Below, piece by piece: positions 1 to 64,000 of a DNA stretch of 64,000 nt; within the stretch, counting starts at the first letter, position 1; each line of letters begins with the position of its first letter. The position numbers and the translations under genes are program-made. The DNA lies in assembly GCA_910574345.1 (NCBI GenBank), contig CAJSZV010000010.1:1-64000 (forward strand), given 5' to 3'. Under the pieces are notes generated by a model, which had not been told where the DNA came from, searched no databases, and saw only the letters and a list, made by a program, of their open reading frames with translations. The stretch is from Clostridiaceae bacterium (GTDB lineage Bacteria > Bacillota > Clostridia > Lachnospirales > Lachnospiraceae).

Positions 1-1
1 G

Positions 2-61
2 TATTTATCTGAAAAAGAAGTAGACAATCTCTTCAAAAACCGTATACTACTTGACTCCTGA
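2..61 (+). pseudogene. C-terminal tail of an IS1634-family transposase (runs in from the left edge)
   Basis: The only open frame at the left edge ends in YLSEKEVDNLFKNRILLDS and a TGA at 59-61. The YxLS....LF ending followed by a short basic tail resembles the C-terminus of IS1634-family (IS4 superfamily) transposases as I remember them. A transposase N-terminal half of the same family lies at 353, which supports the reading. Only 19 residues are visible, so intactness of the upstream part is unknown. Confidence 0.5.
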
Positions 62-129
62 GTACTAGGTTTTGAGAGAAACGACGGAAGTCAGGTTTTA
101 TCATGTATTTATAATTATGTCAACATATC

Positions 130-148
130 GTTCAAAATATTCGGCAAA
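130..148 (+). repeat. 19-bp direct repeat, copy 1
   Basis: The 19-mer gttcaaaatattcggcaaa occurs here and again at 948-966, immediately after the point where the transposase at 353 loses homology. Nearby, cgacggaag (82-90) is the reverse complement of cttccgtcg (163-171), and agtactagg occurs at 61-69 and 173-181. These look like the 3' flank of an insertion sequence. The stretch 62-266 holds no other gene that I can recognise. Confidence 0.7.
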
Positions 149-266
149 TATTCCCGTCCCGTCTTCCGTCGAAGTACTAGGAATGTTCCGGAGTTTTTGC
201 TCCGCCCCTTTCAGCATTGTTCCCCTCAATACCTTAAAAACGCCTATATTTACAAGAAAAATCTTT

Positions 267-287
267 GCCCTTTCAGGGCCTTTTTTT
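267..287 (+). terminator. Short hairpin with T-run upstream of the transposase promoter
   Basis: GCCCT and AGGGC arms with a 3-nt loop are followed by seven T residues. It lies just upstream of the transposase promoter and could block read-through into the element from outside, as is common for insertion sequences. Confidence 0.5.
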
Positions 288-288
288 A

Positions 289-317
289 TTGAAAATATTT
301 TTGGGATATGTTATAAT
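289..317 (+). promoter_or_regulatory. Promoter of the truncated transposase
   Basis: TTGAAA at 289-294, a 17-bp spacer and TATAAT at 312-317, about 35 nt upstream of the transposase start. A purine-rich ribosome site (taggggg) precedes the ATG at 353. Confidence 0.6.
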
Positions 318-352
318 AATAGTACTCTATAGCACTCTGTTAGGGGGCGATT

Positions 353-976
353 ATGGCATACTATTTAAGAAGAGAAAAGAAGAAAAAAGGAACTTATTTA
401 CAGATGTACGAATCCCACTGGGATAAAGAAAAGAAACAGCCTCGTTCTAAAAGTGTCATGGCTTTTGGTTATGTGAACGATCTCATCTCCGACGAGATCC
501 CAGATCCTATCGCTTATTACACAGACTTTGTGAACAGAAAAAATGAAGAGCGTACGGCTGCTCTCGCAGAGGAAACCCGTCCGCGCGCTTTTGCTTCTCC
601 TGTAGAATACAATCTTGGACACTTCCTCCTCCACACGCTTATGGAAGAATTAAACGTCAAGGAAGTCATTGATATCCTGGCTTCTCAAATGTGGTTTCAA
701 TTCAAGGTCTACGATATGGTGGCACAGCTCATCTTTGCCAGGGTTATTTTCCCCTGCTCCAAAGCCAAAACGGTTTCCTCTGTTTTTCCGCACCTTTACA
801 ACAGTTCTCCTATTTCGGAAGATCAGGTTTATGATGATCTTTCCTTCATCGGAGCTTCCTACAAAAAATACATAGAACTCTTTAACCACTGCTATGAACA
901 ACACTACAAAAGAGACTTTAGCAAGGTATTTTTTGATTGCACGAATTGTTCAAAATATTCGGCAAAATATCCGTAA
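353..976 (+). pseudogene. IS1634-family transposase, N-terminal half only
   Basis: The protein begins MAYYLRREKKKKGTYLQMYES and carries the N-terminal features of IS1634-type DDE transposases, including the KxxTVSSVFPHLY and QVYDDLSFIG region and a final FFDCTN. In this family the DCTN aspartate begins the DDE catalytic domain. Here homology stops directly after DCTN, and the frame ends in CSKYSAKYP and a stop. At about 207 residues it is well under half the usual 500 or more, so the catalytic core is missing and the gene is dead. The junction coincides with the 19-bp repeat also found at 130-148, pointing to an internal deletion of an IS copy. Promoter and ribosome site are intact, so a truncated protein could still be made. 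Confidence 0.8.
948..966 (+). repeat. 19-bp direct repeat, copy 2, at the transposase truncation point
   Basis: Exact copy of 130-148. It follows the DCTN codons of the transposase and supplies the foreign last residues of the truncated frame. It may mark the recombination junction that removed the 3' part of the insertion sequence. Confidence 0.7.
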
Positions 977-983
977 AAACCAT

Positions 984-1012
984 TTGACAAACAAAGAAAA
1001 CCGTAGTAAAAT
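984..1012 (+). promoter_or_regulatory. Promoter of the infC-rpmI-rplT operon
   Basis: TTGACA at 984-989, 17-bp spacer, TAAAAT at 1007-1012. It drives a leader of about 225 nt before the IF3 start. It begins only 8 bp after the transposase remnant ends, so the insertion sequence debris abuts an essential operon. Confidence 0.85.
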
Positions 1013-1018
1013 ACTATA

Positions 1019-1160
1019 AGTTGCAGATGCAGCTACCAGGAAAGCAGGTTATCCGCCTCACCTCGGCACGAGCAAGTGACCCAGGTTCATATTTGAGATA
1101 CATAGCAGGGAGTGCTGTGTCCTTGGATTGGCGGATAGAAGATGTCTATCTGCTTTTTTT
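1019..1160 (+). promoter_or_regulatory. Leader/attenuator of the infC-rpmI-rplT operon (L20-leader-like)
   Basis: The transcript begins with a structured leader and ends in an intrinsic terminator: GCGGATAG (1131-1138) pairs with CTATCTGC (1146-1153), loop of 7 nt, then seven T residues at 1154-1160. The terminator lies before the IF3 start, so read-through must be controlled. In Bacillus subtilis this operon is repressed by L20 binding a leader that folds into a terminator. By position and architecture this is probably the same device. I did not match it to a covariance model. Confidence 0.65.
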
Positions 1161-1244
1161 ATGCCGGGGGGGCGTATGATATGGGGGAGCCTTCTCGGAT
1201 ATGCTGATTCCCATGACACATTTATATTATGGAGGTACACGACA

Positions 1245-1751
1245 ATTAGCGAGTTAATGATTAACGAACAGATCAGAGACAAAGAGGTTCGACTGATTGG
1301 TGAAGACGGAGAACAGCTGGGCATTATGTCCGCCAGGGAAGCCATGCAGCGTGCAAGGGAGGCAGAGCTTGATCTGGTAAAGATTGCTCCGACAGCAAAG
1401 CCGCCGGTTTGTAAGATTATTGATTACGGCAAGTACCGTTATGAATTGGCGAGGAAAGAGAAGGAAGCTAAGAAGAAGCAGAAAGTGATCGAGATAAAGG
1501 AAGTGCGCTTATCTCCCAACATTGATACCAACGACCTGAACACCAAGACTAATGCGGCCCGCAAGTTCCTGGAGAAAGGCGACAAGGTAAAGGTGACACT
1601 GCGCTTCAGAGGTCGTGAGATGGCACATATGTCAAAGTCCAAGTACATTCTGGATGATTTTGCCGCTGCATTGTCTGACATTGCAGTCATCGACAAGCCG
1701 TCTAAAGTGGAAGGAAGAAGCATGGTCATGTTTTTAACTGCAAAACGTTAA
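1245..1751 (+). CDS. infC: Translation initiation factor IF-3, AUU start
   Basis: IF-3 binds the 30S subunit, prevents premature 50S joining and proofreads start codon and initiator tRNA. The frame contains the conserved N-domain (INEQIRDKEVRLIGEDGEQLG), the lysine-rich linker (KEKEAKKKQKVIEIKEVRL) and the C-domain (KVTLRFRGREMAH). The start is set at ATT 1245: the ribosome site GGAGG at 1231-1235 is 9 nt upstream, whereas the first in-frame ATG (1257) is 21 nt away, too far. AUU is the classic infC start codon in E. coli and allows IF-3 to repress its own synthesis. The protein is about 168 residues, normal for the family. It is the first gene of the operon with rpmI and rplT. Confidence 0.93.
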   Translation: MSELMINEQIRDKEVRLIGEDGEQLGIMSAREAMQRAREAELDLVKIAPTAKPPVCKIIDYGKYRYELARKEKEAKKKQKVIEIKEVRLSPNIDTNDLNTKTNAARKFLEKGDKVKVTLRFRGREMAHMSKSKYILDDFAAALSDIAVIDKPSKVEGRSMVMFLTAKR

Positions 1752-1923
1752 AATAGATAACAGTTCAGACGGCGGAGATCAGACGTGAATTTTGTCCGTC
1801 AAGGACGGCAGGAAGACGGGTCGTCAGAACCGTTACTAAAATAAGAAAGAAATCGCACCGGTGGTGCGTGCCGCAGGTCTGAGGGATCTCCGGCAGACAA
1901 TAACCATCAAGGAGGAAATCATC
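1752..1923 (+). other. infC-rpmI intergenic leader, 172 nt, no gene seen
   Basis: This stretch is rich in short complementary segments (for example gtccgtc and gacggac around 1795-1807) and ends with the ribosome site AAGGAGG at 1909-1915. Its length is unusual for genes of one operon. In several bacteria L20 represses rpmI through RNA structure in this interval, so a second regulatory element is plausible but not shown. Confidence 0.4.
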
Positions 1924-2121
1924 ATGCCTAAAATGAAAACAAGCAGAGCAGCTGCAAAGCGTTTCAAAAAAACCGGAACAGGAAAGTTAGTAAGAAATAA
2001 AGCTTACAAATCTCACATCTTAACTAAGAAGTCTACTAAGAGAAAAAGAAATCTTAGAAAAGATATTATTACTGATGCAACCAACGCAAAAGTAATGAAG
2101 AAGATTTTACCATACTTATAA
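1924..2121 (+). CDS. rpmI: 50S ribosomal protein L35
   Basis: A 65-residue, very basic protein of the large ribosomal subunit: [20 protein letters not shown], then [21 protein letters not shown], the L35 signature, ending KKILPYL. The ATG at 1924 is preceded by AAGGAGG at 9 nt. The frame stays open further upstream, but the family begins MPKMKT(S/H), so the later start is right. It sits between infC and rplT as in most Firmicutes and is probably co-regulated by L20. Confidence 0.97.
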
Positions 2122-2152
2122 GATTTCGAACGTTTAGAAGGAGGAAGAAGCG

Positions 2153-2509
2153 ATGGCAAGAGTAAAAGGCGGTATGAACGCCAGAAAGAAACATAATCGG
2201 GTATTAAAGATGGCTAAGGGCTACAGAGGAGCCCGTTCCAAACAGTACAGAGTGGCAAAGCAGTCTGTTATGAGGGCTTTGGCCAGCTCCTATGCAGGCA
2301 GAAAGCAGAGAAAGAGACAGTTCAGACAGCTGTGGATTGCCCGTATCAACGCTGCAGCCCGTATGAACGGCCTGTCCTACTCAAAGTTTATGTACGGTTT
2401 GAAGCTGGCTGGTGTAGAGATGAACAGAAAGGTATTGTCCGACATGGCTATCAATGACGCAGAAGGTTTTGCAAAACTGGCAGAGCTTGCGAAAGAGAAA
2501 ATCGCATAA
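2153..2509 (+). CDS. rplT: 50S ribosomal protein L20
   Basis: A 118-residue RNA-binding protein needed for early 50S assembly and, in Firmicutes, the autorepressor of this operon. The sequence begins [24 protein letters not shown] and has the family core [20 protein letters not shown]. Length is typical. A strong ribosome site (GAAGGAGGAAG) precedes the ATG. It is the last gene of the operon and is followed by a clear terminator. Confidence 0.98.
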
Positions 2510-2520
2510 GGATTGATGAA

Positions 2521-2554
2521 ACAGGCGGTCTCCCATAAGGAGCCGCCTGTTTAT
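2521..2554 (+). terminator. Terminator of the infC-rpmI-rplT operon
   Basis: ACAGGCGG (2521-2528) pairs with CCGCCTGT (2543-2550), followed by TTATT. The arms extend inward with GGAG/CTCC pairing. Confidence 0.8.
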
Positions 2555-2633
2555 TATGCGCCGCCCCCGCGAAAGAACATGCCCTTAAGACTGCGGGGGG
2601 GCGGCGTGAGCAGGAAAGAGGAGTCTTCGGGGA

Positions 2634-2661
2634 AATAAAAAAAATCCTGTCATCCAGGATT
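2634..2661 (-). terminator. Terminator of the minus-strand tRNA unit
   Basis: On the minus strand AATCCTG, a 5-nt loop and CAGGATT are followed by a run of T residues (plus-strand A-run 2634-2642). It lies just downstream of tRNA-Asn. Confidence 0.8.
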
Positions 2662-2669
2662 CTGTCAAA

Positions 2670-2742
2670 CTCCCTGAGTTGGACTCGAACCAACGACACT
2701 GCGGTTAACAGCCGCATGCTCTACCGACTGAGCTATCAAGGA
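2670..2742 (-). tRNA. tRNA-Asn (anticodon GTT)
   Basis: Cloverleaf read on the minus strand: acceptor TCCTTGA/TCAGGGA with two G-U pairs, D-arm GCTCAGTCGGTAGAGC, anticodon stem TGCGG/CCGCA with loop CTGTTAA (anticodon GTT), T-loop GTTCGAGTCC. The discriminator base is G and no CCA is encoded. It is transcribed together with the adjacent tRNA-Leu. Confidence 0.95.
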
Positions 2743-2751
2743 ATACATATA

Positions 2752-2835
2752 TGCGGGAGATGGGACTTGAACCCACACGAGCATACACCCACAAGATCCT
2801 TAGTCTTGCCTGTCTGCCAATTCCAGCACTCCCGC
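2752..2835 (-). tRNA. tRNA-Leu (anticodon AAG)
   Basis: Minus strand; acceptor GCGGGAG/CTCCCGC, anticodon stem CAAGA/TCTTG with loop CTAAGGA (anticodon AAG), a long variable arm as in class II tRNAs, T-loop GTTCAAGTCC, discriminator A. No encoded CCA. An A at the wobble position is found for leucine in some Firmicutes and is expected to be deaminated to inosine by TadA. Confidence 0.93.
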
Positions 2836-2846
2836 GAACGTTTTAT

Positions 2847-2875
2847 ACTATATCACATTTTTTTGTAAAGCGCAA
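2847..2875 (-). promoter_or_regulatory. Promoter of the tRNA-Leu(AAG)-tRNA-Asn unit
   Basis: On the minus strand TTGCGC, 17-bp spacer, TATAGT with an extended TGA just before the -10. It lies about 12 bp upstream of the tRNA-Leu 5' end. Confidence 0.75.
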
Positions 2876-2918
2876 CTGTTTTTTGAAAAAAATTGGGACA
2901 AAAACGATGAAATTTTCA

Positions 2919-2947
2919 TTGACAGAAACAGGATATTATGATAGACT
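2919..2947 (+). promoter_or_regulatory. Promoter of the first tRNA-Leu(CAG)
   Basis: TTGACA at 2919-2924, 17-bp spacer, TAGACT at 2942-2947, about 13 bp before the tRNA gene. Confidence 0.65.
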
Positions 2948-2959
2948 ACTTCTCGTGAT

Positions 2960-3043
2960 GCAGAAGTGGCGGAATTGGCAGACGCGCACGGTTCAGGTCC
3001 GTGTGGTAGCAATACCTTGTGGGTTCGACTCCCATCTTCTGCA
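2960..3043 (+). tRNA. tRNA-Leu (anticodon CAG), copy 1
   Basis: Class II cloverleaf of 84 nt: acceptor GCAGAAG/CTTCTGC, anticodon stem CACGG/CCGTG with loop TTCAGGT (anticodon CAG), long variable arm, T-loop GTTCGACTCC, discriminator A. No encoded CCA. It is identical in all 84 positions to the copy at 3892-3975. Confidence 0.96.
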
Positions 3044-3045
3044 GG

Positions 3046-3083
3046 AGGCTCAGAACTTGAGAGATCAAGGGTTTGAGCCTTTT
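3046..3083 (+). terminator. Terminator after tRNA-Leu copy 1
   Basis: AGGCTCA (3046-3052) pairs with TGAGCCT (3074-3080), with an inner CTTGA/TCAAG helix, followed by TTT. It separates the tRNA from the nitroreductase gene. Confidence 0.75.
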
Positions 3084-3120
3084 GTCATTGCACACTAAAC
3101 AATACAGGAGAAAAGCATAG

Positions 3121-3861
3121 ATGAATGACATAATAAAAGAACTCATGGAACGGAAGTCTGTCCGCGCTTACACGTCACAGCCCATTGAGCCGGAAGCAAA
3201 GAGAATCATACTTCAGGCAGCTATGGAAGCGCCTACGGCAGGGAATCAGCAGCTGTATACGATTTTGGATATTACGGATCAGCAGCTGAAAGATACTTTG
3301 GCCGGGACCTGCGACAATCAGCCCTTTATAGCGAAAGCGCAGATGGTATTGATTTTCTGCGCAGACTGTCAGAAGTGGTATGACGCCTATGAGGCCGGAG
3401 GGTGCCAGCCCAGAAAGCCGGGACCGGGGGATCTGATGCTGGCGGTGACGGATGCGGCGATTGCAGCCCAGAATGCAGTGACGGCAGCCGGGAGCCTGGG
3501 CATTGGTTCCTGCTATATCGGAGATATTATGGAGCGATGCGAGAGACACAGAGAACTTTTGCATCTTCCGCCCTATGTATTTCCGGCAGTCATGCTTGTA
3601 TTCGGTTATCCCACAGAACAGCAGAGGCGGAGAGAGAAGCCGAAGCGGTGCAGTCTGGAGTATATTGTTCACGAGAACGGATATGGCCGGCTGACAGATA
3701 ATCAGCTGCAGATGATGCTTAAGAATAATTTTGGCGGCAGAGATTTTACGGAATGGATTCAGGCCTTCTGCAAAAGAAAATACAACAGTGACTTTTCCAG
3801 AGAGATGAGCCGGTCTGTGGAGGAATATCTGAAAAACTTCAAAAACAGGTTGACAAACTAA
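3121..3861 (+). CDS. Nitroreductase family flavoprotein
   Basis: A predicted cytoplasmic FMN-dependent NAD(P)H oxidoreductase of 246 residues. The N-terminus IKELMERKSVRAYTSQPIEP is the FMN-phosphate-binding R-S-x-R-x-Y/F segment, followed by APTAGNQQ and, near residues 116-140, the AQNAVTAAGSLGIGSCYIG motif. A C-terminal extension (about 190-246) resembles the NfsA-type subgroup that handles nitroaromatics, quinones or flavins. The substrate cannot be told from the sequence. The gene is bracketed by two identical tRNA-Leu genes. The promoter of the second tRNA overlaps the last codons of this gene. A ribosome site (caggagaa) precedes the ATG at a normal distance. Confidence 0.85.
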   Translation: MNDIIKELMERKSVRAYTSQPIEPEAKRIILQAAMEAPTAGNQQLYTILDITDQQLKDTLAGTCDNQPFIAKAQMVLIFCADCQKWYDAYEAGGCQPRKPGPGDLMLAVTDAAIAAQNAVTAAGSLGIGSCYIGDIMERCERHRELLHLPPYVFPAVMLVFGYPTEQQRRREKPKRCSLEYIVHENGYGRLTDNQLQMMLKNNFGGRDFTEWIQAFCKRKYNSDFSREMSRSVEEYLKNFKNRLTN

Positions 3862-3878
3862 TTAAACCCCAATATAAT
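3850..3878 (+). promoter_or_regulatory. Consensus promoter of the second tRNA-Leu(CAG)
   Basis: TTGACA at 3850-3855, exactly 17 bp, TATAAT at 3873-3878: a perfect sigma-A consensus. Its -35 box lies within the last codons of the nitroreductase gene. Confidence 0.9.
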
Positions 3879-3891
3879 ATATTTTGTTCGT

Positions 3892-3975
3892 GCAGAAGTG
3901 GCGGAATTGGCAGACGCGCACGGTTCAGGTCCGTGTGGTAGCAATACCTTGTGGGTTCGACTCCCATCTTCTGCA
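3892..3975 (+). tRNA. tRNA-Leu (anticodon CAG), copy 2
   Basis: Identical 84-nt copy of the gene at 2960-3043, with its own consensus promoter and its own terminator. Flanking sequences differ, so the duplication covers little more than the tRNA itself. Confidence 0.96.
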
Positions 3976-3984
3976 TTGTTTTAT

Positions 3985-4036
3985 TCCCTGAGATATCGGA
4001 TTCTAAGAATGAATGCCGGATTTCAGGGATTTTTTT
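3985..4036 (+). terminator. Terminator after tRNA-Leu copy 2
   Basis: TCCCTGA (3985-3991) pairs with TCAGGGA (4023-4029), followed by seven T residues (4030-4036). Confidence 0.8.
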
Positions 4037-4130
4037 ACTTTTTTTGGCAATATGTCTTTTTTTTAACAAGAAATTACCAAAAAAACTACAAATTTTCTGA
4101 TGATTTTGACGAATGTATACGTTTTTGTAA

Positions 4131-4159
4131 TTGTGGAGCAGAATGATTTATGTTATACT
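4131..4159 (+). promoter_or_regulatory. Promoter of the rnf operon
   Basis: TTGTGG at 4131-4136, 17-bp spacer ending in an extended TGT, TATACT at 4154-4159. The expected transcript has a leader of about 70 nt. Confidence 0.7.
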
Positions 4160-4235
4160 TGGTAAGACGACAGAAACGCAGCACAGCTGTTTTTGTCAAA
4201 GGTCATCGAAAATGTATAGAAAGAGGGTTAGTGAG

Positions 4236-5558
4236 ATGGGATTGGCTACATTTAAAGGCGGCGTTCATCCGTATGAAGGAAAAGAACTGTCCGAGAATCA
4301 GCCGATTGAAGTCCTGATGCCGAAAGGGGAGCTGGTGTATCCGGTGTCCCAGCATATCGGCGCGCCTGCAAAGCCGTTGGTGAAAAAAGGCGACCAGGTT
4401 TTGGTGGGACAGAAAATCGCAGAGGCCGGCGGCTTCGTATCCGCTCATGTCATCTGTTCCGTGTCCGGTACGGTGAAGGCTGTTGAGCCCCGCCGCATGG
4501 CAAACGGCGCTATGGTGAATTCGATTGTGGTTGAGAACGACGGGGAATACAAGACCGTAGAGGGAATGGGAGCGGACCGGGATCCGTCTTCTCTGTCCAA
4601 GGAAGAGATTCTCGCCATTGTAAAAGAAGCGGGAATAGTGGGTCTGGGCGGCGCAGGTTTCCCCACACAGGTAAAGCTTGCTCCAAAGGATCCGTCAAAG
4701 ATTGATTATGTCATTGTCAACGGTGCGGAGTGCGAGCCGTATCTGACCAGTGATTACCGGCTCATGTTAGAGGAGCCGGAGAAGATTATCGGCGGTTTGA
4801 AAGTCATGCTTCAGTTGTTTGACAATGCCAAGGGCGTAATCGGAATTGAGAATAACAAGCCTGAGGCCATAAACAAGCTGACGGAACTGGTGAAAGATGA
4901 GCCGAAGATTGAGGTTTGTCCTCTTAAGACCAAGTATCCTCAGGGCGGTGAGCGTACCCTGATCTACGCGGTTACGGGACGGAAGGTGAATTCCTCCATG
5001 CTGCCGGCGGATGCGGGGTGTATCGTAGATAATGTGGACACCGTAGTCAGTATTTATATGGCGGTGTGCAAGAGCACTCCTCTTCTGAGAAAGATCATTA
5101 CGGTTACGGGAGATGCCATTGCAAATCCTAAGAACTTTAATGTAAGGCTTGGAACCTGCTATCAGGAACTGATTGACGCGGCAGGAGGATTCAAGACAGA
5201 GCCCGAAAAGGTGATCTCCGGCGGTCCAATGATGGGACAGGCCCTTTTTGATGTGACAATTCCAGTGTCCAAGACTTCCTCCGCCCTTACCTGCCTTTCC
5301 AAAGACCAGGTGGCTGAGATGGAGCCTACGGCATGTATCCGCTGCGGACGGTGTGTGGAGGCGTGTCCGGAGAACCTGGTGCCCCAGAAGATGATGAAGG
5401 CGGCCAAGAGCCATGATATTGAATTGTTCCAGAAGTTAAACGGCATGGAGTGCGTGGAGTGCGGAAGCTGTGCGTGGGGCTGTCCTGCAAGACTGCAGCT
5501 GACTCAGGCCTTCAGAGAGATGCGTGTGGCCGTGAGAGCCAGCGCCAAGAAAGCGTAG
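4236..5558 (+). CDS. rnfC: Rnf complex subunit RnfC
   Basis: RnfC is the peripheral subunit that takes electrons from or gives them to NAD(H) in the ferredoxin:NAD+ oxidoreductase. The protein opens MGLATFKGGVHPYEGKELS. It has a barrel-sandwich N-domain, a Complex I 51-kDa-like flavin/NAD fold around GLGGAGFPTQVKL and NGAECEPYLTSDYRLM, an SLBB domain, and two C-terminal 4Fe-4S motifs (CIRCGRCVEACP near 367 and CVECGSCAWGCP near 406). The ATG at 4236 is chosen because it matches the family start and follows agaggg; an in-frame ATG at 4213 is the alternative. First gene of a six-gene operon in the clostridial order C-D-G-E-A-B. Confidence 0.96.
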   Translation: MGLATFKGGVHPYEGKELSENQPIEVLMPKGELVYPVSQHIGAPAKPLVKKGDQVLVGQKIAEAGGFVSAHVICSVSGTVKAVEPRRMANGAMVNSIVVENDGEYKTVEGMGADRDPSSLSKEEILAIVKEAGIVGLGGAGFPTQVKLAPKDPSKIDYVIVNGAECEPYLTSDYRLMLEEPEKIIGGLKVMLQLFDNAKGVIGIENNKPEAINKLTELVKDEPKIEVCPLKTKYPQGGERTLIYAVTGRKVNSSMLPADAGCIVDNVDTVVSIYMAVCKSTPLLRKIITVTGDAIANPKNFNVRLGTCYQELIDAAGGFKTEPEKVISGGPMMGQALFDVTIPVSKTSSALTCLSKDQVAEMEPTACIRCGRCVEACPENLVPQKMMKAAKSHDIELFQKLNGMECVECGSCAWGCPARLQLTQAFREMRVAVRASAKKA

Positions 5559-5570
5559 GAGGGGTGAATC

Positions 5571-6503
5571 ATGAATAAATTATTGAACGTATCATCATCA
5601 CCTCATGCAAGGAGCAATGTGCTGACTCAGAACCTGATGTTTGATGTGGCCATTGCCATGATTCCTGCGTCGGTGTATGGTGTATATCAGTTTGGACTGA
5701 AAGCTTTATGTATTTTGCTGGTGACTATAGCGGGCTCTGTTTTAAGTGAGTATGTGTATGAAAGCCTTATGGGCAGGCCTGTTACGGTGATGGACGGAAG
5801 CGCCCTGGTGACAGGCATGATCTTAGGACTTAACATGCCTCCGGAGATCCCTCTGTGGATTCCCTTCCTGGGAAGCATTTTCGCCATTATTGTGGTGAAG
5901 CAGCTTTACGGCGGCCTGGGGCAGAACTTTATGAACCCGGCCCTGGCAGCCAGATGTTTCCTTTTGATCTCTTTTGCCAACCAGATGTCCGGCTCTGCAT
6001 TTAAGCTGGACGGCGTGTCCACCGCCACGCCTCTTTCCGTCATGAAGAACGGGGGAACCGTGGATGTGGCAGCCATGTTCGTGGGAAAGATTCCCGGAAC
6101 CATCGGAGAGGTATCTGTCGTTGCCCTGCTCATCGGCGCGGCCTATCTTCTTTATAAGAAGGTCATAAGCATCCGGATCCCGGCGGCGTATCTGATTTCC
6201 TTTGCCGTATTTGTGTTTATATTCGGACAGCATACTCCGGCTTTCGTACTGGCTCATCTGTGCGGCGGCGGTCTGATCTTCGGTGCTTTCTTTATGGCCA
6301 CGGACTATGTGACAAGCCCTATTACTCCTAAGGGGCAGATTGTTTTCGGAATCCTTCTGGGAGTTCTTACGGGTCTCTTCCGTCTTTTCGGCGGCGCACC
6401 GGAGGGAGTGTCCTATGCCATCATTATCAGCAACCTTATGGTTCCGCTGATTGAGAAAGCGACCCTTCCCGTTGCATTTGGAAAGGAGGGCAAAAAAGCA
6501 TGA
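5571..6503 (+). CDS. rnfD: Rnf complex subunit RnfD
   Basis: A membrane subunit with about nine to ten transmembrane helices that carries a covalent FMN. The sequence begins MNKLLNVSSSPHARSN, typical for RnfD, with the conserved GGLGQNFMNPALAARCFL segment near 114-131. The expected flavinylation site is in STATPLS (residues 150-156), where ApbE would attach FMN through a threonine phosphoester. Length (310) is normal. It starts 12 nt after rnfC and overlaps rnfG by 4 nt, which suggests translational coupling. Confidence 0.96.
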   Translation: MNKLLNVSSSPHARSNVLTQNLMFDVAIAMIPASVYGVYQFGLKALCILLVTIAGSVLSEYVYESLMGRPVTVMDGSALVTGMILGLNMPPEIPLWIPFLGSIFAIIVVKQLYGGLGQNFMNPALAARCFLLISFANQMSGSAFKLDGVSTATPLSVMKNGGTVDVAAMFVGKIPGTIGEVSVVALLIGAAYLLYKKVISIRIPAAYLISFAVFVFIFGQHTPAFVLAHLCGGGLIFGAFFMATDYVTSPITPKGQIVFGILLGVLTGLFRLFGGAPEGVSYAIIISNLMVPLIEKATLPVAFGKEGKKA

Positions 6504-7111
6504 GCAAAGGTGGATTTATGAAAGACGCCCTGATATTGTTTGCCATCACACTGGTTGCAGGCGCATGTCTGGGCGGCGCTTATGAGATTACAAAGGGCCC
6601 CATCGAGGCGGCGGAGCTGGCGGCCAAGGAGGAAGCCTTCCGTACTGTCCTGGCAGACGCGGATTCCTTTAAGTTAGACGATTATTCCGCGGCTCTTGAC
6701 AAGGCCAACACGGATGCGGCAGGTTTGGGCTTCGGCAATGTGCAGGTAGACGAGTGCGCTACAGGCGTAGATGCTTCCGGCAGCCCCATGGGCTATGTGG
6801 TGACAGCCACTTCCGGCGACGGCTACGGCGGCAACATTACAGTGTCAGTGGGTATTACCACAGAGGGTGAGGTAAAAGGCATTGAGTTCCTTACTATCGG
6901 GGAGACGGCAGGCCTGGGTATGAATGCGGATACTCCTGAGTGGAAGGCTCAGTTTGCCGGCAAGGCCGTGGAGAGTTTCAGCGTAACAAAATCCGGCGCG
7001 TCAGCAGATAACGAGATCGACGCTATCAGCGGCGCTACCATTACATCCAATGCAGTTACTGGCGCGGTGAATACAGCCCTTTATTTTGTCAATAACTGCG
7101 TGACACAGTAG
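6500..7111 (+). CDS. rnfG: Rnf complex subunit RnfG (covalent FMN)
   Basis: RnfG has one N-terminal membrane helix (about residues 8-28) and an extracytoplasmic FMN-binding domain. The ApbE target motif DAISGATITS is present, with Thr180 as the predicted FMN attachment residue, and the ETAGLGMNAD segment precedes it. Length is 203 residues, normal. The start overlaps the rnfD stop. An apbE gene that could modify it lies about 28 kb downstream at 34589. Confidence 0.96.
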   Translation: MSKGGFMKDALILFAITLVAGACLGGAYEITKGPIEAAELAAKEEAFRTVLADADSFKLDDYSAALDKANTDAAGLGFGNVQVDECATGVDASGSPMGYVVTATSGDGYGGNITVSVGITTEGEVKGIEFLTIGETAGLGMNADTPEWKAQFAGKAVESFSVTKSGASADNEIDAISGATITSNAVTGAVNTALYFVNNCVTQ

Positions 7112-7122
7112 GAGGTGGGAAC

Positions 7123-7914
7123 ATGAATAAATGTATGGAACGTTTATATAACGGCATTATCAAAGAAAACCCGACCTTCGTGCTGATGTTAGGTATGTGT
7201 CCGACGCTGGCTACCACGACCACCGCCATCAACGGTGTGGGCATGGGTCTTACCACGACTGCCGTATTGATTTTTTCTAATCTTATTATTTCAGCTCTGA
7301 GAAAAATTATTCCTGACAGGGTGCGTATCCCGGCGTATATTGTTATCGTTGCGTCTCTGGTAACCATTGTCCAGCTGCTTTTGAAGGCATTCCTTCCTGA
7401 ACTGGACAAATCACTGGGTATTTTTATTCCGCTGATCGTGGTAAACTGTATTATTCTGGGACGCGCAGAGGCTTATGCTGCCAAGAACGGTCCTCTGGAG
7501 TCCGCTTTTGACGGCATCGGCATGGGCCTTGGATTTACTCTGGGACTGACCTGCATCGCCGTGTTCCGTGAGCTTTTGGGCGCAGGCACGGTATTCGGTT
7601 TTACCATTATCCCGGAAGCCTACAAGATCTCCATCTTCGGGCTGGCTCCCGGCGCATTCTTCGTTCTGGCAGGCCTTACTGCCCTGCAGAACAAGTTTAA
7701 GATGCCTTCTGCTACCAATGGCTCCTCTAACGGTTCTGTTCTGGCATGCGGCGGCAACTGCATGAACTGTACCGGCTCCGCATGCATGGCCAACCATGCG
7801 CAGCTGGAGACCAGAAGGCTCCAGGCGGAGGAAGATGCCCTGACAGCCAAGAAGGCAGCTGTAGCTCAGAAACAGGCGGAACTTTCTGCCAAACTGGATA
7901 AAAAAGAAGAGTAA
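7123..7914 (+). CDS. rnfE: Rnf complex subunit RnfE with a cysteine-rich C-terminal tail
   Basis: An integral membrane subunit; RnfA and RnfE form the membrane core through which electrons and ions pass. It shows MCPTLATTTTAINGVGMGL near residues 26-45 and the conserved NCIILGRAEAYA segment. The usual RnfE is about 200-230 residues. This one has 263 because of a tail (about 200-263) with a cysteine cluster, CGGNCMNCTGSAC, followed by a charged coiled-coil-like helix (ETRRLQAEEDALTAKKAAVAQ). The tail has no obvious family that I recognise. Spacing to neighbours is 11 and 15 nt. Confidence 0.93.
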   Translation: MNKCMERLYNGIIKENPTFVLMLGMCPTLATTTTAINGVGMGLTTTAVLIFSNLIISALRKIIPDRVRIPAYIVIVASLVTIVQLLLKAFLPELDKSLGIFIPLIVVNCIILGRAEAYAAKNGPLESAFDGIGMGLGFTLGLTCIAVFRELLGAGTVFGFTIIPEAYKISIFGLAPGAFFVLAGLTALQNKFKMPSATNGSSNGSVLACGGNCMNCTGSACMANHAQLETRRLQAEEDALTAKKAAVAQKQAELSAKLDKKEE

Positions 7915-7929
7915 GGAGGAGCGTAGAAG

Positions 7930-8505
7930 ATGAAAGAGCTGATTTTAATCGTTGTAGGCGCTGCTCTGGTGAACAATATTATTCTGAGCCAGTTTCAGGG
8001 CCTGTGTCCCTTCCTTGGGGTATCCAAGAAGACGGACACTGCAGCCGGAATGGGCGTTGCTGTCATATTCGTTATTACCCTGGCCAGCTTTGTGACCAGC
8101 CTGATCTACAAGTTTGTCCTGGATCCCCTTAAGATTACTTACCTGCAGACCATTGCGTTTATTCTGGTGATTGCGGCATTGGTACAGTTTGTGGAGATGT
8201 TCTTAAAGAAAAGCATGCCTTCTCTGTATCAGGCTTTAGGCGTATTCCTGCCCTTAATCACCACCAACTGTGCGGTGCTGGGAGCGGCCCTTACCAATGT
8301 ACAGAAGAAATACGGCATTCTGTTCAGTATTTTTAACGGTCTGGGGACGGCGGTTGGTTTTACCCTTGCCATTATCCTTCTGGCAAGCATTCGTGAGAGC
8401 ATCGAAGATAATGATATTCCGGTTAATTTCAAAGGATCCCCCATTGTCCTGATTACGTCAGGTCTGATGGCCATCGCCTTCATGGGATTTGCCGGACTGA
8501 TCTAA
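7930..8505 (+). CDS. rnfA: Rnf complex subunit RnfA
   Basis: A six-helix membrane subunit homologous to RnfE and NqrE, 191 residues. Diagnostic segments are NNIILSQFQGLCPFLGVSKK near the start and LPLITTNCAVLGAAL near residues 107-121; the cysteines of the two related subunits hold an intramembrane iron centre in solved Rnf/Nqr structures. A strong ribosome site (aaggaggagcg) precedes the ATG. Confidence 0.96.
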   Translation: MKELILIVVGAALVNNIILSQFQGLCPFLGVSKKTDTAAGMGVAVIFVITLASFVTSLIYKFVLDPLKITYLQTIAFILVIAALVQFVEMFLKKSMPSLYQALGVFLPLITTNCAVLGAALTNVQKKYGILFSIFNGLGTAVGFTLAIILLASIRESIEDNDIPVNFKGSPIVLITSGLMAIAFMGFAGLI

Positions 8506-8524
8506 GGAAGAGGAGGCAGCATAT

Positions 8525-9310
8525 ATGATGGGTTTGCTTATGGCAGCCGGCGTCATCGGTGCTATCGGTATCATTATCGGTGTACTGCTTGGAATTGCCA
8601 GTGAGAAATTTAAAGTAGAAGTTGACGAGAGAGAAATCCTTGTCCGCGCGGAACTGCCGGGCAACAACTGCGGCGGCTGCGGTTTTCCGGGCTGTGACGG
8701 TCTGGCCAATGCCATCGCCGCGGGAACTGCCCCGGTGAACGGCTGTCCTGTAGGCGGCGCCGATGTGGCGGACAAGATTGCAGCCATTATGGGCGTGGAG
8801 AGCGGGGCTTCTGTCAAGAAGGTTGCCTTTGTTAAATGTAAGGGAACCTGTGACAAGACAAGAGTTCAGTATAATTATTTCGGAATGGACGACTGCCGCA
8901 AGGTGTCCGTAGTTCCCGGCGGAGGAGAGAAAGCCTGCGTCTACGGATGTATGGGATACGGCTCCTGTGTGAAGGCCTGCGATTTTGACGCCATCCATGT
9001 GGTGGACGGCGTGGCTGTGGTTGACAAGGAGAAATGTGTGGCCTGCGGCAAGTGCGTACAGACTTGTCCCAATCACTTGATCGAGCTGGTACCCTATGAT
9101 GCCAAGCATCTGGTACAGTGTTCCTCCCATGACAAGGGCAAGGATGTGAAGGCCAAGTGCGACAGCGGCTGTATCGGCTGTACCTTGTGTACCAAGCAGT
9201 GTGAATTTGATGCCATTCATATGGATAACAATGTGGCTGTCATCGATTATGAGAAGTGTACAGGCTGCGGCAAGTGTGCGGCTAAGTGTCCGGTGAAGGT
9301 GATTTTGTAA
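8525..9310 (+). CDS. rnfB: Rnf complex subunit RnfB (ferredoxin-side iron-sulfur protein)
   Basis: RnfB accepts electrons from reduced ferredoxin and passes them to the membrane core. It has an N-terminal anchor helix (residues 3-24), an Fe-S domain with NNCGGCGFPGC at about 46-56, and three further 4Fe-4S motifs: CVACGKCVQTCP near 170, CIGCTLCTKQC near 216 and CTGCGKCAAKCP near 244. At 261 residues it matches the shorter clostridial type. It is the last gene of the operon and is followed by a terminator. Confidence 0.96.
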   Translation: MMGLLMAAGVIGAIGIIIGVLLGIASEKFKVEVDEREILVRAELPGNNCGGCGFPGCDGLANAIAAGTAPVNGCPVGGADVADKIAAIMGVESGASVKKVAFVKCKGTCDKTRVQYNYFGMDDCRKVSVVPGGGEKACVYGCMGYGSCVKACDFDAIHVVDGVAVVDKEKCVACGKCVQTCPNHLIELVPYDAKHLVQCSSHDKGKDVKAKCDSGCIGCTLCTKQCEFDAIHMDNNVAVIDYEKCTGCGKCAAKCPVKVIL

Positions 9311-9316
9311 AAATAG

Positions 9317-9347
9317 GCGGGGATGCTGTAAGGGCAGCCCCGCTTTT
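9317..9347 (+). terminator. Terminator of the rnf operon
   Basis: GCGGGG (9317-9322) pairs with CCCCGC (9338-9343) and CTG with CAG inside, then TTTT. Confidence 0.8.
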
Positions 9348-9392
9348 GTCGTATGCGCAGCCCCTCCAATATTATTAATCGGAAAAACTGCC

Positions 9393-9421
9393 TTGCTATG
9401 GGTATGGCAGTGTGCTAAACT
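9393..9421 (+). promoter_or_regulatory. Promoter of the AAA-ATPase-like gene
   Basis: TTGCTA at 9393-9398, 17-bp spacer ending in an extended TGC, TAAACT at 9416-9421. It is followed within 40 bp by a G-rich ribosome site. Confidence 0.6.
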
Positions 9422-9457
9422 TTGATTATAGAGATAGCAGAGAAAGGGGGGGAATCT

Positions 9458-11068
9458 ATGGGAAAATATCTGAATAGTCCGGCGGCGTATATGGCCTATA
9501 AGGAGATGACGAGGAATCCATATTTCGTGGATAAGACGAAGGTATTGGAAGAAATAGTATCAATAGCTGATGAGTACAATAAGTATATCTGCATTACCAG
9601 ACCTAGGCGGTTTGGAAAAACTGTGACAGCCAATATGCTGGCAGCGTTTCTTTCAAAAGGATTTTCTGGGGAAAAGCTGTTCGGCAATCTGGAGATCAGT
9701 AAGAGTTCTATATATTCCGTGTTTTTAAATCAATATCAGGTGATTAGGATTTCTTTTAATGAAATACCGGAAGGCTGTGCAGCCTATGACCAATATATAG
9801 GAGGAATCAGAAAGGGACTGGTAAAGGACTTAAAAAAAGAGTATTCGGGTATGGAGATTGATGATGAGGATTCTTTGTGGGATATCCTTATGGAACTTTG
9901 CGTGGAGACAGGGGACAGATTTGTCTTTGTGCTGGATGAATGGGATTACATTTTCCACCAGGATTTTATAACGGATTCAGATAAAAGCCGGTATCTGTCT
10001 TTTTTGAGAAACCTTTTGAAAGATAAACCTTATGTCTTTTTGGCTTACATGACAGGAATTCTGCCCATAGCGAAATACTCAAGCGGTTCGGAATTGAATA
10101 TGTTCTGGGAATATACTATGATTAACGAGGAGCGGTTCAGCGACAGCTTTGGATTTACCCAGGAAGAAGTGGACAGGCTTTATGAGCGTTATCTGGCAAG
10201 GAATGAAGATCCCAGGCTGACAAAAGAGAGTCTTAAAGACTGGTATGACGGATATCACACATTCCGCGGAGAAAGAGTATACAATCCCCGATCAGTGGTA
10301 GCCGCGCTGTCCAACAATAATCTGGGGAACTATTGGACCAGTTCAGGACCTTATGAGGAGATCTATTATTATATCGAAAAAAATGTGGCGGATGTAAGGA
10401 CGGATCTGGCGCTGATGGTATCAGGAGAGGCCGTGAAATGCAGGATTCAGGAGTATGCTGCCACATCTATGAATCTTAAGACCAGGGAAGAGATATTCTC
10501 TGCTATGGTCGTCTACGGCTTTTTAAGTTACCACAACGGGTATGTGTCCATTCCAAACAGGGAGTTGATGAGCCAGTTTGAAGTGATGCTGAGGAAAGAA
10601 AAATCTTTGGATTATGTGTATCGGCTGGCTAAGGAATCGGAGCGGATGGTAAGAGCCACCCAGATGGGGGATACCAAGACCATGGAAGAGATCTTGGAAT
10701 ATGCCCACAATACGGAAACACCTCTTTTAAGTTATAATAACGAGACGGAACTGTCGGCAGTCATAAACCTGGTCTATCTGTCTGCCAGGGATGACTATCG
10801 GGTGGAACGTGAGGATAAGGCCGGAGTGGGCTATGTGGATTTTATCTTCTATCCAGAAAGAGACCGGAGTATGGACTGTATGATTCTGGAATTGAAAGTG
10901 GATCATACCCCTGATGAGGCCATCAGGCAGATAAAGGATAGAAACTATATGCTGCGGTTTCAGGGAAAGATGGGAGAGGAGAAAAAATATACAGGAAGGA
11001 TTCTCCTGGTGGGAATCGGGTATGACAAGAAAAAGAAGATTCATGAATGCAGGGTGGAAATGATATAA
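9458..11068 (+). CDS. AAA-ATPase-like protein with C-terminal PD-(D/E)XK nuclease domain
   Basis: The N-terminal half matches the AAA-ATPase_like family (PF09820): a Walker A variant RPRRFGKT at about 48-55, the upstream YFVDKTKVLEEI segment and a Walker B FVFVLDEWD near 157-165. The C-terminal part has the PDDEXK_9-type (PF08011) core, with VDFIFYP near 459 and the ELK triad near 477. The family is abundant and multicopy in gut anaerobes and Bacteroidetes. Its function is not established; nuclease or mobile-element-related roles have been suggested. The ATG at 9458 follows an aaaggggggg ribosome site and is preferred over an upstream in-frame start at 9422. It is a monocistronic unit with its own promoter and terminator. 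Confidence 0.85.
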   Translation: MGKYLNSPAAYMAYKEMTRNPYFVDKTKVLEEIVSIADEYNKYICITRPRRFGKTVTANMLAAFLSKGFSGEKLFGNLEISKSSIYSVFLNQYQVIRISFNEIPEGCAAYDQYIGGIRKGLVKDLKKEYSGMEIDDEDSLWDILMELCVETGDRFVFVLDEWDYIFHQDFITDSDKSRYLSFLRNLLKDKPYVFLAYMTGILPIAKYSSGSELNMFWEYTMINEERFSDSFGFTQEEVDRLYERYLARNEDPRLTKESLKDWYDGYHTFRGERVYNPRSVVAALSNNNLGNYWTSSGPYEEIYYYIEKNVADVRTDLALMVSGEAVKCRIQEYAATSMNLKTREEIFSAMVVYGFLSYHNGYVSIPNRELMSQFEVMLRKEKSLDYVYRLAKESERMVRATQMGDTKTMEEILEYAHNTETPLLSYNNETELSAVINLVYLSARDDYRVEREDKAGVGYVDFIFYPERDRSMDCMILELKVDHTPDEAIRQIKDRNYMLRFQGKMGEEKKYTGRILLVGIGYDKKKKIHECRVEMI

Positions 11069-11102
11069 GCGCATGTCAGATGATTGGATAATAACAAGGG
11101 AA

Positions 11103-11137
11103 AGACCTGAGAGGCGGAAAGACCTTCAGGTCTTTTT
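11103..11137 (+). terminator. Terminator of the AAA-ATPase-like gene
   Basis: AGACCTGA (11103-11110) pairs with TCAGGTCT (11126-11133), followed by a T-run to 11137. Confidence 0.85.
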
Positions 11138-11168
11138 TGTGCGTATTGCAGACAGAAAAAATATAGAA

Positions 11169-11180
11169 AATGTATACAAA
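11169..11180 (+). promoter_or_regulatory. Weak GntR-type operator candidate
   Basis: AATGTATACAAA shares the ATGTATACAA core with the perfect palindrome at 11296. A second weak match, ATTGAATACAA, overlaps the ribosome-site region at 11348-11358. Confidence 0.4.
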
Positions 11181-11219
11181 ACAGAAGATATATAAAAATA
11201 AAAAGAAAAATAACGAATA

Positions 11220-11231
11220 ATTGTACACAAT
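11220..11231 (+). promoter_or_regulatory. GntR-type operator candidate
   Basis: ATTGTACACAAT is a palindrome with a single mismatched central pair, and one base different from the perfect site at 11296. It lies upstream of the predicted -35 region. Confidence 0.55.
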
Positions 11232-11269
11232 ACATAAAAGATACAGTTGCTTTTTGTCATAATAGTCTA

Positions 11270-11307
11270 TTGACTGTCAAAGTGATATATGATAAATTGT
11301 ATACAAT
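11270..11307 (+). promoter_or_regulatory. Promoter of the GHL6-tct operon overlapped by a perfect GntR-type operator
   Basis: TTGACT at 11270-11275 with a 17-bp spacer to TAAATT (11293-11298). The perfect 12-bp palindrome ATTGTATACAAT occupies 11296-11307 and would overlap the -10/start region. This T-x-G-T-(N)-A-C-x-A pattern suits FadR/FCD-type GntR repressors, and such a regulator is encoded at the end of the operon (18023). The -10 assignment is tentative. Confidence 0.55.
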
Positions 11308-11371
11308 AAATGAGATAAAATAGATTATACCAATTAAATAACCAATAATTGAATACAAAAAGGAGATAGGT

Positions 11372-13345
11372 ATGAAATGGTGGATGGAACATAAGTTCCG
11401 AATGATCCAGAACAATATCCGGGACATTGACGCTAAGATGGATATTGACTATGAGATTGAAAAATTAAAGGAATTTGGAGCCGATGTGGTGCAGATCGGC
11501 TGCGGCGGAATCAGCGCTTTTTCCAGGACAGGGCTGGACTGCCAAAGGCCAAGTCCTTATCTGACAGATGATATGTTTAAGAATTTTGTGGAAAAGTGCC
11601 ATGGGAATCAGATCCGGGTCATTGCCCGGTTTGATGTGAGCAAAGTCCATGTGAGTTTGGGAGAGAAGCATCCCCAGTGGCTTACAAGAAGAAAAGACGG
11701 ATCGGCAGTTTATTTTAATGATACGGTAGCCACTTGCATTAACGGAGAATACCAGCAGGAGAAAACTCTGGAGATTATAAGGGAGATCCTTAAAAAATAT
11801 CCCATTGACGGAATATTCTTCAATATGTTTGGATACGTTACCAGAGATTATGACAGGCAATATATCGGGATCTGCCAGTGTGAAAATTGCAAAAGACGGT
11901 TTTATGAGTGGAGCGGCTTAGAGCTTCCTTTGGCAGAAGACAAGGAGGACCCTGCATCCAGAAAATACGAGGAATTTAAGGAGTACACCGTAAGGGATAT
12001 ATTGGAAAAGATTCATGGAGTCATAGACTCCATAAACCCGGATATCGCTCTCAGCACCTATGCCAGCCACCGTGTGGACATTATCCGGACAGAGTCTAAT
12101 TCAGCGGTGGATCGTCCCTACCCTTTCTGGATTTACTCTGCCTCCGATAACACGGCATCTGTTGAACATACATTCTCTCAAAAGGTATCCAGCAACTGTG
12201 CCATTAATGCAGTTGATATCCCTTACCGGTTTATGGGGGTGTCGCCCTATCTCAACCGGATTCGTCTGTATCAGAATCTGGCCAACGGTTCCAATCTGGA
12301 CTGGTGTATTATCGGAGCATTTGAGGACTACCCGGACAGGAATAATTTTGACGGTGTAAAGGAAGTATTTCATTTTCAGAAACTGCATCAGAGGTATTTT
12401 GATGCTTTTGAGAGAAAAGCCGGGATTTTGCTGGTACAGCCTCAAAATCCCTATCATCTGAATTTTAAGGCGGAATATCGGGGAATGTTCCGGATTCTGA
12501 AAGAGGCGCACCTCCAGTTCGATGTGGTTATGGAGGAAGAACTGGACAGGGAATGGGAACCGGCTCGCGAGTATTCCCTGGTGATTCTGCCTGATGTGAA
12601 GGGACTGAAAGATTCCGATTTCTTCCGGAAGCTTACGGAATCGGATACGGCGGTTCTGGCCACGGGAGCCAGCTTGAGAGAGACTCCTGAGACTTTGGGG
12701 GGACTTTTTGGGCAGGTTCTGGGAGGAAAAGTTGAAAAAGTGAGGGGAAGCTATTTTAAGACCAGCCCCAAAGAGATATTTTCTTCCTTCCGGAATCAGG
12801 ACTGGGTGTACTTAGACAGGGAGTTTTATGAGATGGAGGGCGAGGGGGAGAGGATACTGCCCTATATATCGGCAGCCATGTACGGCCCGCCGGAACGCTG
12901 CTTCGGGCATCAGGTGACAAAACTGGCAGGGGCGGTTATCTATAAGGACAATAAAATCTATCTTCCATGGTATCCGGCGTCTCTGTATTATCAGCACGGT
13001 TATGAATCCTTTAAGCAGCTGATTTTGGATCTTTTGAGGAAAATAAACTGCATGGAGGAAGACTTTGAGACAGATGCTCATGACAGTGTGGAACTGTTCT
13101 GGAATCCCTGCGGTGAGGGAAGGTATCTGCTTCAGTTGATTAATTTAAGCGGCTTTAACGGCACCACCGCAGGAAGAGAGATCCCGCAGTACGGGATCTC
13201 CGTAAAATGGAAGAACCGGATTCCCAGGTCTGTCAGGGAACTGACAGGGCAGGGGGAGACAGAAGTGTCAGCAGGGAATATTCTTGAGATACCGGTGCTG
13301 AATGTTTATCGGGCTTATGTTGTGGAATTTGAAACCAAAGAGTGA
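11372..13345 (+). CDS. Putative glycoside hydrolase, GHL6-like
   Basis: A 657-residue protein without signal peptide, so cytoplasmic. It begins WWMEHKFRMIQNNIRDIDAKMD and continues with a TIM-barrel-like segment (ADVVQIGCGGISAF, DGIFFNMFGY, CENCKRRF), which resembles the hypothetical glycosyl hydrolase 6 family (PF14871). The middle part (about 340-560) has a class-I-glutamine-amidotransferase-like or beta-galactosidase trimerisation-like fold. Family assignment is from memory of these motifs and catalytic residues are not established. It is the first gene of the operon with a YhcH protein, a tripartite transporter and a 2-hydroxyacid dehydrogenase. This suggests that it cleaves an imported, probably acidic, oligosaccharide. 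Confidence 0.65.
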   Translation: MKWWMEHKFRMIQNNIRDIDAKMDIDYEIEKLKEFGADVVQIGCGGISAFSRTGLDCQRPSPYLTDDMFKNFVEKCHGNQIRVIARFDVSKVHVSLGEKHPQWLTRRKDGSAVYFNDTVATCINGEYQQEKTLEIIREILKKYPIDGIFFNMFGYVTRDYDRQYIGICQCENCKRRFYEWSGLELPLAEDKEDPASRKYEEFKEYTVRDILEKIHGVIDSINPDIALSTYASHRVDIIRTESNSAVDRPYPFWIYSASDNTASVEHTFSQKVSSNCAINAVDIPYRFMGVSPYLNRIRLYQNLANGSNLDWCIIGAFEDYPDRNNFDGVKEVFHFQKLHQRYFDAFERKAGILLVQPQNPYHLNFKAEYRGMFRILKEAHLQFDVVMEEELDREWEPAREYSLVILPDVKGLKDSDFFRKLTESDTAVLATGASLRETPETLGGLFGQVLGGKVEKVRGSYFKTSPKEIFSSFRNQDWVYLDREFYEMEGEGERILPYISAAMYGPPERCFGHQVTKLAGAVIYKDNKIYLPWYPASLYYQHGYESFKQLILDLLRKINCMEEDFETDAHDSVELFWNPCGEGRYLLQLINLSGFNGTTAGREIPQYGISVKWKNRIPRSVRELTGQGETEVSAGNILEIPVLNVYRAYVVEFETKE

Positions 13346-13368
13346 TTATAAAAGAGAGGAGAAAAAAT

Positions 13369-13827
13369 ATGATTTACGGAAAGTTGGAAGATCTTCAGTA
13401 CTACAAGGGACTTAAGGAGGTCTACAGTCAGCTGACGGAATTAAGCAAGGTTAAGGCGGAAGATATCGGACCGGAACCGAAAAAAGTGGCGGTAGACGGG
13501 GATGTAAATTACTTCACCTTGTTTGAGGCAGAGACCAAACATCTGGTTCCGCCCAGACTGGAAGTCCATCACAGAGCGGCGGACATTCACTGTGTGTTTG
13601 AGGGAGTGGAGGCGATTTGGTATGGAGATTATGAGGGGACAGAGCCGGACGGAGAGTATATTGTGGAGCGAGATGTGGCATTTTTAAAGGGAGTGAAGGA
13701 AAATGTCTGCTATGTGGGGCCGGGAGAATTTCTGATCGTGTTCCCGGAGGAAATCCACAGCCCCCTCAATGCCTCCCATGGCTGCGAGAAGATTAAGAAA
13801 GCTGTAGGTAAAATTTTTTACAAATAA
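13369..13827 (+). CDS. YhcH/YjgK/YiaL family protein
   Basis: A 152-residue cupin-like protein of the YhcH/EbgC/YiaL (DUF386) family. Diagnostic parts are the metal-site region LEVHHRAADIHCVFEG, GVEAIWYG and the late FLIVFPEEIHSPLNA, whose histidines and glutamates bind a metal in solved family members. Such proteins usually sit in operons for sialic acid, galactosides or unusual sugars and may act as sugar anomerases or accessory enzymes. The start at 13369 follows gagagg; an in-frame start at 13342 overlaps the previous gene and is less likely. Confidence 0.85.
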   Translation: MIYGKLEDLQYYKGLKEVYSQLTELSKVKAEDIGPEPKKVAVDGDVNYFTLFEAETKHLVPPRLEVHHRAADIHCVFEGVEAIWYGDYEGTEPDGEYIVERDVAFLKGVKENVCYVGPGEFLIVFPEEIHSPLNASHGCEKIKKAVGKIFYK

Positions 13828-13841
13828 AAGGAGGATGAAAA

Positions 13842-14945
13842 ATGAGAAAAGTATGGAGTTTGGCTATGGCCTTGTGTATGGCGGGAACGATGGCGGCATG
13901 TTCCGGGCAGGGCGGGCAGGCATCCCAAAGCACAGCAGTATCCCAGAATACGGCGGCGCCTGAGCATACCACGGCGGCTTCCAAAGAGACGGCAAAGGCT
14001 TCCGAGGATCCTTCGGCGGCTTCAGGAGGAACAGGGGCTGATGTAAAGGCGGCATGGCCCGCAGGGGATGTGAAACTGATCGTTCCCAACCCGGCGGGAG
14101 GGGCTTCAGACCTATGCGCCCGCCTGTTTGCCGATTATGTCTCCAGAGAGAGCGGCAAGAACGTGGTGGTAATCAATGAGACAGGAGGAAGCAATACCGT
14201 TGGCTTTGAGACCGTGAGAAATGCCAAACCGGACGGTTCCACACTGCTGTCCTTCCACGGAACCAGCCTTCTGAATTACTATGCCGGAAAGATTGATTAC
14301 AGCATTATGGATGAGTCTGCCTATACCTTCATTAACTTCATTTACCAGCCCTCGGATACCAGCGCCAACTGCATCGCTGTCAGCGCAGAGTCCCCCTATG
14401 AGACCATGGAGGATTTGATTCAGGCGGCAAAGGAAAATCCGGGAACCATCAGCTGCGGAGACGGTTTCGGTTCCTCGGCGGCTGTTATATGCGGCCAGTT
14501 GGAGATGGCTGCCGGTGTTCAGTTTAAGCACGTGGATGCGCCGGATACCACCACCAGGATCACCAACATTATCGGAGGTCAGATCATTTTTGCCCCTCTG
14601 GGCTACAAACAGGCTATGCCCTATGTGGAAAGCGGTGATATCCGTCTTCTGGCTATGGATGGGAGTGTGGAATTTGACGAGAACATTCCAACCCTGGAAA
14701 GCTTAGGATACACAGGTGTGGGTTTTGACAGCTTTGGATTTGTGGCTGGTCCTGCAGGCATGGACGCCCTTGTTATTGATGCCATTGACGCCTGGTGTCA
14801 GGAGTTTACAGGCAATGAAAGGTGTAAGGAAGATATAGAAAAGGCAGGATTTTTTGCTGAGGTCTGGACCAGGAAAGATGCTGTGGAACGGATGAAGGCC
14901 ATTGATGCCGCCACACAGGAAGTTACGGCGGCTTTAGGGTGGTAG
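13842..14945 (+). CDS. tctC: Tripartite tricarboxylate transporter substrate-binding lipoprotein (TctC/Bug)
   Basis: The extracytoplasmic receptor of a TTT transporter. The N-terminus MRKVWSLAMALCMAGTMAAC is a lipoprotein signal peptide with Cys20 as lipidation site, followed by a Ser/Thr/Ala-rich linker. The mature part has VKLIVPNPAGGASDLCAR, the first ligand-binding loop of TctC/Bug proteins, and VVINETGGSN. At 367 residues, it is slightly long because of the linker. TctB and TctA follow directly. Bug proteins bind carboxylic acids, so the ligand is probably an organic or sugar acid. Confidence 0.93.
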   Translation: MRKVWSLAMALCMAGTMAACSGQGGQASQSTAVSQNTAAPEHTTAASKETAKASEDPSAASGGTGADVKAAWPAGDVKLIVPNPAGGASDLCARLFADYVSRESGKNVVVINETGGSNTVGFETVRNAKPDGSTLLSFHGTSLLNYYAGKIDYSIMDESAYTFINFIYQPSDTSANCIAVSAESPYETMEDLIQAAKENPGTISCGDGFGSSAAVICGQLEMAAGVQFKHVDAPDTTTRITNIIGGQIIFAPLGYKQAMPYVESGDIRLLAMDGSVEFDENIPTLESLGYTGVGFDSFGFVAGPAGMDALVIDAIDAWCQEFTGNERCKEDIEKAGFFAEVWTRKDAVERMKAIDAATQEVTAALGW

Positions 14946-14950
14946 GACCT

Positions 14951-15412
14951 ATGACAAGAGATCGTTTGCTGGGAATTGTTTCTGTATTGTTTGCCGTGCT
15001 GATTGCGGGACTGACCTTTTTCACCGTAGATCCAAAGATTCGTATCGCGGGAGATCCGGGAAGCCAGATATTTCCCTATGGAGCAGCTCTGATCTTTGCT
15101 CTGGCCGGTTCACGGCTGATTATGCGAAAAGCCGCAAAGAAGGATCCAATCTTTCTGACTGCCGGGCAGTGGAAGCGGTTGTTTATCTTATTTTTCGCTT
15201 TTGCGGTTTATGTCTTTTTGATCTGGCTCATAGGATTTCTGACAGCTACCATGATTATGCTGTTTGGAATCTCCACCATGTTCGCCAGCAAAAAAGGGGT
15301 TCCTCTGACCCAGAGAATTCTTTATGCCGTGGGTATGACGCTGGTGGCCTATGGGATTTTCCGGTATGGTTTGAAGGTAATGCTTCCGTCAGGCATTATC
15401 GGAATGGGTTAA
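14951..15412 (+). CDS. tctB: Tripartite tricarboxylate transporter small membrane subunit (TctB)
   Basis: A 153-residue protein with four predicted transmembrane helices, matching the TctB family: RLLGIVSVLFAVLIAGLTFF, then GSQIFPYGAALIFALAGSRL, a third helix at RLFILFFAFAVYVFLIWL and a C-terminal pair. It partners TctA in proton- or sodium-driven uptake. The ATG at 14951 overlaps nothing essential and has GGTGG 8 nt upstream; an in-frame GTG at 14939 would overlap tctC. Confidence 0.88.
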   Translation: MTRDRLLGIVSVLFAVLIAGLTFFTVDPKIRIAGDPGSQIFPYGAALIFALAGSRLIMRKAAKKDPIFLTAGQWKRLFILFFAFAVYVFLIWLIGFLTATMIMLFGISTMFASKKGVPLTQRILYAVGMTLVAYGIFRYGLKVMLPSGIIGMG

Positions 15413-15424
15413 TGGGAGGTGCAT

Positions 15425-16909
15425 ATGAATTACATGTTTGAAGCGCTGGCCTTCTTATGCCAGCCCATGATACTGGGGAACGCTTTGTTCGGAGGCATTA
15501 CCGGATTGGTGCTGGGGGCAATCCCCGGCCTGTCCGGCGGAATGGCCATTATGATCTGTCTGCCCCTGACGTTTGGCATGGAGCCGAGGCTGGCCATTGT
15601 GCTGTTAATGTCCATCTATATCGGAGGAATCTCCGGCGGATATATCGGTTCCATTCTTTTGGGGATACCAGGTACTGTCAACTCCCTGGCTACAGTGTAT
15701 GACGGTTACGAATTTACGAAAAAGGGGTATCCTACCAGAGCCTTAAGTGTGGCGGCCGTGGCCAATTTCTTCGGTACGGTTCCAAGCCTTCTGGTGGCCA
15801 TGTTCTTAAGTCAGGTTATAGCCAGATGGGCTGTAAAACTGGGACCGGCGGAGTATTTTTCTCTGGCCGTGTTTGCTATGGTGCTGGTCATCGCCCTGTC
15901 TAAAGAGGATATGGCCAGAGGACTGATCTCCATGGCTCTGGGCCTGGCCCTCACTACCATCGGTATCTCCCCAGTGTCGGCCACCAAAAGATTTACTTTC
16001 GGATTCACGAATCTTCAGGGCGGGTTTTCCATGGCCTGCGTAATGATGGGACTTTTCGGCGGGACCCTGATTCTCATGGAGTATGCCAAGAATGAACGGG
16101 GAGACGGCACCTTCGCCGATGTGAAGATTGAAGGCTTTCGGATGAAGATCAAAGACTTTACCAGCAATATTGTCAACATTGTCCGTTCCTTCTTTATCGG
16201 CCTTCTGGTAGGGTTTATGCCTGGAATGGGCGGAACCATCGCCAATGTGGCGGCTTATTCCATCGCTAAGAATTCGTCAAAGGAGCCAGAGAAGTTCGGA
16301 ACGGGCTGTATCGACGGAGTGTGGGCGCCGGAAGTGGCCAACAATGCTTCCATCGGCGGCGCGGTAATTCCCATGATTGCCCTGGGAATTCCTGGTGATT
16401 CCACCACAGCCCTTCTTTTAAGCGCCATGACGGTTCAGGGTCTGACCGTGGGCCCCCTGCTTTTTACCACCCAGACTTCCTATGTGTATCTGATTTTTAT
16501 AGCCGGTATCTTTGCGGCGGCATGCTGCCTTTTGTTCCAGGTTCTGGGCATGAAACTTTTTCCGGCGCTGTTTAAGATTCCGTACCACTATCTGTATCCC
16601 ATTATTCTGGTGTGCAGCTTTGTGGGAATCTATTCCAGCAATTACAGCTTCTTTGAACTGGCGGCTTCCCTTGTATTTATTATGGCAGGTGTGATGATGC
16701 GGTACTTCAGGATGCCTCAAGGTCCTTTTATCCTGGCCTTTGTCCTGGGTCCTATGCTGGAAAAGAATTTCCGCAACGCTGTGTGTTATGCCACGAACGG
16801 ATACTGGACCTTCTTTACCAGTCCTATTGCCTGTGTCCTGCTTTTGGGAACTGCGGTTTTGCTGGCATACCCATGGCTTGTAAAGGCGTTAACGAAGAAA
16901 ACATTATGA
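15425..16909 (+). CDS. tctA: Tripartite tricarboxylate transporter large membrane subunit (TctA)
   Basis: A 494-residue membrane protein with about 11-12 helices. It contains the paired TctA signatures GAIPGLSGGMAIMICLPLTF near 33-52 and GFMPGMGGTIANVAAYSIAK near 258-277, both known substrate/ion-site loops of the family, plus GSILLGIPGTVNSLATVYDG and MIALGIPGDSTTALLL. The start ATG at 15425 lies 5 nt after GGGAGG. Length is normal. Confidence 0.95.
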   Translation: MNYMFEALAFLCQPMILGNALFGGITGLVLGAIPGLSGGMAIMICLPLTFGMEPRLAIVLLMSIYIGGISGGYIGSILLGIPGTVNSLATVYDGYEFTKKGYPTRALSVAAVANFFGTVPSLLVAMFLSQVIARWAVKLGPAEYFSLAVFAMVLVIALSKEDMARGLISMALGLALTTIGISPVSATKRFTFGFTNLQGGFSMACVMMGLFGGTLILMEYAKNERGDGTFADVKIEGFRMKIKDFTSNIVNIVRSFFIGLLVGFMPGMGGTIANVAAYSIAKNSSKEPEKFGTGCIDGVWAPEVANNASIGGAVIPMIALGIPGDSTTALLLSAMTVQGLTVGPLLFTTQTSYVYLIFIAGIFAAACCLLFQVLGMKLFPALFKIPYHYLYPIILVCSFVGIYSSNYSFFELAASLVFIMAGVMMRYFRMPQGPFILAFVLGPMLEKNFRNAVCYATNGYWTFFTSPIACVLLLGTAVLLAYPWLVKALTKKTL

Positions 16910-16922
16910 CAAGGAGAAACAT

Positions 16923-17909
16923 ATGAAACAGATTGAAAAAGTAATCCTGGCTATTGATTATCCTAAAAAAGACGTGGACGAGATGGAGCGCCGTCTGGAC
17001 GCCAAAGAAGTGGTGCGCTGTAAGTCCACAGACACGCAGACCATTACGGAGGCGTTAAAAGACGCGGAGATCGCTATTTTGGGAAGGCCCCTAAAGAATT
17101 GTGACCAGTTGATGGGCCCCAATATGAAATGGCTTCACTGCGACGCGGCAGGGCTGGATTTTCTGTATACTCCCCATATGGCCGAGAAAGAACTGGCTGT
17201 GACCTGTTCTTCGGGACGTTCCTCCAAGGCACTGTCGGAACATGTGATTATGTTTATGTTGTCTTTGAATTACCGACTCAATGAGGTATGGAAGGCGAGA
17301 CAAAAGGAAACCTGGTCCATGCCCTTTTTGGGAAGCGCGAAAGCTTTAACCGGGCAGACAGCAGGGATTCTGGGAGCGGGAAGCATCGGGAGAGAACTGG
17401 CTCCCCGGCTGAAAGCCCTGGGCATGAAAACCGTGGGATATGACAAAATTGCAGGAGAAGTGCCTGGTTTTGATGAGATTTACAACAAAAAAGAGGAATT
17501 GGAGGGCCTGATCAGACAAAGTGACTTTCTTATCTCCGTCATGCCCCTGACAGACGAGACTTGTCATCTCATCAATGAGGAGAGACTCTCCTGGCTGAAA
17601 CCCACGGCCTATGTGGTTAATATTTCCAGAGGTTCCGTCATTGATGAGCAGGCTTTGATACAGGCTCTGGAAAATGGAACTATCGCTGGGGCGGGTTTGG
17701 ACACCTTTGAGCAGGAACCCTTAGAGAAAGGGTCTCCTCTCTGGAAGATGGAAAAGGTGATCATGACTCCCCATGTCACGCCTCCTCAGCCTGATAAATA
17801 TGAGGTCTGCCTCAATGTGGTGCTGAACAACATTGCCGCCTACCGGGAGGAAAGGGAATTGAGCAATCAGTATAAGCCTTATTACAGCTTTTCAGGAAAG
17901 AAAAACTGA
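16923..17909 (+). CDS. D-2-hydroxyacid dehydrogenase (NAD-binding)
   Basis: A cytoplasmic oxidoreductase of the D-isomer specific 2-hydroxyacid dehydrogenase superfamily, 328 residues. The Rossmann motif GAGSIGRELAPRLKALGM lies near 156-173. The catalytic triad is visible as Arg in NISRGSVIDE, Glu in FEQEPL and His in TPHVTPP. It would interconvert a 2-keto acid and a D-2-hydroxy acid. Its place after the tct transporter genes suggests that the imported ligand, or a product of it, is a hydroxy or keto acid. The exact substrate is unknown. Confidence 0.88.
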   Translation: MKQIEKVILAIDYPKKDVDEMERRLDAKEVVRCKSTDTQTITEALKDAEIAILGRPLKNCDQLMGPNMKWLHCDAAGLDFLYTPHMAEKELAVTCSSGRSSKALSEHVIMFMLSLNYRLNEVWKARQKETWSMPFLGSAKALTGQTAGILGAGSIGRELAPRLKALGMKTVGYDKIAGEVPGFDEIYNKKEELEGLIRQSDFLISVMPLTDETCHLINEERLSWLKPTAYVVNISRGSVIDEQALIQALENGTIAGAGLDTFEQEPLEKGSPLWKMEKVIMTPHVTPPQPDKYEVCLNVVLNNIAAYREERELSNQYKPYYSFSGKKN

Positions 17910-17926
17910 CAGGAATTTTGCCATGT

Positions 17927-17955
17927 TTGACAGGAAAAAAAGAGTCTGGTATAGT
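17927..17955 (+). promoter_or_regulatory. Separate promoter of the GntR regulator gene
   Basis: TTGACA at 17927-17932, 17-bp spacer, TATAGT at 17950-17955. No clear ATTGTATACAAT-like palindrome overlaps it, so regulator expression may be constitutive. Confidence 0.75.
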
Positions 17956-18022
17956 GTGATATGAGGGGAAAAGGTCATGGCTTTGGGACCCTCCAAAGAA
18001 GTATAAGAAAGAGGGGCCGAGT

Positions 18023-18718
18023 ATGGAGACACAGGAAAAAACAGATGAGCGGGTAACCGTGACGGAGATTGTGGAGGATCTGAAACAGAAGGTCTTCAGA
18101 GGCGAGTATACGCCAGGAGACAGATTGAGAGAGGCTGATATATGCAGCCAGTATCATGTCAGCCGGACACCGGTGAGGGAGGCTTTTCGCCTGCTTCAAA
18201 ATGAAGGAATCTTAGAGTATATCCCCAGATGCGGGGTTCAGGTGGCCAGCCTCACCCTGGAGGAACTCCATCAGAGCCAGGTGATCCGCGGAATGCTGGA
18301 AGGGCTGTCTGCCAGACTGGCGGCTTCCTATATGGATGAGGAGGGGATTGAGGGGCTTAGGCGCATCAATCAGCAGATTAAGGAAGTGGAAATATATAAT
18401 GAGCTGGGTGAACTGGATGCGCAGTTTCACGGACTGATTGCCCGTTATTCTCATAATCCCATGCTGGAGGATTTTATTTGGCAGATCCATAACCGTACCG
18501 GCATTATCCGCTATACACTTCCGTATAATAAGGAGAGAACGGAAAATTCGCTGAAAGAACATAAGGATATTATACATGCCCTTGAGCTGCATGATGAGGA
18601 ACTGGCGGAAAAGTACACCCAGATCCACTTTAAGATGAGCCTTAAAGCGCTGGAAGAGAAGATGAATGATTATCTTTCCCAGCAAAAGGAGGCAAAGAAG
18701 AGACGAAAGAGAAAATGA
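18023..18718 (+). CDS. GntR-family transcriptional regulator (FCD subfamily)
   Basis: A 231-residue regulator with an N-terminal winged helix (EDLKQKVFRGEYTPGDRLRE, then the recognition-helix region VSRTPVREAFRLLQNEGIL) and an all-helical FCD ligand domain. FCD features are LEGLSARLAA and DAQFHGLIARYSHNPML, whose Asp and His residues bind metal in the family. FCD regulators respond to sugar acids or carboxylates. It probably acts on the palindromes upstream of the operon at 11220 and 11296. A strongly basic tail (KKRRKRK) closes the protein. Confidence 0.9.
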   Translation: METQEKTDERVTVTEIVEDLKQKVFRGEYTPGDRLREADICSQYHVSRTPVREAFRLLQNEGILEYIPRCGVQVASLTLEELHQSQVIRGMLEGLSARLAASYMDEEGIEGLRRINQQIKEVEIYNELGELDAQFHGLIARYSHNPMLEDFIWQIHNRTGIIRYTLPYNKERTENSLKEHKDIIHALELHDEELAEKYTQIHFKMSLKALEEKMNDYLSQQKEAKKRRKRK

Positions 18719-18720
18719 AG

Positions 18721-18761
18721 AGGGAAAAGACAAAGGCCGGAGGGGTTTTTGTCTTTTCCCT
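18721..18761. terminator. Bidirectional terminator between gntR and the NusG-II gene
   Basis: AGGGAAAAGAC (18721-18731) pairs with GTCTTTTCCCT (18751-18761). T-rich runs lie on the plus side within and after the hairpin, and the convergent minus-strand gene ends 18 bp away. Confidence 0.65.
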
Positions 18762-18779
18762 TTCTCCATCATGAGCCCT

Positions 18780-19139
18780 CTACTTTTTCTCCCCCACGAT
18801 CTTGGCGATCATCAGGTTGGGAAGACAGACAATCATCTCGCCGGACTGATTGATCTTACCTTGGTGAATGCATATCCTGTCCGGGCAGGTGGCATCGGAA
18901 ATGTAGGCTTCACCATCTTCAATGATCAGGGTATTGGTGCCGTTTGGATAGCCGCTGATGACATACTCCCCATTTTTGCTTAAGTCCAGTTCCTCCACGA
19001 CTTCGCCGTCTACGGACACTTCCACAATAACCGCTGGTTTCTGATTGACTATGCGGTGGCCGATGTAGAAACCTGCCGCCAGCACGATGATGGAGACAGC
19101 CAAGATAAGGTCCCGCAGAGTGGTTTTATCTTTTATCAT
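18780..19139 (-). CDS. NusG domain II-containing extracytoplasmic protein
   Basis: A 119-residue protein with one N-terminal membrane helix (residues 10-31) and an extracytoplasmic NusG_II domain (PF07009): VSVDGEVVEELDLSKNGEY, then CPDRICIHQGKINQSGEMIVCLPNLM. The CPD(K/R)xCxxxGxI...ICLPN signature is characteristic. Such proteins usually neighbour an FMN-binding protein and a Gx transporter. Both are present here but 7-8 kb away (25838 and 26972). The ATG at 19139 is chosen because GAGGAG lies 8 nt upstream; a GTG at 19148 has no spacing. Confidence 0.88.
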   Translation of the reverse strand: MIKDKTTLRDLILAVSIIVLAAGFYIGHRIVNQKPAVIVEVSVDGEVVEELDLSKNGEYVISGYPNGTNTLIIEDGEAYISDATCPDRICIHQGKINQSGEMIVCLPNLMIAKIVGEKK

Positions 19140-19264
19140 ATGATTCACTCCTCATGTGTAATATATAATACAGCATGTAAGAGTATAGCATATTTTGTCA
19201 TAGGCCGCAAGGCTCATGACCTGCCCGGACATCATGATAAAACTTTTTAGTTACGGTTCACTCT

Positions 19265-19387
19265 CCGGTCAATCACTCCGCTGATTGACCGGGAGCCAAT
19301 ACAATAATGGAGCCAAAGCATATGCCCCATTGCCGAAGGCAATTCAAGATGGGCATATGCAGTTACGTTCACAGGGTACCTGTGAAC
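19265..19387. repeat. Cluster of three inverted repeats in an otherwise empty interval
   Basis: Three consecutive hairpins: CCGGTCAATCA/TGATTGACCGG (19265-19275 and 19282-19292), GCATATGCCC/GGGCATATGC (19318-19327 and 19351-19360, with inner TGCC/GGCA), and GTTCACAGG/CCTGTGAAC (19367-19375 and 19379-19387). None is followed by a T-run typical of a terminator. No gene is visible from 19150 to 19398. Confidence 0.75.
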
Positions 19388-19398
19388 AGTAAAACTCT

Positions 19399-19602
19399 TT
19401 AAGTGGACCCCCTCTCAATAATCCTGGCAGGAATGAACTGAGGCTTTACAGGCAGTTCGGGATGGTCAATCATAGTCAGCAATATTTCGCAGGCTTTCAT
19501 GGAAAGCGTCTCGCTGTTGCGGTCCATGGTGGAAAGTGGGGGCATGGCCAAAAGGGAATACAGAGAATTGTCAAAACCGATGATTTTAATGTCCTCCGGC
19601 AC
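19399..19602 (-). pseudogene. LacI-family regulator, C-terminal fragment
   Basis: The minus-strand frame reads PEDIKIIGFDNSLYSLLAMPP, then LSTMDRNSETLSMKACEILLTMI and IIERGST, which is the typical end of a LacI/PurR-type effector domain. An in-frame TAG directly precedes it, and nothing upstream resembles the missing DNA-binding domain and first 250 residues. This is a deletion remnant of a sugar-responsive regulator. Confidence 0.8.
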
Positions 19603-19865
19603 CTAATCCATACTTCCTTCGGTGTTGCTCCTTCAGTATAGCATAGAATCAGAAATATGGGCAAGACAAAGGATTCTTTTGTGAAAACGAATTTCATCCA
19701 AAGGGCGGATTGCCTGAAATCGGCTTCCATTCTCCATAGCCTTTCTGAACAGGACCTTTGGCCTGTGGTATATTCAGCACATAGAGATCATGACTCCAAA
19801 ACATACAGGAAACGCCGCGGAAAGTTCCCATGAAAGAACACAAGCAAAATGAGGAGAAGAAGAAA

Positions 19866-20058
19866 ATGCTGGTAGTCGCTTATATTGGATTTGGAAACAG
19901 TGTGTGTATATCATTTGCCTTATGTGGCAGACAAGGACTTAGTGCGTGTAAAATATATTTATCGGACGGAAGTAGACCAGGTGGGAGACAGAGACAGAGA
20001 ATCCTGGTATCCGGACATTACGTTTACCTCCGACATTGACCAGGTCATGGCTAATTAG
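19866..20058 (+). pseudogene. Gfo/Idh/MocA oxidoreductase, frameshifted N-terminal fragment
   Basis: Frame one starts MLVVAYIGFGNSV, a Rossmann start, after a purine-rich ribosome site. At a (GT)4 tract near 19900 homology moves to the next frame: YHLPYVADKDLVRVKYIYRT, then DVQVGD-like residues and WYPDITFTSDIDQVMAN, ending in TAG at 20056-20058. Together these are the first 65 or so residues of a Gfo/Idh-type dehydrogenase of about 350. The rest is missing. It is therefore both frameshifted and truncated. Confidence 0.75.
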
Positions 20059-20319
20059 AGGTAATCAAAAGAGGAAAGGAAAAGCACAATCCAGACGGAA
20101 CCGGCGATATTGTCAAGAAATATTTGTGAGTTAGCAAGAATCCTGATATAATGGGTATGAACGCCCATCCGGGGCAGAAAGGCAGGGAGAAAAATGCACA
20201 TCAGCTATCCAAACGTTTGGATTTCTCCTAAGTTTGGATTTTAGGGCAGATGAACAATATCCGCAGCCGGGCGGAGGAAATCATAAACAGTGAGTTGATT
20301 TATATTTGATTGGATGTGG
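20059..20319. other. Gene-free interval of degraded sequence
   Basis: Only fragments under 25 codons are open here (for example MNNIRSRAEEIINSELIYI near 20249). A short inverted repeat, ccaaacgtttgg, lies near 20210-20221. I see no gene, promoter or RNA. It is probably decayed flank between the old sugar locus and the mobile-element remnant. Confidence 0.5.
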
Positions 20320-20349
20320 AAAGGCCAGCCGACTACCCGGCTGGTCTTT
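20320..20349 (-). terminator. Hairpin after the XRE regulator gene
   Basis: AAAGGCCAGCC (20320-20330) and GGCTGGTCTTT (20339-20349) form a stem with one mismatch directly after the minus-strand stop codon. The following minus-strand sequence, TTTCC, is only a short T-run. Confidence 0.5.
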
Positions 20350-20676
20350 CTAACCTTCCCTGCGCTCCAATACTGCCCTAATCATGGCAACGGCGATTTC
20401 CTGCTGGCTGGGCGACGTGCTTTCCCACAGCTCTGCCAGCTCCTGTATTTTGCTGACCTCATTATCTTGCAGCGCATCCCGCAGCAGATAATCAGGGGAG
20501 ATCTTCAGTGCGTTGCAGATATTGATAAATACGGGCAGACTGGGAACCTTTGTCCCACCCTCAATCTGCCGGAGATAAGTTGCGTTGATGTTGCACAGCT
20601 CCGAGAGCCTGTCCGCCGTGAATCCCCGGTCTTTCCTCACCATGTTGATACGTTTGCCTAATCCTTTACCTTCCAT
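20350..20676 (-). CDS. XRE-family helix-turn-helix regulator
   Basis: A 108-residue Cro/cI-type protein: LGKRINMVRKDRGFTADRLSELCNINATYLRQIEGGTKVPSLPVFINICNALKIS-type HTH_3 domain in the first 70 residues, then a helical tail ending AVLERREG. This form is common in Firmicute integrative elements and often divergent from a small element gene, as here (20815). The start at 20676 has GGTGG upstream; an earlier in-frame start at 20706 lacks a site. Its probable targets are the AGACTATA repeats in the divergent promoter. Confidence 0.85.
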   Translation of the reverse strand: MEGKGLGKRINMVRKDRGFTADRLSELCNINATYLRQIEGGTKVPSLPVFINICNALKISPDYLLRDALQDNEVSKIQELAELWESTSPSQQEIAVAMIRAVLERREG

Positions 20677-20723
20677 AATGCCACCCATTTCATAAGCTAT
20701 CAGCATTTATTTTGTTCACTTTT

Positions 20724-20791
20724 AGACTATATCACACTTAGGGATTGCAATAGATTCTAAAAGACTATATAATATTAGCTAATAGACTATA
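20724..20791. promoter_or_regulatory. Three AGACTATA direct repeats in the divergent XRE promoter region
   Basis: AGACTATA occurs at 20724-20731, 20762-20769 and 20784-20791, all between the XRE gene and the divergent small gene. Repeated boxes in such an interval are typical operators of Cro/cI-like regulators. Confidence 0.5.
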
Positions 20792-20814
20792 AATCATGAA
20801 AGGGGAACAACAGA

Positions 20815-21027
20815 ATGGAACTGAACTATTTTAGGGACAGGCTTTTTGATTTACTGAACGACAGCGAGGGGATGGGGATTGCTGACCTAAACGCAGACGA
20901 GCGGAACAGCCTTCTATTACTAAGAACGAACTATCAGCAGAGCATGAAAAATAAATATAGACAAAGGCCGCTTTTGCAGTATAATAGAAACGGCAACAAG
21001 TCAGCCAGTACTGGAGGAACATTTTAA
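20815..21027 (+). pseudogene. Small mobile-element protein, probably frameshifted
   Basis: The first 30 or so residues, MELNYFRDRLFDLLNDSEGMGIADLNADER, look like a small acidic protein that accompanies XRE regulators in Firmicute elements. After NSL the sequence becomes arginine- and glutamine-rich and lacks conserved features, which suggests a frameshift or fusion with unrelated sequence. An aaagggg ribosome site precedes the ATG. Function is unknown. Confidence 0.45.
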
Positions 21028-21028
21028 A

Positions 21029-21538
21029 ATGATTGAAACGGAGAGCCTGATTCTTGATAAGGCAAAGTTTTCAGATTGGAAGGAAATGTATTGTAATGTC
21101 TGGTCACAGCCAGAAAGTGCAAAATATATGGAATGGAATATTACTACAAGCGAAGAAAACGCCAAAATAAGAATCATGAAAACCATTGCATTTCAGAAAG
21201 AGCATGATACCTACCTGGTTTATGAAAAATCAAGCGGTAAGGCGATTGGATTTGCTGGTGTAGAAAAAATCGAACCTTACATCTATCAGGAAGCAGGGAT
21301 ATGTCTGGGGCCGGATTATGTGGGAAAAGGATTTGGCAAGCAGATTCTTCAAGGCTTGATACTATACTGCAAAGAAGAATTTAGTGCAAAAGAGTTTATT
21401 TATTCAACAAGAGAAGAAAACAGGGCTTCCAATCGGTTAGCAAAGTCATTAGGTTTTACAGTGATTTCTTCAGTACCTAAAACAGACAGCAAAGATGGAC
21501 ACAGTTATAATCTTTTGCAATATAGATTAAAACTTTAA
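21029..21538 (+). CDS. GNAT-family N-acetyltransferase
   Basis: A 169-residue acyl-CoA-dependent acetyltransferase of the RimJ/RimL-like branch. Motif A is visible as CLGPDYVGKGFGKQILQGLI (about 92-111), with the acetyl-CoA loop written as VGKGFGK, followed by EENRASNRLAKSLGF, the typical ENxxSxxLxxKxGF helix. The substrate is unknown. AT-rich composition matches the surrounding mobile-element remnant. GGAGG lies 10 nt before the ATG. Confidence 0.88.
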   Translation: MIETESLILDKAKFSDWKEMYCNVWSQPESAKYMEWNITTSEENAKIRIMKTIAFQKEHDTYLVYEKSSGKAIGFAGVEKIEPYIYQEAGICLGPDYVGKGFGKQILQGLILYCKEEFSAKEFIYSTREENRASNRLAKSLGFTVISSVPKTDSKDGHSYNLLQYRLKL

Positions 21539-21577
21539 CTGCCCATTTGACAGAGCTGAATAGGCAATGAATGAAAA

Positions 21578-21853
21578 GTGGAAGGAGGGGCAAAATGCCA
21601 TACCTTTCAAGGTATACCAACTAAAGTATTAAATGACCATGATGTAATTGATATTGGCAGCAGGGAAATTAAAGTGCTGCATACGCCCGGACATTTATGT
21701 TTTTGGGAAAAGGACAAAGGATATTTGTTTACCGGAGATCTGGTCTATAAAGATACCCTGTTTGCTTATTACCCTTCCCCTGCGCTGGCTTTGCCAGCTG
21801 CCCCTTTGTGGACTTGCCATCTCAAAATCTTTCAGAAAGCATATTCCATTTAG
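21578..21853 (+). pseudogene. Metallo-beta-lactamase-fold hydrolase, broken fragment
   Basis: Residues IPTKVLNDHDVIDIGSREIK, VLHTPGH and GYLFTGDLVYKDTLFAYYPS are typical of the MBL superfamily. The HTPGH motif is followed directly by LCFWEKDKG, lacking the usual SPGH continuation. The N-terminal HxHxDH metal motif is absent, and after AYYPS the frame diverges and ends. It is a truncated, frameshifted gene. Confidence 0.75.
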
Positions 21854-21910
21854 CAAGTTAAAGCTGTATAATAGAGCCAGCGATAAACCGGAATTGATGG
21901 AGGGCAAACT

Positions 21911-22189
21911 ATGGAATATAAGGACTATATTAAACAAGGCTTGAATGGGAACGCCCCATTAAAATTAATATTATGCGGAAATATACAGGGGACGGAAAAT
22001 GATAAAGTAGGTGTTGTATCAGTTGTGTATGCTACAAATGATAAGGACTTAGCAGAACAAAAAATGAATGAATTGATTGCCGTCAATCCTAATAATTATT
22101 ACATGGTTTATAGTGTGCCACTAAATGTTGATTTGACGGAACTTTCTCATTATCCTTCAATAGCAATTTCCAAAGATGATTTACAATAA
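21911..22189 (+). CDS. Small hypothetical protein, 92 residues
   Basis: MEYKDYIKQGLNGNAPLKLILCGNIQGTENDKVG and a second half rich in Asp, Leu and Tyr (PNNYYMVYSVPLNVDLTELSHYPSIAI-like strand pattern). GGAGGG lies 9 nt before the ATG. I do not recognise a family. The alternating hydrophobic strands suggest a compact alpha/beta fold. It lies within the mobile-element remnant, just upstream of an oriT-like region. Confidence 0.6.
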   Translation: MEYKDYIKQGLNGNAPLKLILCGNIQGTENDKVGVVSVVYATNDKDLAEQKMNELIAVNPNNYYMVYSVPLNVDLTELSHYPSIAISKDDLQ

Positions 22190-22239
22190 AAGCAATTCCA
22201 GTTTGTCGAACTGATAGCCCATAAAAAAAACTAAATAAC

Positions 22240-22293
22240 CCGCCGCATATTAGCGGCACACCCAAGCAGGAAATCTGAAAAGGTATCCTGCTT
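22240..22293 (+). other. oriT-like region upstream of the MobA/MobL remnant
   Basis: Inverted repeat GCCGC-6 nt-GCGGC (22242-22246 and 22253-22257), then cacacccaagcagga and a second hairpin AAGCAGGA/TCCTGCTT (22264-22271 and 22286-22293). This layout, immediately upstream of a MobA/MobL relaxase, resembles origins of transfer of Firmicute mobilizable elements. It is inferred from position and structure only. Confidence 0.55.
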
Positions 22294-22330
22294 TTCTTTT
22301 GCCCAATTTGGGAGAAAGGAGGGCGCACAC

Positions 22331-22615
22331 TTGTCATGCCCGCACTGTAAAATCATAATCATTAAGCGGAGCAACAATGAATCCGCCGTTTCTGCCGCTG
22401 CCTACCAGAGCGGCGAGAAGCTGTTCTCTGAATACGGCCAAGGGCAGAAATATTATCCCTATAAAACCGAAGTCACCCACAAAGAAATCATGCTCCCGCC
22501 CCATGTGCCGCCGGAGTATGCAGACCGCAATACTTTATGGAACTCTGCCGAAGCACAGGAAAAACAATGGAACTATATCCTGCTCACCATGCGGGCGATG
22601 GACGAAATACCATGA
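22331..22615 (+). pseudogene. MobA/MobL-family relaxase, N-terminal fragment
   Basis: MSCPHCKIIIIKRSNNESAVSAAAYQSGEKL and the IMLPPHVPPEYADRNTLWNSAEAQEKQWN segment are the start of a MobA/MobL relaxase (PF03389). Full-length proteins exceed 400 residues. Homology stops after EKQWN, where normally the LARR/IPREI catalytic region continues, and the frame ends in TMRAMDEIP. A TTG start follows a ggagaaaggagg ribosome site. The relaxase is non-functional, so the element can no longer mobilise itself. Confidence 0.85.
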
Positions 22616-22770
22616 AAATTCCCGTAGAACAGTGTGATTACGGCATGATTTATGATAATATAGAAGATGTCATTATAAACGGAGCCCAAAAAGTTGTAAA
22701 AGACGAAGAGGTGATCGCCGTGCTTACCATCATTGAGCATGGCATCCAGGCAGCAAAGGAGGTAAAGTAA
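22612..22770 (+). pseudogene. C-terminal fragment of an unidentified gene, 52 codons
   Basis: The frame MKIPVEQCDYGMIYDNIEDVIINGAQKVVKDEEVIAVLTIIEHGIQAAKEVK is well formed but begins directly at the relaxase break, without its own ribosome site. It reads like the conserved end of a longer enzyme whose start was lost on insertion of the mobile element. The next gene follows after 5 nt, consistent with an original operon. I cannot name the family. Confidence 0.4.
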
Positions 22771-22775
22771 ATCAT

Positions 22776-23771
22776 ATGAAAATGGGTATTATCGGAGCAG
22801 GAATGATTGTAAACACCCTGTTTGACTTTATTCATGAGATCAGCGGGATTACCATTCACGGGGTCTGTGCCAGGAAAGGCAGTGAGGAAAAGCTTGAGAG
22901 AATCTGCCGGGAACAGGGAATTCCATGTTGGTACACCGATGTGGATGAGATGCTTGAAAAGGGCGATATTGATACAGTTTATGTGGCAGTGCCAAACCAT
23001 CTTCACTATGAGTATACGAAGAAGGCTCTCCATGCAGGCAAGCACGTAATCTGTGAAAAACCGTTTACTTCCAATTTAAGGGAGATGGAAGAGCTTATTG
23101 ATCTGGCCAGAGCCAGGAATCTGGTTATGGTGGAGGCGGTATCTACGCTGTACATACCCAATGCGTTAAAAATCAGGGAAACCCTGCCAAAGCTAGGGAA
23201 TATCAGAATTGTCTCCATGAACTATTCCCAATACTCTTCCCGGTACAACGCATTTAAGGAGGGAACGGTTCTTCCGGCTTTTAATCCGGCCATGTCCGGG
23301 GGAGCCCTGATGGATCTGAATATTTATAATATTAATTTTGCAGTGCTTCTCTTCGGAAAGCCCCTCACAGTTCGTTACCAGGCCAATGTCCAAAAAGGAA
23401 TCGACACATCAGGAATTCTCACTTTGGAATATCCGGATTACCAGTGCGTGTGCATCGGCGCCAAGGACTGCCGGGCGCCCCTCATGACATCCATCCAGGG
23501 AGATGAAGGCTGCATCCTGACGGCGTCTTCCCCCAATGTCCTGGCAGACTACCGGGTTTTGCTTAACAGCGAGAAAGGGGAGGGAAGACTGTGCAACGAG
23601 AATGGGGGAAGGCACCGCATGTACCATGAGTTCGTGGTGTTTGAGAAGATGATCCGTGAACTGGATTTTGAGACTTCTCGGAATATGCAGGAAATCTCCC
23701 GCATTACCATGGAGATACAGACGAAAGCCAGGCAGGACGCAGGAGTCGTATTTCCCGCGGATTTGGCATAA
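22776..23771 (+). CDS. Gfo/Idh/MocA-family oxidoreductase
   Basis: A 331-residue NAD(P)-dependent sugar or inositol dehydrogenase-like enzyme. The Rossmann start MKMGIIGAGMIVNTLF, the VYVAVPNHLHYEYTKKAL segment and GKHVICEKPFTSN with the EKP motif (94-96) are all present. The C-terminal domain has DLNIYNINFAVLLFG, where a D/H pair normally helps catalysis (here DLNIYNIN). AAAGGAGG precedes the ATG by 11 nt. The substrate is unknown. The upstream partner gene seems lost to the mobile element, so this may be the tail of an older operon. Confidence 0.9.
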   Translation: MKMGIIGAGMIVNTLFDFIHEISGITIHGVCARKGSEEKLERICREQGIPCWYTDVDEMLEKGDIDTVYVAVPNHLHYEYTKKALHAGKHVICEKPFTSNLREMEELIDLARARNLVMVEAVSTLYIPNALKIRETLPKLGNIRIVSMNYSQYSSRYNAFKEGTVLPAFNPAMSGGALMDLNIYNINFAVLLFGKPLTVRYQANVQKGIDTSGILTLEYPDYQCVCIGAKDCRAPLMTSIQGDEGCILTASSPNVLADYRVLLNSEKGEGRLCNENGGRHRMYHEFVVFEKMIRELDFETSRNMQEISRITMEIQTKARQDAGVVFPADLA

Positions 23772-23777
23772 AGAATT

Positions 23778-23927
23778 ATGATCATAGAGCGGCTGAAAGA
23801 TATATCTCGTATGACATACCAGGAGCAGGAGATAAGAATAGGGAGTCTTAAGGATAATGTAATACTAAGTAAGAAGTTTGAACCTTGTATTTTATGGCAA
23901 ATTGGGTATAATAAGGGGACATACTGA
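23778..23927 (+). CDS. Short open frame of 49 codons, doubtful
   Basis: MIIERLKDISRMTYQEQEIRIG and a hydrophobic end, starting 6 nt after the Gfo/Idh stop. No good ribosome site and no recognised family. A promoter for the next gene overlaps its 3' end. It is listed only because it is the sole open frame in the interval. Confidence 0.2.
   Translation: MIIERLKDISRMTYQEQEIRIGSLKDNVILSKKFEPCILWQIGYNKGTY
23885..23912 (+). promoter_or_regulatory. Promoter of the DUF5722 gene
   Basis: TTGTAT at 23885-23890, 16-bp spacer, TATAAT at 23907-23912, about 50 bp upstream of the start codon. Confidence 0.6.
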
Positions 23928-23960
23928 CTCAATTGACAGAAAATAATGGAGGTTCATAGA

Positions 23961-25700
23961 ATGAAAGATATTAACTACAGGAATATATTTCGGCCCGTTC
24001 TTCTGTTGGCGGCGCTGATCTGCATGGCGGCTGTTCCGGCAAGGGTTTACGCCTCAGCGCCGGAACAGACTGTCCTGGAAGGGGAAGCCGCCGCCTCTCA
24101 GGAAGCGGATACAAAGCCGGTGATAGAAGAAAAGGCTTCCTTATCCTGCACTACAGACGGGAGCAATGTGAATATAACGGCCTCTGTATCGGGTCCGGCG
24201 CCGGACCCGGCGGTTTTTGATAATTACTGGTATCTCTTTGAGCTTCAGCCCTATGAGGATGAACTGAAGGACAGGACCAATTATACGGCATGGTGGACCA
24301 GAGGGGACAAGGTGTCCTATTCTCTGCCCCTTAATTTCGGCACCAGCTCCGACCGCCTGTATTCCAAGTTTGTTCTGGCTGTCTATGATGGGATACAGTA
24401 TTATGCCATCAGTGAGCCTGCGTACATTACCAATCCGGAGGCGCTGGCTAAGAATACAGCACCGTTAAAAAGCCCTACCACCAAGAAGGGTCTGCTTTTG
24501 GATGGAGATCTGCTTTCGGATGCCATGGAACTGGGGGTAAAACACACTTCCATCAATATCGCCTTTCACCAGATTCTGGGGGAAGGCATTGAGTATGAGT
24601 ATGACGGAAAGACCTACCATTTCAGCAAAAATGTGATCGAAAACTATGACAAGATCGTAAATACCATGAGGTCAAAAGATATTATGGTAACTGCCATTAT
24701 CTTAAACGGATGGAATGACAATACCCCTCAGCTGTTTCTGCCTGGAGTAAAGAAAAATTCCAAGGCGAATTATTATAATTTCAATGCTGCCACAGAGGAG
24801 GGTGTAGAGACCATAAAAGCCATCGCCTCGTTTTTGGCCCAGAGGTATTCTGGCGCTGCAGGCTCTCCAGGAAAGATTTCAAACTGGGTTATCGGCAATG
24901 AGATCAATAATAATGAAGTGTGGAACTATGCCGGAGAGATGGAGTTGGAAGAGTATGTGCGGGAATACATGAAGGCTTTCCGGGTGTTTTATACAGCGAT
25001 TAAGAGTGTGAACAGCAATGACAGGCTGTATTTCTCCACGGATTTTTTCTGGAATGAGCCGGAACCTTCATTGGTAAAATACAGTGCAAAGGATGTGATT
25101 AATACCTTTGGGGCCATGGTGAAAGCCGGAGGCGACATCAACTGGGGATTATCATATCACCCCTATCCGGATCCGCTGACAGAGCCGGAATTCTGGGATG
25201 ATGACGAGGCGGGAAGAGCTACGGAAAGTCCCGATACCATTATTGTGAACTTTAACAATCTCCATATTATGACAGATCATTTAAACCGCCCGGAACTTTT
25301 GGCTCCCGACGGAAGCACAAGAAGCGTTATTTTGTCGGAACAGGGTTTTACCTCGAAAAGCGCCACAAGGGGGGATGTGGAGAAGATTCAGGCAGCGGCT
25401 CTGGCCTATGCGTATTACATCGCGGACAGCAATCAGGATATTGACGCCATTATTATGAACAGACAGGTAGATAATGTATATGAGACCAAAACATCGGTGG
25501 CGCTGGGGCTGTGGGAGTGCGATATGTCATCGCCGGACGTCATCAAGCATACCAAGAGAAAGTTATCATGGGCTGTGTTCAGGACCATTGACAGAAAGTC
25601 TTCCCTGGAGAATACGGAATTTGCCAAAGAGATTATAGGAATAAAAAAATGGTCCGATGTTATACCGGATTTTAAGTGGAAAAAAGAAGAGAACCAGTAA
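23961..25700 (+). CDS. Secreted DUF5722 protein, possible glycoside hydrolase
   Basis: A 579-residue exported protein. A signal peptide covers about residues 1-32 (VLLLAALICMAAVPARVYA). The remainder matches DUF5722 as I know it. The core looks like a TIM barrel: KHTSINIAFHQILGEG, IMVTAIILNGW, NWVIGNEINNNEVWNYAG, WGLSYHPYPDP and VILSEQGFTS. The Asn-Glu at 313-314 and the Glu near 460 sit where clan GH-A enzymes carry acid/base and nucleophile. Hydrolase activity is my inference. It is probably a monocistronic gene and GGAGG precedes the ATG. It neighbours sugar-dehydrogenase genes. Confidence 0.75.
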   Translation: MKDINYRNIFRPVLLLAALICMAAVPARVYASAPEQTVLEGEAAASQEADTKPVIEEKASLSCTTDGSNVNITASVSGPAPDPAVFDNYWYLFELQPYEDELKDRTNYTAWWTRGDKVSYSLPLNFGTSSDRLYSKFVLAVYDGIQYYAISEPAYITNPEALAKNTAPLKSPTTKKGLLLDGDLLSDAMELGVKHTSINIAFHQILGEGIEYEYDGKTYHFSKNVIENYDKIVNTMRSKDIMVTAIILNGWNDNTPQLFLPGVKKNSKANYYNFNAATEEGVETIKAIASFLAQRYSGAAGSPGKISNWVIGNEINNNEVWNYAGEMELEEYVREYMKAFRVFYTAIKSVNSNDRLYFSTDFFWNEPEPSLVKYSAKDVINTFGAMVKAGGDINWGLSYHPYPDPLTEPEFWDDDEAGRATESPDTIIVNFNNLHIMTDHLNRPELLAPDGSTRSVILSEQGFTSKSATRGDVEKIQAAALAYAYYIADSNQDIDAIIMNRQVDNVYETKTSVALGLWECDMSSPDVIKHTKRKLSWAVFRTIDRKSSLENTEFAKEIIGIKKWSDVIPDFKWKKEENQ

Positions 25701-25837
25701 AATAGATTGAAGTGCCGTCATAAATATGATAAAATACTTCTTGTTGATGGCTTGTGTACGGCTTTGATTTCATTTAAAGCTGCCAGGCGTTCGGCGTTGT
25801 CCTTTATGGCAAAGAACAATACAGGAGGAGTTTAGTG

Positions 25838-26884
25838 ATGACACAAAAAGAAAAGGGGTATGTAGGCCTTGGAGTTATGCTGGTTTTGGCAGCAGGCACT
25901 GTATTCGGTTCCGATCCTTTATACAAGGCCATTGATGTGATGTCCAGAGAGAAGGTAAATTATACTCCGGGAACCTATGTGGGCGGAGCCCAGGGATTTG
26001 GCGGTGAAGTGGTTGCCACGGTTACCGTAGGCAGTGCCGGAATTGAAAGTGTGGAACTGACCGGAGCGGGAGAGACCCCGGCCATTGGCGGAGCAGCTTT
26101 GGAGCAGCTGTCAGCCGCATTTGTGGAGGCGGGTTCGTCCACAGTGGATGCAGTTGCAGGTGCTACCATCAGCAGCAACGCTGCCAAGGAAGCGGTGCAG
26201 CAGGCTCTTGACCAGGCATCCGGGAAGATAGATGTGATCGAGAGGACAGAAACCCAGGCGCCAGAGACCGAAGGGGCAGAAAAGGAAAGTGCAAAGCCGG
26301 CAGCAGATGTAACCTATGTACCAGGCACCTACGAGGGTACAGCCAAAGGTTTCGGCGGCGATGTAAAAGCAGTGGTAGTCGTTGGAGATGCAGGAATAGA
26401 GTCTGTGGAACTGACGGGAGACGGGGAGACCCCGGAACTTGGCGGAGCCGCATTGGAGAAACTTGGGCCTGCATTCGTGGAAGCAGGTTCAGCGGACGTG
26501 GATGCCGTAGCCGGATGTACTATTAGTAGCAATGCAGCCATGGAAGCCGTACAGGCAGCCCTTGATCAGGCGGCAGGTTCTGGTGGCTCAGAAGCCAAAG
26601 AAGCGAAACCGGCGGCAGCTTATAAACCAGGAACTTATGAGGGTACAGCCAAAGGTTTCGGCGGCGATGTAAAAGCAGTGGTAGTCGTTGGAGATGCAGG
26701 AATAGAGTCCGTGGAACTGACAGGAGACGGGGAGACTCCGGAACTTGGCGGAGCCGCATTGGAGAAACTTGGGCCTGCATTCGTGGAAGCAGGTTCAGCG
26801 GATGTGGATGCCGTAGCCGGCTGTACCATCAGCAGCAATGCAGCCATGGAAGCCGTACAGGCAGCTCTTGATCAGGCGCAATAG
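25838..26884 (+). CDS. Extracytoplasmic protein with three tandem FMN-binding domains
   Basis: A 348-residue protein with an N-terminal helix (residues 7-27) that acts as signal or anchor, followed by three FMN_bind (PF04205) domains: about residues 45-130, 160-240 and 265-345. Each has YxPGTYxG, GFGG(D/E)V and DAVAGxTISSNA. The last motif is the target of ApbE; domain 1 reads AGAT, domains 2 and 3 read AGCT. Domains 2 and 3 are nearly identical in DNA (period 306 bp). It probably works as a flavin-based electron carrier outside the membrane, with the Gx transporter gene just downstream. AGGAGGAG precedes the start; ATG 25838 is preferred over GTG 25835. Confidence 0.88.
   Translation: MTQKEKGYVGLGVMLVLAAGTVFGSDPLYKAIDVMSREKVNYTPGTYVGGAQGFGGEVVATVTVGSAGIESVELTGAGETPAIGGAALEQLSAAFVEAGSSTVDAVAGATISSNAAKEAVQQALDQASGKIDVIERTETQAPETEGAEKESAKPAADVTYVPGTYEGTAKGFGGDVKAVVVVGDAGIESVELTGDGETPELGGAALEKLGPAFVEAGSADVDAVAGCTISSNAAMEAVQAALDQAAGSGGSEAKEAKPAAAYKPGTYEGTAKGFGGDVKAVVVVGDAGIESVELTGDGETPELGGAALEKLGPAFVEAGSADVDAVAGCTISSNAAMEAVQAALDQAQ
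26333..26884 (+). repeat. Tandem duplication, period 306 bp, inside the FMN-binding gene
   Basis: The unit starting with gagggtac at 26333 repeats at 26639 with only a few mostly third-position differences over about 240 bp. This is a recent in-frame duplication of one FMN_bind domain plus linker. Confidence 0.9.
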
Positions 26885-26908
26885 AAATACAGCAATATGA
26901 GGCAGATA

Positions 26909-26933
26909 GAGAATCCTGCAGCGCAGGATTCTC
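26909..26933 (+). terminator. Hairpin between the FMN-binding gene and the Gx transporter gene
   Basis: GAGAATCCTGC and GCAGGATTCTC form a perfect 11-bp stem with a 3-nt loop, followed by ATTTATTAT. The T-run is weak, so it may attenuate rather than terminate. Confidence 0.6.
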
Positions 26934-26971
26934 ATTTATTATAAATGAAGAACAGCAGGAGGCAGCTGTAT

Positions 26972-27484
26972 ATGAATTCAAAAAAGACAGGGACCTGGGT
27001 GGCGACATACGGAATGCTGATCGGTCTGGCTTTTATCTTCAGCTACGTGGAAGCGATTATCCCTATTCCCATTCCTGTTCCGGGAGTAAAACTGGGACTG
27101 GCCAATCTGGTGACCATAGTGGGTTTATATACTGTGGGAGTTGGCGGGACAGCGGCAGTTTCTCTTATAAGAATTGTATTGGTAGGCTTTACATTCGGCA
27201 ATGCTTCCAGCATGATTTATAGTCTTGCAGGAGGAGCCTTAAGCCTGATTCTCATGATACTGGTCAGAAAGACCGGATGGTTCAGCCAGATTGGGGTCAG
27301 TATCGTAGGCGGAATCGGTCATAATATCGGACAGCTATCCATTGCAGCCCTGATCGTGCAGACAGCAGGCGTATTTTATTATCTTCCCTTTCTTATGGTG
27401 GCCGGCGTTGTGGCCGGAGCAGTGATCGGGCTTTTAGGCGGTCTTGTGACGGAGAGGATTCAGTCCTTTATGAAGAAAATGTAG
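26972..27484 (+). CDS. Gx transporter family membrane protein (PF07456)
   Basis: A 170-residue membrane protein with about five helices. It matches the family once called heptaprenyl diphosphate synthase component I: IPIPIPVPGVKLGLANLVTIV, RIVLVGFTFGNASSMIYSLAGG and GGIGHNIGQLSIAALIVQT. It resembles ECF S-components and is regularly found next to FMN-binding and NusG-II proteins, so a role in supplying flavin or quinone precursor for extracellular electron transfer has been proposed. The start at 26972 follows AGGAGG; an ATG at 26945 lies upstream of that site. Confidence 0.85.
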   Translation: MNSKKTGTWVATYGMLIGLAFIFSYVEAIIPIPIPVPGVKLGLANLVTIVGLYTVGVGGTAAVSLIRIVLVGFTFGNASSMIYSLAGGALSLILMILVRKTGWFSQIGVSIVGGIGHNIGQLSIAALIVQTAGVFYYLPFLMVAGVVAGAVIGLLGGLVTERIQSFMKKM

Positions 27485-27644
27485 GCGCAGCGGCATGATT
27501 ACTGCTCACGGGGAATATCGTTTCCCCGCCTTGTGAACGATAACGCAGGATACAAAAATATAAGAAAACCAGTGGAAATTCTATGTTTTTATCCCTGGAA
27601 ATGTATTATAATGATAATAAATATAAGAATGGGGAGGCATTAAG

Positions 27645-29153
27645 ATGGTATATGATGCAATAAGAAAACTGGTTCAGTATGGTTTGAATACGGGGCTGAT
27701 CACGGAGATCGACCGGATTTATGCGGTAAATCAGATCCTGGATGTCCTTCATCTGGATGAGTATGAGGAACCGGCTAAGACAGGGGAGCCTGTAGTGCTG
27801 GAAGATGTGCTGAAGGAACTGTTGGACTATGCCTGTGAACAGAAACTGATACCGGAGGATAACATTGTTTACCGGGATTTATTTGACACAAGGCTGATGA
27901 ACTGTCTGATGCCCAGACCAGTGGAAGTGGTACATACATTCTGGAGGAAGTATCAGGAGTCCCCGAAAAAGGCTACGGATTATTTTTATAAATTAAGCCA
28001 GGATTCCGATTACATCCGCCGTTACCGGGTCATTAAGGATATGAAGTGGGTGGCAAAGTCTAAATATGGAGATTTGGATATTACCATTAACCTGTCCAAG
28101 CCGGAGAAGGATCCCAAAGCCATCGCCGCCGCCAAGCTGGCCAAGCAGAGCGGATACCCCAAGTGCCTTCTGTGTATGGAGAACGTTGGATATGCAGGAC
28201 GCCCTAACCATCCGGCTAGGAATAATCACCGGATTATCCCCATTACGATCAATGACACGGCGTGGGGATTTCAGTATTCCCCATATGTATATTATAATGA
28301 ACACTGCATTGTCTTTAACGGAGACCATGTTCCCATGAAGATTGAGCGGCAGACCTTTATCAAGCTCTTTGATTTTGTGGAGCTGTTTCCTCACTATCTT
28401 CTGGGTTCCAACGCGGATCTGCCTATAGTAGGCGGTTCCATCCTAAGCCATGATCATTTCCAGGGCGGTAATTATACCTTTGCCATGGCAAAAGCTCCTA
28501 TGGAACGGAAGTTTAAGCTGGCGGAGTTTGAGGATGTGGAAGCCGGGATTATCTACTGGCCCATGTCTGTGATCCGTCTGAGAGCCAGGGATTCGGACCG
28601 CTTAGTGGATCTGGCCGAGGTAATTTTAAAGGCATGGAGAGGATATACGGATGAGGAGGCATTTGTCTTCGCTGAGACAGAAGGCGAGCCTCATAACACC
28701 ATCACTCCTATTGCCAGGAAGAACGGGGAGTTCTTTGAGCTTGACCTTGTGCTGCGCAACAATATTACGACGGAGGAGTTCCCTCTGGGGGTTTACCATC
28801 CCCATCAGGAGCTGCATCACATTAAGAAAGAGAATATCGGTCTTATTGAGGTTATGGGTCTGGCCGTCCTTCCTTCCAGGCTGAAAGATGAGCTTTCCGT
28901 ACTTGGAGCCTATATTGTGGAGGGGAAGGATATAGAGTCCAATGAGGCCATCGCCAAACATGGGCCATGGGTGAAAGAGTTCCTTCCAAAGTACGAGAAG
29001 ATAACGGAAGATAATGTTCAGGATATCCTAAAGCATGAGGTAGGGCTGGTGTTTGAGAGGGTTCTGGAAGATGCGGGAGTGTATAAGTGCACAGAAGAGG
29101 GACGGAGGTTCTTCGAGAGATTTATGAAAAAAGTTGGGTTTGAGAGAATATAA
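27645..29153 (+). CDS. galT: UDP-glucose--hexose-1-phosphate uridylyltransferase (class II GalT)
   Basis: A 502-residue enzyme of the Firmicute GalT type, which transfers UMP between UDP-glucose and galactose-1-phosphate in the Leloir pathway. Typical segments are YPKCLLCMENVGYAGRPNHPARNNHRIIPI, YFNEHCIVF-like YYNEHCIVFNGDHVPM and SNADLPIVGGSILSHDHFQGG. The HxHFQ motif (SHDHFQ) carries the catalytic histidine region. No galK or galE is adjacent. It has its own TATAAT box near 27607 and a GGGAGG ribosome site. It ends in a bidirectional terminator. Confidence 0.95.
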   Translation: MVYDAIRKLVQYGLNTGLITEIDRIYAVNQILDVLHLDEYEEPAKTGEPVVLEDVLKELLDYACEQKLIPEDNIVYRDLFDTRLMNCLMPRPVEVVHTFWRKYQESPKKATDYFYKLSQDSDYIRRYRVIKDMKWVAKSKYGDLDITINLSKPEKDPKAIAAAKLAKQSGYPKCLLCMENVGYAGRPNHPARNNHRIIPITINDTAWGFQYSPYVYYNEHCIVFNGDHVPMKIERQTFIKLFDFVELFPHYLLGSNADLPIVGGSILSHDHFQGGNYTFAMAKAPMERKFKLAEFEDVEAGIIYWPMSVIRLRARDSDRLVDLAEVILKAWRGYTDEEAFVFAETEGEPHNTITPIARKNGEFFELDLVLRNNITTEEFPLGVYHPHQELHHIKKENIGLIEVMGLAVLPSRLKDELSVLGAYIVEGKDIESNEAIAKHGPWVKEFLPKYEKITEDNVQDILKHEVGLVFERVLEDAGVYKCTEEGRRFFERFMKKVGFERI

Positions 29154-29190
29154 GGAATCAGTGCTGTCCGGTAAGGGGGCAGTAAAAAGG

Positions 29191-29228
29191 AACGGCCGGA
29201 AAGGGGTAACATGGACTTTCCGGCTGTT
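29191..29228. terminator. Bidirectional terminator between galT and the flavin reductase gene
   Basis: AACGGCCGGAAAG (29191-29203) pairs with CTTTCCGGCTGTT (29216-29228) with one G-U pair. T-rich tracts lie on both sides (CTTTATT on plus, CCTTTTT on minus). Confidence 0.85.
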
Positions 29229-29239
29229 CTTTATTGATG

Positions 29240-31081
29240 TTATTTGCCTGCTGCAGCGTTATGTCCGGCAATGCGTCCAAACACCGTAATATCGGCAATG
29301 GCGTCAGAACCAAGACGGTTGGTTCCGTGGATGTCGCCGGTTACCTCACCGGCGGCATAAAGACCGGGGATGACTTCATTTTCTGTAGTCAGAACCTGAG
29401 CGTCGGTGTTGATCTTCAAACCGCCCATGGTGTGATGAATGGCAGGTGTGGTCTTCATGATATAGTAGGGGCCCTCTGCAAATGCAGTCAGTTCTCCTCT
29501 CTTGTTAAATTCCAGATCCTTTCCGTCTGCACAGTACTGATTATACCGATCAATGGTAGCCTGCAGTTCCTTGGCATCAATTTCGAAATGGGCGGCAGCT
29601 TCTTCCACTGTATCGGCTTTCACAAGGATTCCCCGCTCAATCAGATTGTCGTACTCTTTCTTGTGGCTGGCATTGACGCCGGACGCCTGCATGCTGGCCT
29701 CATCCCAGAACATGTAGGACACACCGCCGGTTTGTGCCTTCACAGCCATGGAGATCACATCACGTCGTTCCAGTTCTTCCACAAAACGTTTTCCTTCCAG
29801 ATTCACCAGGATTGCGCGTCCCTCCAGACGGACATCTCCTACATAGAGAAGCGTTCCTGTCTCCGGATCACAGGTAGGATAGGTCTGGATATACTGCATG
29901 TCAACAGTCTGAGCGCCCAAGGCTTCCGCCATAACAATACCGTCGCCGGTGCTTCCCACAGAGTTGGTGGAGAGAATCTTCTCGTCCATATCCGGGTTGT
30001 TGGCAATACGCATTTCCAGATTAGAGCCAAAACCGCCTGTGGCCAGGATCACGCCTTTGGCCGCATTGTATGTGATATCCTGTCCGTCGGACTGTGCCTT
30101 TACAGCAGTTACTTTTCCGTCTGTCTCTACCAGTTCAACGGCTGCAGTGTTGGTGTGGATCTCCACGCCCAGGGATTCTGCCTTGGCCTGAAGCTTTTCA
30201 ATGAGCTCCACACCGCTGGCGTTCAATGGAACGAGAGAACGCTTTACAGAATGGCCGCCAAAGAACAACATGTAATCCTCAAACTGAACTTTCACATCAT
30301 CCCGCAGCCAGATAGCGGCATCCATGGCATTGTCAGCAAGAACGCGAACCAGTTCCGGATCGTTTTCGTTGTCGCCGCCTGCCAGGATATCCTCATAAAA
30401 CTGGTCGGCGCTGTCCTCAATGCCTTCACCTTCCTGGAGCCAGTTGCCGGGGGCAGCCATTTCACCGCCGGAGATCAGGGTATTTCCGCCTGTGTTGTTC
30501 ATCTTCTCAACGACGATAACCTTTGCTCCGTCCTCGGCAGCTGTAATGGCAGCAGAAAGACCTGCGCCGCCGGCGCCTACTACAATCACATCTGCATCAT
30601 AGTGATCTGCTTTTACCTCAGCTGCTGTCGCCTCTTTTGCAACCAGAAGGTTGGAAGCAGCCCCGGTCTTCTCAAAGGCGTTGTTTACAGCCTCAAGAAA
30701 TCCTGTGGAAGAGAGTGTGGCTCCCGATACCATATCCACATCAATCTGATTGGTGGCAATCATGGTCTCACGAAGCTTGTCCATGGCATCAGCATACCCA
30801 GGGGTTTCCTGGTGTTCCAGAACTTTGATGTCCGCGATTTCGGAATCTTTGATAGTCAGCTCAAGTTTGATGGTTCCGCCTTTACCTGTACCCTCCCCCT
30901 CATAAGTTCCATCGGGAATGCCGGCAGCCTCTGTTTCTGCCTTGGCCTCCGGTGCCTGGGTTTGGGCGGCAGTGGTGGTCTCGGCAGCCGGTGCTGTGGT
31001 TTCATCAGCGGCGGAACCAGAGCAAGCGGTCAGCGAAAGGGCCAAAGCCGAGCTTAAAAGAATACCTGTCAATCTTTTCAT
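29240..31081 (-). CDS. Flavinylated fumarate reductase-like lipoprotein (FMN_bind plus FAD domain)
   Basis: A 613-residue exported reductase. The signal peptide ends in LTAC with Cys20 as lipid anchor, then an Ala/Thr-rich linker. An FMN_bind domain follows, with DMVSGATLSS (Thr122 the predicted ApbE-attached FMN site). Next is the flavocytochrome c-type FAD domain: VIVVGAGGAGLSAAITAAEDGAKVIVVEK at about 165-193, the EELERRDVIS region, AIHHTMGGL and GTNRLGSDAIADITVFGRIAG. It resembles UrdA-like reductases that take electrons from flavins to an enoate such as fumarate, urocanate or a cinnamate. The acceptor is unknown. It is divergent from a YesM/YesN-type two-component system. GGAGGG precedes the ATG at 31081. 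Confidence 0.93.
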   Translation of the reverse strand: MKRLTGILLSSALALSLTACSGSAADETTAPAAETTTAAQTQAPEAKAETEAAGIPDGTYEGEGTGKGGTIKLELTIKDSEIADIKVLEHQETPGYADAMDKLRETMIATNQIDVDMVSGATLSSTGFLEAVNNAFEKTGAASNLLVAKEATAAEVKADHYDADVIVVGAGGAGLSAAITAAEDGAKVIVVEKMNNTGGNTLISGGEMAAPGNWLQEGEGIEDSADQFYEDILAGGDNENDPELVRVLADNAMDAAIWLRDDVKVQFEDYMLFFGGHSVKRSLVPLNASGVELIEKLQAKAESLGVEIHTNTAAVELVETDGKVTAVKAQSDGQDITYNAAKGVILATGGFGSNLEMRIANNPDMDEKILSTNSVGSTGDGIVMAEALGAQTVDMQYIQTYPTCDPETGTLLYVGDVRLEGRAILVNLEGKRFVEELERRDVISMAVKAQTGGVSYMFWDEASMQASGVNASHKKEYDNLIERGILVKADTVEEAAAHFEIDAKELQATIDRYNQYCADGKDLEFNKRGELTAFAEGPYYIMKTTPAIHHTMGGLKINTDAQVLTTENEVIPGLYAAGEVTGDIHGTNRLGSDAIADITVFGRIAGHNAAAGK

Positions 31082-31209
31082 AATGTTCCCTCCATTTTTT
31101 TGAGATTGTGATTCATTTAACACAAATATTATAGTATAATAATGGAAAACTGTATTTGGAGTATCTTTCGGGAATTTGTACTTTTACGAACTGGATTTGA
31201 GGTATATGC

Positions 31210-32907
31210 ATGAAACTGCAAAACAAAATTCTGATAATATTCTCCCTGTTGTTTACAGTGGGGTTTCTGTTCTTAATGTTTTTTTCAGCCAATGCCATAG
31301 AGAGGACCAACAGAAACATGGTGGACGCCTTTTCTACCCAGTCCTTTGAATTTAAATCTCAGGAGGTGGGACAATGGCTGGGACAGAGGCTGACAGAACT
31401 GCGGGTCATTGCCATGAACAAGGCTTTGCAGGAGGGCAACGTTGAGGAGGCAATCTCCTATATTGCCCTCCTCAACGAGAATATCGGGACTCAGTACGGC
31501 AACGAATGGGGAACCTTTGCTGTGGGCTACACAGATGGTATTGGCTGGGTGGGACCGGAGCGGTATATCGACATATCAGCCAGAGAGTATTTTCACGAAG
31601 CTATAAAAGGAGAGAAGGAATATGTGCTGTCAGCTCCGGTGATTTCCCGGACGGATCAGGAGGAGATTTCCCTGATCTGTTATCCTCTGCGCAGTCAGGA
31701 GGGGAACATATATGGGTTTCTCAATGCGGCCATCTCCTTGGAAAAGCTGCATGAGATTGTGTCGGAGCTGGATTTTTACAACGGTCAGTCCTGGATTATG
31801 GATCCCAAAGGCAATATTTATACACAGTCAGGAGCAGATGAGAAGGCAGCAAAAGCTCTTATGACGGAATTGGTCAAAGGCCCAAAAGGTTGTCTGGACA
31901 TGGAAGATGGTGCGGCCACCGTGTTTTACACACGGATCCCCTACACAGAGCAGTGGTATCTCTGCACTTCCATCGAGAATTCTCAGCTTATGGAGGATAC
32001 CAGACAGCTTACGATGAAATTGTCTATGATTCTTCTGATTGTGATGATTTTCCTGTTTTTGTGCAGTATCCTGGTGGCCCAAAGCGTTACAAAGCCCATT
32101 GGCAGAATGACGGAAGCGATGAAAAAGGTGGAGATGGGGGACTGGGGAGTAAGCCTGCATATAAAAGGTCGGGATGAGATTGCCAGACTGTCCCGCTCCT
32201 TTGACCAGATGGTGCAGAGGATTCACAGCCTGGTGCTTAAGACAGCGGAAGATGAGCGGGAGAAACGGAAGGCGGAGCTGAGAGTTCTTCAGGCCCAGAT
32301 CAATCCCCATTTTCTGTACAATACTCTGGATACTCTGCAGTATAAAGCTTATGATACGGGAGATGAGGAGATGGTAACCATGATCAGCGCTCTGTCCACA
32401 TTTTTCAGGATTTCTCTGAGTAAAGGGAAGGAGATCATCCCTCTTGAGAAAGAACTGGAACATGTGAAAAGCTATTTGAAAATCCAGAAGATTCGATTTC
32501 AGGACGTGCTTGCCTACGAATTTCAGGTGGATGTGAAGGACTCTTTCCAGATACTTAAACTGATACTGCAGCCTTTGGTGGAAAATGCGATCCAGCATGG
32601 GATTAAGCCGAAAATGGCTCCGGGAGTGATTCATATCCGGGCGATACAGAAGGGGGAACAACTGCTTTTGGAAGTGGAAGACGACGGCGTAGGGATAAAG
32701 AGAGAGCGGCTGGAAGAGCTGAAAAGAGAGCTTAGGGAGGGTGCGGCCGGCAAGAGCTATGGCCTTATTAATGTCAATAACCGCATCTGTCTTCTCTATG
32801 GAGAAGGATCAGGAGTGACGGTGGAATCAGAGGAGGGGAAAGGCACCTGCGTAAGGATTGTCCTTACAAAACTGATGGAGGGAAAGGGGGAGGAGCTTTA
32901 TGGTTGA
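31210..32907 (+). CDS. Sensor histidine kinase, YesM/LytS type
   Basis: A 565-residue membrane kinase. Helix 1 (residues 5-27) and helix 2 (about 275-300) flank an extracytoplasmic dCache-like sensor. A HAMP domain (VTKPIGRMTEAMKKVEMGDW) follows, then a His_kinase region with NPHFLYNTLDTLQYKAYD (near 364-381, His the phosphoacceptor) and a HATPase_c domain with ENAIQHGIKPK and DDGVGIKRERL. It overlaps the response regulator gene by 8 nt. Position opposite the flavin reductase suggests it senses that enzyme's electron acceptor. This is inferred from gene order. Confidence 0.93.
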   Translation: MKLQNKILIIFSLLFTVGFLFLMFFSANAIERTNRNMVDAFSTQSFEFKSQEVGQWLGQRLTELRVIAMNKALQEGNVEEAISYIALLNENIGTQYGNEWGTFAVGYTDGIGWVGPERYIDISAREYFHEAIKGEKEYVLSAPVISRTDQEEISLICYPLRSQEGNIYGFLNAAISLEKLHEIVSELDFYNGQSWIMDPKGNIYTQSGADEKAAKALMTELVKGPKGCLDMEDGAATVFYTRIPYTEQWYLCTSIENSQLMEDTRQLTMKLSMILLIVMIFLFLCSILVAQSVTKPIGRMTEAMKKVEMGDWGVSLHIKGRDEIARLSRSFDQMVQRIHSLVLKTAEDEREKRKAELRVLQAQINPHFLYNTLDTLQYKAYDTGDEEMVTMISALSTFFRISLSKGKEIIPLEKELEHVKSYLKIQKIRFQDVLAYEFQVDVKDSFQILKLILQPLVENAIQHGIKPKMAPGVIHIRAIQKGEQLLLEVEDDGVGIKRERLEELKRELREGAAGKSYGLINVNNRICLLYGEGSGVTVESEEGKGTCVRIVLTKLMEGKGEELYG

Positions 32908-33643
32908 TCTTGTAATCTGTGATGACGAGGTGATTTTGAGAAACGGTCTTAAATCATGGGTGGAGAGATCCGGACTTCCAGTCAGTGTCAGCGGAGCGGC
33001 GGGCAATGGAATTCAGGCGTTGGAACTGATAACAGAGAGAAAACCCTTCATCGCCCTGATGGATATCAATATGCCGGGAATGGCAGGGCTGGACGTGATT
33101 GAGGAAATTCAGAAAAGAGGGATTGGAACCAGGTTTATTATTATTTCAGGCCATGACGAATTCCAGTATGCCCGGAGAGCATGCCATCTTAATGTGGTAG
33201 ATTATCTACTGAAACCCATTGACAGGGGAGAACTGGTGGAATTGCTAAAAAAGGTGCTGGAGCAGATCCGCAAAGACCAGATGACGCAAAAGGTTTTTGT
33301 GGAGAAGGAGGAGACGACCAAGGAGAAGATTCTGGCATATATCCAGGAGCATTTTACAAAACAGCAGTTTTCCCTGGGTGAGCTGGCAGAGGAGTTTCAT
33401 CTGTCCCAGTCCTATATCACCAGGATTATTAAGCAGGAGACGGGAAGTTCTTTTTCCGAACTTTTGACCAGAATGAGGATTGACAGGGCTGTGTCCCTTC
33501 TGGTCCAGAACCCGGATATGAAACTGGTGGAGATTGCGGAGAGGACAGGATTTGCCAGTCAGCACTATTTTTCACGGGTATTTAAGGAGAAAGTAGGATT
33601 TTCCCCGGCAGATTACCGGCGGTATATCAGAAAGAGTCCCTAA
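32900..33643 (+). CDS. Response regulator with AraC-type DNA-binding domain (YesN-like)
   Basis: A 247-residue protein. The receiver domain has the acidic pair DD (8-9), the phosphoacceptor Asp55 in ALMDINMPG and Lys in LLKPIDRGE. A C-terminal AraC/XylS domain follows: TKEKILAYIQEHF, SLGELAEEFHLSQSYITRIIKQETG and AERTGFASQHYFSRVFKEKVGFSPADYRR. It is co-transcribed with the kinase at 31210 and probably activates the divergent flavin reductase gene at 31081. Confidence 0.94.
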   Translation: MVDLVICDDEVILRNGLKSWVERSGLPVSVSGAAGNGIQALELITERKPFIALMDINMPGMAGLDVIEEIQKRGIGTRFIIISGHDEFQYARRACHLNVVDYLLKPIDRGELVELLKKVLEQIRKDQMTQKVFVEKEETTKEKILAYIQEHFTKQQFSLGELAEEFHLSQSYITRIIKQETGSSFSELLTRMRIDRAVSLLVQNPDMKLVEIAERTGFASQHYFSRVFKEKVGFSPADYRRYIRKSP

Positions 33644-33656
33644 AAGGAGGGATAAA

Positions 33657-33687
33657 AAAGGCCCTAAGCTTAGCTCAGGGCCTTTCT
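33657..33687. terminator. Bidirectional terminator after the response regulator
   Basis: AAAGGCCCT (33657-33665) pairs with AGGGCCTTT (33677-33685). The stop codon of the convergent PAP2 gene lies in the loop. An A-run precedes and a short T-run follows the stem, so both directions are served. Confidence 0.8.
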
Positions 33688-34326
33688 TGCCGCCTTACGG
33701 CGGATGGAAACATAATTCTCGCCGTATACCAGAGGGTACAGGGCATAACACATAATCATAGAACCGAGTCCGTCCACTACAGAATGCTGTTTTAAAAATA
33801 CGGTGGACAGACAGATGGACACTGTCAGTATGAAGGACAGGCGCCGGATCCAGGGATGGTTCTGGAAACAGCTGCTTTTCATAATGGCGATGTGAACAAC
33901 AATGGAGTTAAACACATGGACGCTGGGAAAAATGTTCGTGGAAGTATCCGCCTGATGGAGCTTTGCTACCAGCCAGGTGCATACATTCTTCCCAGGGTCT
34001 ACTATGGGACGCAGATCCGTACCGTTCTTATAAACCGTGCAAATCACCAGGCTGATGGTCATACCTATGAACAGGAATGCGCACATCCGGTAATAGTCCC
34101 GGCGGTTCTGAAAGAAGAAATACAGGATCGTTCCGCCTACATAAAAAAACCAGAGAATATAAGGAATGATGAAATACTCATTAAAGGGAATGAGATCATC
34201 TACCCATGTGTGTATAATATGATAATTCTTTGTTACATGCTTTTCCAAATAGAGAAACCATGGCAAATAAATAAATGCGTAACCAAGCAACCATGCGTGT
34301 CTGTAGCGCGCTATAAAACTTTTCAT
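33670..34326 (-). CDS. PAP2-family membrane phosphatase
   Basis: A 218-residue membrane protein with about six helices. Phosphatase motifs of the PAP2 superfamily are visible: NGTDLRPIVDPGK near the first, FPSVHVFNSI (second, with SxxH-type residues) and LKQHSVVDGLGS (third, His and Asp). The first motif is not the classical KxxxxxxRP but keeps LRP. The substrate could be a lipid phosphate. GGTGGG precedes the ATG. It ends inside the shared terminator. Confidence 0.85.
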   Translation of the reverse strand: MKSFIARYRHAWLLGYAFIYLPWFLYLEKHVTKNYHIIHTWVDDLIPFNEYFIIPYILWFFYVGGTILYFFFQNRRDYYRMCAFLFIGMTISLVICTVYKNGTDLRPIVDPGKNVCTWLVAKLHQADTSTNIFPSVHVFNSIVVHIAIMKSSCFQNHPWIRRLSFILTVSICLSTVFLKQHSVVDGLGSMIMCYALYPLVYGENYVSIRRKAARKALS

Positions 34327-34497
34327 GAACCCACCTTCCTGAAATTGCTGCCTCCCAAGTGTATCTCACCGGTAATAAGTGTATTCCGATTTCAGTGGAT
34401 TATAACATAATCCTGTAAGGACTACAAGAGTGTTAACGAAATGTTAAGATTTCTTATGTTTTATTAACAGGACAAGGATCCCGGAACTTAGTTGTGC

Positions 34498-34525
34498 TTG
34501 CATGATTTCCTTTTTATGATATACT
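34498..34525 (+). promoter_or_regulatory. Promoter of apbE
   Basis: TTGCAT at 34498-34503, 16-bp spacer ending with an extended TGA, TATACT at 34520-34525. The leader contains the hairpin GTCTGAC/GTCAGAC (34541-34547 and 34557-34563). Confidence 0.6.
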
Positions 34526-34588
34526 TTATCAAGAGTTTACGTCTGACCGCCTGATTGTCAGACGATGAAATGAAAAAGGAGAAACATA

Positions 34589-35653
34589 ATGGGCAGAAAA
34601 AAAATCACAGCAATCCTCCTGACAGCAGCCATAACAGCCGCCGCAGGGACTGTGTCAGGGTGCGGGGAGAAAGAGATAAAACTTAACCGATATGATGTCC
34701 AGTTTTTGGATCTGTTTGATACGGTAACCAGTGTTGTGGCGTATACGGAGGATGAGGAGACATTTCAGGCCTATGCGGAGGAATTCTATGAGGAACTGAA
34801 AACCTATCATCAGCTGTATGATATTTATAACGATTATGAGGGGATTGCCAACTTAAAGACCATTAATGACCAGGCAGGAAAGGCGCCGGTCAAAGTGGAC
34901 GGGAAGATTATAGGAATGCTGAAAGAAGCCGTGGAGATGGATGAGAAGACGAACGGGTATATGAATGTGGCCATGGGAAGCGTGCTTTCCATCTGGCATC
35001 AGTACCGGACAGCCGGAATCAATGACCCAAAAGCCGCCGAACTTCCGCCTATGGCTGAACTTTCGGCTGCGGCAAAACACATGGATATCAGTCAGGTGGT
35101 CATTGATGAGGAGGCATCCACCGTTTATCTTCCGGATCCGGACATGAGTCTTGATGTGGGCTCTATCGCCAAGGGTTATGCCACGGAGATGGTGTGCCGC
35201 AAACTGGAGGAGAAGGGCCTGGCCCATGGATTGATCAGTGTAGGCGGTAATGTCAGAGCAATCGGAGCCAAGGACGACGGCAGCCTCTGGAAAGTGGGAA
35301 TCCAGAATCCGGATCTGGAGAGCAGCACCAGATACCTTCATACCGTGGGACTTAAAGACATGTCTCTGGTAACCAGCGGTTCCTATCAGCGTTACTATAC
35401 AGTGGAGGGAGAAAATTACCACCATATTATTCATCCAGAGCTTCTGATGCCGTGGAATGAGTACACGTCCGTATCCATTCTCTGTAAAGACTCAGGCATG
35501 GCGGACTGTCTGTCAACGGCGGTATTTAATATGGATTTTGAGGAAGGGAAAGAGCTGATTGAAAGTCTGGACGGCGTGGAGGCTTTGTGGATGTTTGAGA
35601 ATGGGGAAGAGGCATGCACTTCCGGTTTTCAGGCATTTATGGTGATGGAGTAG
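34589..35653 (+). CDS. apbE: FAD:protein FMN transferase
   Basis: ApbE moves FMN from FAD onto a threonine of FMN_bind motifs outside the membrane. This 354-residue protein has a lipoprotein signal (VSGC, Cys25) and the family motifs LDVGSIAKGYATEMV, LISVGGNVRAIG, TSGSYQRYYTVEGENYHHIIHP and ADCLSTAVFNMD, which include the FAD- and Mg-binding residues. Likely substrates within the window are RnfG, RnfD, the triple FMN_bind protein at 25838 and the reductase at 29240. It has its own promoter. Confidence 0.95.
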   Translation: MGRKKITAILLTAAITAAAGTVSGCGEKEIKLNRYDVQFLDLFDTVTSVVAYTEDEETFQAYAEEFYEELKTYHQLYDIYNDYEGIANLKTINDQAGKAPVKVDGKIIGMLKEAVEMDEKTNGYMNVAMGSVLSIWHQYRTAGINDPKAAELPPMAELSAAAKHMDISQVVIDEEASTVYLPDPDMSLDVGSIAKGYATEMVCRKLEEKGLAHGLISVGGNVRAIGAKDDGSLWKVGIQNPDLESSTRYLHTVGLKDMSLVTSGSYQRYYTVEGENYHHIIHPELLMPWNEYTSVSILCKDSGMADCLSTAVFNMDFEEGKELIESLDGVEALWMFENGEEACTSGFQAFMVME

Positions 35654-35728
35654 AATACCGGCTTTCATAAGAGAAGATCTTTTGAAATATCAGCCAGGGG
35701 ATAAAAGTGAGGACAGGAGAAAAGACAT

Positions 35729-36622
35729 ATGAATAAGAAAACTATGGGCAGCAACCTACTGCTTGGACTGACGGCGCTGATCTGGGGAGTGGCATTTGTG
35801 GCACAGAGCGTGGGTATGGATTATGTGGGCCCCTTTACATTCAATGCATGCCGGTTTTTTATAGGGGGTATGGTGCTGATTCCTTTGATCTGCCTGACAA
35901 AGAAGAACGGCCAGGCAGAAAAAAAAGAGAGTACAGAATCAGGGAAGATGGCAGTTTGGGGCGGAATGTGCTGCGGGGCAGTGCTGTTTGTATCCAGTTC
36001 CCTTCAGCAGTTTGGCGTGGCAAATACTACTGTGGGCAAGGCGGGATTTATCACTGCTCTCTATATTGTGATCGTGCCGTTGCTTGGTATTTTCATGAAA
36101 AAGAAGATTAAATGGAACGTATGGGTCAGTGTGGTTCTGGCGACCATGGGCATGTATCTTTTGTGCATGACAGAAGGATTTAAAGTCAGCAAAGGCGACT
36201 TTTACGTGTTTTTGTGTGCTATCGGATTTTCTTTTCATATCCTGGTCATTGATTATGTCTCTCCCAGGGCTGACGGAGTGCTGGTTTCCTGTGTGCAGTT
36301 TTTTACAGCCGGAATATTGTCCGCTGTTATGACGGCGCTTTTTGAACATCCAAACATGCAGTCAATAGCAGCCGCATGGGCGCCTGTTTTATATGCAGGT
36401 ATTATGTCATGCGGCGTGGCTTATACCCTCCAGGTAGTGGCCCAGAAGAATACGGATCCTGTGGTGGCTTCCCTGATTCTCAGCATGGAGTCTACGTTTT
36501 CTGTCCTTGCAGGGTGGATAATCCTGGGGCAGAAGCTGTCTGTGAAGGAGCTTGGAGGATGCGTTCTCATGTTTGCGGCTATTATGCTTGCCCAGGTTCC
36601 GGTGGAGAGACGGAGCAGATAA
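35729..36622 (+). CDS. DMT-superfamily (EamA) transporter
   Basis: A 297-residue protein with ten predicted helices in two EamA repeats. The first repeat begins NLLLGLTALIWGVAFVAQSVGMDYVGPFTFNACRF. The second repeat ends with VVASLILSMESTFSVLAGWIILGQKLS, the E-S-x-x-x-x-x-x-G segment typical of the family. It probably exports or imports a small metabolite such as an amino acid or nucleobase. The ligand is unknown. Confidence 0.9.
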   Translation: MNKKTMGSNLLLGLTALIWGVAFVAQSVGMDYVGPFTFNACRFFIGGMVLIPLICLTKKNGQAEKKESTESGKMAVWGGMCCGAVLFVSSSLQQFGVANTTVGKAGFITALYIVIVPLLGIFMKKKIKWNVWVSVVLATMGMYLLCMTEGFKVSKGDFYVFLCAIGFSFHILVIDYVSPRADGVLVSCVQFFTAGILSAVMTALFEHPNMQSIAAAWAPVLYAGIMSCGVAYTLQVVAQKNTDPVVASLILSMESTFSVLAGWIILGQKLSVKELGGCVLMFAAIMLAQVPVERRSR

Positions 36623-36695
36623 CCTTTTTAAGAGCATGTTCCCGGAATTTTTGTCCATGGTCCATGCTTAACACCAGTCATAGGGAGTGGTATGT

Positions 36696-37571
36696 TCATT
36701 CCTGGCCGATCCACAGAACAAAGAGTAAGGCCGCGGCAAAGGACAGAATGCCTGCAATAAGGGCGGGAAGGGTAAAAACAGAGTCCGGCAGTCCGGCCAG
36801 AATTGCTATGGGGGAGGCCAGGATCAGTCCCAGAGTGCCGCAGTAGGTGATTCGGGCGAATCGGGCGAATAATGTCTCCATGAGCAGGGCAAACAAGTAA
36901 AATCCGGCCACAAGTCCAATGCCAAAGGGAAAAAGGGTGCAGGTACAACTGAAAAATACGGGAAAGTCAGCAGTGAGCAAAGCAAACAGGGTGCGGTTGA
37001 CATAGGACAGAAGAGGTTCATAATAGCCGATCATCATAAGGATCATAGAGCCGCTGATGCCGGGGATTACCATGGTTCCGGCGGACATGATCCCGATAAG
37101 AAGAAGCAGAATCCAGGAAAGAAAAGAACCTTCGAGGGAAGCATCTGCTCCGTGTTCGGCTTTCATGAGAGACAAGGCCGTAGTGATGACAAGGGTAAGG
37201 AAGAAGGCGGCGGACAAGGCTGTCAGGCTGCCAGGTGATTGATCCTCCTTTTGGGGATGTACGATCCTCCTGAAAACTCCGGGAAGACCGCCGAAGATCA
37301 GTCCCATAAAGGCTAAGTTGGTTTGAAGAGGCCAGACGGCAAACAGATATTCCATGGAAAAGGAAAGCCCTACGATTCCTCCCAGAATTCCTATGATATA
37401 GGGCAGGAGAGTGGTTAGGCTTTTTTTGGGTTCTCGGTGAACATGGGTGAGGGCATGGAGAATCTGTTCGTATACGCCCATGGAGATGGCCAGGGTTCCT
37501 CCGCTGATTCCCGGAAGAATATTGGCAGTTCCGATCAGTACTCCTTTGATGATTTGAGCCATGTAGTCCAT
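36696..37571 (-). CDS. DUF368 membrane protein (PopT-like polyprenyl-phosphate translocase)
   Basis: A 291-residue membrane protein. The N-terminal GVLIGTANILPGISGGTLAISMGVYE and the second copy SAGTMVIPGISGSMILMMIGYYEPL are the paired PGxSG motifs of DUF368. Members of this family have been shown to recycle undecaprenyl phosphate across the membrane. That role would serve cell-wall and surface-glycan synthesis, including the cluster at 44.9-60.5 kb. It converges on the DMT transporter gene. Confidence 0.9.
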   Translation of the reverse strand: MDYMAQIIKGVLIGTANILPGISGGTLAISMGVYEQILHALTHVHREPKKSLTTLLPYIIGILGGIVGLSFSMEYLFAVWPLQTNLAFMGLIFGGLPGVFRRIVHPQKEDQSPGSLTALSAAFFLTLVITTALSLMKAEHGADASLEGSFLSWILLLLIGIMSAGTMVIPGISGSMILMMIGYYEPLLSYVNRTLFALLTADFPVFFSCTCTLFPFGIGLVAGFYLFALLMETLFARFARITYCGTLGLILASPIAILAGLPDSVFTLPALIAGILSFAAALLFVLWIGQE

Positions 37572-37727
37572 ATGTACTCCTTAAATGGAAACCTTTCTTC
37601 AATATATGGCGAAGCAGTGGGAATTCATACGCAAAATCCGGGATTTTCAGTGAAATGGTTTCAATGGAAGGAATTTTGTGATAAGATAATGAAAGAAAGT
37701 CAAACGTCCGGAGTGAGAGGTGAAAAC

Positions 37728-38639
37728 ATGCTGAGAAAGATATGCCCTGTCTGTGAGCAGGTGATGACGTCCGACCATTATTGTAAGGTATGCAAAAAAA
37801 TTATCCTGTCGCCATATGTAAGGGATATTACATATTATCTGAATGAGTCCCACCCTCCTGGGGAGACTGACTGCGAGTATCATGGCAGAAGCGAAAAAGA
37901 AGAGAATCGGGCTTATGGCAGGAGACAGCCTAAGACGGCCTGTCGGGGAGCGTTTCCCATTAGAGGAGCAGTTATTGGAGTATTTGTTATTTTTGCGGCA
38001 GTTCAGGTTCTGGCGGCTGTGGTTCATTCCCTGGGGTACAGCGACAGGGCAAACGACCAGGTTTCCGATATAATCAAAGAGGAAGAATTCTGCGAACTGG
38101 AGGAAGATGAGGTAAAAAGGATAGGGGAGCGATGCAGCAGCGAAGGTCATTTTTCTGTCACATATGGCGATTTGGAAGGGAAACTCCGGGAGATGGCAGA
38201 AGGTGCGGGTTATGAGGTAGAGGGGGAGGAGACTGATTCCTACAACAGTATATTCGGGGATGGTACAAATCAGTGGACCAGCTACAGCACCGAGAGGTAT
38301 TATTATCTGACTTCCCCGGAAGGAGGAAGTTCGGAAATGATTGTCATGGAATGGGATACAGCTACAGAAGAACTTCACCAGATTACCCTTTTTCTTACAA
38401 AGCCGGACAAGGCGGTGGAACTGATGGTGCAGGTGCTGGAGATTCTGGTAGAAGCGGGAGAACTTCCGGCAGATGAATATTATGGGAATCAGCTGAAGGA
38501 TGAGGTGCTTGCCTATCTGAGGCAGGAAGAAATATCAGAAGGATGCTGGTATGAAATTCCAGGTGTCAATGCCGGGGTGAATCTGTATGTGGACGGACAG
38601 TATGAGGAAATTTACATCAGCATATGGAAAATATATTAA
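37728..38639 (+). CDS. Zinc-ribbon membrane protein of unknown function
   Basis: A 303-residue protein. A zinc ribbon lies at the N-terminus (Cys6, Cys9, Cys19, Cys22), a single helix at about 79-99 and an acidic extracytoplasmic domain after it, with SYSTERYYYLTSPEGGSSEMIVMEW-type strands. I do not recognise the C-terminal domain. The ATG at 37728 follows AGAGGTG; the frame is open much further upstream but overlaps the opposite-strand DUF368 gene there. Confidence 0.75.
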   Translation: MLRKICPVCEQVMTSDHYCKVCKKIILSPYVRDITYYLNESHPPGETDCEYHGRSEKEENRAYGRRQPKTACRGAFPIRGAVIGVFVIFAAVQVLAAVVHSLGYSDRANDQVSDIIKEEEFCELEEDEVKRIGERCSSEGHFSVTYGDLEGKLREMAEGAGYEVEGEETDSYNSIFGDGTNQWTSYSTERYYYLTSPEGGSSEMIVMEWDTATEELHQITLFLTKPDKAVELMVQVLEILVEAGELPADEYYGNQLKDEVLAYLRQEEISEGCWYEIPGVNAGVNLYVDGQYEEIYISIWKIY

Positions 38640-38640
38640 A

Positions 38641-38676
38641 AAGCAGTGCACGCGGCTTGGCCGGTGCACTGCTTTG
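38641..38676 (+). terminator. Terminator of the zinc-ribbon protein gene
   Basis: AAGCAGTGCA (38641-38650) pairs with TGCACTGCTT (38664-38673), with inner CGGC/GCCG pairs, then TTGTCT. Confidence 0.7.
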
Positions 38677-38766
38677 TCTGAGTGTGCGCTCCATGAGCAC
38701 ATACTGGCGAATACTCCTGTGATACAAAAACACTCTCCATGGATCTGTGGGGGAAAAAGAAGATAC

Positions 38767-40173
38767 CTACAGATCAAATCCAAAATAGTTTACGGCATTG
38801 TTGTAGCAGATGCCTTCAACAATGTTTTTAAGAGCCTTCATGTCCGCCGGATATTCTCCGTTCTCTACCCAGCCGCCTATAAGATCGCACATGATTCTTC
38901 TGAAATAGTCATGTCTGGTGTAGGACAGAAAACTTCTGGAGTCAGTGAGCATGCCGATAAAGTTGCCCAGGCACCCTAAGTTAGCCAAAGAGGTCATCTG
39001 TTCGGTCATGCCGATCTTGTGATCATTGAACCACCACGCGGAACCCTGCTGAATCCTTCCGGCAGTCCCTGCACTCTGGAAACAGCCCAGAATAGAACCG
39101 ATGGAGGCGTTGTCGTTGGGGTTCAGGGAATAGAGAATGGTCTTGGGGATCTCATCGGTGGCGCTTAAGGCATTGAGGAAATCCGCCATCTGTGCGGAGG
39201 GGGCGTAATTGTTGATGCAGTCAAAACCGGTATCCGCGCCTAACTGTTTAAACATATAGGCATTGTTGTCGCGCTTGCAGCCGTAGTGAATCTGCATGGT
39301 CCAGTCTAAACGGTTGTATTCCTTTGCGACAAACAGCATAAATGCGGTTTTGTACTTTAATTCCTCTTCCCTGCTCACAGCCTCTCCCGCCAGTCCCTTG
39401 GCAAGAATGGCATCCAGTTCAGCCTCATGGGCGGGAACATACATCACATATTCCAGGGCATGGTCGGAGACGCAGCATTTGTGAGCCGCAAAATAAGCCA
39501 TACGGACTTTCAGGGCTTCCTTTAAAGTGGCAAAGTCCCTTACCTTCACACCGCTGACAGTGGAAAGCTTCTCCATGTAGGCTGCAAAATCAGGTTTCTC
39601 CACGTTCATGGCTTTGTCCGGCCTCCAGGCAGGAAGAACCTGAACATCAAAGGAGGAATCAGCAGCAATCTTCTCATGCCATTCCAGGGTGTCCACCGGA
39701 TCATCCGTGGTGCAGATCAGGGTAACGCCTGACCGGCGGATAATATTGCGGACGCTCATAGAATCCTGATGAAGTTTTTCGTTGCACAGGTTCCATACCT
39801 CCTCAGCGGTCTCTCCGCTTAAATAACCGTTGTAGCTGAAATATTTCTGCAGTTCCAGATGACTCCAGTGATACAGAGGATTGCCGATAAGCTTCTCTAA
39901 GGTCTCGGCCCATTTCTGAAATTTTTCTCTGTCGGAAGCGTCGCCTGTAATGTATTTCTCGTCTATGCCGTTGGAACGCATCTGACGCCATTTATAGTGG
40001 TCGCCTCCCAGCCATACCTGGGTGATGTTGTCAAACTTTCGGTCCTCTGCGATCTCCTGGGGATTGATGTGGCAGTGGTAATCCAGAATCGGCATGCCGG
40101 CTGCGTAATCATGGTAAAGCTTTTTGGCCATATCCGTGGAAAGCATAAAATCCTTGTCCATAAACTGTTTCAT
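38767..40173 (-). CDS. uxaC: Glucuronate isomerase
   Basis: UxaC converts D-glucuronate to D-fructuronate and D-galacturonate to D-tagaturonate, the first step of hexuronate catabolism. The 468-residue protein begins MKQFMDKDFMLSTDMAKKLYHDYA, with the amidohydrolase-like metal motif DYHCHINP near 31-38. Family segments CTTDDPVDTLEWH, LPAWRPDKAM and MQIHYGCKRDNN are present. AAGGAGG lies upstream. It follows lacI by 20 nt and is probably co-transcribed with it. The uxaA, eda and kdgK genes that complete the pathway start at 60713. Confidence 0.96.
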   Translation of the reverse strand: MKQFMDKDFMLSTDMAKKLYHDYAAGMPILDYHCHINPQEIAEDRKFDNITQVWLGGDHYKWRQMRSNGIDEKYITGDASDREKFQKWAETLEKLIGNPLYHWSHLELQKYFSYNGYLSGETAEEVWNLCNEKLHQDSMSVRNIIRRSGVTLICTTDDPVDTLEWHEKIAADSSFDVQVLPAWRPDKAMNVEKPDFAAYMEKLSTVSGVKVRDFATLKEALKVRMAYFAAHKCCVSDHALEYVMYVPAHEAELDAILAKGLAGEAVSREEELKYKTAFMLFVAKEYNRLDWTMQIHYGCKRDNNAYMFKQLGADTGFDCINNYAPSAQMADFLNALSATDEIPKTILYSLNPNDNASIGSILGCFQSAGTAGRIQQGSAWWFNDHKIGMTEQMTSLANLGCLGNFIGMLTDSRSFLSYTRHDYFRRIMCDLIGGWVENGEYPADMKALKNIVEGICYNNAVNYFGFDL

Positions 40174-40193
40174 TGGAAGGGTCCTCCTTAAAA

Positions 40194-41195
40194 TTAAAAA
40201 TTAGTTGTTTGCTTTTGTATAAAATCGGCGGCAATGACGGTCTTGGCCGGTACACTGCCTCCGTCAAACACTTTCATAAGCGTGTCCACTGTGGTAATGC
40301 ATAATTCCTTTACTTTTGTATCAACTGAGGAGATCTCAGGGTTGGTGCAGTAGGAAAGGATAGAATTATTATAACCAATAATCGAGATATCTTCCGGAAT
40401 GGCCATTCCCTTGGCATGGGCGAATTTCACCGCCCCTACAGCAAGGGAGTCATCCGAGGTCATAACCCCGTCAAACCGTAAGCCGGAATTCCACATATCT
40501 TCCATAAGTTCTTTGGCCGCTGTCAAATCCTTGGCACACTGGCGGATTAATTCCCGCCGAATGGGGAGGCTGCGGTCTGTCAGGGCATTTTTATATCCCT
40601 GGACTTTGTTCAACCCGCTGTAGGAGTGACTGGTGTACAGATATAAGATATCTCTTCTGCCGGAGTCAAGCAGTCTTCCGACTGCGTAATACACCGCCCC
40701 ATAGTCATTGCACACCGTGCTGTAGATGCCGGGAGCATCCAGAAAGCCATTGACCAGCATAATGGGAAGTTCCTTTCCCGCCTCAATCAGATAGGCATTA
40801 TCCTTATCAATCAGTTCCACAAATTTGGAACCGGCCAGAATAATGGCATCCACCCGCTTGGAAAGCAGCAGTTCAAAACAGCTCCGTTTATTCTCAAGGG
40901 AAGAGCCGGTGCAGCACAACAGAGAATCATATCCGTTGCCGCGCAGCTGCTGTTCCAAATGGTAGATGGCATTGGCAAGATAAGGGTCGGAAGAATCGGA
41001 GCACATGATTCCGATGGTCTTCATGGTACCAAGGCCTAAGCCCCGGGCAAATACGTTGGGCGTGTAGCCCAGTTCGTCCATAATGGCCAGGACTTTTGTC
41101 CGCGTCTTCTCGCTGACATTGGGATTGCCGTTTAAAACCCGTGAAACCGTGGCGATGGAAACGCCTGCACGTTTGGAAACGTCGTAAATATTCAA
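40194..41195 (-). CDS. LacI-family regulator of hexuronate genes
   Basis: A 333-residue repressor. The HTH is NIYDVSKRAGVSIATVSRVLNGNPNVSEKTR with the LacI hinge ELGYTPNVFARGL, followed by a periplasmic-binding-protein-like effector domain. The start is a TTG at 41195: GGAGTG precedes it at a normal distance and the family start NIYDV fits. Upstream, ATGAATTGA forms a two-codon frame that overlaps the TTG. A perfect 14-bp palindrome downstream of its promoter (41214) recurs at the uxaA promoter (60600), suggesting autoregulation and control of uxaA. Confidence 0.93.
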   Translation of the reverse strand: MNIYDVSKRAGVSIATVSRVLNGNPNVSEKTRTKVLAIMDELGYTPNVFARGLGLGTMKTIGIMCSDSSDPYLANAIYHLEQQLRGNGYDSLLCCTGSSLENKRSCFELLLSKRVDAIILAGSKFVELIDKDNAYLIEAGKELPIMLVNGFLDAPGIYSTVCNDYGAVYYAVGRLLDSGRRDILYLYTSHSYSGLNKVQGYKNALTDRSLPIRRELIRQCAKDLTAAKELMEDMWNSGLRFDGVMTSDDSLAVGAVKFAHAKGMAIPEDISIIGYNNSILSYCTNPEISSVDTKVKELCITTVDTLMKVFDGGSVPAKTVIAADFIQKQTTNF

Positions 41196-41213
41196 TTCAT
41201 CACTCCTTTATTC

Positions 41214-41227
41214 TGTAAGCGCTTACA
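41214..41227. promoter_or_regulatory. LacI-type operator at the lacI-uxaC promoter
   Basis: TGTAAGCGCTTACA is a perfect palindrome with the central GCGC-type core of LacI-family sites. It lies about 10 bp downstream of the minus-strand -10 box. The identical 14-mer is at 60600-60613. Confidence 0.85.
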
Positions 41228-41237
41228 AATTGATTTT

Positions 41238-41266
41238 ATTATAGCGAGTTTGTAAGAAAAAAGCAA
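41238..41266 (-). promoter_or_regulatory. Promoter of lacI-uxaC
   Basis: On the minus strand TTGCTT (plus 41261-41266), 17-bp spacer, TATAAT (plus 41238-41243). The operator follows directly. Confidence 0.8.
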
Positions 41267-41345
41267 GAGAAATGCCATTGATTTTTTGTTAATTTCACAT
41301 TAAACTGTAAGTAGTTGTAAAATTTTGTTTATGAGGAGGATAAGT

Positions 41346-42869
41346 ATGATAGAATTTATTATGCCGCTCATTGTGCCGGGGATTATTGTGATTGCGGTTC
41401 TGATTGTTATCACCTGCGGATATGTGAAGGCTCCGCCGGATCAGGCTTATATCATATCGGGTCTTAAGAAGGAGGGGAAGATTCTCATCGGGCGGGCCGG
41501 CATCCGGATTCCCTTTTTTGAAAGGATGGACCGTTTGTACTTAGGGCAGATGACTGTGGATATCAAGACAGAGCAGTCTGTGCCTACCAATGATTTCATT
41601 AATGTCAATGTGGATGCCGTGGCTAAAGTGCGTATTTCTCCCACAGCGGATGGAATCAAGCTTGCTTCCAAGAACTTTTTGAATAAGCAGGCCAATGACA
41701 TCACCAAAGATCTGCAGGATTCTCTTCAGGGCAATATGCGGGAGATTATCGGAACCCTGTCTCTGAAAGAGATCAACACGGACCGGGATTCCTTCTCTGA
41801 CCAGGTGATGTCCAAGGCGTCCAAGGACATGGACAAACTGGGAATCGAGATTCTCTCCTGCAATATTCAGAATGTTACGGATGAGAACGGTCTGATCAAG
41901 GATCTGGGTGCGGACAATACTTCCAAGATCAAGAAAGATGCGGCGATTGCCAAGGCCCAGGCTGACCGTGATATCGCCATCGCCCAGGCGGAGGCTGATA
42001 AAGCGTCCAATGATGCCAGGGTTATGGCTCAGACGGAGATTGCCCAGAAGAACAATGAACTGGCTATCAGGAAGGCGGAGCTTCAGAAGGAGTCGGATAC
42101 GAAGAAGGCGGAGGCGGACGCAGCCTACGAGATCCAGCGGCAGGAGCAGGAGAAGACCATCCAGACAGCCACGGTCAATGCCCAGATCGCCAAGGCGGAG
42201 CGCGAGGCGGAGCTGCGCAAGCAGGAAGTGGCCATTAAGCAGCAGGCTCTGGAAGCAGAGATCAACAAAAAGGCGGATGCGGACCGCTATGCCGTGGAGC
42301 AGAAGGCGGCAGCGGAGCTGGCCAAGAGGCAGAGGGAAGCAGAGGCCAAGAAGTATGAGCTGGAGATGGAGGCCGAGGCCATGAGGGCCAGGGCCGAGAA
42401 GGAAGCGGAGGCTACGAAAGCCAAGGCATCTGCGGACCGCTATGCTGCAGAGCAGGAGGCAGCCGGTATTCAGGCCAGAGGCGCGGCGGAGGCGGCGGCT
42501 ATTCAGGCTAAGCTTTTAGCAGAGGCGGAAGGCATGGAGAAGAAGGCCGAGGCCTACGCCAAGTATAATAATGCCGCGGTTATCGAGATGATGGTGAATA
42601 TTATGCCTCAGATGGCGGCGGAGATCGCAAGACCTCTTTCCAGCATCGACAAGGTGAATATCTACGGCGGCGGAAGCGACAGCGCGGGAGGAGTCAGTCA
42701 GGTGTCAGGAAGTGCGGCTACAGTGATGCAGCAGGTGTTTGATACCATGTCCGAGGCCACGGGTGTGGACTTCCGGGAGATCCTCAAGGCTCAGACCTAC
42801 GATGCAAAGGTTACAAGGAATGTGAATCTGACCGGGATTCCGGACGGAGAAAAAGGAAAGGAAAGCTGA
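41346..42869 (+). CDS. SPFH/flotillin-family membrane protein
   Basis: A 507-residue flotillin-like scaffold protein. One N-terminal helix (about residues 3-24) is followed by an SPFH/band 7 domain (APPDQAYIISGLKKEG, GIRIPFFERMDRLYLGQMTVDI, VNVDAVAKVRI). A very long Ala/Glu/Lys/Arg coiled coil spans about 200-415, and a conserved C-terminal part has YNNAAVIEMMVNIMPQMAAEIARPLSSIDKV. Such proteins form membrane microdomain assemblies. No NfeD gene is adjacent. The start at 41346 follows GAGGAGG. The strongly biased coiled coil also creates long spurious frames in other phases. Confidence 0.93.
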   Translation: MIEFIMPLIVPGIIVIAVLIVITCGYVKAPPDQAYIISGLKKEGKILIGRAGIRIPFFERMDRLYLGQMTVDIKTEQSVPTNDFINVNVDAVAKVRISPTADGIKLASKNFLNKQANDITKDLQDSLQGNMREIIGTLSLKEINTDRDSFSDQVMSKASKDMDKLGIEILSCNIQNVTDENGLIKDLGADNTSKIKKDAAIAKAQADRDIAIAQAEADKASNDARVMAQTEIAQKNNELAIRKAELQKESDTKKAEADAAYEIQRQEQEKTIQTATVNAQIAKAEREAELRKQEVAIKQQALEAEINKKADADRYAVEQKAAAELAKRQREAEAKKYELEMEAEAMRARAEKEAEATKAKASADRYAAEQEAAGIQARGAAEAAAIQAKLLAEAEGMEKKAEAYAKYNNAAVIEMMVNIMPQMAAEIARPLSSIDKVNIYGGGSDSAGGVSQVSGSAATVMQQVFDTMSEATGVDFREILKAQTYDAKVTRNVNLTGIPDGEKGKES

Positions 42870-42888
42870 AAAGAATTTTCACCCCAGC

Positions 42889-42917
42889 TTGACAAAGAGA
42901 ATTAATTTTCGTATAGT
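42889..42917 (+). promoter_or_regulatory. Promoter upstream of mupG
   Basis: TTGACA at 42889-42894, 17-bp spacer, TATAGT at 42912-42917. A 9-bp hairpin begins 3 bp after the -10 box. Confidence 0.75.
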
Positions 42918-42919
42918 AA

Positions 42920-42946
42920 AGGCAGGTGAAGCACCTGCCTTTTGTC
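42920..42946 (+). terminator. Hairpin with short T-run at the start of the mupG transcript
   Basis: AGGCAGGTG (42920-42928) and CACCTGCCT (42932-42940) form a perfect stem with a 3-nt loop, followed by TTTGTCTCTT. It can end the SPFH transcript and also lies at the 5' end of the transcript from the promoter at 42889. Confidence 0.7.
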
Positions 42947-43009
42947 TCTTATGCAGAAGGCGGGGGGCCGTATATCTAAAATCTAAAACAGAAAGGAATG
43001 GAAAAGCGT

Positions 43010-44107
43010 ATGCATAAGTTAGGAATATCCGTATATCCGGAACATTCAACTCCTGAAAAGGACTATGAGTATATGAAGCTGGCTGCGAAGTATGGTTTCA
43101 GCCGTATCTTTACCTGTCTTTTGTCAGTGGACAAGCCGAAAGAGGAGATTATTGCTGAGTTTTCAGACTTTATCGGGAAGGCCCACGAGCTGGGATATGT
43201 GGTGGCAGCGGATACCAATCCTCATGTGTTCAAGCATCTGGGGGCTACCCCTTATGACCTTTCTGTGTTTGGGAACATGGGTTTGGATATTATCCGCCTG
43301 GACGGTAATTTCGGGGAACTGGAGGACCGGCTTATTACCCGTAATCCTCAGGGGATTAAGATTGAATTTAATGCCAGCTCCGATGTGAGCGTTGACCATT
43401 TGATCCGCCATGGAGCCGACCCCAACAATATAACCATGTGCCATAACTTCTATCCGGAGAGATATACGGGACTGAGCAGGACGGTTTTTGACAAATTTAA
43501 TGAGAAGTGGAAAGGACTGGGGCTTAACACGGCTGCTTTCGTGTCCAGCAACAATACGAATACTTATGGTCCCTGGCCGGTATATAACGGTCTGTGCACG
43601 GTGGAAGCTGACAGGGGACTTCCCATTGATCTGCAGGTAAGGCATCTTCTGGCGACGGAGATGATTGATGATATCCTCATCGGCAACGCCTATGCGTCGG
43701 AGGAGGAACTGAAGGCCATATTTGAGGTGGATATGACCAAGACCACAGTCACGGTCAATACCGTAGAAGGACTGAACGAGACAGAGCTTCGTGTTCTCAA
43801 GGAATATCATCACGCCGGAAGGACGGATGCTTCGGAATTCCTCATTCGCTCCAGTATGCCAAGGCTCAGCTGCAAAGATGCATCCATTCCCCACAGAGAC
43901 TGCGGACAGGATATGTTCCATCGGGGAGATGTGGTTATCGTCAATGATAATCTGGGCCACTACAGAGGTGAAGTGGAGGTTATTCTGAAAGATATTCCCA
44001 ATGACGGGGAGAGGAATCTGGCAGGACGGATTCCCAAAGAGGAATTTCTGATTCTGGACCGGATGGAGGAGAATCCAGATCATTTCTGGGACTTTTTGAT
44101 TCTATAG
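43010..44107 (+). CDS. mupG: MupG-family (DUF871) 6-phospho-N-acetylmuramidase
   Basis: A 365-residue cytoplasmic TIM-barrel protein plus a small C-terminal beta domain. Typical DUF871 parts are LGISVYPEHSTPEKDYEYMKLAAKYGF, VVAADTNPHVFKHLG, LDIIRLDGNFGE and IEFNASSDVS. The family member of Staphylococcus aureus cleaves MurNAc 6-phosphate-GlcNAc in cell-wall recycling. No murQ or PTS gene is adjacent, so use on another 6-phospho-disaccharide is possible. The ATG at 43010 matches the family start; an in-frame ATG at 42998 is too close to the ribosome site. Confidence 0.88.
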   Translation: MHKLGISVYPEHSTPEKDYEYMKLAAKYGFSRIFTCLLSVDKPKEEIIAEFSDFIGKAHELGYVVAADTNPHVFKHLGATPYDLSVFGNMGLDIIRLDGNFGELEDRLITRNPQGIKIEFNASSDVSVDHLIRHGADPNNITMCHNFYPERYTGLSRTVFDKFNEKWKGLGLNTAAFVSSNNTNTYGPWPVYNGLCTVEADRGLPIDLQVRHLLATEMIDDILIGNAYASEEELKAIFEVDMTKTTVTVNTVEGLNETELRVLKEYHHAGRTDASEFLIRSSMPRLSCKDASIPHRDCGQDMFHRGDVVIVNDNLGHYRGEVEVILKDIPNDGERNLAGRIPKEEFLILDRMEENPDHFWDFLIL

Positions 44108-44145
44108 GTAATATTTTCTTTTGGTAACAGAGGGGAGATGAGAGA

Positions 44146-44313
44146 ATGCCGATTAATGAAAAAGAATACAATGGTTACTTGTTTGACCAGTTGTCCATAT
44201 TGGAACGGATTGAGGCTGTGACAGATGATGAAAAGGTTCATAAGCAGATTGCCATAGAACGGAAGCAGATTGAGCGAAAGCTTTATCAAAAGCCGCCGCT
44301 TGTAAGCGAATAG
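44146..44313 (+). CDS. Small hypothetical protein, 55 residues
   Basis: MPINEKEYNGYLFDQLSILE and a second half IEAVTDDEKVHKQIAIERKQ, ending KPPLVSE. AGGGGAGATGAG precedes the ATG, and a clean terminator follows 9 nt after the stop, so it is very likely a real gene. It is charged and predicted helical, without membrane segment. I do not recognise the family. It probably shares the transcript with mupG. Confidence 0.7.
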   Translation: MPINEKEYNGYLFDQLSILERIEAVTDDEKVHKQIAIERKQIERKLYQKPPLVSE

Positions 44314-44322
44314 GGAATAATG

Positions 44323-44348
44323 GGGGATGCCAAAAGGCATCCCCTGTT
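44323..44348 (+). terminator. Terminator after the 55-residue gene
   Basis: GGGGATGCC (44323-44331), AAAA loop, GGCATCCCC (44336-44344), then TGTTG. Confidence 0.8.
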
Positions 44349-44410
44349 GTCTGCAGGAAGATATGGTGTTTTGCAACAATAAAGGGGAAGAAGGATAAGA
44401 AAATTTCATG

Positions 44411-44430
44411 GATTTTTAAAATCTGCGAAA
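44411..44430 (+). repeat. Left inverted repeat of a putative invertible segment
   Basis: gatttttaaaatctgcgaaa, exact reverse complement of 44762-44781. It has the shape of a tyrosine-recombinase core site: a conserved arm TCTGCGAAA, an asymmetric T5A4 spacer and a degenerate second arm. Confidence 0.75.
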
Positions 44431-44590
44431 AAGAAAAATAAGAATTATCTAACAAAAATAATCAAATTATACTCTATATAATTCATATCGAAGTAATTCT
44501 ATCACATGTCAGAGAAAAATTCCACACAAATTTTCGAGTTTTTTTGTAAATAAGCGGTAATCCAGTAGAGAATTGGATGAAATCAAGGGG

Positions 44591-44613
44591 TTTATGGTCA
44601 AATTTGTGGTCAA
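44591..44613 (+). repeat. 23-bp direct repeat, copy 1
   Basis: Starts tttatggtcaaatttgtgg and ends tcaa. It differs by one base from 44697-44719. Within each copy TGGTCA occurs twice, 11 bp apart, about one helical turn, as for a protein-binding site. Confidence 0.75.
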
Positions 44614-44665
44614 AATCCAAGAAAAAAGCCTGCAAATAGGGTTCACAGGTAGGAGCAGAAAGTTC

Positions 44666-44699
44666 AAATTCAGAATGCAGAAACATTCTGAATTTTTTT
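44666..44699 (+). terminator. Strong intrinsic terminator inside the putative invertible segment
   Basis: AAATTCAGAATG (44666-44677) pairs perfectly with CATTCTGAATTT (44684-44695) and merges into a T-run to 44699. On the minus strand no T-run follows, so it acts in one orientation only. Confidence 0.8.
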
Positions 44700-44719
44700 A
44701 TGGTCAGATTTGTGGTCAA
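44697..44719 (+). repeat. 23-bp direct repeat, copy 2
   Basis: Same sequence as 44591-44613 except A to G at the eleventh position. The spacing between copies is 106 bp, close to ten helical turns. Confidence 0.75.
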
Positions 44720-44756
44720 GGGATATGAAAAACCATGGATTTACCGTGAAAAAAGA

Positions 44757-44793
44757 GCAAATTTCGCAGATTTTAAAAATCTGCGAAATTTGC
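44757..44793. repeat. Perfect 37-nt palindrome with 18-bp arms, containing the right inverted repeat
   Basis: GCAAATTTCGCAGATTTT, a single central A, and the exact reverse complement. No T-run follows, so it is not an obvious terminator. Its inner part 44762-44781 is the exact inverted partner of 44411-44430. The spacer T4A5 reads T5A4 in reverse, matching the left site only in inverted orientation. Confidence 0.85.
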
Positions 44794-44858
44794 ATCGAAT
44801 AGCATAAGAGAATTTATCATTTCCACACAATGACAAAACGGGACAGGAGGCATGTTTC

Positions 44859-45707
44859 ATGGCAGTAAATCAAAATTCTAATAAATGGATTAATAGATTT
44901 ATTACCAGTCAGGTTATACAAAGAGGACTGGATGAGCGAACTGCTAAGGCATACAGACTGGACTTGGAACACCTGTATCAATGGCTGGAACTGCAATATT
45001 CTTTTGGAAAAGAAGAATTGGCGAAAAAAATTGAAGCTTATCTGGAGTATCTTTCATCAGACAAAAAACACCGTCCATCTACTATATGCAGAAAACAGAG
45101 AGTATTTGGATACTACCTTTCCTATTTGGCCTCACAGGGAATGATAGAGGGAACGGATACAATAAAGCACGTGAATATCCGAAATGAGGAACATAGAAGG
45201 GTACTGCTTAACAAGACGGAGATTGACAGATTTTTTCAGGCGATTTCCCAGGAATATATGGATTTGGAAAGTGATTTTCGAAAAAGAGTATGTCTTAGAG
45301 ATCAGGTGATGATGGGACTTCTTTTTTACCATGGGATTGAAGTCAGCGAGTTACTGAGGATGAAAACCAGGGACTATAATCAAAAGACAGCTGTTCTTAC
45401 GATCGAGAAGAAAAATGGAAAAAATTTTTCGGATTATTTATTTTCCCGAAGACTCCAGAGACAGATGGAGGAATGGATAGCAAAACACACATATTTTGAA
45501 CATGGAGAAGGATATGACGACTACATGTTTTTATCGAAACTGGGAAGGCCGCTTTCCATGAAAATGGTAATAATAATTTTTAATAAATACCGGGATATGG
45601 CGGGAATAACCAAAGAAGCTACCCCAAAAGATTTAAAATACAGTATGAAAACATATGCACGGGAATTAATGGTGGAGATATGCAGTCAGGAAGGAAGGGG
45701 CAGATAA
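44859..45707 (+). CDS. Tyrosine-recombinase-like protein lacking catalytic residues
   Basis: A 282-residue protein with the two-domain plan of phage-type integrases. The N-terminal SAM-like part is LDERTAKAYRLDLEHLYQWL (24-43). The catalytic-domain region is DQVMMGLLFYHGIEVSELLRMKTRD (148-172). Where active enzymes read GLRxSEL, this has GIEVSEL, so the first catalytic Arg is Glu161. The HxxRH motif reads KDLKYS (257-262), and the chain ends without the LGH...Y nucleophile block. It is therefore probably inactive for strand cleavage. As first gene of the glycan operon and close to the inverted repeats, it may bind those sites as a regulator, or be a relic. AGGAGG lies upstream. Confidence 0.8.
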   Translation: MAVNQNSNKWINRFITSQVIQRGLDERTAKAYRLDLEHLYQWLELQYSFGKEELAKKIEAYLEYLSSDKKHRPSTICRKQRVFGYYLSYLASQGMIEGTDTIKHVNIRNEEHRRVLLNKTEIDRFFQAISQEYMDLESDFRKRVCLRDQVMMGLLFYHGIEVSELLRMKTRDYNQKTAVLTIEKKNGKNFSDYLFSRRLQRQMEEWIAKHTYFEHGEGYDDYMFLSKLGRPLSMKMVIIIFNKYRDMAGITKEATPKDLKYSMKTYARELMVEICSQEGRGR

Positions 45708-45708
45708 T

Positions 45709-46530
45709 ATGAATGATCTGGTATCAATTATTACCCCGACATTTAACAGCGAAAATTATATTGAAAAAACAATTGAGTCAGTCAGGGAACAGATATATCA
45801 AAATTGGGAGATGATCATCGTTGACGACTGCTCAGATGATGCGACCTGTCTTATTGTAGAAAAAGCATCTGAGTGTGATAAGCGTATTCATTTGCTGAGA
45901 CAGGAGGAGAATAAAGGAGCTGCAGAGGCGAGAAACAGAGCCTTACAGTATTCTTCCGGCAGATTTATTGCATATTTAGATGCAGATGATATTTGGATGA
46001 AGGATAAACTTCAAAAACAAGTGACGTTTATGATTGAAAGCAAGTGCGGATTTTCCTGTGTTTCTTATGAAGTGATAAATGATATGGGAAAACCTTTAAA
46101 TAAAAAAGTGCATATGCTGCAAAAAGTCGATTATCTTGGCTTTTTAACTAACAATCTCCTTCAAACAGTGGGAATTATGGTGGACACAGAATTGATTGAT
46201 AAAAAATATCTGATGATGCCAGACCTTAGAAGACGACAAGATGCGGCCACCTGGCTTCAGATTTTGAAAGCCGGATATGAATGCTATGGGATGGAAGAAG
46301 TCTTGGCTCAGTATCGAAGAACCAGTCATTCTTTGTCCAGCAACAAGCTGAAAGCTGTAAAAGGTATCTGGTTTTTATACAGAAAAGTAGAAAAGCTTTC
46401 TTTCCCTTTCAGCTGTTACTGCTTTATAAGATATGCTGTTCTTGCTGTCTGGAAGAGAATATATATTGGCAGGAGAGAAAAATATGAATTTACTGATGTT
46501 TACAAAATATTACCCATTTGGAAAAGGTGA
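45709..46530 (+). CDS. Family 2 glycosyltransferase
   Basis: A 273-residue GT-A-fold enzyme. It begins LVSIITPTFNSENYIEKTIESV, with EMIIVDDCSDD as nucleotide-binding strand and AYLDADDIW as the DxD-like metal site (about 92-96). The QDAATWLQILK segment corresponds to the catalytic (Q/R)xxRW-like loop region of bacterial GT2. No membrane helix is clear except a hydrophobic stretch near 240. The sugar donor is unknown. It starts 1 nt after the recombinase-like gene and overlaps the next gene by 47 nt. Confidence 0.92.
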   Translation: MNDLVSIITPTFNSENYIEKTIESVREQIYQNWEMIIVDDCSDDATCLIVEKASECDKRIHLLRQEENKGAAEARNRALQYSSGRFIAYLDADDIWMKDKLQKQVTFMIESKCGFSCVSYEVINDMGKPLNKKVHMLQKVDYLGFLTNNLLQTVGIMVDTELIDKKYLMMPDLRRRQDAATWLQILKAGYECYGMEEVLAQYRRTSHSLSSNKLKAVKGIWFLYRKVEKLSFPFSCYCFIRYAVLAVWKRIYIGRREKYEFTDVYKILPIWKR

Positions 46531-47713
46531 GGCATTTATCGAAAATGAGATAGAAACAGCATCGGAATATTTTGAAAATATCGTAATCATTGCATGTGAA
46601 GTGGGAATAAAGGAGGATGTTGTAAGAAAACTCCCTCAAAATGTAAATGCGTTTAAAGTGCCCAGAGGGTCAAAAGTAAAAAATATCTTATGTGGACTAA
46701 GATATCTTTTTTCTGCTGATGAGGTATTTAATTCCGAAAAAACAGAATGCCGAGGATTGATTCAGAAGATTTTTTTGGCATATTTTGAGAAAAAAAGTCG
46801 TGCAATTTATGATTATATTGTTGATAAAGGTTATACCGATAATGTTTATGGAAAACCATATGCCATTTATAGCTATTGGCTGTTTGTAACTGCAAGGGTC
46901 GGATTGTTGATTGCAGAGGGGAATAAACCTGTATATAAGTTCACCAGGGCTCACAGATATGATCTTTATCAGGAAAAAAACCGATTAAACTATCTTCCTT
47001 ATCGTAGATTGTTTCTTCAGGAATATGAAAATGTATTTCCTTGCTCAAACCATGGAAGCCAGTATTTGATAAAAGCTTTTGCCGCTTTTGAAGATCATAT
47101 AAAAACTGCTTTTTTAGGAACGAAAGATTATGGACTTTCCAGGGAAAGCCGAGACGGAGCTTTTCGAATCGTAAGCTGTTCCAGAATCGAGCCTGTAAAA
47201 AGAATACACAGAATTATCGAAGCACTTTCCTTACTGAAAGCTGACAACAGAAGAATTGAGTGGATTCATATGGGAGGAGGAAGCAAATTGGAAAAAATCA
47301 GGAAAAAGGCAGAGGCAGAGCTGCATGGTATAACTTGTACATTTACAGGAGCAGTTCCAAACTCCAAGGTTTTGGAGATCTATAGAAATTCGCCTGTGGA
47401 TCTGTTCATTAATGTTAGCAGCAGCGAAGGACTGCCGGTGTCTATTATGGAAGCCATCAGCTTTGGAATCCCTGTTATAGCAACAGACGTTGGCGGAACA
47501 TCAGAAATCGTCATTCACGGATTAACGGGATTCTTAATACCGTCTGAATTTACAAATGAGGAGCTTGCCAGGACAATTAAAAGAATGTATGAAAACAAAG
47601 ACACTCTCATAAGCCGCAGGGCATGCAGGGAATACTGGGAACAGCATTTTCAGGCAGATAGGAATTACCATAAGATGTATGATTATCTGAGCAGAAATTA
47701 TCATTTACAATAG
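46484..47713 (+). CDS. Family 4 (GT-B) glycosyltransferase
   Basis: A 409-residue retaining glycosyltransferase. It starts MNLLMFTKYYPFGKGEAFIENEI. The C-terminal Rossmann domain carries the GT4 signatures FRIVSCSRIEPVKRIHRIIEAL, HMGGGSKLEKI and VSSSEGLPVSIMEAISFGIPVIATDVGGTSEIV, whose ExxxxxxxxGxP(V)ATxxGG motif binds the donor. The start at 46484 follows CAGGAGAG within the previous gene; longer in-frame starts lack a site. Donor and acceptor are unknown. Confidence 0.92.
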   Translation: MNLLMFTKYYPFGKGEAFIENEIETASEYFENIVIIACEVGIKEDVVRKLPQNVNAFKVPRGSKVKNILCGLRYLFSADEVFNSEKTECRGLIQKIFLAYFEKKSRAIYDYIVDKGYTDNVYGKPYAIYSYWLFVTARVGLLIAEGNKPVYKFTRAHRYDLYQEKNRLNYLPYRRLFLQEYENVFPCSNHGSQYLIKAFAAFEDHIKTAFLGTKDYGLSRESRDGAFRIVSCSRIEPVKRIHRIIEALSLLKADNRRIEWIHMGGGSKLEKIRKKAEAELHGITCTFTGAVPNSKVLEIYRNSPVDLFINVSSSEGLPVSIMEAISFGIPVIATDVGGTSEIVIHGLTGFLIPSEFTNEELARTIKRMYENKDTLISRRACREYWEQHFQADRNYHKMYDYLSRNYHLQ

Positions 47714-47730
47714 ATATCGGAGAAATACAT

Positions 47731-48681
47731 ATGAATGTAAGAGGAAAAGCAGCTTTGATAAGCCGCTGGGTAGGTATGATTACCGGTAAAAATACCTTGG
47801 CCATTGATCAGAAAAGAGGGGGATTATATAAAAAAGACAAGATAGCCGGTTATTATAATGATTTGACTGGAAAAGTCAATAAAGAAACGATTCTTGACGA
47901 TGGTGGAATTGCAATGAACATAATTGAGGGAAATAAAAGAGTCTATTTTCCTATCAGTATTTTTCAATATGCACTGGGACTGTGGGATTTGTATTTAAAA
48001 GAAGAAAGTGAAGCCATACGTTCCTCCTTTCTCAATCACTGCAGATGGATAGTTGAGAATCAAAGATCAGATGGTTCCTGGGACTGCTTTGGCCCAATAG
48101 GATATTCAAACTATACAGTTTCATCAATGGGGCAGGGGGAGGCTGTTTCTGTATTGGCCAGGGCATATATATTGACAAAGGAAAACATTTGGATAGATGC
48201 TGCAGGAAAAGCCATGAGTTTTATGCTGAGAACTATAGGGGATGGGGGGACTCTTTTGATTGAAGGAGAAAATTATTATTTTGAAGAATATCCGGATCAA
48301 AGAGGGGAAAAAAGAAGTGTACTGAACGGCTGGATTTTTTCTTTATTTGGCTTATATGATTATCTTCTTTTAACAGATGACAGCATGGTACGACAGCTGT
48401 TTTGGAACAGTGTTATCACTATGGAAAAGGATTTGAAAGATTATGATTTGGGATATTGGTCCTGTTACGACAAAAGCGGACGAATAGCAAGTCCCGCATA
48501 TCACAGGCTACACATAGAATTATTGTATGTTATGGCGGATTTGACCGGGAGAGAGGGGTTCCTTACTTATGCAGAAAGATGGTCTGATTACCAAAGAAAA
48601 AAAGCAAACAAAGGAAGGGCTGTGATAAAGAAGATAATACAAAAACTTTCGGAAAGCCAGGAAGGAGTTCTTATTAAATAA
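47731..48681 (+). CDS. Putative D-glucuronyl C5-epimerase
   Basis: A 316-residue protein matching the C-terminal catalytic domain of glucuronyl C5-epimerases (PF06662). Key segments are YFPISIFQYALGLWDLYL (72-89), SMGQGEAVSVLARAYILT (132-149), FEEYPDQ (184-190), SVLNGWIFSLFGLYDYLLL (196-214), DYDLGYWSCYDKSG (237-250) and SPAYHRLHIELLYVMADLTG (254-273). These enzymes turn D-glucuronate into L-iduronate within a polymer. No signal peptide is seen, so it may act on lipid-linked repeat units in the cytoplasm, unlike eukaryotic Golgi enzymes. The neighbours are glycosyltransferases. Confidence 0.85.
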   Translation: MNVRGKAALISRWVGMITGKNTLAIDQKRGGLYKKDKIAGYYNDLTGKVNKETILDDGGIAMNIIEGNKRVYFPISIFQYALGLWDLYLKEESEAIRSSFLNHCRWIVENQRSDGSWDCFGPIGYSNYTVSSMGQGEAVSVLARAYILTKENIWIDAAGKAMSFMLRTIGDGGTLLIEGENYYFEEYPDQRGEKRSVLNGWIFSLFGLYDYLLLTDDSMVRQLFWNSVITMEKDLKDYDLGYWSCYDKSGRIASPAYHRLHIELLYVMADLTGREGFLTYAERWSDYQRKKANKGRAVIKKIIQKLSESQEGVLIK

Positions 48682-48682
48682 A

Positions 48683-49729
48683 ATGGAAACAGAGAATACA
48701 CTGTCTGTGATTATTCCGGTTTACAATGCAAAACCGGAGCTTCTTGAAAGGTGTATAATAAGTATCGTGGAAGGCATCAATATAAATCGGGAAATGATCG
48801 TCATAGATGACGGAAGCGATAAAATAAAATCAAAAGAATATAAAAATATCTGTGATAATTATGGAGGTCATTATTTCCGTCAGGAGAATCAAGGGGTTTC
48901 CTGTGCAAGAAATCAGGGGATTTGTCTGGCTCAGGGAAATATCATTATGTTTGCAGATGCAGATGATAGAATTATAAAAGCAGATTACTCAGGCTGGATT
49001 CACTGGATGATAGAGAACCAGGTTGATGTTCTGAGCGGATGTCTTTGTAAGAAATATGGAGACGGGAGAACAGAAGAAAAGAGGATTCACAAGGAGGGGG
49101 TGCTGTTTTTTTATAAAAATGAAGATTTAATTCAGCTTATACTGACAAGGAATCATTATGATTATCCGGAACTTAAAGATGTAGAGATTGCGGGACCTTG
49201 CTGTAAACTAATTAAAAAAAGTATGCTTGGCCAGACAAAGTTTCCGTCTGATATTAGGATTGGAGAGGATATGGTTTTCAATCTTGAATTATTAAAGAAA
49301 AATGCAAGATATGTGCTTGTTAATGAGCTATGGTATGAATATTATATCAGTTGTGAAACGGCTATGAATAAATATTATACCGGTCTGGAAGAACGGTATT
49401 TCGCTTCTATAAACAGGATTGCAGGGATGGATCTGACGAAGACAGAAGAGGAATATCTGGCTTGCCGTGCATTATATCACTATATTAAGATAATAAAAAT
49501 TTATGTCTCTCATAAAAAAAAGGAAGCAGACGCATGTATCAGCTTTATAAAAAAAATGAGCTGCAAAGAGGAACTGAGACAATGCTGGAAAAGAATAAAA
49601 TTAAGAAAATGCACGTTAGAAACAAAATATAAGATAGCTCTGGCTTTAACAAAGAGCAGACAAAATTATCTTTTATATCAAATGATTAAACTATCAATAA
49701 ATAAAGAGAATAAAAGGAGCAGAGAGTAA
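48683..49729 (+). CDS. Family 2 glycosyltransferase
   Basis: A 348-residue GT-A enzyme: LSVIIPVYNAKPELLERCI, REMIVIDDGSDK, ENQGVSCARNQGI and NIIMFADADDRI with the DxDD metal site (about 94-97). A later segment, DIRIGEDMVFNLELLK, has the ED motif that normally provides the catalytic base. The C-terminal 100 residues are basic and helical. It starts 1 nt after the epimerase stop, so translation is probably coupled. Confidence 0.92.
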   Translation: METENTLSVIIPVYNAKPELLERCIISIVEGININREMIVIDDGSDKIKSKEYKNICDNYGGHYFRQENQGVSCARNQGICLAQGNIIMFADADDRIIKADYSGWIHWMIENQVDVLSGCLCKKYGDGRTEEKRIHKEGVLFFYKNEDLIQLILTRNHYDYPELKDVEIAGPCCKLIKKSMLGQTKFPSDIRIGEDMVFNLELLKKNARYVLVNELWYEYYISCETAMNKYYTGLEERYFASINRIAGMDLTKTEEEYLACRALYHYIKIIKIYVSHKKKEADACISFIKKMSCKEELRQCWKRIKLRKCTLETKYKIALALTKSRQNYLLYQMIKLSINKENKRSRE

Positions 49730-49735
49730 AGAAAA

Positions 49736-51163
49736 ATGACAGTCATCTCTTTTATGCTGATGTTCTATGTTATATATAGCTGGATCAGACAAAGAACCCT
49801 TGACAATTTTATAATACATATTATTGCTCTGGATATTATTTTACATACATGTGTGAGCATTGGATACTTTCTGAGATTTAAATTTGATTTTGATTATTTT
49901 TATTTCACAGATATATTGATATTAGTTTACGGCATATTGAAATTTGTTTTAAAGAAAAGAATAAACAGCAGGATTTTTCTGAATTATCTTTTTTATATAG
50001 GAATTGTTATAATCGGTTTGGGATGTCTTATGATCTTTCCATATAAAGAGATGATGGTAACGAATGGAACGAACTGGGATCTGTATATTCGGGGAACCGA
50101 CTACTTAAGGGAAGCCGGATTTGCAGCCGAAAATATAGTGTTTTTTTTAAAAACATTTGTCATAGCTACGTCTGTTGCATTTTTGAAGATGTTTATCAAT
50201 ATGGAGATGTGGGGAGAAATTCTGGATAAAATGTATTACTGGGTAAAAGTGATTTTATCAGTTGGTATTTTTGAAGCAATATCCAGGTATATATTCGGAA
50301 GTGATATTTTTAATACAATTACAATCCGTTTGTTTGGACTGACCAAATCAACGTATGATGTTTCCATGGTTCGCGGAAACGGCTATATGCTCCAGGGGCT
50401 GACCAGAGAAGGTTCCGCCTATGCATATTCATTATCTATTTTATGTGTTTTTTTATATGTTAGAAGCTGCTGTCATAAAAAAGTTCTTCCATGGATGTAT
50501 ACGGCGTTAGGATTGATGATATTATCCATGTCAATTACTGCGGTGTACTGTATCGTATTTCTGTTGATCATGAAGGCGGTGTTTGATCATTATATGTTTA
50601 TGGAAAAGTGCAGCAGATTTTCAAGAAATCGTTTCCTGGTAGTTGCTGCAGTTATTCTCGGCGGGTTTTTAACAGGATTTCTTCTGAAAAGAAAGTCTGA
50701 CAGCATAAACTATATGTTGTGGCGGATTGCAGATGCATACAAAACCCTGGAGATGGTTTTTAACGGAACGTGGAGGAACTTTACAGGCTGGTATGGTTCA
50801 AATCAGTTAAGGCTGATTAGCACATGGGAGACATTAAAGCTTACAGTCCATCGTCCTTTCTTCGGATTTGGAATAGGCGCAACGACGTCGCACAGCAATC
50901 TGGCCATATTATTGGCAGAGATCGGATATGGGGGCGCCTTTTGCTGGTACAGATTTTATTTTGGCAATAAGGAAATACGGATGAAAAAAAGAGAAAAAAG
51001 ATTTACGATATCTATTATCATGTGCTACATAGCAATGAATCTATTAGCCGGATTTGAAAGACTGATCATATCAGTCGGGAATTTATTTATTTTTATTATG
51101 ATCCTTAAAGCGATAGAGGAAAGAAGGAATTATGAAGCTGTCCATAATCACCCCCGTGTATAA
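49736..51163 (+). CDS. Wzy-like polysaccharide polymerase
   Basis: A 475-residue integral membrane protein with about 11-12 predicted helices and a long loop in the second half (about 330-380), FNGTWRNFTGWYGSNQLRLISTW, followed by RPFFGFGIGATTSHSNLAILLAEIGYGG. The RPxxGxGxG...H(N/S) segment is typical of O-antigen ligase/polymerase (Wzy_C-like) proteins. It would join repeat units outside the membrane. Sequence conservation in this class is low, so the call rests on topology, loop motif and context. It overlaps the next gene by 32 nt. Confidence 0.8.
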   Translation: MTVISFMLMFYVIYSWIRQRTLDNFIIHIIALDIILHTCVSIGYFLRFKFDFDYFYFTDILILVYGILKFVLKKRINSRIFLNYLFYIGIVIIGLGCLMIFPYKEMMVTNGTNWDLYIRGTDYLREAGFAAENIVFFLKTFVIATSVAFLKMFINMEMWGEILDKMYYWVKVILSVGIFEAISRYIFGSDIFNTITIRLFGLTKSTYDVSMVRGNGYMLQGLTREGSAYAYSLSILCVFLYVRSCCHKKVLPWMYTALGLMILSMSITAVYCIVFLLIMKAVFDHYMFMEKCSRFSRNRFLVVAAVILGGFLTGFLLKRKSDSINYMLWRIADAYKTLEMVFNGTWRNFTGWYGSNQLRLISTWETLKLTVHRPFFGFGIGATTSHSNLAILLAEIGYGGAFCWYRFYFGNKEIRMKKREKRFTISIIMCYIAMNLLAGFERLIISVGNLFIFIMILKAIEERRNYEAVHNHPRV

Positions 51164-52004
51164 TGGTGAGAAATCGATTGAAAAGACAATAATGAGTATT
51201 CTGGCCCAGAATTATGATGGATTGGAGTATATAATTGTTGACGGAGGTTCTACAGACGGAACTTTGGAGATTATAAAAAAATATGAAGCTTTTATTTCGA
51301 ATATTATATCGGAAAAAGATGAAGGAATTGCAGATGCCTATAATAAAGGTATTAAACTCGCAGGGGGCGAGCTGATCGGAATTATCGCGTCTGATGATGA
51401 ACTGACCAGAGGTGCATTAAAAGCTCTTGCAGAACAGTATGACGGATGCAGCGATGTGGTTTCCGGAAGCCTTATAAGGAAAAATCAGGAAAGGTGTAAA
51501 CTGGTTAAATCAGATAAAAATCTGGAACAACTGAGAACGCATACTTCCATTGCCCATCCAGCAACATTCATAAGGAAAGATGCATATGAGAAATACGGGC
51601 TGTATTCTTTAAAATACCACTGCGCCATGGACAGGGAACTGCTTTTAAGATATTTTGTATGCGGTGCATCTTTTCAAATTATTGAATATCCATTGACTAT
51701 TTTTAATGTAGGAGGAATCAGCACGTATAATCCGGTAAAATCTGCTTACCCGGAGGATCGGCAGATATCTATAGAATATGGAATGGGGAAAATACATGCG
51801 GGAATACTTTTCTGGAAAGCAGTGTCCCATTTTTATATATGCAAAGGCCTGAAAGACATAATGGCGAATATACCTGCTTTCAGATTTTTTTATCAGAAAT
51901 ATAATAACAGCAAAGTATTCATGAGAGAAGAAGAGATAATGTGTTTTGTGAACGAATGGAATGGTGACAATGATGAAGGATGTTTGTCTGATTATAATTT
52001 TTAA
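51132..52004 (+). CDS. Family 2 glycosyltransferase
   Basis: A 290-residue GT-A enzyme: LSIITPVYNGEKSIEKTIMSI, LEYIIVDGGSTDGTLEIIKKY, EKDEGIADAYNKGI and GELIGIIASDDELT (DD metal motif near 90-91). The IAHPATFIRKDAYEKYG segment is typical of WcaA-like transferases of capsule clusters. The start lies within the end of the polymerase gene, and the 3' end overlaps the next gene by 35 nt. Confidence 0.92.
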   Translation: MKLSIITPVYNGEKSIEKTIMSILAQNYDGLEYIIVDGGSTDGTLEIIKKYEAFISNIISEKDEGIADAYNKGIKLAGGELIGIIASDDELTRGALKALAEQYDGCSDVVSGSLIRKNQERCKLVKSDKNLEQLRTHTSIAHPATFIRKDAYEKYGLYSLKYHCAMDRELLLRYFVCGASFQIIEYPLTIFNVGGISTYNPVKSAYPEDRQISIEYGMGKIHAGILFWKAVSHFYICKGLKDIMANIPAFRFFYQKYNNSKVFMREEEIMCFVNEWNGDNDEGCLSDYNF

Positions 52005-52896
52005 TCACAGGTATGATTCCAATATAAAGAAGATCAAAGAGCTTTATGGCAGGCGGTTTTCAGATATCTATATATTGATGCCGTTTTTTGAGGGGGGGGG
52101 TGAAACAGAAGGAGTGCATGTGATAACGGTATATGATTCTTCTTATACATTCAGCGGTTATATAGCGCAGGCATATGAATTGATACCGAAAAAGTATAAG
52201 CACTATTTTTTCATCGGAGACGATTTGGTTTTAAATCCTTCTATCAATGAAAATAATGTATGGGAGTATTTTGAAGTCAAGGACAAAGACTCTTATATTA
52301 AGGAAATCATACCATTGTGTAAAGCATCAGGCGTCAAAGCAGAACGGCTCTATAAACAGATTTTGCAGCCATTCAGAAAAAATAACGGAACAGAGTGGAG
52401 GGAACAGATACCAGGCAGATCAGAGGCATTTCAGTTTTGCAGAGACAAGGGAATTGATGCTGAGCAAAGAATCAGTCTGAAATGGATGCTGCAGAGACAG
52501 CTGAAGGAAGGAAAGAGGATCGGAGCGTTGTTCCGGCTTTTATGGTGTATTCCATGTCTTTTTCTTAATCATGGGCTTTCTATGCCCTATCCACTTTTTA
52601 AAGGATATAGTGATCTCTTGATTATAAGCAGCAGGGATATGAAAAGCCTATGTCATTACTTTGGTGTATTTGCAGCCATGGGAGTGTTTGTGGAGATAGC
52701 AATACCTACGGCAATCAGGATGGTATGTTCTGATATTAAAACAGAGGATATGATAAATAAGCGGGGGGTGGAATACTGGTCCTGTGAAAAGAAATGGTTT
52801 GAAGATAAGTATGGCTGCTCCTTAGACAAGCTGTTTGCCGCGTGGGATGAAGAGGTGCTTTATTATCATCCGGTTAAGCTGTCCAAGTGGCAGTAA
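51970..52896 (+). CDS. Putative glycosyltransferase-like protein with a G9 tract
   Basis: About 308 residues; the start is one of two adjacent ATG codons (51970 or 51973). CLIIIFNHRYDSNIKKIKELYG, IYILMPFF and YFFIGDDLVLNPSINENN suggest a GT-A-like fold with a GDD metal motif, but I cannot assign a family. A run of nine G (52092-52100) encodes EGGG near residue 41-44. A one-base slip there would end translation early, so expression may switch on and off. It is in frame in this sequence. It overlaps the upstream glycosyltransferase gene. Confidence 0.65.
   Translation: MMKDVCLIIIFNHRYDSNIKKIKELYGRRFSDIYILMPFFEGGGETEGVHVITVYDSSYTFSGYIAQAYELIPKKYKHYFFIGDDLVLNPSINENNVWEYFEVKDKDSYIKEIIPLCKASGVKAERLYKQILQPFRKNNGTEWREQIPGRSEAFQFCRDKGIDAEQRISLKWMLQRQLKEGKRIGALFRLLWCIPCLFLNHGLSMPYPLFKGYSDLLIISSRDMKSLCHYFGVFAAMGVFVEIAIPTAIRMVCSDIKTEDMINKRGVEYWSCEKKWFEDKYGCSLDKLFAAWDEEVLYYHPVKLSKWQ
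52092..52100 (+). repeat. Homopolymeric G9 tract in coding sequence
   Basis: Nine consecutive G within gag-ggg-ggg-ggt, early in the gene at 51970. Such tracts in bacterial surface-glycan genes change length by slipped-strand mispairing. Confidence 0.9.
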
Positions 52897-52941
52897 TATT
52901 TGATAACAGGATTGGAAAATAAATGAAAAGGAAGACTATGA

Positions 52942-53286
52942 ATGAAAGAATATACAGCAAAAGAGATAGCTTGGGTTATTCGGCAGGAAATAGACAGGTG
53001 GCATAAGGAGAGCGCAAACAGACCGGAGGATTATATCATTGTAACAGATGAGATCAGAAGAATCAGACCCTTAAACTCACACAGAGATGATCCGTTGAAG
53101 GTAATTCAGGAGCTTGTCATCACCAATACGGAGATGTGGCACGAGGAGGATAAGGTGAGAAGTATGAAGGATGCGGTGGTTTTAAAGGCAATTAGGAATA
53201 TCAATCCCCTAAATCAGCACAGGAATGATCTCATCGAAGAAATTGACGAGATATTCCTTCATAATACCAAAAAGGAGATCAGATAA
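52942..53286 (+). CDS. Small protein with an internal RPLN-HRxD repeat, unknown function
   Basis: A 114-residue charged, helical protein. Two halves resemble each other: DEIRRIRPLNSHRDDPLKVIQEL...NT (about 37-63) and KAIRNINPLNQHRNDLIEEIDEIFLHNT (about 81-108). The same N-x-(H/Q)RNDLxxE(I/L) pattern recurs in the next protein (NILKNQRNDLTEEL). I know no family for it. Its place between glycosyltransferases and sugar-activation genes suggests an accessory or regulatory role. AAAGGAAG precedes the ATG. Confidence 0.7.
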   Translation: MKEYTAKEIAWVIRQEIDRWHKESANRPEDYIIVTDEIRRIRPLNSHRDDPLKVIQELVITNTEMWHEEDKVRSMKDAVVLKAIRNINPLNQHRNDLIEEIDEIFLHNTKKEIR

Positions 53287-53287
53287 T

Positions 53288-53548
53288 ATGGAAACCATAG
53301 GAAGTCTTATTGATAAACTGAGTATTAATGAATTGAAAATTTATCATATGACGGAGCAGAGGGAACGGGAAGATGTAGAAGGGGATTTTAGAGAGGACTG
53401 TGACATGCGGCTCAATATCTTAAAAAACCAGAGAAATGATCTGACGGAAGAACTGCAGAGTTTGATGGAAGATGTCCGGTCAGGAAAAAAGCAGCTAAAG
53501 CTTTATCGTCAGATGAAAATGTATAACGAAAAGAAATTTAAGGATTAA
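53288..53548 (+). CDS. Small coiled-coil protein, unknown function
   Basis: An 86-residue protein beginning METIGSLIDKLSINELKIYHMT, strongly charged and predicted helical throughout, with KNQRNDLTEELQSLMEDVRSGKKQLKLY likely forming a coiled coil. It shares the QRNDLxxEL pattern with its upstream neighbour, whose stop lies 1 nt before this start. AAGGAGAT is placed correctly; a longer in-frame version from 53225 would overlap the previous gene. Small proteins of this shape occur in capsule clusters of Firmicutes, but no role is known to me. Confidence 0.7.
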   Translation: METIGSLIDKLSINELKIYHMTEQREREDVEGDFREDCDMRLNILKNQRNDLTEELQSLMEDVRSGKKQLKLYRQMKMYNEKKFKD

Positions 53549-53578
53549 ATGGGCAAGGAGTTTTACGGAGGAGGAGAA

Positions 53579-55081
53579 ATGCTGGAATATATTATTGTTC
53601 AGGCAGGAGGAAAAGGTACCAGGATGGAGACGCTGACCAGGAATAAACCCAAGGCTTTAGTACCAGTTAATAACCTGCCGATGATCTTTCATTTGTTTCG
53701 TAAATATCCAGATAAAAAATACATCATTATTGGAGATTATCAATATGGCGTGCTCATAAACTATCTCAAAGCGTTTGCAGAGACAGATTACAGGATGGTT
53801 CGTGCAACGGGGCATACAGGTACTTGTGCAGGATTGTCAGAGGCTCTTTCCTATATACCAGATAACCAGAGATTTATGCTTATCTGGTGCGATCTGGTTC
53901 TTCCAAAGGAGTATGAGTTTCCAGAGTCGGAAAAAGATATCATAGGAATTGCCAAGGATTTTCCTTGCCGCTGGAAATATGAGAACGGAACGTTTACTGA
54001 AGAAATGAGCAGAGGCCAGGGGGTTGCCGGACATTTCATTTTTCATGATAAATCAGTTCTGGCAGAAGTTCCCGCAGAGGGGGAATTGGTGAGATGGATG
54101 CAGAGTCAGGGGATAACCTTTGAAGAACAAGAACTATGGCATACCCGTGAATACGGTTTGTATAGTGAATGGGACAAGCTTCCCAAGACGAGATGCCGCC
54201 CCTTTAACAGAGTGCATGTGGAAGGAGACAAATTCTACAAAGAACCTATTGACGAACAGGGAAGACAGCTGGCTGTTCGGGAAAGAGCCTGGTATAGAAA
54301 GCTGAAAGGCATTTGCTTTGAGAATATTCCGGCAATCTATGATTACGAACCTCTTTGTATGGAACGTGTAGAAGGAAAAAACCTTTATGAATATAGGGAT
54401 CTTCCTTTGGATTTAAAAAAAAGGATTTTGACCCAGATCATTGAATGCTTGAAAAAGGTTCATGAACTAGGGAGTATTCCGGCGGACAGGGACAGCTATT
54501 ACGATGCCTACATAGCCAAAACCTTTGAACGGCTGAAAAAAGTCCGCCGATTGGTACCTTTTGCGGGAGATAGGTATGTAACGGTTAACGGAAAGCGATG
54601 TCGGAATGTGTTTTTTCACAGAGAAGAGCTGGAGAATATGGTGATGGCATATATGCCAGAAGAATTCAAACTGATCCATGGAGATTGTACTTTTAGCAAC
54701 ATGATGCTGAAAAAGGACACAGTTCCCATGCTCATCGATCCGAGAGGATATTTTGGAAAAACTGAGATATTTGGAGACGTTGCTTATGACTGGGTAAAAT
54801 TATATTATTCCTTATATAGTAATTATGACCAGTTCAATTTAAAAAGATTTGAACTAGTTATCAAAGAAAAGGAAGTGACAATGAAAGTCGACTCTAACCA
54901 GTGGGAAGAGCTGGAAGGAGACTTTTTTCGCCTGCTGGAAGGGGAAGTTACCAGACACCAGATGAAACTGTATCTGGCAGTCGTCTGGTTAAGCCTGACT
55001 ACATACGCATGGGAAGATTATGATTCTATATGTGGGGCGTTCTATAATGGGTTATGGTATCTGGAGGATGTTTTGTCATGA
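53579..55081 (+). CDS. Nucleotidyltransferase-kinase fusion for sugar or polyol activation
   Basis: A 500-residue two-domain protein. The N-terminal half (1-230) is a sugar-1-phosphate nucleotidyltransferase-like fold: IIVQAGGKGTRMETLTRNKPKALVPV, with MLIWCDLVL as a later metal-site strand. The C-terminal half (about 250-500) is an aminoglycoside phosphotransferase/choline kinase-like domain, with FKLIHGDCTFSNMML near 363-377 (HGDxxxxN) and MLIDPRGYFG near 383-392. It could phosphorylate a sugar or polyol and link it to a nucleotide. With the SIS isomerase and HAD phosphatase that follow, this forms a complete activation module. The start at 53579 follows GGAGGAGG. Confidence 0.8.
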   Translation: MLEYIIVQAGGKGTRMETLTRNKPKALVPVNNLPMIFHLFRKYPDKKYIIIGDYQYGVLINYLKAFAETDYRMVRATGHTGTCAGLSEALSYIPDNQRFMLIWCDLVLPKEYEFPESEKDIIGIAKDFPCRWKYENGTFTEEMSRGQGVAGHFIFHDKSVLAEVPAEGELVRWMQSQGITFEEQELWHTREYGLYSEWDKLPKTRCRPFNRVHVEGDKFYKEPIDEQGRQLAVRERAWYRKLKGICFENIPAIYDYEPLCMERVEGKNLYEYRDLPLDLKKRILTQIIECLKKVHELGSIPADRDSYYDAYIAKTFERLKKVRRLVPFAGDRYVTVNGKRCRNVFFHREELENMVMAYMPEEFKLIHGDCTFSNMMLKKDTVPMLIDPRGYFGKTEIFGDVAYDWVKLYYSLYSNYDQFNLKRFELVIKEKEVTMKVDSNQWEELEGDFFRLLEGEVTRHQMKLYLAVVWLSLTTYAWEDYDSICGAFYNGLWYLEDVLS

Positions 55082-55689
55082 ATAAAGAAGATAAAAGCAG
55101 ATTGGATTATTTTGAGGAAGATGAAAAGATTATCAGTCATGCGTTGAAATCCATAAGAATGGAGGAAATGAAGTCCCTGATAACTGAGTGTGAACAGACT
55201 TTGAAAGCGGGACATAAAATTGTGGTGTCAGGACTTGGCAAAAATGTGCCTATTTGTGATAAGTTTGTGGGAACTATGCTCAGTCTGGGCCTGGATGCAG
55301 GTTTTCTTCATACGAATTCAGCAGTACATGGCGATATGGGGATGGTACATTCGGGTGATTTGGTAATTATATTGACCAAAAGCGGGGCCACAGCCGAATC
55401 CGTGTATCTGGTGAGCCTGTTAAAGAAACGGCAGGGGGTCACCCTTTGGCTCCTGAGTTTTCAAGAGCACAGCAGATTGGCGGACTGTATGGAGAATAAG
55501 CTGATCATTCATCTTGAACATGAAGGAGATTTGTGGAATATTGTCCCTAATAATTCGACCACCCTGAACCTGATTGTATTGCAGAAAGTGGCCATGGAAC
55601 TTTCCAAACGGCTGGGGCTGGAACTTGAAAAAGATTTTAAACCAAACCATCCGGGGGGAGCGATAGGGGAAACGTTGAAACATGAATAA
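55078..55689 (+). CDS. SIS-domain sugar phosphate isomerase
   Basis: A 203-residue SIS protein: GHKIVVSGLGKNVPICDKFVGTMLSLG, NSAVHGDMGMVHSGDLVIILTKSGATAE and the end FKPNHPGGAIGETL. This resembles the catalytic domain of arabinose-5-phosphate isomerases (KdsD/GutQ) without the CBS pair, and more distantly GmhA. It would make an aldose or ketose phosphate for the adjacent kinase/nucleotidyltransferase. Its ATG overlaps the previous TGA (ATGA). The HAD gene start overlaps its end by 8 nt. Confidence 0.88.
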   Translation: MNKEDKSRLDYFEEDEKIISHALKSIRMEEMKSLITECEQTLKAGHKIVVSGLGKNVPICDKFVGTMLSLGLDAGFLHTNSAVHGDMGMVHSGDLVIILTKSGATAESVYLVSLLKKRQGVTLWLLSFQEHSRLADCMENKLIIHLEHEGDLWNIVPNNSTTLNLIVLQKVAMELSKRLGLELEKDFKPNHPGGAIGETLKHE

Positions 55690-56077
55690 TTTAGAAAGTA
55701 ACAAAGGCAGGATTGTTCTGTCCTCTCTGGGGCATACATGGATTCTGGATCTGGACGGAACGATAGTGAAGCACAACGGATACAAAACAGATGGAGAAGA
55801 TTCTTTTCTGGAGGGCGCCCTTGAGTTTCTTAAGGGTATTCCAGATAAAGACATGGTGGTTTTTCTGACCTCCAGGACAGAGGAATGGAGAAATGTAACT
55901 GTAGAGTTTCTTGAAAAGCATCGGGTGAGATTTGACCATATTATCTTTAACGCACCCTACGGCGAACGAATTCTGATTAATGATGATAAGCCGGGAGGAT
56001 TAAAGACGAGTATAGGAATATGCGGCAAAAGAGATAAGTTTCCCATAAGAAAGATTATAGAAAAGGAAGAAGTGTAG
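55682..56077 (+). CDS. Small HAD-family phosphatase
   Basis: A 131-residue cap-less HAD protein. Motif I is TWILDLDGTIVKH (residues 19-31), with the nucleophile Asp in DLDGT. Motif II is VVFLTSRTEEW. The acidic motif IV is ILINDDKPGG. It is of the size of GmhB/KdsC-like or polynucleotide-phosphatase-like members. With the SIS isomerase and kinase-nucleotidyltransferase it probably removes a phosphate from a sugar bisphosphate intermediate. Confidence 0.85.
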   Translation: MNNLESNKGRIVLSSLGHTWILDLDGTIVKHNGYKTDGEDSFLEGALEFLKGIPDKDMVVFLTSRTEEWRNVTVEFLEKHRVRFDHIIFNAPYGERILINDDKPGGLKTSIGICGKRDKFPIRKIIEKEEV

Positions 56078-56094
56078 GAAGGAAAAGCAGTTTT

Positions 56095-57111
56095 ATGAAA
56101 ATTACCGGTATTTACAGTACGAGAAACTATAACACTTGGCCGTCCTGGCATATTGTTTTTGAGTATGAAGATAAGTTTGCTGAGTGTCTGGGCATAAAAA
56201 TTACGCGGGGGGGGGTAAGAAGGTACTGGAACAGCATACAATACCGGGCATTCAAAATATTTCCAGAGTTAAAAAAACTGACAAGATACAGAATGAGGGG
56301 AACGAATTGTCAACTGGTATTCATTATGTCGGCAGGAGAATTATGGGCTTATCCAAAACGTAATACAATACCGATTCTTCTTGATACGCCTATGAGTTCT
56401 GCAGAATATGTTTTAGAGTCAACAAAGGAACTGCCGATCTTTTGGGTGACTGCATTTGATTATTATAAAAGGCTGAAGGAACTGGAACCAGATTCCAATG
56501 TTAAATATATTCCCCTGGCGATTACAGATATCTATAAATTAGATGAATATCCGGATAAAAAGATTGATGTGATTCAGTTTGGACGTAAGAATGATACACT
56601 GCATAATTGGATGCTTGCTTATTGTAAAAAATATCCGGGCACGGAATATGTATATCAAACCGAAGACGGTTCTCTGACCTATATATCTACTACACGTGGA
56701 AATATAGGGAGATTTGACACCCGCAGGAACTATTTTGAGATGCTGAAAGCGTCAAAAATCAGTTTGGTTTCCACTCCCTGCTTTGAAGGTGAACGCAAAT
56801 CAGTTTTTGGAAACATGGATTTTGTGACCCCTAGATTTTATGAAAGTGCGGTGAATTACTGCTATATGATTGGAAGATATACGGAAAATGACGAGACTAC
56901 AATGCTCGGACTGGAGGATGTCTGCGATAATGTATCTGATTGCCATGTCTTTGAAGAATTGGTATATGAGTATCTTATGGATCCGGGTTTTAAGAAAAAG
57001 AATGTGTTTGATAATTTTATTGCCCGAAATGTGGTTTCGGCCAGGGTAAGGGAAGTAAATAATTGTATGTTTAATTTAAGAGAGAAAGACGGAAGAGGAA
57101 GCCGGCGGTGA
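56095..57111 (+). CDS. Putative GT-B glycosyltransferase with a G9 tract
   Basis: A 338-residue protein. VFIMSAGELWAYPKRNTIPILLDTPMSS and KKIDVIQFGRKNDTLHNWMLAY resemble group-1-like transferases. The C-terminal SLVSTPCFEGERKSVFGNMDFVTPRFYESAVNYCYMIGRY matches the donor-binding end of such enzymes (family 1 or PF13524-like). The assignment is moderate. Nine G at 56207-56215 encode RGG near residues 38-40, so a one-base slip removes almost the whole protein. It is in frame here. It overlaps the next gene by 4 nt (GTGA). Confidence 0.7.
   Translation: MKITGIYSTRNYNTWPSWHIVFEYEDKFAECLGIKITRGGVRRYWNSIQYRAFKIFPELKKLTRYRMRGTNCQLVFIMSAGELWAYPKRNTIPILLDTPMSSAEYVLESTKELPIFWVTAFDYYKRLKELEPDSNVKYIPLAITDIYKLDEYPDKKIDVIQFGRKNDTLHNWMLAYCKKYPGTEYVYQTEDGSLTYISTTRGNIGRFDTRRNYFEMLKASKISLVSTPCFEGERKSVFGNMDFVTPRFYESAVNYCYMIGRYTENDETTMLGLEDVCDNVSDCHVFEELVYEYLMDPGFKKKNVFDNFIARNVVSARVREVNNCMFNLREKDGRGSRR
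56207..56215 (+). repeat. Homopolymeric G9 tract in coding sequence
   Basis: Nine consecutive G within cgg-ggg-ggg-gta, about 115 nt after the start codon of the gene at 56095. Confidence 0.9.
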
Positions 57112-58049
57112 ATCTGAGGATGATAATTAAAAAAATATTGAAATATTGCGTTCTTCCAGCTGTTTCTTTAATAGTTAAGATATATGCAAAAGTTCAAAAA
57201 AAAACTTTGATTTTATTTGCATTTTCAGGGCTTGGGGATATGTGCTATTCCTTTGCCTTTTTAGATTTTCTTAAGGAAACCTGGGGGGGGGGGTACAGAA
57301 TTGTCGTTTTTACAAAATCTTATTTGGCAGCGTTAGCTTCTCATTATGAGTGTGTTGATGAAGTCAAAATATTGGGGGATTGCAAAATAAAAGCGGTCAG
57401 GGCATTGTGGAAATCTGATAAATATAAAGAAATTTTTAATGATGGACTCAATGGCTCTCCAATATTCTATTGCGATAACTTAAATAAAGAAGGATTTGAG
57501 ATCTTAAGGATTCCTTCAATAAATTATATGGATATACAAAGATATGTGTATTATGGGGCAGATAAGAATGAAAGAATAACCATTCCGGTAATTCCTCGAA
57601 TAAGCTTACAGAAGTTTGCGGATATGAATTTTGAGAAGGCGGTTATTATTAACACATATTCTGTGTCTATGAATATTGATAAAAGTATATTTGATGATAT
57701 TGTTGCAATTTTAAAAAGAAATCATATGGAAGTGTATACAAATGTTACCGGAAAAGGGAAGGCATTGGAGGAAACAATACCATTGACTTGTACCATAGAG
57801 GAATTGTACTGTCTCACCAAGCGTGTAAAGTTTATGATAAGCATTCGATCAGGTCTTTTGGATTTTCTGCAGGGAAATGGAGCTGCATATATAGTTTTGT
57901 ACAATGATAAAACGGAATGGGATAAAAATTTTCGTAAGGCATATGATATGGAAGGATGGCAATCGGAAAGCCGTATTTATCAGTACAATATAGGAGAAAA
58001 AAGTGAATATGAAAAACTGATTGATATACTGTGCAAAGCGTCTGATTGA
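57108..58049 (+). CDS. Heptosyltransferase-like (GT9-type) protein with a G11 tract
   Basis: A 313-residue protein with a GTG start that overlaps the previous stop. LILFAFSGLGDMCYSFAFLDFL resembles the GLGDxL start of GT9/ADP-heptose transferase-like enzymes. KAVIINTYSVSMNIDKSIFDDIV and CTIEELYCLTKRVKFMISIRSGLLDFLQ form the second Rossmann domain. Eleven G (57283-57293) encode the WGGG segment at about residues 59-62. It is paralogous to the following gene at 58090, which lacks the tract. Function probably switches by slippage; it is in frame here. Confidence 0.7.
   Translation: MNLRMIIKKILKYCVLPAVSLIVKIYAKVQKKTLILFAFSGLGDMCYSFAFLDFLKETWGGGYRIVVFTKSYLAALASHYECVDEVKILGDCKIKAVRALWKSDKYKEIFNDGLNGSPIFYCDNLNKEGFEILRIPSINYMDIQRYVYYGADKNERITIPVIPRISLQKFADMNFEKAVIINTYSVSMNIDKSIFDDIVAILKRNHMEVYTNVTGKGKALEETIPLTCTIEELYCLTKRVKFMISIRSGLLDFLQGNGAAYIVLYNDKTEWDKNFRKAYDMEGWQSESRIYQYNIGEKSEYEKLIDILCKASD
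57283..57293 (+). repeat. Homopolymeric G11 tract in coding sequence
   Basis: Eleven consecutive G within tgg-ggg-ggg-ggg-tac. It is the longest G run I find in the window. Confidence 0.9.
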
Positions 58050-58089
58050 AAACCAAGAGTATATGTCTGGAGGATGAGGTTAAAAGTTA

Positions 58090-59004
58090 ATGAAAGAAAT
58101 GTTAAAAGACATATATTTTAAAAGTATATGGAGGAAAATAAAGCGGCTTGAAAATGAATACAAAGATTTCATTTTTATTTTTACATTTGCCGGAATAGGA
58201 GACTTATGCTATTCTTTTGCCTTTTTAGAGGAATTAAAAAAGAGAGAAAAGAAAAAAATCATGGTATTCACGAAAAGGTATCTGTATAGGGCTGTATCTT
58301 ATTATGAAGCTGTTGATATAGTGAAGATTCTCTCTGACAGGGACTCCGTGTTTGTGGAATCTTTTTTGAAGGCGAAAAGGAACTGGAAATATTTTAATGA
58401 TGGGGTTAATGGATCGCCTTTCTATTATTTTTCACACTGGAATCGATTTGGATGGGAAATACTTCGTATTCCAAATGTCAATTATATGGATGTGCAAAGG
58501 TATATCTTGTATAATTTTGATGATACGGCTGAACTGACACTCCCGGCGGTGCCGGATATATCATTGGAAAGATTTGATGATATTGACTATAAGAGGACAA
58601 TTATTATTAATCCTTACTCGAATTTTTTGAAAATTACTGACAGCCGCATTTTTGATACATTAACAGATTACTTAAGTTTACAGGGTTTTATAGTTTATAC
58701 AAATACGACTAAAAACCAGACTGCTTTGAAAGGAAGCAGGCGTCTGGAGTGCTCCCTTGAAGAGTTATATGGACTGTGTAAACGTGTAAAATTAGTAGCC
58801 AGCCTGAGAAGCGGAATTATTGATTTGATGATTCATAGCGGAGGGAATTTTATTGTTTTATATCCGGATGAGACTTATTGGGACAAAATATTCAGGCAGG
58901 CTTATACCCTGACAGCATGGCGTACAAAAAATAAAATATATGAATATTTGTTAAAAGAAGAAGATGAGATTATGCTAAAGGCAGAGGAGATAATGGTTAA
59001 TTGA
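58090..59004 (+). CDS. Heptosyltransferase-like (GT9-type) protein, paralogue without G tract
   Basis: A 304-residue paralogue of the preceding protein. Shared segments are the IFTFAGIGDLCYSFAFLEEL start, FNDGVNGSPFYY, ILRIPNVNYMDVQRYILY, RTIIINPYSNFLKI and CSLEELYGLCKRVKLVASLRSGIIDLM. At the place of the WGGG segment it has KREKKKIMVFTK, encoded by A-rich codons. The two therefore arose by duplication, and only one carries the slippage tract. Donor and acceptor are unknown. Confidence 0.72.
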   Translation: MKEMLKDIYFKSIWRKIKRLENEYKDFIFIFTFAGIGDLCYSFAFLEELKKREKKKIMVFTKRYLYRAVSYYEAVDIVKILSDRDSVFVESFLKAKRNWKYFNDGVNGSPFYYFSHWNRFGWEILRIPNVNYMDVQRYILYNFDDTAELTLPAVPDISLERFDDIDYKRTIIINPYSNFLKITDSRIFDTLTDYLSLQGFIVYTNTTKNQTALKGSRRLECSLEELYGLCKRVKLVASLRSGIIDLMIHSGGNFIVLYPDETYWDKIFRQAYTLTAWRTKNKIYEYLLKEEDEIMLKAEEIMVN

Positions 59005-59040
59005 TGCTTTTCAAATGCGGATACAGAGGTGTTGGTAAAT

Positions 59041-60516
59041 ATGATAATAGTAATAACTAGGAATTCTCTGAAAACAAATATGGTTTTCAATATGATAAAA
59101 GGAATTATGGGAGTAATTATGCCATTAATTACGTTTCCGTATATTTCCAGGACTTTAGGAGTCGAAAATGTGGGAAAAGTCAGCTTTGTTAATTCAGTAA
59201 TTTCCTATTTCGGACTGTTAGCTGCCCTTGGGATCAGGATGTATACAGTCAGTGCGGGCTCTAAATATCGAAATGATCATGAAAAAATGAACCGGTTTGC
59301 GAATTCTGTTTTTACCATTAATGTTATATTTACAGTGAACGCATATGTCTTACTGTTTCTGCTTGTGGCAACCATACCGAAATTTCAAGAATATATGGTG
59401 TTGTTTGCAATTTTGTCGCTGCAGATTATTTTGACAACCATAGGTGTGGATTGGATTAATGTTATTTATGAAGATTATTTTTATATTACAGTCAGGACAA
59501 TTATGTTTAATCTTTTACAGCTGATCTTGTTATTTCTGTTTGTCCGGACAGAAGGGGATTTGATTAAGTATATGGTGATATCCGTCTTCTGTTCAAATGG
59601 AATGAATCTTATCAATCATTTTTATGTTAAAAAATACTGTCGGCCTCATTTGACTGTTCATGTGGATTGGGAGCTGCATATGAAACCAATTTTGCTTTTG
59701 TTTGCAACTCAGGCTATGATTACCATATATGTTTCTTCGGATACAACGATTCTGGGATTTTTGTGTGGTGATGTGCCTGTTGGAATCTATCATGTTTCAG
59801 TTAAAATTTATACGATAGTCAAGACGGTAGCTGCATCTATGGTAGCTGTCAGCATTCCACGTCTGTCAAATCTGTATAGTCGGGGAAAGCGTGAAGAATT
59901 TTCTGCAACTGCTCAGGATACCTATTATACAATGTTGACAATCTGCATACCGGCAATGCTAGGGCTTCTTCTTCTGAGGAGAGAAATTATAGAGTTGATT
60001 TCCGGTCCGGAATACGTGAAGGCAGTATACTCCCTGGCAATATTAAGTATTGCTATGTTTTTCTGTATAGGAGCTTATTTCTGGGGACAGGCTATTTTAG
60101 TTTCTGTCGGTCAGGAGAGAATTCTGCTTAAAGTCACGGTTCTGAGTGCTGCGGTAAATATCGTGTTTAATTTTATGCTGATCCCGTACTGGAAGGAAAA
60201 TGCAGCTGCTTTCACAACCTTGATCGCGGAGATGCTGACATTTGCAATATGCAGATATTATGGGAAGCAATATGTACAATTTACAGGATGCATCAGGATA
60301 TGGGCTAAGATTTTTTGCGGCTGTATGGGGATTATAGTCATAAAAGCGCTGCTGACAGCTGTGGGATTGACGGGGATTTGGTATGTGATATTCATGATAT
60401 TGTGCTCAGCTGCTGTTTATTTTTTGATTGAAATTATTGTAAACAATGAGGTACTGAAAAGCATGGTCCCAAAGTCATATTTTAAGAATTACTCAAAGGA
60501 CAATTGGACAAAATAG
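59041..60516 (+). CDS. Wzx-like oligosaccharide flippase
   Basis: A 491-residue membrane protein with about 12-14 helices of the MOP/PST superfamily. Characteristic is the first part, NMIKGIMGVIMPLITFPYISRTLGVENVGKVSFVNSVISYFGLLAALGI. It also has LFATQAMITIYVSSDTTILGFLCGDVPVGIYHVSVKI. It moves the lipid-linked repeat unit across the membrane for the Wzy-type polymerase at 49736. The start at 59041 follows AGAGGTG; TTG 59029 is an alternative. It is the last gene of the glycan cluster. Confidence 0.92.
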   Translation: MIIVITRNSLKTNMVFNMIKGIMGVIMPLITFPYISRTLGVENVGKVSFVNSVISYFGLLAALGIRMYTVSAGSKYRNDHEKMNRFANSVFTINVIFTVNAYVLLFLLVATIPKFQEYMVLFAILSLQIILTTIGVDWINVIYEDYFYITVRTIMFNLLQLILLFLFVRTEGDLIKYMVISVFCSNGMNLINHFYVKKYCRPHLTVHVDWELHMKPILLLFATQAMITIYVSSDTTILGFLCGDVPVGIYHVSVKIYTIVKTVAASMVAVSIPRLSNLYSRGKREEFSATAQDTYYTMLTICIPAMLGLLLLRREIIELISGPEYVKAVYSLAILSIAMFFCIGAYFWGQAILVSVGQERILLKVTVLSAAVNIVFNFMLIPYWKENAAAFTTLIAEMLTFAICRYYGKQYVQFTGCIRIWAKIFCGCMGIIVIKALLTAVGLTGIWYVIFMILCSAAVYFLIEIIVNNEVLKSMVPKSYFKNYSKDNWTK

Positions 60517-60567
60517 ACATGGAATGCAGAAAGACCTGGATTTTTCCAAAAGTTTACACTTTTTTTG

Positions 60568-60596
60568 TTGACTTCTTGGAATACATTTTGTAAAAT
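60568..60596 (+). promoter_or_regulatory. Promoter of uxaA
   Basis: TTGACT at 60568-60573, 17-bp spacer, TAAAAT at 60591-60596. The LacI-type operator starts 4 bp after the -10 box. Confidence 0.88.
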
Positions 60597-60599
60597 GAA

Positions 60600-60613
60600 T
60601 GTAAGCGCTTACA
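60600..60613. promoter_or_regulatory. LacI-type operator at the uxaA promoter
   Basis: TGTAAGCGCTTACA, identical in all 14 bases to the palindrome at 41214-41227 of the lacI-uxaC promoter and placed similarly relative to the -10 box. Confidence 0.85.
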
Positions 60614-60712
60614 AACCATTGAAGCGGTGGTAAACAGGCTGCTATTCATGGGAAGGAAAAGGTCTTTTCCCTAACCGTGGGGCAGTACGAAATCAATTTG
60701 AGGAGAAAAATC

Positions 60713-62194
60713 ATGCAGGATGTCATAAGGATTAACCAGGAGGACAATGTAGCCGTTGCCCTTCGTTCCATTGAAAAGGGGGAGTCCCTTGTCATAGGGG
60801 GGAGTTCCCTGACCACCTTGGAGGAGATTCCCCAGGGTCATAAGGTGGCGCTTAAGCCGGTGAAAGCAGGAGAAGAAGTGATCAAGTACGGATTTCGCAT
60901 CGGCTATGCAAAGGAGAATATTGATAGAGGCCAGTGGGTTCATGTGCATAATATAAAGACAGGGCTGGGGGATTTGCTTACCTATGAATATGAACCAGTC
61001 TCCGGGAATCTGCCGGAGGGCGGGCATGCTGTATTCCAGGGGTTTCGCCGGACGGACGGAAAAGCCGGCGTGCGCAATGAGATATGGATTATTCCCACAG
61101 TGGGATGTGTCAACTCCATCGCCAAGGCACTTGAGAAAGAGGCTCAGAAGCTGGTGGGGGGAAGCCTGGAGGAAGTCATTGCATTCCCCCATCCCTATGG
61201 CTGTTCTCAGATGGGGGATGACCAGGAGCATACGAGAACCGTTCTTGCAGATATGATCCGCCACCCCAATGCAGGCGGTGTGCTGGTGCTGGGACTTGGC
61301 TGCGAGAACAGCAACATTCCTGTATTGAAAGAATATATCGGAGAGTACGATGAGCAGAGAGTGAAGTTCCTCCAGTGTCAGGATGTGGAGGATGAGCAGG
61401 AGACGGCTATGGCTCTTCTGGAAGAACTGGCAGTATATGCGAAAGGGTTTCAAAGAGAGCCCATAGATGCCGGTGAACTGGTGATCGGCATGAAGTGCGG
61501 CGGTTCCGACGGTCTGTCAGGAATTACGGCCAATCCCACAGTAGGCGCGTTTTCAGACCTTTTGATCTCCAAAGGGGGAACAACGATCCTTACGGAAGTG
61601 CCGGAGATGTTCGGAGCAGAGACCATTCTTATGAACCGCTGTGAGAGCCGGGAGCTTTTTCATAAAACTGTTGATCTGATCAATGATTTTAAGAATTATT
61701 TTACAAGCCATAATCAGACCATCTACGAGAATCCGTCTCCGGGGAATAAAAAGGGCGGAATCTCCACACTGGAAGACAAATCTTTAGGATGCACACAGAA
61801 GTCGGGAAGCGCGCCGGTAAAGGGGGTTCTGTCTTATGGGGAGCAGGTAAAGAACAAGGGGCTGAATCTCCTTTCCGCCCCCGGCAATGATCTGGTGGCT
61901 TCTACGGCTTTGGCAGTATCCGGCGCCCAGATTGTACTTTTTACCACAGGCAGGGGAACTCCCTTTGCGTCTCCCGTGCCTACGGTAAAGATCTCCAGCA
62001 ATTCTTCTCTGGCAGGGAAAAAGAATAACTGGATCGACTTCAATGCGGGACGCATGGTAGAGGACAAGTCCAAGGAAGAACTGGCTCAGGAGCTGTTTGA
62101 CTATGTGCTGGAGGTTGCCTCCGGCAGAAAGGTGAAGGCGGAGGAAGCCGGATTCCACGATATGGCTATCTTTAAGCAAGGCGTGACTCTTTGA
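60713..62194 (+). CDS. uxaA: Altronate dehydratase, single-chain full-length type
   Basis: UxaA removes water from D-altronate to give 2-keto-3-deoxy-D-gluconate. The 493-residue protein has an N-terminal SAF domain (residues 1-100, IRINQEDNVAVALRSIEKGES, HKVALKPVKAGEEVIKYGF) and the long C-terminal domain with FRRTDGKAGVRNEIWIIPTVGCVNS, HPYGCSQMGDDQEHT, LGLGCENSN and GMKCGGSDGLSGITANPTVG, whose cysteines bind the Fe centre. The ATG at 60713 follows GAGGAGA. It is repressed, I infer, by the LacI protein at 40194. The oxidoreductase UxaB is not in the window. Confidence 0.95.
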   Translation: MQDVIRINQEDNVAVALRSIEKGESLVIGGSSLTTLEEIPQGHKVALKPVKAGEEVIKYGFRIGYAKENIDRGQWVHVHNIKTGLGDLLTYEYEPVSGNLPEGGHAVFQGFRRTDGKAGVRNEIWIIPTVGCVNSIAKALEKEAQKLVGGSLEEVIAFPHPYGCSQMGDDQEHTRTVLADMIRHPNAGGVLVLGLGCENSNIPVLKEYIGEYDEQRVKFLQCQDVEDEQETAMALLEELAVYAKGFQREPIDAGELVIGMKCGGSDGLSGITANPTVGAFSDLLISKGGTTILTEVPEMFGAETILMNRCESRELFHKTVDLINDFKNYFTSHNQTIYENPSPGNKKGGISTLEDKSLGCTQKSGSAPVKGVLSYGEQVKNKGLNLLSAPGNDLVASTALAVSGAQIVLFTTGRGTPFASPVPTVKISSNSSLAGKKNNWIDFNAGRMVEDKSKEELAQELFDYVLEVASGRKVKAEEAGFHDMAIFKQGVTL

Positions 62195-62243
62195 TTTTGC
62201 AGGTCTTTTGGGAAGCAGAAGACATTTTTGGGAGGCATGAAAG

Positions 62244-63008
62244 ATGAAATTAAACCGAACCACACAGAGAACTGTGGAGATTCTGAAATTGGTTTCTAAA
62301 AATCCGGAGGGAATTACTCTGGATGAGATCTGCCGGCTGTTGGACCTTCCTAAGACAAGCGCGTACGATATTACCACCACATTGGTGGAGATGGGGATGG
62401 TCAATGTACGGAAAGGCCAGAAACAGACTTATACCATCGGCTTGACGGCATACCGCATCGGCATTAATTATACCAACAACCTGGATTTTCTGGGAATCAT
62501 AGAGCCGGAGCTGAAGACATTCGCCAGAGAGGTGGGAAAGACCGTATTCTTTGGGGTCCGGTCTGACCATGAGGTGGTATACATCTGCAAATTCGAGCCG
62601 GAGAATCCCATTATTACCACAGCCACCGTGGGCACTAAGAATCCTATTTACTGTACTTCCCTGGGAAAGGCGATCTTGGCCTATATGGATGAGGATACCA
62701 GACAGCAGATCATCAGCCGTATTAAGTTTCGTCAGAAGACGGCGAACACCATTATGACAAAGGAAGATCTGGAGACGGAGTTGACAAAGGTAAAAGCTCA
62801 GGGCTATGCTCTGGATGCCAGAGAGATGGAAGATCATATGGAGTGCGCCGGAGCGGCGGTCTTCGGGCCTGACGGCAGCGTTATGGGGGCTATCAGCGTG
62901 TCCAGTCTCTACAAGCCGGGAGAGGATTATGATGCCTTAGGCGGCCTGGTTTGTAAAAAAGCGGCGGAAGTATCGAAATTATTGGGTTTTTTAGGAAAAA
63001 CATCTTGA
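62244..63008 (+). CDS. IclR-family regulator, KdgR-like
   Basis: A 254-residue IclR-type repressor. The winged helix covers RTVEILKLVSKNPEGITLDEICRLLDLPKTSAYDITTTLVEMG. The effector domain has VFFGVRSDHEVVYICKFEPE, IYCTSLGKAILAYMDED and GYALDAREMEDHMECAGAAVFGPDGSVMGAISVS. By gene order with uxaA, eda and kdgK it probably senses 2-keto-3-deoxygluconate, as KdgR does. A palindromic site at 63064 in the eda leader is its likely target. GGGAGG precedes the ATG. Confidence 0.92.
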   Translation: MKLNRTTQRTVEILKLVSKNPEGITLDEICRLLDLPKTSAYDITTTLVEMGMVNVRKGQKQTYTIGLTAYRIGINYTNNLDFLGIIEPELKTFAREVGKTVFFGVRSDHEVVYICKFEPENPIITTATVGTKNPIYCTSLGKAILAYMDEDTRQQIISRIKFRQKTANTIMTKEDLETELTKVKAQGYALDAREMEDHMECAGAAVFGPDGSVMGAISVSSLYKPGEDYDALGGLVCKKAAEVSKLLGFLGKTS

Positions 63009-63015
63009 AATAGTG

Positions 63016-63044
63016 TTGACAAACAGCCTGCAAAAGGTTAATAT
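63016..63044 (+). promoter_or_regulatory. Promoter of eda-kdgK
   Basis: TTGACA at 63016-63021, 17-bp spacer, TAATAT at 63039-63044. Confidence 0.8.
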
Positions 63045-63063
63045 TTAAGCATAAAATCGTGTT

Positions 63064-63089
63064 TGCGAAAAAGATTCGCATATACGAAT
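63064..63089. promoter_or_regulatory. IclR/KdgR-type operator candidate in the eda leader
   Basis: TGCGAA-5 nt-TTCGCA (63064-63080) is a perfect inverted repeat just after the predicted transcription start. It is overlapped by a second one, ATTCG-6 nt-CGAAT (63074-63089). Position between promoter and ribosome site suits a repressor. Confidence 0.6.
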
Positions 63090-63107
63090 TGAAAAGGAGA
63101 GACAATC

Positions 63108-63764
63108 ATGAAAAAAGAACAGGTGTTAGCAAGAATGAAGGAAGACTGCCTTGTGGCCGTAGTGCGTGCCAAGAATCTGGAGCAGGGCGAGAAGGTGGTT
63201 GATGCCATCATTGAGGGCGGTATCAATTTTATCGAGATTACCATGACCATGGATGAGGGCAACCCCGTTGAATTCATTGCGGCTATGGCGAAGAAGTACA
63301 AAGACAATGACAGAGTCGTAATCGGTGCGGGAACCGTTCTGGATCCGGAAACTGCAAGACAGGTTATTCTGGCGGGCGCCAACTACGTGGTGAGTCCGGG
63401 ACTGAATGTGGAGACCATTAAACTGTGCAACCGCTACAGAGTTCCCATGCTGCCGGGCGTTATGACCCCTACGGAAGCGATCACAGCTCTGGAAGCCGGG
63501 TGTGATATCATCAAGATCTTCCCCGGCAACATCTTGGGACCGGCAGCCATCAGCTCCTTTAAGGGCCCCCTTCCTCAGGGCGAGTTCATGCCTTCCGGCG
63601 GTGTGGACGTGGACAATGTGGACAAGTGGATCAAGGCAGGGGCCTACGCAGTGGGAACCGGATCCAGCCTGACTAAGGGCGCCAAGACAGGCGACTTTGC
63701 AGCAGTAACCGCAAAGGCAAAAGAGTTTGTGGAAGCAGTGGCAGCGGCCAGGAATCAGAAATAA
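63108..63764 (+). CDS. eda: 2-keto-3-deoxy-6-phosphogluconate aldolase
   Basis: Eda splits KDPG into pyruvate and glyceraldehyde 3-phosphate. The 218-residue protein has the family order EQVLARMKEDCLVAVVRAKN, GGINFIEITMTM (Glu of the active site), VIGAGTVLDPETARQVILAGANYVVSPG, MLPGVMTPTEAITALEAGCDIIKIFPGN (Schiff-base Lys in IIKIFP) and MPSGGVDVDNVDKWIKAGAYAVGTGSSL. It is followed by kdgK, giving the lower half of the hexuronate route. Confidence 0.96.
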   Translation: MKKEQVLARMKEDCLVAVVRAKNLEQGEKVVDAIIEGGINFIEITMTMDEGNPVEFIAAMAKKYKDNDRVVIGAGTVLDPETARQVILAGANYVVSPGLNVETIKLCNRYRVPMLPGVMTPTEAITALEAGCDIIKIFPGNILGPAAISSFKGPLPQGEFMPSGGVDVDNVDKWIKAGAYAVGTGSSLTKGAKTGDFAAVTAKAKEFVEAVAAARNQK

Positions 63765-63787
63765 GCGATAACCATTTCCGGTATTAC

Positions 63788-63812
63788 AGGGGCCGCAAAT
63801 GGTCCGGCCCCT
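63788..63812 (+). other. Intercistronic hairpin between eda and kdgK
   Basis: AGGGGCCG (63788-63795) pairs perfectly with CGGCCCCT (63805-63812). No T-run follows (atcataaag), so it is more likely an mRNA stability or partial attenuation element than a full terminator. Confidence 0.6.
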
Positions 63813-63843
63813 ATCATAAAGAGAGCAAAAGGAGAATAAAGCG

Positions 63844-64000
63844 ATGGCAAAGATTGTAACTATGGGTGAGATTATGTTGAGACTGTCCACACCCAACAAT
63901 GAGAAATTTATCCAGGCTGACGAGTTTGATGTCAATTACGGCGGAGGTGAGGCCAATGTGGCTGTGTCTCTGGCTAATTACGGCCATGATGCAGAGTTTG
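63844..64000 (+). CDS. kdgK: 2-keto-3-deoxygluconate kinase, cut by the window end
   Basis: The visible 52 residues, MAKIVTMGEIMLRLSTPNNE, then QADEFDVNYGGGEANVAVSLANYGHDAEF, are the N-terminus of a PfkB/ribokinase-family KDG kinase, with the GGGEANVA sugar-binding segment. It would make KDPG for the aldolase just upstream. AAAGGAG lies before the ATG. The rest lies outside the window. Confidence 0.92.
   Translation, partial: MAKIVTMGEIMLRLSTPNNEKFIQADEFDVNYGGGEANVAVSLANYGHDAEF

Follow-up and report, generated by a model that had tools for sequence, protein, structure and literature searches.

The surface-glycan cluster and its G tracts

The window, meaning the whole 64 kb stretch of DNA that was analysed, was found to contain a surface-glycan gene cluster in which three genes, here designated A, B and C, each include a long run of G. 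The relevant features are as follows.

44859-60516, + strand: co-oriented, low-GC surface-glycan gene cluster, with gaps of at most 45 nt and several overlaps
44859-45707, + strand: Phage_integrase ORF, recombinase-like, the first ORF of the cluster
51961-52896, + strand: gene A, 311 aa, no Pfam or NCBIfam match
52092-52100, + strand: tract 1 (G9), gene A codons 44-47, in frame, preceded by 43 whole codons, TGA directly 3'
56095-57111, + strand: gene B, 338 aa, no Pfam or NCBIfam match
56207-56215, + strand: tract 2 (G9), gene B codons 38-41, in frame, preceded by 37 whole codons, TAA directly 3'
57108-58049, + strand: gene C, 313 aa, weakly GT9-like, its start overlapping the gene B stop
57283-57293, + strand: tract 3 (G11), gene C codons 59-62, in frame, preceded by 58 whole codons
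58090-59004, + strand: tract-free paralogue of gene C, 43% identical to it

The cluster consists of the recombinase-like ORF, GT2, GT1, C5-epimerase-like, GT2, membrane protein and GT2 genes and gene A, followed by two small ORFs, nucleotidyltransferase-kinase, SIS and HAD-like genes, genes B and C, the gene C paralogue and a flippase gene. The GC content is 37.5% in the cluster (44859-60516) versus 47.5% in positions 1-44858. An invertible promoter (inverton) ahead of the cluster was considered as a possibility. Repeats beside the Phage_integrase ORF (44401-44430 and 44762-44791) are inverted and near-palindromic, and are also direct repeats; none of the promoter-like sites listed lies between them.

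A run count confirmed the three tracts reported in a preliminary description of this DNA, together with its observation that no further run of nine or more G is present in the window; besides the tracts, G runs of at least 7 are limited to three G7, and the longest homopolymers of the other bases are C 5, A 9 and T 8. Each tract was also verified to be on the coding strand, in frame and close to the start of its gene; all three genes are ON (in frame) in the one assembly. Their lengths (G9, G9 and G11) fall within the range given as slip-prone in Campylobacter, at least 8 G, in a genus survey (PMC6321876). In the other two frames, stops are located 0 and 6 codons downstream of tract 1, 48 and 0 codons downstream of tract 2 and 17 and 13 codons downstream of tract 3, so that a frame change at any of them would truncate the product within at most 48 codons.

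Markov chains were trained on the sequence of the window, with its long G runs shortened beforehand. The mean number of G9 or longer runs expected per 64 kb was 0.08 at order 2, 0.26 at order 3 and 0.18 at order 4, and at least three such runs arose in one of 600 simulations. The earlier statement that chance is a poor explanation is borne out by these models, which expect 0.1-0.3 such runs. When the 20 long G runs of the genome (see below) were placed at random 20000 times, 59 of the placements had some three of them within 5.2 kb.

Relatives of genes A, B and C

The placement of all three tracts in glycosyltransferase-like genes was not confirmed. The label holds for neighbouring genes, and gene C has a weak profile match to one solved GT9 protein, but genes A and B have no family match. 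Searches of Pfam and NCBIfam returned zero matches for genes A, B and C, a GT9 match in Pfam was absent for gene C and its ten aligned relatives, and no relevant solved relative of genes A and B was found. The products of the three genes may act on a surface glycan.

No homologue of gene A or of gene B was found among 249 other genomes of the family. A scan of assembled contigs for strain-level alleles returned a sole match, a Mucilaginibacter relative of gene B with 32% identity, and a plasmid search for alleles returned none. Apart from the neighbouring paralogue, gene C has only distant relatives, and viral contigs included no match to gene C or to the GT2-GtrA C part described below. At the position of TWGGGY in gene C, the paralogue has EKKK and a 2-residue gap. 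In the preliminary description, Gly codons conserved in relatives with mixed third positions were named as evidence against switching; no conserved Gly was found at the tract across nine relatives of gene C or in the one relative of gene B compared, gene A being without a relative in the 249 genomes.

Long G runs in the genome, genus and family

The 5.6 Mb genome was found to contain 20 distinct runs of G9 or longer (15 G9, 4 G10 and 1 G11). With frames read by eye, 13 of the 20 fall within genes whose coding strand carries the G run, and seven are not clearly in a gene. Five of the 13 coincide with a change of frame between the 5' and 3' parts of the gene. These counts of 13 and five combine frame reading with Pfam results, and a mechanical rule gave 12 read through, 7 broken and 1 other.

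Two of the five split genes are GT2-GtrA genes, one encodes an acyltransferase 3, and two have no Pfam match above the cut-off. In the split GT2-GtrA genes, the N part covers GT2 profile positions 1-77 and the C part is GtrA in another frame; the N part of the acyltransferase 3 spans 1-225 of the 326 profile positions. These GT2-GtrA genes, paralogues with 41% identity between their N parts and 38% between their C parts, share the same break site, at which the adjacent Gly is absent in the four homologues read there, and in the three homologues for which DNA was inspected the G run is never above 3. The idea that the runs stem from lost mismatch repair was rejected on gene content, as mutS and mutL are both present at full length; the slippage rate would consequently be lower.

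Further examples were seen in the genus. In a flagellin gene, a G10 separates Flagellin_N from Flagellin_C, which are read in different frames, and a DUF1796 gene is split at a G12, with no match for its 3' part. The view in the preliminary description that the pattern is little familiar in Lachnospiraceae needs revising, since runs of G9 or longer were present in 184 of the 299 family genomes sampled, this genome included; among the papers listed in literature searches, no description of a multi-locus poly-G set in this family was found. The long G runs of the family share a 3' TA. Outside coding sequence, some runs in other genera of the family occupy spacers of 18-19 between a TTGACA-like and a TATAAT-like hexamer, representing putative promoters identified without a chance control.

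The relatives' genomes comprise one per species, and the runs analysed from them are a subset (20 regions from the genus, 20 from G148, 16 from G236, 20 from G101 and 20 from G323). The frame counts leave out runs of at least G15 (L061 G17, L117 G23 and L182 G16) and runs less than 60 bases from the end of a locus. In the genus, the mechanical rule, which may call neighbouring genes broken, an error shared by the A-run and G6 controls, gave 21 broken, 37 through and 10 other at runs of G9 or longer. Splitting was less frequent at control runs in the same loci, namely A7 or longer (29 broken, 212 through, 52 other; Fisher 5e-5), A6 (44, 532 and 81; Fisher 1e-8) and G6 (6, 62 and 5; Fisher 4e-4). 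The excess over G6 was not significant in this genome alone (0.075). In three further genera, the long G runs (13 broken, 29 through) exceeded A6 significantly (0.0005), but not A7 or longer (19 broken, 81 through; Fisher 0.13) or G6 (0.41).

Proposed slippage switching and its alternatives

Judged from sequence, it is very probable that the three poly-G tracts are simple-sequence slippage contingency loci. The reading of the tracts as on/off slippage switches, already put forward in the preliminary description, is supported by the excess over chance, the early stops and the finding that, in this genome and in the genus, runs of equal length occur in split genes. During replication, slipped-strand mispairing would add or remove G in the run, and unless the length changed by a multiple of three, a frameshift would result a few dozen codons after the start. 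Translation in the shifted frame would end within 0-48 codons and the protein would be lost in that cell lineage until a later slip restored the frame and turned the gene ON again. Because the tracts are in separate genes of one cluster, independent switching could generate up to eight surface-glycan combinations. An off state of gene B may also lower gene C, as the gene B stop and gene C start overlap. We infer this polarity, as well as the change of tract length in living populations and its rate. Slippage is an already known mechanism.

The runs might simply encode needed Gly residues, with GGG codons arising by chance; in keeping with this, each is in frame and translated as Gly-Gly or Gly-Gly-Gly. 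However, the site Gly is not conserved in the nine relatives of gene C or the one of gene B, GGG accounts for 255 of the 1357 Gly codons in the window ORFs, and runs of equal length elsewhere occur in split genes, making this explanation extremely improbable. The runs could otherwise be neutral mutational by-products, for example of hotspots where a G run meets a T, without selection for switching. The cluster is low in GC and perhaps acquired, and T to G change hotspots where T follows a G run are reported in PMC12344412. Growth into T predicts few T neighbours, but T directly follows 46 of 68 long G runs versus 587 of 3146 short ones, and the boundary hotspot is disfavoured as sole cause because T is enriched rather than depleted there. 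Moreover, 7 of the 13 in-gene runs sit in genes that Pfam matches mark as glycosyl-, acyl- or acetyltransferase-like (with no control gene set counted), and 16 of the 21 runs analysed from one genome are exactly G10, which is not a decaying series. A by-product origin is highly unlikely.

The split genes would be uninformative on switching if they resulted from homopolymer assembly or sequencing errors or from ordinary decay. The genomes compared are mostly drafts, and artefact-like features were seen in the form of very long runs at contig ends (the G17 of L061 and the G23 of L117) and of arrays inside G236 contigs 49 and 65. In contrast, splitting is less frequent at A7 or longer runs of the same loci (a difference that is not significant in the three further genera), the window tracts are interior to a contig of 189,710 bases, and the gene parts on either side of each split are long open frames apart from the break, leaving this explanation very unlikely. 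Long homopolymers can cause transcription slippage in some bacteria. Slippage by RNA polymerase or the ribosome, giving a fixed mix of full and truncated products from unchanged DNA, would make the split genes partly active, but it does not need the mixture of in-frame and out-of-frame genes that DNA switching expects. As the explanation of the tracts it is unlikely, and the two kinds of slippage can act together.

Campylobacter and Helicobacter are not known to have mutS/mutL mismatch repair. The genome examined here differs from Campylobacter in belonging to another lineage, in having mutS and mutL, and in carrying fewer in-gene runs at this length cut-off. It resembles Campylobacter jejuni in that coding-strand G8-G11 runs are found in genes of surface-glycan loci, with several loci per genome; phase-variable poly-G glycan genes of C. 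jejuni include cgtB/cj1139c (PMC6437147). Run lengths centre on 9-10 in both, 53% of runs being 9 and 26% being 10 in the Campylobacter genus survey, where in-gene runs are mostly of coding-strand G (PMC6321876). The frame decides ON or OFF in C. jejuni, and the same arrangement is recognised here at the level of sequence.

In Neisseria porA, the poly-G lies in a promoter spacer. Some intergenic runs of other genera in the family are similarly located in putative promoter spacers, whereas the window runs are inside coding sequence. Gut commensals of the genus Bacteroides undergo phase variation by invertible DNA. The switching proposed here would be alike in purpose, as both would diversify the surface glycans within populations of gut bacteria, but by slippage at mononucleotide runs and not by site-specific inversion. 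Invertible-DNA phase variation of gut commensals is mentioned in PMC11868660.

It is possible, though somewhat short of probable, that multi-locus poly-G phasomes near the size of those in Campylobacter occur across the whole family, the gut-dwelling Lachnospiraceae. Glycans, flagellin and large surface proteins might be switched in these both from within coding sequence and from promoter spacers, under a common rule of G9-G11 followed by TA, which would indicate lineage-wide making or keeping of tracts despite intact mismatch-repair genes. Random on/off switches of this type are best known from pathogens, with exceptions such as commensal Neisseria, the subject of a phasome paper (PMC5953494). 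The 20 long G runs and five split genes of this genome, with runs family-wide, make the question testable outside the usual pathogens. Tract length is ignored by short-read pipelines. If the switch reading is correct, the ON or OFF state of surface-glycan, flagellin and adhesin-like genes would be misreported by a single reference genome per species, and tract length may underlie differences between strains as well as phage resistance and antibody binding.

Poly-G tracts in a surface-glycan cluster

Across its 64 kb, the window has just three G runs of nine bases or longer, at 52092-52100 (G9), 56207-56215 (G9) and 57283-57293 (G11), and no C run exceeds five bases. Run counts and reading frames confirmed the preliminary description, in which these tracts (A, B and C) were the only such runs of the window and were placed in frame in three genes.

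51961-52896, + strand, gene A, tract A in frame after 43 whole codons
56095-57111, + strand, gene B, tract B in frame after 37 whole codons
57108-58049, + strand, gene C, tract C in frame after 58 whole codons

Chance, which had been judged a poor explanation, remains one, as Markov models of the window predict 0.08 to 0.26 G9+ runs in 64 kb versus the three observed, and at least three arose in 1 of 600 simulations. All three genes are in the ON frame in the window. In the other two frames, stops lie 0 and 6 codons past tract A, 48 and 0 codons past tract B, and 17 and 13 codons past tract C, therefore any shift in tract length other than by a multiple of three would cost most of the protein. 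As the start of gene C overlaps the stop of gene B, translation of C may also depend on B.

The three genes belong to a surface-glycan cluster (44859-60516) of co-oriented genes, several of them overlapping and none more than 45 bases from the next, with a GC content of 37.5% versus 47.5% for positions 1-44858. Their neighbours encode GT2 and GT1 glycosyltransferases, a glucuronyl C5-epimerase-like protein, a nucleotidyltransferase-kinase, a flippase and, below the model cut-off, a SIS protein (KpsF-like) and a HAD-like protein. Genes A, B and C themselves matched no Pfam or NCBIfam model. A profile built from C and nine relatives weakly matched one solved GT9 protein (3tov, E 0.0066); the Pfam GT9 model matched none of these ten sequences, two of which match Methyltransf_14 and one LIAS_N, with E values up to 0.1. 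Thus, the glycosyltransferase-like label given to the genes in the preliminary description is a weak one for C, and for A and B it comes from their context.

Upstream of the cluster are two related near-palindromic elements (44401-44430 and 44762-44791; 30-nt arms, 90% complementary, 331 nt apart), and the cluster is headed, just downstream of both, by a tyrosine-recombinase-like ORF (44859-45707; Phage_integrase E 4.8e-12), of which no relative was found in the other loci examined. The segment carrying the two elements could possibly be invertible or regulatory. Contig 1 of the same genome bears a second glycan cluster (loci L042 and L009), which contains homologues of the nucleotidyltransferase-kinase gene (53549-55081 in the window) and, more distantly, of gene C, together with G8 and G9 runs of its own.

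Conservation of the tract glycine codons in relatives, which had been named as a result that would count against contingency loci, was looked for and was not found in nine relatives of gene C or one of gene B. An alignment of C with its nine relatives revealed no conserved glycine at the tract, and the adjacent paralogue (58090-59004), at 43% identity, shows EKKK and a gap of two residues opposite TWGGGY in C. The single relative of gene B (32% identical) does not share the tract glycines, in a region that is poorly aligned and beside a gap. No relative of gene A was found in 249 other family genomes.

Frame breaks at poly-G runs

The 5.6 Mb genome carries 20 distinct G9+ runs (15 G9, 4 G10 and 1 G11). 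The runs are clustered, with groups of five on contig 1 (92-137 kb), three on contig 8 (27-38 kb) and three in the window. Thirteen are intragenic, with the G on the coding strand, and, with frames read by eye and Pfam, the frame passes through the run in eight and is broken at it in five. The carriers are A, B and C, a short-chain dehydrogenase gene, two hexapeptide-repeat (acetyltransferase-like) genes, a GNAT-like gene, two acyltransferase-3 genes, two GT2-GtrA glycosyltransferase genes and two without a match above cut-off; both GT2-GtrA genes, one acyltransferase-3 gene and two unmatched genes are broken. The other seven runs are at gene starts (cbiD, a 1632-codon ORF and an apparent proS leader), between genes or in short unclear frames. 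At L043:9887-9894, a G8 run parts long stretches in different frames by a mechanical rule, which may extend the switching set to G8 runs.

The two broken GT2-GtrA genes are paralogues (N parts 41% and C parts 38% identical) with a run, G10 and G9, at the same site. Homologues with an open frame are present in the same genome and in relatives G003, G014 and G020. Adjacent glycines at the tract site were not found in four homologues (own contig 1, G003, G014 and G007, the G007 match carrying one TGA), nor a G run longer than three in the three examined at the DNA level. Both parts thus belong to one gene, to which the run is an addition.

Of 26 genus genomes, 17 carry G9 runs, as do 184 of the 299 family genomes sampled, the own genome being counted in each set. 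A flagellin in a same-genus genome (L070:5472-5481) has Flagellin_N and Flagellin_C in different frames around a G10, and from its sequence is a candidate for phase variation. Elsewhere in the genus, a DUF1796 gene is split at a G12, its 3' part being unmatched, and long parts are in different frames in a large surface protein (around G11) and in a polysaccharide lyase with choline-binding repeats (around G10), both scored as through by the mechanical rule despite this.

By that rule, which can misjudge neighbouring genes as broken, at the control runs too, splitting was commoner at G9+ than at control runs of the same loci in the own genome, the genus and relative G148. In the own genome alone, the excess holds versus A7+ (Fisher 0.001) and A6 (0.0001) but not versus G6 (0.075), and in three further genera it was significant versus A6 (0.0005) but not A7+ (0.13) or G6 (0.41).

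Frame classes at homopolymer runs by the mechanical rule (broken, through, other)
Own genome, genus and G148: G9+ 21, 37, 10 (n=68); A7+ 29, 212, 52; A6 44, 532, 81; G6 6, 62, 5
Three further genera: G9+ 13, 29, 16 (n=58); A7+ 19, 81, 34; A6 32, 295, 62; G6 1, 8, 3

In relative G101, 16 of 21 examined runs are exactly G10, so that the lengths peak there and do not tail off. Runs at the 3' ends of neighbouring genes in L054 (362, 1362, 2916), L060 (5116, 6677) and L057 (2229, 3425) have a similar context, sharing up to 26 of 30 flanking bases, yet differ in length (G9, G10, G11). Runs of G16 and longer are at contig ends (L061:1-17, L117:6655-6677) or internal (L182:7435-7450; G236 contigs 49 and 65); at least those at contig ends look like sequencing artefacts, to be masked in any census.

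Possible promoter-spacer runs and the 3' flank

The window runs belong to the coding type, and several runs in relative G236 are placed early in long ORFs that appear surface-protein-like by eye. Promoter-like spacers hold some of the runs in other genera of the family: a TTGACA-like hexamer precedes the run, a TAGAAT- or TATAAT-like one follows it (TTGACA-N8/9-G9 to G11-TAGAAT or similar), and the spacer, run included, is of 18 or 19.

Candidate promoter-spacer runs (at most two mismatches in 12)
L147:1153-1162
L161:3033-3041
L162:3041-3051
L165:3000-3009
L194:2959-2968

Allowing up to four mismatches, the same scan gave no match at any of the 20 runs of the own genome, but matches at 6 of the 27 genus runs and 4 of the 21 G148 runs, just one of these with two mismatches. 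The L162 and L165 runs each lie ahead of an ORF that exceeds 960 codons, stays open until the examined stretch ends and matches no Pfam family. Neisseria porA is a known case of poly-G in a promoter spacer.

Across several genera (loci L042-L073, L107-L126 and L145-L200), T comes after long G runs, mostly as TA, far more often than after short ones. In the own genome, genus and G148, the next base is T for 46 of 68 G9-G14 runs versus 587 of 3146 G4-G5 runs, and the next triplet is a stop for 20 of 68 versus 122 of 3146. TA follows 39 of 58 versus 75 of 1198 in G236, G101 and G323, a set that is not wholly independent because some of its runs were among those first showing TA. A stop right behind the run would tighten one OFF frame. 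Rates at the G-run/T hotspot are described in PMC12344412 as lowest when the flanking base is A, and TA may be a cold context for it.

Probable phase variation in the family

Replication slippage at a run would change the tract length, the frame would be lost with an early stop downstream, and another slip would restore it; as read from sequence, this would be standard poly-G phase variation. Full-length mutS and mutL are both encoded in the genome, so any switching would take place in the presence of these repair genes. The species is represented by one genome; no tract was seen to vary, and viral and plasmid sequence collections yielded no second allele. Campylobacter runs are given in PMC6321876 as mostly of 9 (53%) and 10 (26%), and those of at least 8 as switching expression in the genes tested there.

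Among the matches listed from open-access PubMed Central (titles and abstract starts), no description of poly-G phase variation in Lachnospiraceae or related Clostridia was found. Such switches are best known from pathogens, the phasomes of commensal Neisseria presented in PMC5953494 being a known exception. It is well supported that the window tracts are a real instance of an established type, here in a lineage for which no description was found, and they are probably one sample of a family-wide phenomenon.
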